DNA from: a virus
Direction: 5' to 3' (one strand)
Length of the DNA stretch: 26,093 bases
IMG/VR virus record: IMGVR_UViG_3300021957_000256
Span: 1-26,093 of that record
The translations under genes were made by a program, and so were the position numbers. The number at the start of each line of letters is the position of its first letter. Positions within the stretch are counted from its first letter, which is position 1. Positions 1-26,093 of the stretch are shown here, one piece after another. The notes beneath the pieces were generated by a model, which was not told the origin of the DNA, ran no database searches, and saw only the letters and a list, made by a program, of their open reading frames with translations.

Positions 1-272
1 TGCTTGTTAAAGACGTTTTTAAGACGTTTAAGGAGATCAATCAACTAGAGTTAGTTAATCAGGCTGGAATACGTCAACAGTACATAGATCAAGCTGTAAG
101 CTTAAACTTAGCTTTCCCATCTGAAGCCACTCCAAAGTGGTTGAACAAAGTTCATTTCGATGCTTGGAAAAAAGGTGTTAAGACTTTATATTACACTAGA
201 ACTGAAAGTGTTTTACGTGGAGATATTGCAGCTAACGCTATGAATGAAGATTGTTTAGCTTGTGATGGCTAA
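1..272 (+). CDS. nrdA: Ribonucleoside-diphosphate reductase large (alpha) subunit, C-terminal fragment
   Basis: An open frame enters from the left edge (first full codon at position 3) and ends at TAA 270-272, giving the last 89 residues. The segment reads as the end of a class I ribonucleotide reductase alpha subunit. It has QYIDQAVSLNLAF, then a helix containing WLNKVHFDAWKKGVKTLYY, and a C-terminal tail CLACDG. In this family the tail C-x-x-C pair re-reduces the active site and takes electrons from thioredoxin or glutaredoxin. The enzyme makes deoxynucleotides for phage DNA synthesis and is common in lytic marine phages. It is the only plus-strand gene here and converges on the structural operon across a bidirectional terminator. 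The catalytic core lies outside the window, so the subclass cannot be fixed. The Cys pair and the KKGVKTLYY segment make the family assignment fairly safe. Confidence 0.9.
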   Translation, partial: LVKDVFKTFKEINQLELVNQAGIRQQYIDQAVSLNLAFPSEATPKWLNKVHFDAWKKGVKTLYYTRTESVLRGDIAANAMNEDCLACDG

Positions 273-290
273 TATGCTATACACAATTAA

Positions 291-321
291 AAAACGCCTC
301 TAAATTAATTAGGGGCGTTTT
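291..321. terminator. Bidirectional Rho-independent terminator between convergent nrdA and structural operon
   Basis: The arms 291-300 and 312-321 pair over ten positions (nine Watson-Crick, one G-T wobble). Three further A-T pairs close a five-base loop at 304-308. The plus strand continues into seven T residues (318-324). Read on the minus strand, the stem runs into six T residues (294-289 complemented). It therefore fits a terminator for nrdA, which ends at 272, and for the leftward operon, which ends at 383. The rest of the gap (322-382) is an AT-rich trailer in which I see no gene. Confidence 0.9.
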
Positions 322-382
322 TTTATTTAAGGAAGTTTTGAGTATGGTGCTCATTTTTATTTTTCCTTTAATCATTATTATA

Positions 383-3300
383 CTATTTATACGTTTTTCT
401 TTCGTAAGTTTTTCTTTCGTAAATTTTTCTTCCTTTACTAGTTGTTTTTTTCTTTTTTTCTTTATATGTTTTTTCAGGATCAATTTCCCAACTTTTCCAA
501 CCACTTAACAAAGCTAACTTTTCATACCATTTTCTTTGAGCGGAAGCTACTTCTGCTAAGCTTTGGACTTTATTTAATAACCTAGCTGTTGGAACATTAC
601 CCACTCCTTCTGTCATGCTTGCCGCTGACTTTACAAGAGGGTTATCTAAAGATAAAGGTAGTTTTTTTGCTTTTTCAAAACCTCCGGCTCTATCTATTTC
701 TTTAAAAGCATACCTGATCTTACTTACTTTAGAAGATATTGGTGGAGAAATGTCAAGGAGTTTCCAAGCAGCGTTTTCCATTTTACCTCTTCCTTTGTAT
801 TCAGATTGCTTTTTAACCTCTAGTCCTACATTTTTAAGCATGGTTACAATTCCTCCTCCATAGCCCATTCCTCTAAGAAAACCATCAGCCATACTGTTTA
901 TTATTTTAGGAGCTTTGTTTTCTAAAAACTTTTTATCCTCTTCGTCATCAGACCACGCCATTTTAAATATAGCAGACTGTAATGAAGAAAATATAGCTGA
1001 TTGAACAAATGTATAATAAGCAATTTTACTTAAATTTGTTTTCTTATCTCCTCTGTTGTTTTTAAGATCTAATATAGCTTTTTTAGTCTCTCTAGTGTAT
1101 TGCATAGGTGTGTTGGCAAAAGCTAAAACTAGTTTACCTAAATCGCTTCGTTGTTGCATACTTACTTTATCCGGTCTAGAAGACTGCTGATTTGTTTCAG
1201 ATATTTCAATCCAATCTTGCATAGCTTTATTTTCAGCCTCTTTAGTTTCAAAACCCTGTTTTTCGTATGTTTTTATTCTGTTACGATATAAAGATGCTCC
1301 CCCTAAAGCCGTAGCAGTTGCATCTGCTATTTGCGTAGGTAAAAATCCTTTTTTAAGCAAAAGAGAAACAATACTTTTAGGTGTATTTTCAGACCCGGTT
1401 ACGGCATCCGCAATTTCTGATTCTGTTACATTTATACGTAAACCTTCTCTTCTTGATTTTGCCCAGTCAGAATTAAATAAAGTTTTAAAATCTTTTGCAA
1501 ACTGAGGAACATTAGCTAACGCTTGACCTGCTTTTATAGGATTGTTATCACTCCAATTAATATAGTTTGTTGCTGATAACATTTGCAGAGTTGCAGACCT
1601 TTGATTTAAAAACATAATAGTACCTACAGAATTATTTAAGTAATTCAATGTTCTACCTTCTAGACTACTTTTAGAACTTCTTCTAGTTTTACCGGTATAC
1701 ATAGCGTCTAACATTCCTTCAAGTGCTTTTCTATAAGGTGTACCGTGAGCTGCTTCTAGCTTATTCATTACTTCAGGGGTAAACATAGTATCTACATTTT
1801 CTTTCCACTGAGCCAGTCTTTTAGACCTCAAAGTTGTGTTAAGCCCTAGTCTTAAGTCTGAAGAAATATCCCCAGCATACCAATTTTTACCAGGCATAGC
1901 GTATTCTCCTCCCGCAATTCTTTTTAAATTTAATTTAAGAACGCTTAATTCTACACTTTTATTTACAGCTTCTTTTAAAACTTTTAAGTCTGCTTTATTT
2001 ATTCCTGGCACTTCTATACCTTGACTGTCCCATATGGCTACTCTTAAGGCTTGTTCAAAAGTAAATTCGCTTCCTTCAATTTTTTTCCTAAGATTAAAGC
2101 TAGGCGAATTTGTTTCTATGTGATTTTTAATATCTTTAAATTGCTTAGACATTCGAACATTGTCAGAGTTTATACCTCTGTAAGCTTCCGCGTATGGATC
2201 GTATAGGTTTTCTTTAAAGAATTTTTGATGCGCGTCACCTTCCTTTCCTTTACCTGCGTTATAGTTCATTAAGCCCACAAAATCATCAGCAGACGCTGAT
2301 ACAAACAACTTGTATTTTCCTTTGCTACCAGCCGCTTGCTTAGCTGCAATATCAGATATGTCTTCTTTAACGCCTGTTACTTTTGTAACTATTTTATTAA
2401 AATCAGCAGCAATATTTTCAGATGCTAATGTTTTAGAATTAATAATTTTAGTAATTTGATCATTTATTTCTCCCCAGCGCTTTCCTCTTTTTTTCAAAGG
2501 CACTTTGCTTAAAGCTTTTTGAATACCTTCTGGTCCTAATTTATCATATAAAGCTTCTCCTTGAGTATAGCCCTCATATTTACCTGATATGATTAAAGAG
2601 TTGTTTAAACTATTTGATCTTAAAAATGTGTTAAAAGCTCTATTTTCAAAATTCCTAATAGCAGAGCCTCCATATCTTTTACTATCTTTTACAACTTGAG
2701 TAGGTTTATCTACAACAGCTTGCTTTAAATTATCAACTAGTTCTTCAATAGAATTGTTTAATTTTTCCACAGAAATATCTGGTTTTGAAATTAAAGACAT
2801 AAAGTCAATATTGTAACCAGCTAAACCTATCATGTGTTCATTAAAAGTGTTTTGCTTTTTTCCTTTTGCAAATCTTTTAATATTACCCATAGATACACTT
2901 TCAAACGGTATCAGCGCTTTAAATATACCTCTAGTATGATTAGTCTGCATTCTGAGTAAGCTAGCTAAACCTTTAGTAGATATACTGCCTTCTCTATGTG
3001 CTTTTGCAAGCCCTATATATATATCCTTAAGGAGTTGATTATTGCTTTGCATAGTAAGTTCATAGCCACTCGGGTTATCCCTAAGATCAGGGTGAGTTTG
3101 TTCCATGCGCATATAGTCCACTAACTCTTGTCTAAAATTAGCATCACTGGTGTTATTTTTGTATTTTTTCTTTAACTGTACAATTTTATTTTCTAGCTTC
3201 CCGTTAAATCCATTACCATAGGGATTAGCTTTATTTATATCTCCTTTCCCTACATGACGTATATATGCGTATGGGTAGTCTTTTTCAAAAGATTTATTTT

Positions 3301-6300
3301 TATTAAAAGAAACGGGTCCGCTTTCATTTTTAAATACGGTTTCTAATAAATCCTGCCTAGTGTTTGTACTTGTGTTTTTACGGTTAATGTATTTGCCGTC
3401 TATTTTTAACTTTGCTTCGGCTCCTGCTCCTTGGGTAACCGCTATTTGTATAGAAGGGTGAGCTCCTTTTAGAGGTGGTACCACACTTAAAAAAGTTTTT
3501 ACAGCTTTCTTAAGTTCTGGTAATTCAGACTGACTAGTTAACCCATCATATCCAGGGTAATCTATGTCTAATTCTTTAGAAAGTTTTGTCCACATACCTT
3601 CGGTAATAATATTTGCTTCAGCTACTTCGCGTAAGTAAGCACTACCCTCTTTTCTAGCTTCATTTAAAATTTCATTAAACTCAGGAAAATAATTAGGCGC
3701 ATATCTCATTACATTTGAAACAGCTTGAGAAAAAGTAGCAAGATCTTTTTCTTCCATTTTTAACCTAGTTAAACCTAGCCTAGCTATATCCATTGAAGCC
3801 ATATCTACGGATTTACCATCAGCAATTTTTTGTATTGTATTCATGCTTACTTCAGAGTTCTCTAAAGCTTTACGGTAAGTCCTATTAGTCATAGCTTTCC
3901 CGATTTCTTTCATAAGAGCGTTAATTGCTGTTTGTTGATTTCTATTTTGGGTTTGATTTTTATTTGCTCCAAAAAGTTCTAAAAAAGCAGTTTCATTGTA
4001 AGGTTTTTTAACTTGCGCATTCAATCCCGCCGCTGTTCCTTCTATCATATCAGCTCGCTCGCCTTTTTCATAAAAGTTATCTAAAATACTACGCTGTATA
4101 CCTGTAGCTGTTTTTAATCCTGTAGCTTGCTTTCTTGCTCCTTCAGGTAAAAGCTTATATAAAACAGAAGCGTTGTTTCTTATAAATTGTTGTTGAAGTT
4201 TTTTAGTTTTTGGTGCATCTGTTACGGTTTCACCTTTTTTATTTACTTTTGTAACTTCACCAAATACTTTTTTAGTTAGCTCAGGAGCTTTGTCTATTAA
4301 TGTTTTATAATTAACCTGATCTGGATCTAAGTCTTTAGTAGCTTCTTCTACTTCTTTGATAAATTCAGCTTTAAGCTCAGCGTCTTGTATAAGCCTATTA
4401 ACAGGTTCTATAAGTCTTTTTTCAGAAACAACTGGTGAAGGTTCTTTTTCAGTAGAAGATGTAGTTTCTGCAGCCACTTTTTCAGCAGCTTCTATTCCTT
4501 TGTCAATACCCTCTTTTGCTGATTTGATACCGAGTCTTTCAGCTAAATTATTAGCTCTTAAATACCCTCTATTTATTATAAACTTTTCTATTGGCTGAGT
4601 GCCTGGTTTATATTCATTAAGTATCATAGCTGTTAAATCTGACCTCATAGAGTCTTGAAACTTTTCTCTAGTAACTCCACCTCTAGCGTCAACAGCGATA
4701 GGATCAAATAAAGCTTTTGTCCTGCTGGTAACTAATTTACCTATAGGATCTTTAAGTTCTTCTAAAATTTCATTTTCAAGCCTAGTTTGTTTAGAGCTTT
4801 TAATTACATCTTTGTTAAACTTTTTAGCTAATTCTTTGCTTTCGCTCTCTAACTTTTTTACTTGTTCAAGCTTTGAATCTATATTTGTTTCTAACATTGT
4901 TTTATCAAATACTACAATGTTTTCAGTATCTCTACCGGTTTTTAAATCTGAGTCAGTAAACCTGGATGCTTTAATGCCTTTATTACTAAGAGCATTGTTT
5001 AGTTTACTTAAATCACTTTGAGTAAAAGAATTTTCAAATCTATTGTCTATTAATTCGTACAACCTAGAATCATCTACAGACCAATCTTTAATTTTCGGCT
5101 GTATACCAAGTTCTCTTATTACTTCAAAGACCTCAGCTTCGCTAGCTACTTCTGATTCTTTTATTTTAAATTTACTTACCGCCCCTTGGTTGCCTTTAGC
5201 ATATTCTTCAGCTTGCTCTTTGCTTTCTGAAAAGTAAACAGAGCCGTCTATATCTTTAATTGTTTTAATTTCTCCTCCGTGAAAAATATCAATTTCTTTA
5301 TCGCTTTTTTTAGCTTTTTTAGTCGAAGGCTGAGCTTTCAAAGCTTTAATTTTAGCTACATTAGTTTTTAATTTTTCAAGCTGAGCAGGAGTTCTTTCCG
5401 CTGCAGGTGTAGCTGCTATTTTTCGTTGCTCAAGCATTATGTTTGCAATTTGATTTGCAACATCACCTGATCCATATGATCCTTTTATTTCTTTTGTTTT
5501 TCCATCAAATATTTTAGTGCCTTCAATGTACAAGTTTTGTAGTCCTTGAAATTGTTTCACGTTACCATCTTTACCAATCCCTTGCGATAGTCTTTGTAAA
5601 AGATTTAAAAGTTCCGTAGGGCTTTCTATTTTTAATTGAGGAGGATTATTGTCAAAAGCGCCTTTCATTGTTCTTTCATAAAGACCTTTTACTTTTTGAG
5701 CAATTTGTCCAAAAGTATTATTTTGCACTAAGCTACTTCCTTCTCTACCCATTATTTCTATTAGGCCCATTAAATATTCTTCGCTATTTAATTCTTTTAC
5801 TTGTTTACCTTCATAAACTTCTTCTATAAGCTTTTTAAAATCAACCCCTAGGTTTTGTTTAACTAATGGCTCTATATAATCAACTATTTTAGCTAAGTTT
5901 TCAGGGTTGTTTATTCCAAACATTTCACCGTAAACATGCCCTAGCTCGTGATTAAATATACCTTTGTGGTATTTCCTTGCGTCTACAGTAATATTAAAGC
6001 CCCCGTCATCTCTTTTAGTAACTTGAGCAGCCTTGCCTTGCATTCCTTCACCGTCCATATTAACAGTAAACGTAGCGTTCATATCTTTGCCTGTAGTTTT
6101 TTTATGACCCCTCTGAGCGTTTGCAAAATCTTTTTGAGCGATTCTAGCGTTGTTTTGAGGATCAGTAGCTTCGTTTAAAGCATACGCTTCTGATATATAG
6201 TTATCAGCAGTTTGGTATATTTCAGTAGCTTTTTCTAGCTTTGGTTTTAATTCGTTTTCAATCTTTTTTAATCCTTCTGGCGTTTCTGAGTTTTTTGCTA

Positions 6301-8953
6301 TTTCTTTGTAAAGAAAGTCTATTTGAACACTTGCTTGTGTTCTTAATTTTTGTTGCCCTTTTATAGTCTTAAATATATTTTTAGGATTTAAATGAGAGTA
6401 GCTAAGCCCTGCTCCAGCTACAGCGTGGCCTAAAAGTCTTCTGTAAATACCTCCTTCTCCAAGCCATTCTATATCGTTGAAGTTTTTGTCCATGTACGTA
6501 TTAAAGTCTTCACCTCCAGCAAAGTCATCAAAGGCAGCTTCTATAACAGCAGCTCCTTCAGCAGAAGGTACCATAACTAATCCAGATTTAGCTGGCTTTA
6601 AAACCAAGTCGTTTAATTTATGAAACGCACCTTTTGCTTTAAATTTAATACCTAGTTTTCCAATTAAAGTGTTTGTTAACGCAGCAGCTGGAGTAAATGT
6701 AGCTCCCATAGCAGCTCCTCCTTCACCCATTACTCCTTCCATTTTAAATGCTTCAACTGCAGAATCAACAGCAAGAGCTTTTAGTTTATCAACAGCTCCA
6801 CCTCCAACTTTTACAATATCTGGTTGTTTGCTAACCCATTTTTGAACAGACTTACTCATTATGTTTCCTTTGTAGCCGTCAGCCGCTGCTGCTTTTACAA
6901 TGTCATCGTACTTCATTGCTGTTTTACCAGCATCTTTAAAATACTTTCCAACTTTAAGAGCACCTAAAGCGACATCAGCTCCTGTTACAGCCATAGCCAC
7001 ACCCGCTGCTACATTAGCACAAAATAATCCACCCGCTAAAACCGGTAGACCTCCTAATGTTGTGCCTACAAATTCCGATGTAGTTTCTTTAAAATTTTCT
7101 TTTTGAGCATCATCCCATTCTATTCCTGCTTCATCACCTATTTGTTTTTCAACAGCTAATATATCTGAATCATTTACCCCTGTGAAATAATCTACAGTTT
7201 CTCCTGACATTAAAGATTCTAAAAATCCTTCTCCTAGACTTCCGAAAAATCCAGTACGCTCTACACTCTTAGGGTCAATATTAAGTAAATACATGTCTTG
7301 AAAAGCTACATCTCTAGCTTTGAGATCCAAATAATCTTTAGCTATTCCTTCAATTTCTTTAGGGCCTAAAACTTCTTGTATTGTTCCGGTTCCTAAATCA
7401 TCACTTTTTTTACCGTAAACTTTAGTTCCTTCTGTAATTCCAGTTCCGAAATATGAAGTAACAACTTCTCCTAATGTAGCATTATATTTTGTACCATCAC
7501 TTCGTTCAACAGTATATTCATTTTGTAATCTACTACGAGTATCAACTAGATCTATTCTATGTGCAGTATACCTATTTCTAAGTGCTTGAAAGCTGCCGTT
7601 TTTTAAAGCAAGTAGTCTAGCTCTTTCTGCGTTAACAGTATCTGTTAAGTCAACATTATTAGTAGCTTTTTGTTTAGCGGCTTCTTGTTTGCTAAGCGTA
7701 TTAACTGCTCCTTTAAAAGGGTCGAATAAAATTACGTTATTAGGATTTAAGTAATCCCTACTAAGCTCTGTAGCTTCTGTAGTTAGTCTTTCTAATTCTT
7801 TTTTATATTCTACTTGTTGAATAGGTGTTGAGTTCTTAGAAGTTAAATTATACCTTAATTCATACGCTTTTGCCCAAATGTCAGCAATAGCTTTTTTGTT
7901 AGGATCTGTTATTTCCGAGGCTCCTCCTTTTGTAGCCCAGTTAGCCAGAGCGTTCTCATCTCCTTCAAATTTTTTGTCAGCTTCTTCTAAAATTATGTTT
8001 AAAATTTCTAAATCCGCCTCTTCCAAATCTTTAGAAATAGATTGACCAAAAGCATTATCTACAATTTTATCTATTCTATAATCAGACAAATCAGCCACAT
8101 CTAAAGCTGTATCCCCAAAAAACCCTGCTTCACCTTCGCTTTTGTAATATTTGTTATACCTGTTTACAGCTTCGTTTTTTATTTCTTTTACTAAACCTGG
8201 GTGGTTTTGTTGTAAATCTTGTGTGTCCTTTATATAAGCATCTCCCCCTTCTAAATCATAATAATCGCCGTTTTCAATTAAATCAAACACAACTCTTTCT
8301 AAATCTTTTACATTTTTTGACTTATTAGACCAAGCTTCTGCATCTTTGTTTCTTTCTATAAACTCTTGTACACTGCTCCATTCTTGCCCTTTATAACCAC
8401 CTCTTCCACCTCCTTGAGATGTTATAAAACTTTGTTTATTACCATTGGGAGCTGTAACGGTCACGCCTCTACCGTCTTTTTCAAAATCAAAACCTTCGCT
8501 ATCGCTATACGCCCTTTCGTATTGGATAACAGCATTGTCTAGACTAACCTTGGATAAGTCGGTGTTTACTTTTGATAAATCGTTATAATACTTGTTGTAT
8601 TTTTCGCGAGCTTTTAGTTGCTCAGAAGGGTTTATTATTGTTGAGCCTCTAGCAGTTGTGCTATACGCTTCTTCAGGAATATAACTTTCTAGAGTAGGTA
8701 AAGGCTCTGCAGGATCCTCAGCTTTTTGTAATTCCGAAGAAGTATTTTCCAAGTCTAATACCGTACCCATTGGTGTTGGTGTTTCTTTTGACAGAACATC
8801 CACACCTGTTGCACTGTCTTTTTGAAAATCCTGCGTCTCTTCTTCTTGCATTAACTCTGCCTCAGGGTGTTGTGTTAATAAAAAATCAATTGATTCTTGT
8901 GAGTATCCAGTTACATCAACTATTGAGCCGTCTTCTAATTTGTACTTTATCAT
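383..8953 (-). CDS. Giant polyvalent virion protein with zinc-metallopeptidase and ADP-ribosyltransferase-like domains
   Basis: This 2856-residue protein is the last gene of the late operon and follows two putative ejection proteins, the place held by gp16 in T7-like phages. It starts MIKYKLEDGSIVDVTGYS. A Gly/Ala-rich hydrophobic stretch at about 632-664 could be membrane-active. A zincin motif HELGH lies at 1002-1006, with acidic residues at 1058-1059 as possible third zinc ligand. A segment at about 1222-1355 resembles ART domains of polyvalent proteins, with FHGG at 1224-1227, VYFSES shortly after and ENIVVF near 1344. The remainder is mostly helical and charged, with a second hydrophobic helix near 2644-2667 and a Lys/Arg-rich tail of YERKT repeats. 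I see no lytic transglycosylase and no DxDGD polymerase motif. The likely role is a virion-packaged, injected multi-effector protein. Domain calls come from motifs; the injected role is inferred from gene order. The gene stops with TAG. Confidence 0.75.
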   Translation of the reverse strand: MIKYKLEDGSIVDVTGYSQESIDFLLTQHPEAELMQEEETQDFQKDSATGVDVLSKETPTPMGTVLDLENTSSELQKAEDPAEPLPTLESYIPEEAYSTTARGSTIINPSEQLKAREKYNKYYNDLSKVNTDLSKVSLDNAVIQYERAYSDSEGFDFEKDGRGVTVTAPNGNKQSFITSQGGGRGGYKGQEWSSVQEFIERNKDAEAWSNKSKNVKDLERVVFDLIENGDYYDLEGGDAYIKDTQDLQQNHPGLVKEIKNEAVNRYNKYYKSEGEAGFFGDTALDVADLSDYRIDKIVDNAFGQSISKDLEEADLEILNIILEEADKKFEGDENALANWATKGGASEITDPNKKAIADIWAKAYELRYNLTSKNSTPIQQVEYKKELERLTTEATELSRDYLNPNNVILFDPFKGAVNTLSKQEAAKQKATNNVDLTDTVNAERARLLALKNGSFQALRNRYTAHRIDLVDTRSRLQNEYTVERSDGTKYNATLGEVVTSYFGTGITEGTKVYGKKSDDLGTGTIQEVLGPKEIEGIAKDYLDLKARDVAFQDMYLLNIDPKSVERTGFFGSLGEGFLESLMSGETVDYFTGVNDSDILAVEKQIGDEAGIEWDDAQKENFKETTSEFVGTTLGGLPVLAGGLFCANVAAGVAMAVTGADVALGALKVGKYFKDAGKTAMKYDDIVKAAAADGYKGNIMSKSVQKWVSKQPDIVKVGGGAVDKLKALAVDSAVEAFKMEGVMGEGGAAMGATFTPAAALTNTLIGKLGIKFKAKGAFHKLNDLVLKPAKSGLVMVPSAEGAAVIEAAFDDFAGGEDFNTYMDKNFNDIEWLGEGGIYRRLLGHAVAGAGLSYSHLNPKNIFKTIKGQQKLRTQASVQIDFLYKEIAKNSETPEGLKKIENELKPKLEKATEIYQTADNYISEAYALNEATDPQNNARIAQKDFANAQRGHKKTTGKDMNATFTVNMDGEGMQGKAAQVTKRDDGGFNITVDARKYHKGIFNHELGHVYGEMFGINNPENLAKIVDYIEPLVKQNLGVDFKKLIEEVYEGKQVKELNSEEYLMGLIEIMGREGSSLVQNNTFGQIAQKVKGLYERTMKGAFDNNPPQLKIESPTELLNLLQRLSQGIGKDGNVKQFQGLQNLYIEGTKIFDGKTKEIKGSYGSGDVANQIANIMLEQRKIAATPAAERTPAQLEKLKTNVAKIKALKAQPSTKKAKKSDKEIDIFHGGEIKTIKDIDGSVYFSESKEQAEEYAKGNQGAVSKFKIKESEVASEAEVFEVIRELGIQPKIKDWSVDDSRLYELIDNRFENSFTQSDLSKLNNALSNKGIKASRFTDSDLKTGRDTENIVVFDKTMLETNIDSKLEQVKKLESESKELAKKFNKDVIKSSKQTRLENEILEELKDPIGKLVTSRTKALFDPIAVDARGGVTREKFQDSMRSDLTAMILNEYKPGTQPIEKFIINRGYLRANNLAERLGIKSAKEGIDKGIEAAEKVAAETTSSTEKEPSPVVSEKRLIEPVNRLIQDAELKAEFIKEVEEATKDLDPDQVNYKTLIDKAPELTKKVFGEVTKVNKKGETVTDAPKTKKLQQQFIRNNASVLYKLLPEGARKQATGLKTATGIQRSILDNFYEKGERADMIEGTAAGLNAQVKKPYNETAFLELFGANKNQTQNRNQQTAINALMKEIGKAMTNRTYRKALENSEVSMNTIQKIADGKSVDMASMDIARLGLTRLKMEEKDLATFSQAVSNVMRYAPNYFPEFNEILNEARKEGSAYLREVAEANIITEGMWTKLSKELDIDYPGYDGLTSQSELPELKKAVKTFLSVVPPLKGAHPSIQIAVTQGAGAEAKLKIDGKYINRKNTSTNTRQDLLETVFKNESGPVSFNKNKSFEKDYPYAYIRHVGKGDINKANPYGNGFNGKLENKIVQLKKKYKNNTSDANFRQELVDYMRMEQTHPDLRDNPSGYELTMQSNNQLLKDIYIGLAKAHREGSISTKGLASLLRMQTNHTRGIFKALIPFESVSMGNIKRFAKGKKQNTFNEHMIGLAGYNIDFMSLISKPDISVEKLNNSIEELVDNLKQAVVDKPTQVVKDSKRYGGSAIRNFENRAFNTFLRSNSLNNSLIISGKYEGYTQGEALYDKLGPEGIQKALSKVPLKKRGKRWGEINDQITKIINSKTLASENIAADFNKIVTKVTGVKEDISDIAAKQAAGSKGKYKLFVSASADDFVGLMNYNAGKGKEGDAHQKFFKENLYDPYAEAYRGINSDNVRMSKQFKDIKNHIETNSPSFNLRKKIEGSEFTFEQALRVAIWDSQGIEVPGINKADLKVLKEAVNKSVELSVLKLNLKRIAGGEYAMPGKNWYAGDISSDLRLGLNTTLRSKRLAQWKENVDTMFTPEVMNKLEAAHGTPYRKALEGMLDAMYTGKTRRSSKSSLEGRTLNYLNNSVGTIMFLNQRSATLQMLSATNYINWSDNNPIKAGQALANVPQFAKDFKTLFNSDWAKSRREGLRINVTESEIADAVTGSENTPKSIVSLLLKKGFLPTQIADATATALGGASLYRNRIKTYEKQGFETKEAENKAMQDWIEISETNQQSSRPDKVSMQQRSDLGKLVLAFANTPMQYTRETKKAILDLKNNRGDKKTNLSKIAYYTFVQSAIFSSLQSAIFKMAWSDDEEDKKFLENKAPKIINSMADGFLRGMGYGGGIVTMLKNVGLEVKKQSEYKGRGKMENAAWKLLDISPPISSKVSKIRYAFKEIDRAGGFEKAKKLPLSLDNPLVKSAASMTEGVGNVPTARLLNKVQSLAEVASAQRKWYEKLALLSGWKSWEIDPEKTYKEKKKKTTSKGRKIYERKTYERKTYK
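393..437 (-). repeat. 15-bp tandem repeat encoding the C-terminal YERKT repeats
   Basis: Two perfect copies of a 15-base unit lie at 393-407 and 408-422, followed by a degenerate third copy at 423-437 (11 of 15 bases match). On the minus strand they encode the extreme C-terminus of the giant protein, KIYERKTYERKTYK and then the stop. The unit is a multiple of three, so slippage would change the number of basic pentapeptides without breaking the frame. Confidence 0.8.
4889..5290 (-). other. ADP-ribosyltransferase-like domain inside the giant protein (about residues 1222-1355)
   Basis: The segment begins IDIFHGGEIKTI, continues GSVYFSESKEQAEEYA, and ends after a Gly-containing stretch with ENIVVFDKTML. 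This order matches the pattern I know for polyvalent-protein ART domains: a His-Gly strand, a G-x-[YW]-F-[ST] strand with following Ala-rich helix, and a late [VI]VF strand. His1225 and the Tyr of VYFS would be the NAD-binding residues. The final catalytic Glu or Gln is not obvious by eye, so activity is uncertain. Confidence 0.6.
5936..5950 (-). other. Zincin HExxH active-site motif in the giant protein (His1002 to His1006)
   Basis: The codons spell HELGH within GIFNHELGHVYGEMFG. The hydrophobic residues before it and the small residue inside it fit a zinc-binding helix. In zincins the two His residues bind zinc and the Glu activates water. NSEEYLMGL, 52 residues after the second His, offers Glu1058 or Glu1059 as a gluzincin-type third ligand. 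Polyvalent phage proteins often contain such a metallopeptidase, either to self-process or to cut host proteins. Confidence 0.75.
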
Positions 8954-8982
8954 TATATGATTATTTTTAACAATGTATTTGA

Positions 8983-10443
8983 TTATTTCTTTTTAAATTC
9001 TTCGTAAGCTTTCATTATTTCTTGTGTTCTAAAAGCGTTGCTTATCGGGCCAGGGTTCTTCTTGTCATATTCTTCAACAAACTTATCAAAGTCGGTTTTT
9101 GAACCTTCAACAGCTTTTTTTGCTTGACCTAAACTTAAGCCGCTGGCTATTGCTAAACTTTCCAGAGCTTTAGTAGGAGTAGACCCTGCTGGAATTTCTC
9201 CTTTAAAAATGTTATTTTTGTATATACCTATGGTTCCTTTGTTTTCTCTTGCTTCAAAACCCATTTCTCGCACAGCATCACCTATTTGTTCTGAAGATTT
9301 AAGTTTTGTAACATCTAGTGCTTTTATAGATTCTGTGGTGTTTTTTATTAAATCTTGAGTAGCTATCTGATCAGCTGTGAGAGGTTTTTTATCATCTCCT
9401 TCTCCTTGTGGTTTATCTATTTCTTTAATTCTAGGTCCAGCTTGCATCAATACATCTTGTCCAAATTTATCAGCAACGTACTTTGCATATGCTTCTGTTA
9501 TTTTCTTTTTAGCAGCTATAGATTCTTCACTTCCTTCAACCCAAGTTTTTTGGTACTCTATAATGTCTCCTTCACCTATTACATCGTTATAGAGAGCTAT
9601 AGCTTCTCCTGCTGTCATAGAATCTATTTCTGACTTAGCTAAACCTTCTGCATATTTTAAATATACGTCTCTAGAAGGAAGTTTAGAAAGAAACTTTGTA
9701 TCATTTACTGTAGTTGGCGTTTGATATTCTTGGTTTGCATATGCTGGCGAGTTTGGGTTTTTTAAGTCCATTCTAGTCTTTACACTTTCGTTTAAAGCTT
9801 TCATGTTTTCGGTTTCATCTGGTATTATTTGAGGTGTATCCAAATGTTCTATATCTTGGTTTAAAGAAGAACCTAAGCTTTTTCCGTTTTTACCTATAAC
9901 ATTTACTCTAAATTCATTTGTAAGTGGGTTGTAATTCATTTTTTTGCTACCAGGTGCTTGGTTGTAACCATACATTACTTCATATTTTTCCAAACCCTCA
10001 GCAGCACTATATACGCCTCCTGGAACACCTAACCCTTTTTCTCTAGCTTCTATAAAATCTTCACCCGCAACTACTGTATTTGCAAGGTTGTTTTTTAAAT
10101 TAGTACCGCTATTGTCCATATTACTAATAAAAAGATTCATTTCCCTAGTTCTTTTAGCAGGATTTATTTGCATGTACTTATTATAAGTATCTAAGTTATC
10201 ATACATTTGATCAAAATTAATAGCCTTATTAGCGCTAGCTACTTGATTTATTTCATTTGAAGCTTTATTAACTCTTTTTTGAGAGTCAGCAACTATTTTA
10301 GCATTAAGTTTAGCTCTTCTTTCAAACTCTTGTTTAGCACTAGTAAAGTACTTGGAAGATGTGTCAGCTAAAGACTTTTGCAGCTCTCTAACGTATTGAC
10401 CAGACTGAGTGTCTACTATTTGTTTTGGATTTCTGTAACTCAT
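8983..10443 (-). CDS. Putative internal virion (ejection) protein, 486 residues
   Basis: I do not recognise a named family. The protein starts MSYRNPKQIVDTQSGQYVRE and has a long, charged, probably helical N-terminal region (about 20-130), then mixed segments and a C-terminal helical part (about 400-486) rich in Lys and Glu. There is no signal peptide or membrane segment. It sits between a small hydrophobic-headed protein and the giant polyvalent protein, equivalent to gp15 in the T7 gp14-gp15-gp16 ejection cassette. That position is the basis for the role proposed here. The ATG follows the previous stop by three bases (TAACAAATG), so translation is likely coupled. It ends 29 bases before the giant gene starts. 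Other virion or chaperone roles remain possible. Confidence 0.6.
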   Translation of the reverse strand: MSYRNPKQIVDTQSGQYVRELQKSLADTSSKYFTSAKQEFERRAKLNAKIVADSQKRVNKASNEINQVASANKAINFDQMYDNLDTYNKYMQINPAKRTREMNLFISNMDNSGTNLKNNLANTVVAGEDFIEAREKGLGVPGGVYSAAEGLEKYEVMYGYNQAPGSKKMNYNPLTNEFRVNVIGKNGKSLGSSLNQDIEHLDTPQIIPDETENMKALNESVKTRMDLKNPNSPAYANQEYQTPTTVNDTKFLSKLPSRDVYLKYAEGLAKSEIDSMTAGEAIALYNDVIGEGDIIEYQKTWVEGSEESIAAKKKITEAYAKYVADKFGQDVLMQAGPRIKEIDKPQGEGDDKKPLTADQIATQDLIKNTTESIKALDVTKLKSSEQIGDAVREMGFEARENKGTIGIYKNNIFKGEIPAGSTPTKALESLAIASGLSLGQAKKAVEGSKTDFDKFVEEYDKKNPGPISNAFRTQEIMKAYEEFKKK

Positions 10444-10446
10444 TTG

Positions 10447-11265
10447 TTAGTTATTAAAATTAAAAACAGGTAAACCTGCGTAACCTGGTGTTGAATAATC
10501 TATTGATTGACTAATGTTTAATGGAGGCGGTGTAATTCCAGAACTAGTTAAGTTTGCGGGGGCATAGCCTAGTTCGTCGAATTTATTAGAAGAAGCTGCT
10601 GCGCTCATGAAACTACCAGCAGTTGAAGCAAGTCCACTAACCATACCTGTTAAAGCACCCGTTCTATCAGCGCTTGCTTGAGCCTCTCTAGCTTCAGCTC
10701 CGCTTAATTGAGCAGATACTCTATCTAATTGCTCAGCCTCTCTACCTTCTCTAGTCGCAAACATAAACTGCTCGCCGGCTACATCAGCTTGTTGTAATCT
10801 TTGAGCTTCAGCCATTTTCATTTGTTGTTGCTGTTGTTTACCAGATGCTCTTAATTTTTCGTTTTGAGCTTCTTGAGCTTCTATGCTAGCAGAAACACCT
10901 TTTTTACTTTGTAAAGCTGCTTGCGCTAAAGCGGTTGCTCCACCAGCGCTTGCTCCGGTAGCTCTAATAGTATCTAAAGTATTTGCTAAAGATATATCAG
11001 CTTGCTCTATTTGTATTTCAGCCGCTTGAGTTGCTACTCCTAATGAAGCGTATGGGTTTGAGATCATACTACTTAAGTCTGTAACACCTTCGTAAGGATT
11101 AATTATTTCTTGTCTTGAATTTTCTAAAGAAGTAAGCTTTGCTTGAAGTCTTTGCTTTTCTTTAGCTGCTTCTCGTTCCCTTCTTTTAGCTGCTCCCATA
11201 CCAAAAATCCCGCTTATAATTTGCACTCCTCCCGATATTAAAGCTCCTGCTGCTATTGCTCCCAT
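10447..11265 (-). CDS. Putative internal virion / DNA-transfer protein with N-terminal hydrophobic helix, 272 residues
   Basis: The N-terminus GAIAAGALISGGVQIISGIF is a Gly/Ala-rich hydrophobic helix that could insert into a membrane. A basic coiled coil (about 25-55) and a long Ala/Gln-rich helical region (about 75-190, with GASAGGATALAQAA and a QQQQQ run) follow. A second Gly/Ser/Ala hydrophobic patch (about 205-225) precedes a Pro/Asn-rich tail. This layout is typical of small phage ejection proteins such as T7 gp14 or P22 gp7, which help build the DNA channel through the envelope. As in T7, it is the first of three putative ejection genes. The start lies after an A/T-only stretch with no Shine-Dalgarno sequence. 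The function is inferred from architecture and order. Confidence 0.65.
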   Translation of the reverse strand: MGAIAAGALISGGVQIISGIFGMGAAKRREREAAKEKQRLQAKLTSLENSRQEIINPYEGVTDLSSMISNPYASLGVATQAAEIQIEQADISLANTLDTIRATGASAGGATALAQAALQSKKGVSASIEAQEAQNEKLRASGKQQQQQMKMAEAQRLQQADVAGEQFMFATREGREAEQLDRVSAQLSGAEAREAQASADRTGALTGMVSGLASTAGSFMSAAASSNKFDELGYAPANLTSSGITPPPLNISQSIDYSTPGYAGLPVFNFNN

Positions 11266-11283
11266 ATTTTTTTTATTTATTTA

Positions 11284-12699
11284 TTAATAAGATGATTCTG
11301 AATAATTTGAAGATACTGCGAATAGTTCTTTAGCTCCCCCTGGATTAGTTGTTGCGTCCGTAGATATAGTGACGTTAGCAAAGTAACCTTTAATACCAGT
11401 CATACTGCTACCAAATAAAACTTCTTCTTGGTTAGCACTTGTATTATTAACTAAATTAGCGTGGTATTTATTTTCTTTTCTATTGAACCCTATTCTGTAT
11501 TTAACACCATCTTCAGTATAAACTCCTTCATCATAACTGTAAACTGTAGGTTTATCGGTTGGATTAGCTGTGTCAAAACTATTAGACCAAGCACTTCCTA
11601 ATAAATTAGGACCAGTCTGATCGGATGTAAAATTAGTTATTTGCCAACCGTTACTACCTTCGTAATTAACCGTGCTAAAAACTTTTGACATGCTTACTTT
11701 AGGATTAAAAACAAATTGTATAGAAGTACTACTTTCTACATTGTAGAATTTGCCTCTATTAACGTCTTCAGCATAATGCTTCCATAGTTTACCGTCATAA
11801 AGACTGTAAAAATCACTTCTTAAACTTAATACTTGATCTGGCTTGTAAGAAAAGAAACTAGTCCAACCTTTAGCGCCTTCGTCAAAAGTCAATGTATTGT
11901 ATCCGTTAGAAGTATTTCCTGATGCTGGGTGAGTAGATAATACATACTGTTTATTATGTACGTCCCAACCTCCAACTATACTACCTTCATTAGTTAGTGT
12001 GTCTATGCGCGCAAATTCGTCTCTAAAGTAATCATACATGCCATATGTAGATATTTCAGTTAAACCGTCCATAGATAATCTTAAAACAGCGTTTCTATCT
12101 TTATCTGTAAAGTATTTTCTATATCCATAAACAGCAAAACTACCTGGATCTCTACTTATGCCAAATTCCCCTGCATAAGGTTGCATGGTGCCTATAGTTG
12201 TATTTACATTTGTTATGCTTCCACCGCCTTCAGCTGAGTATATAGCGTCTTTATCTATTAACGCTCTTGATACTTTTGATTCTTGAAATACTATTAAGTT
12301 AGTGTCTTCTGCATATAGTTTTTGTATTGAACCATTAGCTGGATCAGCGCTTTTAGTTATTTCAGAACCAACAGCAAACACATTTGTATTGTTTATACCT
12401 GTTCTTGAATTAAATATACCTGAGTATATTAAGGAATTACCTCTATTTACAGCGTTAGGTTCATCTTCTACTAGATAAGCTTTTACCCCGTAGTCGACAT
12501 TGGTATTGTTATAACCACCTCTAATTCTAGCTTCTTCAATAGTCCAACTTGGACCATTACCTTGTGTAGAAATCCTAGGATAACCACCTACAGAAGCTGG
12601 TATGCCAGCGGAACCATTCCAATCCGCTCTATTATTTCCCGCTAAAGATTTTCTAAGTAAAAAAGAATTAAAATATTTTACCTCTATAGTTGCTGCCAT
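11284..12699 (-). CDS. Beta-rich tail protein, possible second part of the tail hub/muzzle, 471 residues
   Basis: The protein is rich in Asn, Gly, Ser, Thr and aromatic residues with short alternating strands. No coiled coil, signal peptide or membrane segment is visible. Segments such as GWTSFFSYKPDQVLS and FYSLYDGKLWKHY resemble propeller-like tail proteins of crAss-like and marine phages, where a W-T-S-F-x-S-Y-x-P segment followed by a lysine/histidine strand recurs. It lies 22 bases after the 1402-residue hub-like gene and before the ejection cassette. It may therefore be the distal part of the same tail structure, encoded separately here. A receptor-binding role cannot be excluded, since the C-terminus is a Ser/Asn-rich beta region. 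The family memory is only moderate; a tail location is much more secure than the exact role. Confidence 0.6.
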   Translation of the reverse strand: MAATIEVKYFNSFLLRKSLAGNNRADWNGSAGIPASVGGYPRISTQGNGPSWTIEEARIRGGYNNTNVDYGVKAYLVEDEPNAVNRGNSLIYSGIFNSRTGINNTNVFAVGSEITKSADPANGSIQKLYAEDTNLIVFQESKVSRALIDKDAIYSAEGGGSITNVNTTIGTMQPYAGEFGISRDPGSFAVYGYRKYFTDKDRNAVLRLSMDGLTEISTYGMYDYFRDEFARIDTLTNEGSIVGGWDVHNKQYVLSTHPASGNTSNGYNTLTFDEGAKGWTSFFSYKPDQVLSLRSDFYSLYDGKLWKHYAEDVNRGKFYNVESSTSIQFVFNPKVSMSKVFSTVNYEGSNGWQITNFTSDQTGPNLLGSAWSNSFDTANPTDKPTVYSYDEGVYTEDGVKYRIGFNRKENKYHANLVNNTSANQEEVLFGSSMTGIKGYFANVTISTDATTNPGGAKELFAVSSNYSESSY

Positions 12700-12721
12700 A
12701 TGTTTATTATTACTTGTTTTA

Positions 12722-15700
12722 TTATGTTATTACTTCAAACGTATAGTTGGAATAAGTAGACAAGGGTACATCTCCTATAAGTAAATCCACGTTGTCAGCT
12801 ACTGTTTGGTTTGAACTAACGATTAGAGAATTTCCTGACACTGATAAAATTGTTGTTCCGGCTATAATTCCAGACCCGCTAATTCTTAAACCTGATCTTA
12901 AGTCACCATTCGCATTATCTATAGGTATTGTAGAACTGTTGTTAACCGCTGCTGCTGTTCTTGCTGAATCTGCCGAAAAACTTTGAGGAAAGTCATTAGT
13001 GAAGCTACTTTTCCATTGATTTAAAGCTGCGGTTTTAGTTGTCCCGTAAAACCAAGTTCCTCCTGTTCCGCTGTCAGTTTGCTTTAAGTTTACAACAGTA
13101 ACTCCATTTGATATACTATTCCAAGATCCATTTATAGCATAAAAACCATCTGTACCGGCTGGATCAGGATTATTGTCAACCTCTATAAGACAAACAGATG
13201 CAAAACTAAAAGCTGGATTTTCTGGTGTTTGATAGTTGTATCTAAAAATATAATCAGTAACACGAATAGGTATTATACCTAATTGAGCTGTTATAGTTAT
13301 TTCTTGAAAAGCTTGACCAGCATCAATACACTTTAGTTTTAAAGTATAAATACCAGATGGAACACCTGAAGTATTGACGTTTTTTAAAACACAAGTAGAT
13401 AACGTATTAGTGTCAGTAACTGTAACACCAAAAGAAGACCCGTAGTCAACCCCTCCTTTAGTAGCAGTTATTGACCATGTTATATCTTTTCCCTGATTAC
13501 CTGCAGCGTTAGCTCCGTTAATGGCAGTAAAAGTTCCAATATCACTTGGTAGTGTAGAACTGTTAGTAGAATAATTTATAGCAGGCGTAGGAGTTGTACC
13601 ATTATTATTTGGCCCACTCATAATAGGGTCAGCATTACTTAAACTCGCCGTTTGATTATAATTAGTTGTAACACCGTCTATAACAGACGTGAAAGAAAAA
13701 TTAAAGTCATTAGCGCCATTAGTAGAACTATACCAAGCTTCATCAACAAAATCTTGAGTTACTCTAATATTGTATATGTTTGTATTAGCGGTTACTTCAT
13801 AAAGTTCAAACCAATTAGTTACATTTGAAGGTGTAGGCAATTCATTATCTAAAACAGAGTTTAAAACAAAAGTGTCTTCTGCTGCAAAAATTATAGCGTT
13901 ACCAAGATTGTCAACTAAAGTAAAATTAGTATTCAATACATTGCTATTTAATACACTGTTTTCAGCAAACGGTTCGTCATTCCAACTACTGAATCCAGCT
14001 CCCGCTGTTGTAGAATTTAAAACTAAATTATTTAAATCAGTTATTAAACCTGATGAAGACGTTTCCCAAAAAATATCTAACCTAGATTCTACAGGAGCTG
14101 TTTCAAATATGGCTAAAGTATTTATATCGTTAAAATCTTGTTGAGAAAAAGTAAAAACATCATCATTGTTAAAGCTTATATCTTTATTAAAGGTTACCGT
14201 AGTATCACCATTGGTTGTCACGCTTACAGCATATACCCCTGTGACAGCAGCTCCTTCTATAGAAACTAATGAGCTACCTATATGAATACTCCCTGTTACA
14301 CCGTCTAAAGTAACTGTTGGAACACTTGACCCATTAGCTTTCGCGCTTCCAGAACCTGCAACCTCTGTATAGCTGTTATTTATCCCAAACTGAAAGTTTG
14401 AATCTTGAGAAGTAGTTATCTCTGCTATAAAGGGATCTGAATCTGATTTGTAAAAACCGTGAAAAGCATTTAATGGATCTGTTATAGGTATAACTTCGTC
14501 GAATTTACCCTTAAAATCCTGAACATCAAAAAGACCATATAAATCCTCTATAGATGAAGTTGTAAATGATTTTCTACCTGGGTAAAACTGTTCATTTGTA
14601 GTTGAGTTGTTTTCAACTCTTCCGTATAATTCAACAGAACTTCTAAACGTTTTATCTTGAGGTCCTACTTCGGATAAATCTCTAGGTATCTTATTTATAT
14701 TATCATTTAATAATGTTATAAAAGAAGTGTTTTCACTAAGAACTGGTGAAATGTTATTTGCATCATAATTGTAAGGCAAACCTTTCATCGCTCCAGCGGA
14801 ATAAACGTTATAATATTCTTGTTCAACTTGTTTAACAACTATTTTATAAGAATACCAGCCAAGTGGGTTGTAGTCGTCGCTATTAATATCACCGTTGTAT
14901 ATACCTGGATTACCCGTGTTTGAATCTGGAACAGTAGTACCTACTGGTGAATTAACTGTTACTTTTAATGAGTTTCCTATCCAGTCAAAAGGATCTGTGT
15001 TTTTGTCTATGTAAGGAGCAAAAACTGTAGAAACACTAAACGTAGAAGCCGTTTGTTCGTTGTTTGAAAGTATAACAGAAGATTGTCTACCAAATTTATC
15101 AGATAACACAAAACCAACTTGGTAATTTCTATTTGTTTTTAAGTTACTTGAAGGATATTCTACTATGCTAGTCGTGTTTAAATCATCACCAATTGGACTA
15201 AAATCTAAGCTAGCACCCGATGTTAAGGTAACCGGCTCAGTAAGTGTCACTATAGTGTTTCCGGAATTTATTGTTGCTACTTGAGTACCTTCGGGTATAG
15301 TGTTGCTAGATGTAGTCGTAGAAACAACGTCTCCAACAACTATATCACCTGAAGCATTTGTAATTAAAATATTTGCTCCTGCAGCGTAAGTGCCTGTTGC
15401 CATTCCTACTCCTGCTAACCCTAAACCTAAACTAAAATCTAACTTAGCGCTAGAAGTTACGCCGTAATCTAAAGATGCGGGTGGAGTATGTTTATCTTGG
15501 TAATTACCATAAACTATTCTATTACTTATTATTTCTTGAGAAAGCGCTTTAACAGGTACTTTGTCGTACACCCTAATAACTTCATCTGATGGTAAAGTTT
15601 TGTATGGTATTTGTGATTCATAACTATATGACAAAGTATTTAACAAGCTGTCAGCGCTGTTAGTTCCAAAGTTATTAATATTAGGTATTGTTTCTACTAC

Positions 15701-16930
15701 TTTAACAGTCAAACCGTCGGACTCTTTATATAGTATGTCTATTTCTTCAACATGCAAATCACTATTTAAGTTTGCTACGCTTGAAGGTAATGGTATTTTT
15801 AAATCTATTTTATTAACTTTATTTTCCATAAAGTCAACTATAGTAGAAGAAAAAGCTTGCTCTTCATCACCTTCTGTGGACGTATTATTTAAAAAGTAAC
15901 CGTCTTGTTTAGGTATAAAACAAGGTTGAGTAAATGGTGCCATTATAGAATACTCACCGTCGTTAAATTTAAATCTATAGCTAAATCTTACAAACTTGTC
16001 TTCTAAAAACTTAGGATCGCCTTTATAGTTTGGTATATAGTAAGGATTAGCATTGAACACTAACACTTCTTCATCGGTAACGTCTATAGCAGAGCTAACG
16101 TATAATGTTGTTGAAGTACTTTCTGGACTCGCAGCAACAGTTATTTGAGGGTTAAAATCTACAACGTTGCCAAGTATGTCAACTTTTTTCACACTTTGAC
16201 CCGGCACAGGAACTCTTCCAACAGGTACACTTGTGTTTGTTATGTTTATGCTAGTTGTATTGTTTTGAGTTCCATCAACCTGAGAAGTACCTCCATTTGG
16301 ATAAGCTATACTTGAAACGTCTTTCATAGTAGATTCGTAGTCTCCAGGCGATAAAGAGCTGCTTTCGTATAATTCTATTGATTGGTATGGGTTGTATTTG
16401 GCTACAGATATATTTTCTTCTGTTGAATAGTACCCCGCTTGAATAGCGCTTGTAACGTTGATTTTTCTAGGTTGGTTTCTGTTATCTGTCCAAAACAACA
16501 GGTCTTCAATTAAGTTTACACCAAATATTGGGTTTAATTTAGAAAAGTTTAAAAAAGCACCGGTGACTAATATGGACGAAAGTCCGCTAGAAACATTGTA
16601 AGAAACTACGTAATGATTTGAACCATCTTCACCAGGTGGTATATAATCATTAGGATTCGCTGTATAACTACCATCATTGTCTGTTAAAAATACGTATATA
16701 GTATTACTTGCTTCATCTGATAAATAGCCTATAGAAAATACATTCTCGCTGACTCCAAAATCACTAACTTGCTTATTACCTAAAACATTTTCCAAAGCTC
16801 CAACATCGGAACCTTCTGATTTACTTATCTGAGCATTTATAGCGTTTCTATATTCTCCTGATGGTATAAGTCTACTATCAAGATCTTTATTCATTTTGGA
16901 CTTTATAAAAGCATTTTTAACTTCTGCCAT
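12722..16930 (-). CDS. Large tail hub / muzzle-like structural protein, 1402 residues
   Basis: The N-terminus carries FIKSKMNKDLDSRLIPSGEY followed by an EGSDVGALENVLGN-type segment, and LLFWTDNRNQPRKINV near 145-157. These are recurrent in large tail proteins of crAss-like and marine short-tailed phages and suggest a propeller-like platform (about 1-500). Later parts look modular: three related beta modules near 517-577, 866-928 and 1329-1386, and an Ig- or cadherin-like segment near 1140-1215. The protein likely forms the tail tube end or muzzle through which DNA leaves, with the inserted modules exposed. It follows two ring-protein genes by 8 bases and precedes another beta-rich tail gene. 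Its length is compatible with muzzle proteins, but the modular C-terminal half could also bind host surface glycans. Confidence 0.68.
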   Translation of the reverse strand: MAEVKNAFIKSKMNKDLDSRLIPSGEYRNAINAQISKSEGSDVGALENVLGNKQVSDFGVSENVFSIGYLSDEASNTIYVFLTDNDGSYTANPNDYIPPGEDGSNHYVVSYNVSSGLSSILVTGAFLNFSKLNPIFGVNLIEDLLFWTDNRNQPRKINVTSAIQAGYYSTEENISVAKYNPYQSIELYESSSLSPGDYESTMKDVSSIAYPNGGTSQVDGTQNNTTSINITNTSVPVGRVPVPGQSVKKVDILGNVVDFNPQITVAASPESTSTTLYVSSAIDVTDEEVLVFNANPYYIPNYKGDPKFLEDKFVRFSYRFKFNDGEYSIMAPFTQPCFIPKQDGYFLNNTSTEGDEEQAFSSTIVDFMENKVNKIDLKIPLPSSVANLNSDLHVEEIDILYKESDGLTVKVVETIPNINNFGTNSADSLLNTLSYSYESQIPYKTLPSDEVIRVYDKVPVKALSQEIISNRIVYGNYQDKHTPPASLDYGVTSSAKLDFSLGLGLAGVGMATGTYAAGANILITNASGDIVVGDVVSTTTSSNTIPEGTQVATINSGNTIVTLTEPVTLTSGASLDFSPIGDDLNTTSIVEYPSSNLKTNRNYQVGFVLSDKFGRQSSVILSNNEQTASTFSVSTVFAPYIDKNTDPFDWIGNSLKVTVNSPVGTTVPDSNTGNPGIYNGDINSDDYNPLGWYSYKIVVKQVEQEYYNVYSAGAMKGLPYNYDANNISPVLSENTSFITLLNDNINKIPRDLSEVGPQDKTFRSSVELYGRVENNSTTNEQFYPGRKSFTTSSIEDLYGLFDVQDFKGKFDEVIPITDPLNAFHGFYKSDSDPFIAEITTSQDSNFQFGINNSYTEVAGSGSAKANGSSVPTVTLDGVTGSIHIGSSLVSIEGAAVTGVYAVSVTTNGDTTVTFNKDISFNNDDVFTFSQQDFNDINTLAIFETAPVESRLDIFWETSSSGLITDLNNLVLNSTTAGAGFSSWNDEPFAENSVLNSNVLNTNFTLVDNLGNAIIFAAEDTFVLNSVLDNELPTPSNVTNWFELYEVTANTNIYNIRVTQDFVDEAWYSSTNGANDFNFSFTSVIDGVTTNYNQTASLSNADPIMSGPNNNGTTPTPAINYSTNSSTLPSDIGTFTAINGANAAGNQGKDITWSITATKGGVDYGSSFGVTVTDTNTLSTCVLKNVNTSGVPSGIYTLKLKCIDAGQAFQEITITAQLGIIPIRVTDYIFRYNYQTPENPAFSFASVCLIEVDNNPDPAGTDGFYAINGSWNSISNGVTVVNLKQTDSGTGGTWFYGTTKTAALNQWKSSFTNDFPQSFSADSARTAAAVNNSSTIPIDNANGDLRSGLRISGSGIIAGTTILSVSGNSLIVSSNQTVADNVDLLIGDVPLSTYSNYTFEVIT
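12773..12946 (-). repeat. Beta module copy C (residues 1329-1386 of the 1402-residue tail protein)
   Basis: Third member of a divergent family inside one protein. It keeps the pattern of a strand, then GDLRSG, then GIIAGTTILSV, then a strand LIVSS and a final hydrophobic strand. It sits almost at the C-terminus. The similarity is at protein level only. Confidence 0.55.
14147..14335 (-). repeat. Beta module copy B (residues 866-928 of the 1402-residue tail protein)
   Basis: Second member of the module family: a strand TVTLD, then GSIHIGSSLVSIEG, then VTGVYAVSV, then TTVTFNKDI and a closing VFTF strand. The spacing of the Gly turn and the central V-x-S-V strand matches copies A and C by eye. 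Confidence 0.55.
15200..15382 (-). repeat. Beta module copy A (residues 517-577 of the 1402-residue tail protein)
   Basis: First member of the module family: ANILITN, then GDIVVGDVVS, then IPEGTQVATI, then TIVTLTEPV and a closing SLDF strand. The GT-x-V turn and the alternating hydrophobic strands are the shared signature. It is inserted in the middle of the platform region, as if it projects from it. Confidence 0.55.
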
Positions 16931-16938
16931 ATTACATT

Positions 16939-18027
16939 TTATTTTATAAGTTTACTCCTACCTCTTAAAGCTTGTGTTATCTCTGATAACTTTATATTTG
17001 ATAGTCTTAATTTAGCTTTTCGTAGCTGTGATGTTTTTTCTCTTTTTAATCTGTTAACAACATACTCAGGCTGGTTTGATCTGCTTGCTAAAACAGAATA
17101 ACTAATATGTGCATACATAGCTCCTTCTGCCATTTTAGGAACTTTAGTATCGAGATCATAAGCTAAACCGTCTGATAAGTATTCTAATATTACTATTTTA
17201 TCAGCTAAGTCGCTTGAAAAAGAAAACTTACCTTCTCTTTTATTAATCATAAAAAGCCCATTACGATTAGTGCTTGATGGATTTAATCCATATCTTTGAC
17301 CTACTTGATTGTTTTGACCTGATACTTTATTCATATCAAGATCACTAAACCTTTCTTCGGTCAGTGAACTACCTGCTTCTATATTATTACCAAAACTATC
17401 TTGCAGCTGTATTCCTTCAGCATCTTGAAAAGGCAGTGAAGTAGGAGCTTTGCTTATAGTATTAGGGTAAATAGGTCTAACTAAACCGTTATCGTCAACG
17501 CTGGATATGCTGACATAATTAACGTAGTCTTGAGGTATAGGTACACTTAAGTTCAAAGGCACTGTTAACTCTTGGGATTTTATACTGTTTATAGTATCAT
17601 AAGAAAATTCTTGTAATCCTCTTTTTGCGTGAAATATAATATCGGTTCTTTTAACTCTTGGTATAAGCTTGTCTTCACCTACATAAGCAACTATAAAGTT
17701 GTTTACAACATCATTTAAAGAAACGTAAGCATATCCACCGTAATTTTCTTGTCTTGCAGATTGCTTTAGTTGAATAATTATTTCATCATTAATAGAAAGA
17801 CTACCAATAACAACTGATTCGTTATTAATTAAGTTATAATCGGTAGATTCTGTTAAAAGCGCGTTGTTTTTAAAAACTTCGTAATTAGAGTTTTGAACTC
17901 CGTTTATTGTGGGTTTTAGCACAACATCTCCAACCCATTGTATAGATATATTAGAACCTCCAGTTTCTTCAATATAAGCTTGCTGTCCAGAGTAGTAATG
18001 TGCATTGTTTTCTGTTATTAAACCCAT
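16939..18027 (-). CDS. Head-tail connector / ring protein, 362 residues
   Basis: The core (about 100-180) contains VNNFIVAYVGEDKLIPRVKR, then FHAKRGLQEFSYDT and IPQDYVNYVSISSVD. I associate this pattern with ring or connector proteins of crAss-like and marine short-tailed phages: an initial helix, an FHA-x-RGLQE-x-SYD helix and a PxDYV strand. The first 95 residues form an extra small beta domain. The C-terminal third (about 290-362) is helical and basic. It starts three bases after the stop of the 255-residue ring gene (TAATAAATG), so the two are probably translated together and assemble in adjacent rings below the portal. I see no T7 gp11 signature. The exact ring position is unknown. Confidence 0.65.
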   Translation of the reverse strand: MGLITENNAHYYSGQQAYIEETGGSNISIQWVGDVVLKPTINGVQNSNYEVFKNNALLTESTDYNLINNESVVIGSLSINDEIIIQLKQSARQENYGGYAYVSLNDVVNNFIVAYVGEDKLIPRVKRTDIIFHAKRGLQEFSYDTINSIKSQELTVPLNLSVPIPQDYVNYVSISSVDDNGLVRPIYPNTISKAPTSLPFQDAEGIQLQDSFGNNIEAGSSLTEERFSDLDMNKVSGQNNQVGQRYGLNPSSTNRNGLFMINKREGKFSFSSDLADKIVILEYLSDGLAYDLDTKVPKMAEGAMYAHISYSVLASRSNQPEYVVNRLKREKTSQLRKAKLRLSNIKLSEITQALRGRSKLIK

Positions 18028-18030
18028 TTA

Positions 18031-18798
18031 TTAGCTTTTTTGATTTATTTCGTTTTGTTGTATTTCTTGAGCAGCCACTTGTATAATCTGAGGATCTCTA
18101 ATTATAACACCAGAGTAAAATAATATTCTAGTTATAACCTCAACTTGCTCAGAAGAATTTAATTCAAAGTTTGTAGAATTAGGGCTATCGTCATATATGT
18201 ATTGACCAACCGTACCTAGTGTAAACGCCCATTTAACATTCCTAGGTTTTCTAAGTAAACTAGTTGAAACACCGCTTTGTATAGTGTCAGGTTTAATTAT
18301 TAATTTATTAGACTCGTATAAATAAGTTGGAAAGCTTTCAGTTGAAGCCGTTAGTGGTGATCTTTGTATGTTGTAAAATTCGTTTCTAGATAACCTTTGT
18401 ATCTCAGTTGATAAACCGTTTACAGGTGTAAACACAGGTGTGCCTAATTTATAAAAAGAAACCTGAGTACTCGAAGGTATTGAGCCATCATTTATTATAG
18501 TATCAACTCCATTGACTGGATTTGTAGGTAGATCAAATTTTCCATTAACATAAACACAATCGCCTTCAGTTTTAAAAGGAGATATTTTTTCGTCGATGCT
18601 CATTCGTCTATCTGAGTAGTCGTAATCTGATTGTGGCACTCGTAGTTGTTGGTTTAAGTCATCAAAGTATTGCTCAAATATATCAAGCTGTACTTGTGTA
18701 GCTGTTCTATTAAATTCGTCAGGTGTAATATATCCACGCTGCTCTTTGTTTAGTATTAATAAAACTGTTTTATATACAGTATCTACATTTATTGCCAT
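18031..18798 (-). CDS. Head-tail connector / ring protein, 255 residues
   Basis: The N-terminal helices read VYKTVLLILNKEQRGYITPD followed by a QVQLDIFEQYF helix. The middle is beta-rich. The C-terminal part has SLLRKPRNVKW, an NFELNSSEQVEVITRILFYSG helix and a final Gln-rich helix. I recognise this as the widespread small ring/adaptor type found beside capsid and tail genes in crAss-like and marine phages. The NKEQRGYI-x-P-x-EFN start and the RKP-x-x-x-W strand are the most telling parts. It likely contacts the portal or the next ring. It follows a hairpin after the 276-residue gene and starts after an A/T-only leader. The family assignment is from memory of patterns, and no structure was compared. 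Confidence 0.68.
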   Translation of the reverse strand: MAINVDTVYKTVLLILNKEQRGYITPDEFNRTATQVQLDIFEQYFDDLNQQLRVPQSDYDYSDRRMSIDEKISPFKTEGDCVYVNGKFDLPTNPVNGVDTIINDGSIPSSTQVSFYKLGTPVFTPVNGLSTEIQRLSRNEFYNIQRSPLTASTESFPTYLYESNKLIIKPDTIQSGVSTSLLRKPRNVKWAFTLGTVGQYIYDDSPNSTNFELNSSEQVEVITRILFYSGVIIRDPQIIQVAAQEIQQNEINQKS

Positions 18799-18817
18799 TT
18801 ATTTATTTTTTTATGTA

Positions 18818-18850
18818 ATATAAAGGGACAGAGTTAACTATCCCCTATAT
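18818..18850 (-). terminator. Intra-operon hairpin before the first ring protein gene (weak terminator or processing site)
   Basis: Arms 18818-18828 and 18841-18850 pair as ATATA/TATAT and GGGA/TCCC, with one wobble and one bulged base, around a 12-base loop. On the leftward transcript it is followed by an A-rich leader and not by a U tract, so it is not a standard terminator. It occupies most of the 67-base gap and could stabilise or process mRNA. Confidence 0.4.
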
Positions 18851-18865
18851 ATTGATTATTACACA

Positions 18866-19696
18866 TTAATTAAGTTTTTTCTCTATTGACTTCAAAACCT
18901 CAATACCTTCATCGGTTTTAAAGTAAGCAGCCATAGCAGAATAAGGGTTTTCATCGAAAGGTACAGTCATTAACTTTCTATTATTACTAGCCCAGTTAAA
19001 TGTTCTATTGTCTCCACTTAAAGTTATAATACCAGTTTCTGTTGCTTTAATAGCTACGTTGCGTAAATGAACGTTTTCGTCGTTAGCTAATTCTATAAAC
19101 AATCCTGGATTACTTTTAGCAAAGATATATAAATCTCTTTTTATTTCCTTAGAACTCATAGAAGATACTTCAGAGCCTTTTTCAACTCGTAATATCGCTT
19201 CCGCTTGGTCAATGTCCATTGTTCTTGCAGCTGAAATTGCTTCGAATTCAAGTTCTAAATCTTCTAAATCATCTTTAGCCACTTCCTGTGCATCAAACTC
19301 ATAATATTTTTTGTTTAAGTCAGGGTGATATAATGATAGTAATTTTTGTAAATTTTGCTTTTGTTTAGGCACAGTCAATATACCGTTTTCAAAAACAATT
19401 TGCCCTAATGTAGCTTCTCCGTTTTGATTTTGTATAAATGGAGATTGCTGATTAGTAGCATACCTAATTTCTTTTTGAACACCTTGCTCTTCATCGAAAT
19501 AAAGCAAAGGTTTTAACCTTGAGTGCCTAGCTTTAAGTCTAAACGTTAAAGGTTCTTGATTTCCAGCTAAGTAATAGCTTCTATCTTTTATTTCCCACTT
19601 TGGTTTTGCAGGTTGTACTGGTGTAGATACTTTTTTAGTTTCTACTATTGGTTGAGGTGCAACCTCTACTTTTTTTGCTGTAGCTTGTTTAGCCAT
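18866..19696 (-). CDS. Conserved phage structural-region protein of unknown function, 276 residues
   Basis: No enzymatic motif is visible. The first 30 residues are Lys/Pro/Val-rich and probably disordered. Then comes KPKWEIKDRSYYLAGNQEPL, an EIRYATNQQSPF segment, LSLYHPDLNKKYYEF, an acidic helical stretch (about 140-165) and a mixed C-terminal domain. I recall similar proteins encoded just after the capsid gene in marine phages, always annotated as hypothetical. The position between capsid and connector genes, and hairpins on both sides, suggest a virion or assembly role such as head completion or a minor capsid component. The start follows an A/T-only stretch, with no Shine-Dalgarno sequence. 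Function is not established. Confidence 0.6.
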   Translation of the reverse strand: MAKQATAKKVEVAPQPIVETKKVSTPVQPAKPKWEIKDRSYYLAGNQEPLTFRLKARHSRLKPLLYFDEEQGVQKEIRYATNQQSPFIQNQNGEATLGQIVFENGILTVPKQKQNLQKLLSLYHPDLNKKYYEFDAQEVAKDDLEDLELEFEAISAARTMDIDQAEAILRVEKGSEVSSMSSKEIKRDLYIFAKSNPGLFIELANDENVHLRNVAIKATETGIITLSGDNRTFNWASNNRKLMTVPFDENPYSAMAAYFKTDEGIEVLKSIEKKLN

Positions 19697-19733
19697 AATA
19701 TAATAAAATTTAATAATTTAATAAAAGTAATAG

Positions 19734-19760
19734 TTACCCCCATAAATTATACGGGGGTAA
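19734..19760 (-). terminator. Hairpin downstream of the major capsid gene (partial terminator or attenuator)
   Basis: Perfect 8-bp arms 19734-19741 and 19753-19760 (TTACCCCC / GGGGGTAA), the five G-C pairs being strong for this AT-rich genome. The loop is 11 bases. On the leftward transcript it lies 24 bases after the capsid stop and is followed by CTATTACTTTTATT, a broken U tract. This fits a leaky terminator, like T7 T-phi behind its capsid gene, that would raise capsid mRNA relative to downstream genes. Confidence 0.6.
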
Positions 19761-19783
19761 AAATTACAGTAATTTACTCTTGA

Positions 19784-21157
19784 TTATGTGAATAATACAA
19801 AGTTGTTAGCACCTTGTACACATAAACATCTTTCAGATAAGAAGTGAACTTCCATTGCATCTAAAGAAGATGTAGCAGCTCCACCAACTGATCCAGTTAA
19901 CCAAGACTTCATTCTTCTGTCGTCAGCTTCAGAAGCTCTATAACGTACGTGTAAGAATGGACGTCTGATGTTCTGTCCTAGTGATTGGTCATATACAGTT
20001 GAAGTTCCAGCAGGTACAAGAATACCGTTGATGCTTGCATCATCAGCGATTCCTCTTGTAGAAGCATCGTTTAAGTATTTCCAGTCAGTTTTGTAGAAGT
20101 CATAAGAACCTCTTCTGAATCCAGAGAAACCTAAGTTTAATGCCATTTGCTCAGAGTTATTAAATACTCCAAAATTAACACCGTTTTGGTAATTACCGTT
20201 TATAGCACCAAGCATGTCGTCAAAAGCCAAAGCAGTAACTCTGTTTAAAAACAACATGTTTTCTTCAATAGCTCCTTCTTTATCTAATCCTTTAAGAATG
20301 TTGTCAAAGTCATCCAAGTCTCCTGCAAAAGCGTTGTCAACTTGTCCTCTACCAGATACAGCAGAAAATAAACCTTCAGTACCTTCGATTCCAGTTGGAA
20401 CATCTCCGTTACCTGATTTTTTCTCTCCTTCAATAACAGCCATTTCTAAATAGTCTTCAAAACGCAAACGAGTTTCTCCTTCACCTTTTAAGTACCATAA
20501 GTATCCAGAGTCTCCTCCTTCAGTGGTTACTTCTACCCATCCAATTTGAGATGCGTCAGATCCACTTACTTCATACTTATCTTTAATAATGATTGGTTTG
20601 TTAGAAAACTGAGTGAAAGAAGGTTCTACAGATACAGCAGTAGTATCAGTTCCTTTTTTGTATTCAGATCCGTAAACGAATACTTTTACTCCAGTTGCTC
20701 CAACTAAAGCGTGAATTTCAGAGTCAGCCAAAGAATAACCGTGAATTGTAGCGGTTGATGTAGTTGGTGTTGCTGAAATATAAGCTTTTGCAGATGCAGA
20801 ACCGTCAGCTTTAATAACCAAAATAGTTTGCCCTTCAGCTAAAACGTTAGTAGTAGGTAATCCACCTAAAGCTCCACCAGCGGTAAGAGTTAATCCTTCG
20901 TAAGAAACGTGTAATCTGTTTTGTTCAGACCAAACAACTTGGTCAGAAGTCATAGGAATTTCAGCTCCTACCATTTTTAAAAATCCTCCAATAGTACGAT
21001 TTCCGTATCTTTCAACTTCTGCTTCGTATACTTCTGGAATGTATTGCTGAGCCCAGTTTGCACTGTTTGCGTCAGCACTTGTAAAGTCGATATAGTTTGT
21101 TGATAATACCGATTTTTTTGCGTAAGGCGTTAAGCCTGATCCACCTGATAATGCCAT
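19784..21157 (-). CDS. Major capsid protein, HK97-like fold, 457 residues
   Basis: The protein forms the icosahedral head shell. The N-terminal arm is followed by QYIPEVYEAEVERYGNRTIG and a FLKMVGAEIPMTSDQVVW strand. A beta-rich insertion spans about 95-215. RLRFEDYLEMAVIEGE begins the core helical part, and the C-terminus is HFLSERCLCVQGANNFVLF, which resembles the last strand and loop of crAss-like and marine phage capsid proteins. Length and position after portal and scaffold fit. Hand counts of sample lines give about 35-42% GC here against about 23-32% in two lines of the giant gene, and GAC/AAC codons are frequent. Both fit strong expression. The start is preceded by attaaaacattttattATG with no Shine-Dalgarno sequence. 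A strong hairpin lies just downstream. Confidence 0.85.
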   Translation of the reverse strand: MALSGGSGLTPYAKKSVLSTNYIDFTSADANSANWAQQYIPEVYEAEVERYGNRTIGGFLKMVGAEIPMTSDQVVWSEQNRLHVSYEGLTLTAGGALGGLPTTNVLAEGQTILVIKADGSASAKAYISATPTTSTATIHGYSLADSEIHALVGATGVKVFVYGSEYKKGTDTTAVSVEPSFTQFSNKPIIIKDKYEVSGSDASQIGWVEVTTEGGDSGYLWYLKGEGETRLRFEDYLEMAVIEGEKKSGNGDVPTGIEGTEGLFSAVSGRGQVDNAFAGDLDDFDNILKGLDKEGAIEENMLFLNRVTALAFDDMLGAINGNYQNGVNFGVFNNSEQMALNLGFSGFRRGSYDFYKTDWKYLNDASTRGIADDASINGILVPAGTSTVYDQSLGQNIRRPFLHVRYRASEADDRRMKSWLTGSVGGAATSSLDAMEVHFLSERCLCVQGANNFVLFT

Positions 21158-21175
21158 AATAAAATGTTTTAATGT

Positions 21176-22243
21176 TTAATTGTTAAATGTTTTTTTAATC
21201 TTTAATTTTGAAGAATCAACACCGCTTATTGCTCGTACTTTAAATCCGCCAACAGTAACTTCAGAAGGCGCCGTCGACCTCGCTTCTAAGCTTGTGTTTT
21301 TAGATTTTGCAACTACGTCTTTCACTGCATCAGCCTTGCCTTGCTCATAAAAGTGTTTTGCAATAGTATCTACATTTTCAGCAGCATAAATAGCTTTGTG
21401 ATAACCTTTCGTATCCACTACTTCACCTTTGTCATTTAGGAACTTCCCAATAAGGTTATTAATGTTTGATTGGTTTTCTGCAACTTTACTTACATTTTGA
21501 ATGCCATATCTAAATGTTTTTTCACCTAATTTGAAATCAAAACCTTTGAAATCTTGGTTAAACATTTGTTTAGTACTTTCCTTAAATGCGGAATGCTGTT
21601 GCTCAGCTATTTTCTGATTCTCATTGTATCGGTTAAAAAACTCCGAAGCTTCTTTCTGTTCTGGCGACATACCTGGTCTCAACTTGATTTCCGAGTAATA
21701 TTTGTCTTTCAGACCTTCTAAAAACTTTTTCGCTTTTGCAACCTCTTCTTTTTTTGCGAGTTTCTTTTTGCGGATGTCTCGCTCCTCATCTATTTCTTCG
21801 TCAAATTCAAAACTGTCTTCCATTAAGAAATCAATTTCAGCAGCATCTAAATGTGACTTTGTTTGTTTGTAATATTCTGTTAGTAATGTATCTGAATCAA
21901 CATTACTGTAATCTGCGTTTAACCTAACGTAGTCCTGTACAGTTCCTCCAGTTTCTTTCATAAAGTCAACTAGCTTTTCTACGTTTTCAGGTAAATCAGA
22001 ATTAGGTGTAGACTCAATAACTTGTTGAATTTCTTCTTCGGTTGAATCCTTTGGCACCTCTCCTAATGTAATAACCTCTTCTTCGTTATCTTGAGTTAAC
22101 TCCTCAATCTCAACTTTAGGTTCTTCTATTTCTTGAACAACTTCTTGCTCTTCTGTTTTTGTTTCAGATAAATCTACTTTAGTAACGTTATCTTCTACGT
22201 TTTTGAGACCTTCTCTAAGATCTACTTTAATTGTTTCTGACAT
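21176..22243 (-). CDS. Capsid assembly scaffolding-like protein, 355 residues
   Basis: The first 85 residues are very acidic (runs of Glu and Asp) and low in complexity, and likely disordered. The middle (about 145-230) is charged and helical, including KKKLAKKEEVAKAKKFLEGL. The C-terminus is basic (KLKIKKTFNN). Scaffolding proteins commonly have such acidic helical bodies with a basic tail that binds the capsid protein, and this gene sits immediately upstream of the capsid gene by 18 bases and after the portal. No protease motif is evident, so scaffold removal or any protease must be encoded elsewhere. An alternative is a minor head protein. The function rests on composition and gene order. 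Confidence 0.7.
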   Translation of the reverse strand: MSETIKVDLREGLKNVEDNVTKVDLSETKTEEQEVVQEIEEPKVEIEELTQDNEEEVITLGEVPKDSTEEEIQQVIESTPNSDLPENVEKLVDFMKETGGTVQDYVRLNADYSNVDSDTLLTEYYKQTKSHLDAAEIDFLMEDSFEFDEEIDEERDIRKKKLAKKEEVAKAKKFLEGLKDKYYSEIKLRPGMSPEQKEASEFFNRYNENQKIAEQQHSAFKESTKQMFNQDFKGFDFKLGEKTFRYGIQNVSKVAENQSNINNLIGKFLNDKGEVVDTKGYHKAIYAAENVDTIAKHFYEQGKADAVKDVVAKSKNTSLEARSTAPSEVTVGGFKVRAISGVDSSKLKIKKTFNN

Positions 22244-22274
22244 AATATGATATTATAAAATTAGTAAATAGTTA

Positions 22275-24680
22275 TCACCTAGGTTCAAACTGCTCTAGGC
22301 CAAATCCGCCGAGGTTGTCAAACCCAGCTGATTCAAAATTCTTCGGTAAAGAATCATTTTTTCTTTGATCAATTAACTCGCTTTGTTGAGTTGCTTGTAT
22401 TTTTGTTCTATCGTCTTTACGATCTTCTTTATATTTTTCTTCTTCTTTTTTTACACCAGATTGAGCCTCTGCTAAACGCATATTGTATTGGAATTCTACC
22501 TCCATTAATTGCTTTTTAATCTCAGCCTCTTGTTGTAGCTTTTGAATATCAAATTGAGATTTTGATTGCTCTATTTGTATTTTAGTTTGAGCTAAAGCTT
22601 GTTGCTTTTGAACTTCTGCCATAGCTGCTGCTTCTGACGCTTGAGCGTTTGCTTGTGCTTGCGCTTGTATATTAGCTTGCTTCTGTTCCTGCTCTCTTTT
22701 AATATTTTTTTCTTGCTTAAGCTTCAAGAACTGATTAGCTATCTTAATGTTTTTTATTTGTCTAATATCAATAGTATCAGATAAGCTTACTCCTCCGGTT
22801 TGTAAAGCTATTTGTATATTTTTCTCTAACAAAGCTTTTTCTTCTTCCTCAGGTTCTAACTCTAAGAAAATACCAAAATCATGCAACTGCAATTCCATAA
22901 ACTCTTTTAACGTATTTGTATTAAAAGTACTTATAGAGTTCATTAATGAATTTTCAGTAAAAGGGTTTTCAATTAGATCAGCTACTTTTAAACTTATGTT
23001 TTCACAAACACGTAAAGTTATAAAAAGTAAAGAATCCAATAAATGTCTTGTAGCTGTGTTTGAAGCATTTGCTGCTAATTTTTGAACACCTACTAAAGCA
23101 TCTTTATCAGGTAAGCTTCCGTCTCTAGCTTCATTTAAACCAGTTACATCTCTTATCATTTGTAAATAATACTGATAAGTACCTATCAAACTTTGTATTT
23201 TAGCTTGACCAGATGATGTTGCTAATTCTTGAATAGGAACTTTACCTGCGTTTAAACCACCGTCTTGATTTAGTGATCTACCTACTATGGATCCTGTTTG
23301 AAAATACATATTAAGAGCCTCAGCTGGATTGTAACTTGTTCCATTACCTAAATCAACTTCAGCTAAACCGTCCATATCTAAAAATACGCCATCAGGCACT
23401 ATTCTAGACATCACTTGTTGTAGTTTTAAATGAGTTAACTGAATCATATCAGCAAAACCTGTTATTTTACTCACAACAGACTCTATACGTCCTTTATACA
23501 TTTTAGGTGCGCTAATACAGTAATTCATTTCTACTTTTGTGGTATCAGCATTTGGCCTAGTCATATTTTCAGCCATCTTCCATTCAAGCATTGTATTAGT
23601 ACCTATAACTTTAGCCCCAGTATATAAAACCTCTATGCTTCTAGAAATTCTTTCAAAATTATCATTTTTGGGTGGATTAAAAGAATCTGTTTTTTGAAGA
23701 GCTTTTTCCAAACCTTGCTCAGTCTTTTTTATTTTAAAAACCTGATCCATATAAGTCTTGTATTCAAAATACATTACTTGAACGGTATTTTCGTCATAAT
23801 TACCCCAACCTGTAACGTATTGAGATCTTCCTGAGTTTTTCTCTATTTCTTCCATCTCCTCATTGGATAGGTCTGGAAATTGCTTTTTTAACTCTGGTAT
23901 AGATATAGCTTTAACTTCACCTACATAATATATGTCTTGAAAGTTAGGATCTTCAGTGTAAGAGTAAACCATACAAGCTGGATCTACGTAATCCACAACT
24001 ATTCCTTGAGATTTTTCAAATCTAGTTTTAGTAGCTGCTATTCCTATAACTGTTAAATCGTGAGCTAATCTTCTTTTTGTTTCTTCGTATTTATTAGCGG
24101 ATAAAACCGTGTTTATAACTTCTTCTTCAGCAACTTCTACATTTTGCTTGTAAGACATTTGCATGTGTAAATCAAGCTCTTCGTTTGTTTCTGGTAAGTT
24201 TTCTAAGTCTTGAGTTTGAGAAAAATCCATACCTAAATTTTCCTTTAAGTTAATAAGGGCATTTTTGGTATTCATATCTTTCTCTATAGCTTCTGCATAC
24301 TCTGTTCTGTTTTTAACAGAAAAAGGATCCTGTGCAAAAGCTGTTATGTCATATGATTTATTAGATAATCCATTTGCTACTATATCCACAAACTTAGATA
24401 TAATAGGTACAGGTGTCCAATCTAAATTTAAATAAGATAAATCACCGTTGATTGATAATTCGTTTTTATACTTCTGAACACTTTGTTCACCTCTAGCATA
24501 TAATCTTAACTGATGAAAGTTTGAGTAGTATTTAGCGTATCTATTCCCTGATCCGCCTTTTTGAAACCACTCTTGCTCTATAGCTCTACTTACTTGTATA
24601 CCGTAGTCTAAGCTTGCTTTTTCTTGATCGCTAACTGTTTGACTAGGAAATGAACTATTAGTGTTAGTTTGTATATTCAT
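22275..24680 (-). CDS. Portal protein, 801 residues
   Basis: The portal is the ring at one vertex through which the terminase packs DNA and to which the connector rings bind. RLYARGEQ, then NLDWTPVPIISKFVDIVANG (about 80-115) and VDPACMVYSYTEDPNF-type segments match large portals of crAss-like and marine phages. The body is mixed alpha/beta. From about 640 to 790 the protein is a Gln/Ala/Lys/Glu-rich coiled coil, which may form the portal barrel reaching into the head. The length is similar to crAss-like portals as I remember them. It starts directly after the terminase stop with no gap (TAAATG), so the two are coupled, and it ends with TGA. The next gene is the scaffold-like protein, the standard order. 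Confidence 0.85.
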   Translation of the reverse strand: MNIQTNTNSSFPSQTVSDQEKASLDYGIQVSRAIEQEWFQKGGSGNRYAKYYSNFHQLRLYARGEQSVQKYKNELSINGDLSYLNLDWTPVPIISKFVDIVANGLSNKSYDITAFAQDPFSVKNRTEYAEAIEKDMNTKNALINLKENLGMDFSQTQDLENLPETNEELDLHMQMSYKQNVEVAEEEVINTVLSANKYEETKRRLAHDLTVIGIAATKTRFEKSQGIVVDYVDPACMVYSYTEDPNFQDIYYVGEVKAISIPELKKQFPDLSNEEMEEIEKNSGRSQYVTGWGNYDENTVQVMYFEYKTYMDQVFKIKKTEQGLEKALQKTDSFNPPKNDNFERISRSIEVLYTGAKVIGTNTMLEWKMAENMTRPNADTTKVEMNYCISAPKMYKGRIESVVSKITGFADMIQLTHLKLQQVMSRIVPDGVFLDMDGLAEVDLGNGTSYNPAEALNMYFQTGSIVGRSLNQDGGLNAGKVPIQELATSSGQAKIQSLIGTYQYYLQMIRDVTGLNEARDGSLPDKDALVGVQKLAANASNTATRHLLDSLLFITLRVCENISLKVADLIENPFTENSLMNSISTFNTNTLKEFMELQLHDFGIFLELEPEEEEKALLEKNIQIALQTGGVSLSDTIDIRQIKNIKIANQFLKLKQEKNIKREQEQKQANIQAQAQANAQASEAAAMAEVQKQQALAQTKIQIEQSKSQFDIQKLQQEAEIKKQLMEVEFQYNMRLAEAQSGVKKEEEKYKEDRKDDRTKIQATQQSELIDQRKNDSLPKNFESAGFDNLGGFGLEQFEPR

Positions 24681-26093
24681 TTATTTAATAATTTTTGATG
24701 ACGCACCAGTGTTGTCGTATTTTTTTATACCTAAGTTTATGCTTTTGTATTCTTTTTTAGCTACTGGTGTATACCTGTTTTTATTACAAGCCATAATAGC
24801 TAAACCTGAACTTATGGAAGCATCGTGTTTTGTCCTGTTGTTTATATTAAACTTTGCCCAGTCTTCTAAGGTTCTTTGCATGTACATATTACCATAACCT
24901 TCTCCTAAATAACCAACGTGGGTTTCTATATAAGATTCAATAGCAGCTGCGTGAGCTTGTTTTATATCCTCACTTGAATTTGGTATTCCACCTATTTCTT
25001 TTTCTGTTACAGATAGTTTATTCCAAACTTTATCTGGCCTATTCATACTATAACCTCGATAACCTCTTCTTTTAAAATGATACAGTAATCTAGGTTTATT
25101 GTTTTCCGCTAATAAAGGCATACCGTAAAAAACGCAAGCCATAAGTACATCTTCAAAAAACATTTCAGCGGTTTGTGGCCTTGATATATACTCTAAGAAA
25201 AAACAGTTAGGTGGAGCATCTTCCATACTAAACTTAGTTAATCCGTGTAAAGCTCCATTAGAACCTCTTTTATCTACTGTACCTGATATATCATAACTAT
25301 CACATCCAAACGCACCCATATGTTCGTTTCCTGGATATTTAGTACCATTCTTTATTATCACCTGATTTTGAAGATTATTCGGAGGAACCCAAGATATTTT
25401 AAATCTACCGTCTTTATTAGGATAGAATACTACTCTAGTGTCTTTAATTCCGTTTTCCCAAGCAAAGCTACCTGTTGTAACTACCGCTGTGTTTTTTAAG
25501 TCTTCATTATAGTCTACTTGCTCGTATATCTTAGTAAGATTAAATATAGACTCTTTAGCTTCATCTCTAAAAGCGTGTTTCTCTGTTCTTGGAAACTGAC
25601 GGTAGTATTCGTTTAATCCGTCTTGATCGTTTTTTAAACCTTCAACTTCATTTTCCCAATGTTCTATTACTCCGTAATCTATTGGTTCTCCGTCGACTCC
25701 TTTGACTGGTTTTTCGGGAGTGTCGAATACAGGTAATCCAAAAGTATCAATGAATCCTTCGTAGTTCCATTCCATAGGTATGAACAAAGAATATAATCCT
25801 GAGCTAGTCTGCCCGTTGCGGTTCCTTTTCTTGACATCTGAGGCATTGTATAAACTTTTAAAATTATTACCACCTTTTTCTAAAGCATTTGACGTTGAAC
25901 CCATCATACACTTACCAATAACTTTTCTACCTAATCTTAAACAAGTCTTTGTAACTCTCCAGTTATTTAATATGTTATCAGGCTTTTCCCATTTACCACT
26001 TTCATCGTGAACTAGTAGTTTTAGTTTTTCACCATCATAAGAGTTATCTCCTGTATTTTTCCAGTCAATCGTAGTATCTAATCCTACAATTTC
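24681..26093 (-). CDS. terL: Terminase large subunit (ATPase and nuclease), C-terminal 470 residues, cut by the window edge
   Basis: The frame stays open to the right edge, so the true start lies outside; the first Met in view (25907) is internal. Near the edge is a Walker B strand, KLLVHDESGKW, with Asp30 and Glu31 of the fragment. The coupling motif GSTSN follows at about 65-69. A segment RQFPRTEKHAFRDEAKES links to the RNase H-like nuclease domain, where AFGCDSYDISGTVDKRGS (Asp265 in the fragment) supplies the first metal-binding acid. A later EYISRPQTAEMFFED helix and LLAENNKPRLLYHFKRRGY region continue the nuclease. The protein packages DNA into the prohead and cuts it. The Walker A motif is missing because of truncation. 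It ends directly at the portal start. Confidence 0.9.
   Translation of the reverse strand, partial: EIVGLDTTIDWKNTGDNSYDGEKLKLLVHDESGKWEKPDNILNNWRVTKTCLRLGRKVIGKCMMGSTSNALEKGGNNFKSLYNASDVKKRNRNGQTSSGLYSLFIPMEWNYEGFIDTFGLPVFDTPEKPVKGVDGEPIDYGVIEHWENEVEGLKNDQDGLNEYYRQFPRTEKHAFRDEAKESIFNLTKIYEQVDYNEDLKNTAVVTTGSFAWENGIKDTRVVFYPNKDGRFKISWVPPNNLQNQVIIKNGTKYPGNEHMGAFGCDSYDISGTVDKRGSNGALHGLTKFSMEDAPPNCFFLEYISRPQTAEMFFEDVLMACVFYGMPLLAENNKPRLLYHFKRRGYRGYSMNRPDKVWNKLSVTEKEIGGIPNSSEDIKQAHAAAIESYIETHVGYLGEGYGNMYMQRTLEDWAKFNINNRTKHDASISSGLAIMACNKNRYTPVAKKEYKSINLGIKKYDNTGASSKIIK

Follow-up and report, generated by a model that had tools for sequence, protein, structure and literature searches.

A giant candidate cargo protein with a predicted zincin domain and a possible sigma-factor-like module in an uncultured marine phage

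Introduction

What could a phage do with one protein of 2,856 residues encoded among its virion genes, and would that protein reach the host cell together with the DNA? The question is raised by P0001, an uninterrupted reading frame of 2,856 codons with an ATG start on the minus strand (383-8953) of the window, by which we mean the whole stretch of DNA analysed, 26,093 bases long. The window is a complete IMG/VR virus record and probably represents a fragment of a genome. A first-pass annotation, made from the letters alone, had described P0001 as a single gene filling a third of the window and as the last of a trio ordered like the T7 ejection genes. It proposed that a zincin and an ADP-ribosyltransferase (ART)-like domain are injected with the DNA. 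N4 and the crassviruses bring an RNA polymerase in the virion, and phage sigma factors made after infection are known.

Results

The giant gene and its setting

P0001 takes 8,571 of the 26,093 bases, about one third as had been claimed, and the plus strand opposite it (383-8953) has many stop codons. Along the minus strand, the C-terminal part of the terminase is followed by the portal, P0010, the probable capsid protein, P0008, P0007 and P0006, and then by the tail proteins P0005 and P0004 and by P0003, P0002 and P0001. The genomic setting of P0001 is thus that of the late virion genes. The genes to which we refer are these:

24681 to 26093, minus strand: P0012, C-terminal part of the terminase large subunit (phrog_6681), frame open at the window end
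22275 to 24680, minus strand: P0011, portal (phrog_6547)
19784 to 21157, minus strand: P0009, probable major capsid protein (phrog_13704, virion structural protein)
18031 to 18798, minus strand: P0007, virion structural protein (phrog_14543)
16939 to 18027, minus strand: P0006, virion structural protein (phrog_13977)
12722 to 16930, minus strand: P0005, tail protein, matching the N-terminal part of phrog_14478
11284 to 12699, minus strand: P0004, tail protein with a crassvirus muzzle C-terminal domain
10447 to 11265, minus strand: P0003, 272 aa, hydrophobic-headed, its family related to phi38:1 gp99
8983 to 10443, minus strand: P0002, 486 aa, middle member of the cargo trio
383 to 8953, minus strand: P0001, giant polyvalent-type protein of 2856 aa, from the reading frame and its relatives

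The trio described earlier, a small hydrophobic-headed protein (272 aa), a protein of 486 aa and the giant, is indeed found in this order, with P0003 and P0002 upstream of P0001 on the same strand. The N-terminus of P0003 is hydrophobic (best 19-residue Kyte-Doolittle mean 1.78, at residue 3), and the muzzle domain of P0004 was recognised by Pfam (PF25729, E 2.2e-8).

By its sequences, the source is a marine, uncultured phage related to Cellulophaga phages phi38:1 and phi40:1 and to the Flavobacterium elemo phages. Its portal matches 87 phage records, with 50.5% identity at best (25.5-50.5% among the matches listed, 60 of the 87), and its capsid protein matches 85, with 48.0% at best. Flavobacterial host names are borne by 86 of the 87 portal-match records (Flavobacterium 68, Cellulophaga 15, Tenacibaculum 2, Maribacter 1), the remaining one being a Manatee Spring assembly. 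Homologous portal and capsid proteins place the phage in the phi38:1/elemo/Panino group of flavobacterial phages.

A small, a middle and a giant protein (1439-3859 aa) occupy the matching position in Panino, ctfjg026, elemoF, phi38:1 and phi46:3, the last with one additional small gene in between. In the cargo gene region phi40:1 is near-identical to phi38:1, and its gp097-gp101 bear the note "annotation based on experimental MS/MS proteomics analysis". Homology was found for the small member: in hhalign comparisons, run in local mode, the P0003 family matched an alignment of the five cultured-phage proteins with 97.4% probability (E 9.1e-12), and the single proteins of phi38:1 (gp99), Panino, elemoF, ctfjg026 and phi46:3 with 95.8%, 87.6%, 78.1%, 31.3% and 14.8%. 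Profile comparison of P0002 and P0001 with their phi38:1 counterparts found no homology. The cargo or ejection position given by the first-pass annotation is therefore supported by MS/MS-annotated counterparts and by P0003; for the giant, the link to mass spectrometry is one of position, since its C-terminal domain and zincin are mostly unmatched in the giants of cultured phages.

A family of giants with a conserved C-terminal domain

Searched as a whole, P0001 gave nothing significant against Pfam, PHROG and NCBIfam, nor by tblastn against phages or in a close-relative scan of viral contigs. Pfam at E <= 1 returned two weak families only, neither a lysozyme nor a transglycosylase, which agrees with the earlier remark that no lytic transglycosylase is visible. 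Among 50 related records, P0001 matched 16, chiefly through its last 680 residues; the 34 without a match include many short records. A tblastn search with the C-terminal part (E <= 10) gave 6 rows only, at chance level.

This end of the protein is a conserved domain of 700 residues that had been missed before. Its profile finds at least 577 relatives among the first 598 candidate stretches of viral contigs. We kept 80 loci from these contigs, 75 of them with a complete longest reading frame (1,984-3,786 aa), and call the longest frame of a locus its giant; in L169 that frame stops before the C-terminal domain. Removing 12 duplicates (at least 90% identical) and 7 incomplete sequences from 97 giants left a nonredundant set of 78, P0001 included. 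As the domain was the query, it defines the set, and it is also the best conserved part of the giants, with 30-48% identity to P0001. Its model is all-helical with modest confidence (mean pLDDT 61.6); Foldseek found nothing similar to it at E <= 0.001, and its VIA list had no row at Z 5 or above. In P0001 it has no Pfam match at E <= 0.05, and by profile comparison it is not found in the five cultured-phage giants.

The segments of P0001 are the following:

8714 to 8953, minus strand: N-terminal segment, residues 1-80, common to 7 of 101 other giants
6986 to 7042, minus strand: residues 638-656, the sole segment above the hydropathy threshold used (1.4)
5576 to 5995, minus strand: predicted zincin-type domain, residues 987-1126, with Glu1059 as third-ligand candidate, from conservation and weak fold matches
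5936 to 5950, minus strand: HELGH motif, residues 1002-1006
4859 to 5311, minus strand: likely ART-PolyVal-like cassette, residues 1215-1365, with conserved His1225
4526 to 4906, minus strand: possible sigma-factor region-2-like helical module, residues 1350-1476, of a divergent subtype, from a modelled structure and relatives
3791 to 4192, minus strand: module of residues 1588-1721, common to 44 of 101 other giants
2690 to 3049, minus strand: module of residues 1969-2088, common to 63 of 101 other giants
392 to 2491, minus strand: conserved C-terminal domain, modelled as all-helical, residues 2155-2854

The zincin-type domain

That P0001 holds a zincin-type, gluzincin-like domain is a well supported prediction, as the first-pass annotation had proposed from the motif. 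An HExxH motif occurs in 75 of the 78 nonredundant complete giants, against 0.2 expected from shuffling, and almost all giants listed have one each; in P0001 it reads HELGH (residues 1002-1006). The profile of residues 961-1140 matches 67 of the 78. Only five columns are invariant in 24 aligned rows picked from 36 profile hits: H1002, E1003, H1006, Y1047 and E1059 in P0001 numbering. We take the two histidines to be zinc ligands, E1003 to be the catalytic glutamate and E1059 the third ligand, as in a gluzincin-like site. An HExxH with a downstream glutamate ligand candidate is thus present, and zinc binding is predicted. There are exceptions: in L115, which is not among the 24 rows, the motif is altered to QEVGH with loss of the first histidine, and L136 and L185 have none.

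The domain extends to a cultured phage: elemoF gp18 is matched (iE 1.4e-11) by a zincin profile from which cultured phages had been left out. Profile searches did not find it in phi38:1, Panino or phi46:3, nor did HMMER in ctfjg026. The model of P0001 residues 955-1500 gave fold matches of the lethal-factor type at low Z: lethal factor residues 621-773 (Z 5.1, 122 aligned, rank 39) and Certhrax (Z 5.0, 141 aligned, rank 41). Lethal factor is the relative reported for the N4 zincin in the part of Iyer et al. (PMC5512222) used here. Foldseek searches of PDB and BFVD with the same model brought up nothing at E <= 0.001. Pfam searches with single sequences stayed below significance (Reprolysin_5, E 0.068, in P0001; Peptidase_M78, E 0.0064, in L207). 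As a side observation, the top BFVD row for the model, at E 0.03, is a protein labelled "large polyvalent protein associated domain", which we do not count as evidence.

The ART-like cassette

Residues 1215-1365 are likely an ART-PolyVal-like domain, judged from sequence matches weaker than those of the zincin. The earlier ART assignment stands in so far as ART-PolyVal (PF18760) is the top Pfam match (E 0.0023), but the score of 19.2 bits remains below the gathering score of 31.2. ART-PolyVal is also the top Pfam match of the copy in L118 (E 0.015). Searching single records with PF18760 gave matches in 4 of 50, this one included (18.1 bits, E 6.1e-5), none above the cut-off, and matches below it also occur in 2 of 14 control genomes. 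Scanning viral contigs for the cassette returned four relatives, one being the L118 contig itself. His1225, presumably the catalytic-type histidine on the first strand, is invariant in the five copies. The cassette begins 197-218 residues from the HExxH motif in P0001 and L210, and 928-1063 residues from it in L211, L212 and L118, where it starts 20-23 residues past FDFDDT, inside the start of a HAD-like module. With only five related copies, at differing places, it appears rare and mobile. The VIA list for the 955-1500 model contains no ART structure, and that list barely probes the ART part of the model.

The first-pass annotation had stated that the lack of any significant zincin or ART match would speak against it. 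Single-sequence library matches of whole P0001 are indeed not significant, whereas the zincin stands on conservation across the family.

A possible sigma-factor region-2-like module

According to the relatives by sequence, and to a model in the case of P0001, residues 1350-1476 could resemble region 2 of sigma factors. The first-pass annotation missed this module as well as the HAD module of many relatives. Restricted to the module, a sigma-like profile matches 53 of 102 giants (45 of the 78 nonredundant ones; 31 of 102 by the core only), and a broader one, which starts in the end of the zincin region, finds 68 of 102. Canonical members resemble RpoS in sequence; L203, for instance, reads GILDLIREYDPESGVPLAAY. 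Four sigma-like alignments were compared with all PDB sequences. Two sigma factors came on top for 16 canonical rows (E 0.043 and 0.095); for 6 rows of a second subtype a sigma factor headed the list (E 0.037), with an ECF sigma in fourth place; for 7 rows of a third group gp55, which we take to be the late sigma factor of T4, was first (E 0.019); the fourth alignment, 7 rows including P0001, gave no sigma factor. The rows of the second and third alignments were picked by a loose signature shown by 49 of the 68 profile hits. None of these matches is significant alone, yet three of the four alignments, disjoint from one another, agree, unlike the zincin, HAD and ART profiles, each of which had no convincing match among PDB sequences.

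When profiles were compared with those of four E. coli sigma factors, the canonical rows reached E 3.7e-4 (probability 36%), against 0.14-0.87 for six other slices and 0.84 for the P0001 subtype. A 23-residue pattern shared by four of five E. coli sigma factors is matched by 13 of 102 giants against 0.0 expected, a count that is descriptive because the pattern was written after seeing both sequences. For P0001 itself the link to the module of the relatives is indirect: iterative searches with slices 1321-1500 and 1441-1620 reach 7 and 43 giants, and L175, among the matches of the first slice, is also found by the module-limited profile. The P0001 module is without the paired glycines. Its model, with pLDDT about 90 over much of the module, has as its two best structural rows chain A of 9a7s (Z 8.7, 97 residues), a 254-residue chain in an integrative model titled RPSD-RPOB and presumably Bacillus SigD, and the SigW crystal structure 5wur (Z 8.7, 86 residues); values of this size can occur by chance for helical bundles. 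The fourth row (Z 6.4) is chain F of 8u3b, an E. coli transcription complex; we assume this chain to be sigma-70. The best non-sigma row over the region is RNase III (Z 6.1), and the best other row anywhere has 6.6.

The same region might instead be a helical bundle that came to resemble region 2 by convergence and makes no contact with RNA polymerase, a reading that we regard as a serious contender, if short of an even chance. PF04542 (Sigma70_r2) matched no giant in 35 records, the module profile does not reach P0001, and the P0001 subtype brings up no sigma factor by sequence. Compared with the phages' own five sigma factors, the sigma-like profile gave E 0.042, and controls gave 0.073-0.62. 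By inspection, canonical members have a lysine at the position of RpoD W433, and the promoter-melting aromatic positions, in the RpoD numbering that we assume, are only partly kept. Convergence has more difficulty with the three disjoint alignments that each best match a sigma factor, with the 23-residue pattern and with the two sigma entries heading the structural rows. Since the aromatic positions are only partly kept, a promoter-opening sigma factor is less likely than a mimic that binds the clamp.

Module order and exchange

A HAD-type phosphatase-like module (FDFDDT, LTAR, DD) occurs in 62 of 102 giants and is missing from P0001; phrog_415, a polynucleotide kinase, matches 5 of the 16 giant members examined. 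In all 27 giants that hold the three, the order is zincin, sigma-like, HAD. The modules between zincin and C-terminal domain are swapped between phages.

Discussion

We propose that P0001 is a polyvalent cargo protein combining zincin, ART-like and sigma-like modules with a conserved C-terminal domain, and give this full scheme a probability of roughly 0.65. It probably travels in the particle and enters the cell along with the DNA. P0001 would be made with the other late virion genes, as the gene order suggests, and, to judge from the MS/MS-annotated phi40:1 proteins, packed in the capsid next to P0002 and P0003. On infection these two may help to form a route through the envelope, and the giant may enter the cell partly unfolded, as in T7 and crassviruses. 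The zincin would then cut the chain, freeing the modules, or cut a host protein; the ART module would modify a host target; the sigma-region-2-like module could bind host RNA polymerase and help to redirect or block host transcription. The helical domain conserved at the C-terminus may be a shared packaging or translocation part.

A different emphasis would make the giant mainly an ejection or translocation machine like T7 gp16, its C-terminal helices forming a channel or motor and its zincin, ART and sigma-like parts minor or decayed. Its place after a small and a middle protein suits this, as do the C-terminal domain being the best conserved part and the damage to, or absence of, HExxH in three giants. 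We nevertheless consider it unlikely, because in an otherwise diverging region the best-kept columns are those of the zincin catalytic residues, cassettes are gained and lost as effectors would be, and no transglycosylase family was matched.

Somewhat less probable still, the zincin could be a maturation protease of the producing cell, cutting the giant or head proteins at assembly, with nothing enzymatic injected. Scans of the twelve window proteins recognised no further protease family, and the single HExxH of almost all giants would fit; the window, though, is only part of a genome, and the zincin, instead of having a gene close to that of the capsid protein, shares one polypeptide with ART-, sigma- and HAD-like modules. 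Zincin-bearing polyvalent proteins are, moreover, predicted to be packaged, injected and processed by the zincin (PMC5512222, in the part considered).

It is very improbable that the giant works as a virion RNA polymerase or contributes a subunit to one, like crAss001 gp47, gp49 or gp50: it shares the place of gp47, after a muzzle and two cargo proteins, and gp47 also has one HExxH, but the only DxDxD-type string of P0001, DLDPD at 1541, differs from the crAss form, no crAss-type motif was found, no profile match to gp47, gp49 or gp50 was obtained, and separate sigma factor genes in relatives suggest use of the host polymerase.

Those genes (PF04542) occur in 16 of 20 longer uncultured relatives, 10 of them above the cut-off, as open frames of 251-274 aa in 15 of the 16; none was found in elemoF and phi38:1. 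A search with PF00940 gave no polymerase match in 22 records, and none in the controls either, so that this result carries no weight. Separate sigma genes together with a giant lacking a polymerase match fit the use of host polymerase. Returning to the polyvalent cargo reading, an injected sigma-like module would act before phage gene expression. A bolder proposal, which we put forward tentatively and consider doubtful, is that a virion-packed sigma-like domain in a giant injected polyprotein captures or blocks host RNA polymerase at entry, instead of a delivered polymerase. In this proposal the module would arrive together with a protease and, for some of the phages, an ADP-ribosyltransferase. 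The sigma-like module of the giants comes in several sequence subtypes, and the divergent one of P0001 is recognised by its modelled fold. If true, delivery of a ready-made sigma-like protein would be a further way to start phage transcription, beside virion polymerases and plain host promoters.

In T7, gp14, gp15 and gp16 follow one another as small, middle and large protein. The parallel drawn by the first-pass annotation holds for this size order and not for homology, as the Pfam and PHROG searches matched no family of the T7 proteins in the trio, and no transglycosylase. Nearer comparisons are the cargo sets of the Cellulophaga and elemo phages and of crassviruses. In crAss001, as far as the sections of Bayfield et al. 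2023 (PMC10172136) used here describe it, the cargo genes gp45, gp46 and gp47 follow the muzzle gene, as the trio follows P0004 with its muzzle C-terminal domain, and gp47 is large and holds an HExxH like P0001. Among 48 comparisons of the present modules with crAss001 gp44-gp50 no profile match was convincing, the best being the P0003 family against gp45 137-193 (13.9%, E 0.002).

The polyvalent proteins that Iyer et al. 2017 (PMC5512222) described with zincin and ART resemble P0001, in the part considered, in being very large and in lying in a virion gene cluster, and their pairing of a zincin metallopeptidase with an ART domain resembles the one predicted here. As to the zincin as hub domain, P0001 has it by conservation with weak fold matches; as to several unrelated predicted enzymatic domains, its zincin is well supported and its ART match lies below the cut-off. 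P0001 differs from them in the 700-residue C-terminal domain, with no Pfam match at E <= 0.05, and in the putative sigma-region-2-like module, the word "sigma" occurring 0 times in their main text. A jumbo-phage survey (PMC7824862) mentions phage sigma factors and, separately, injected ART domains, at least in the sections covered, and among the openly licensed PMC literature listed on sigma in virions or polyvalent proteins we found no paper on a virion-packaged sigma-like domain. Multi-enzyme giants are thus already known as polyvalent proteins, and the sigma-like module, which we have not found described, is what is new here.

The closest cultured systems are Cellulophaga phages phi40:1 and phi38:1 (Pervagoviridae), whose gp099-gp101 follow the tail genes in the order of the present trio and whose portal, capsid and small cargo protein are related to those found here. 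Their giant differs: gp101 has 1691 aa against the 2,856 of P0001, is without HExxH and has no detectable match to the P0001 zincin or C-terminal domain. In Flavobacterium phage vB_FspP_elemoF_6-3D, the giant at the same position, gp18 (3694 aa), is annotated as structural and with DUF3293; it does not match the C-terminal domain of P0001, and its zincin is homologous to that of the giants (iE 1.4e-11). Since the family is large, with at least 577 relatives, and its zincin also occurs in a cultured elemo phage, packaging and processing are testable on bench phages.

Sigma factors and mass spectrometry annotation in related phages

Sigma factors are encoded by separate genes in L214-L218 and in 16 of the 20 uncultured relatives, where the corresponding open frames measure 251-274 aa in all but one of the 16 (15 records). 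As for the cultured phages, the MS/MS notes were located in the phi40:1 record. The notes of the phi38:1 record (KC821614) cite a "phi18:1_gp101"; the phi18:1 record contains only 65 annotated features and belongs to a phage of a different kind.

Variation among the giant proteins

At the position of the P0001 zincin motif (residues 1002-1006), the giant of relative L115 reads QEVGH, a substitution by which its zincin has possibly been inactivated. Two HExxH motifs, at residues 1615 and 2500, are found in the giant of the Manatee Spring phage (L124, 3859 aa). crAss001 gp47, which is labelled as an RNA-polymerase subunit, carries an HExxH near its C-terminus (residue 2157), and profile comparison of gp47 with the zincin of the P0001 family gave no match.

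In the giants L118 (residue 2056 onward), L211 and L212, the ART cassette starts right behind the HAD-type FDFDDT motif, as if it had been inserted into the HAD module. In phage L169 (3618-9572 and 10001-11971), the longest ORF stops short of the C-terminal domain, which may point to a split or broken giant.

Tail genes and the window edge

The tail-protein family phrog_14478 is covered piecewise by two adjoining genes (window 11284-16930), P0005 matching its start and P0004 its middle. Judging from this arrangement, P0005 and P0004 look like the two parts of a single divided gene. P0004 also contains the crassvirus muzzle C-terminal domain.

At the edge of the window lies one further feature:

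3-272 (+): ribonucleotide reductase large subunit, C-terminal end (PF02867, E 2.6e-15)

It is convergent with the 3' end of the giant gene P0001. P0001 closes with a lysine-rich tail containing a repeated YERKT unit (window 383-470), whereas the L121 giant ends in DLDLDL repeats.
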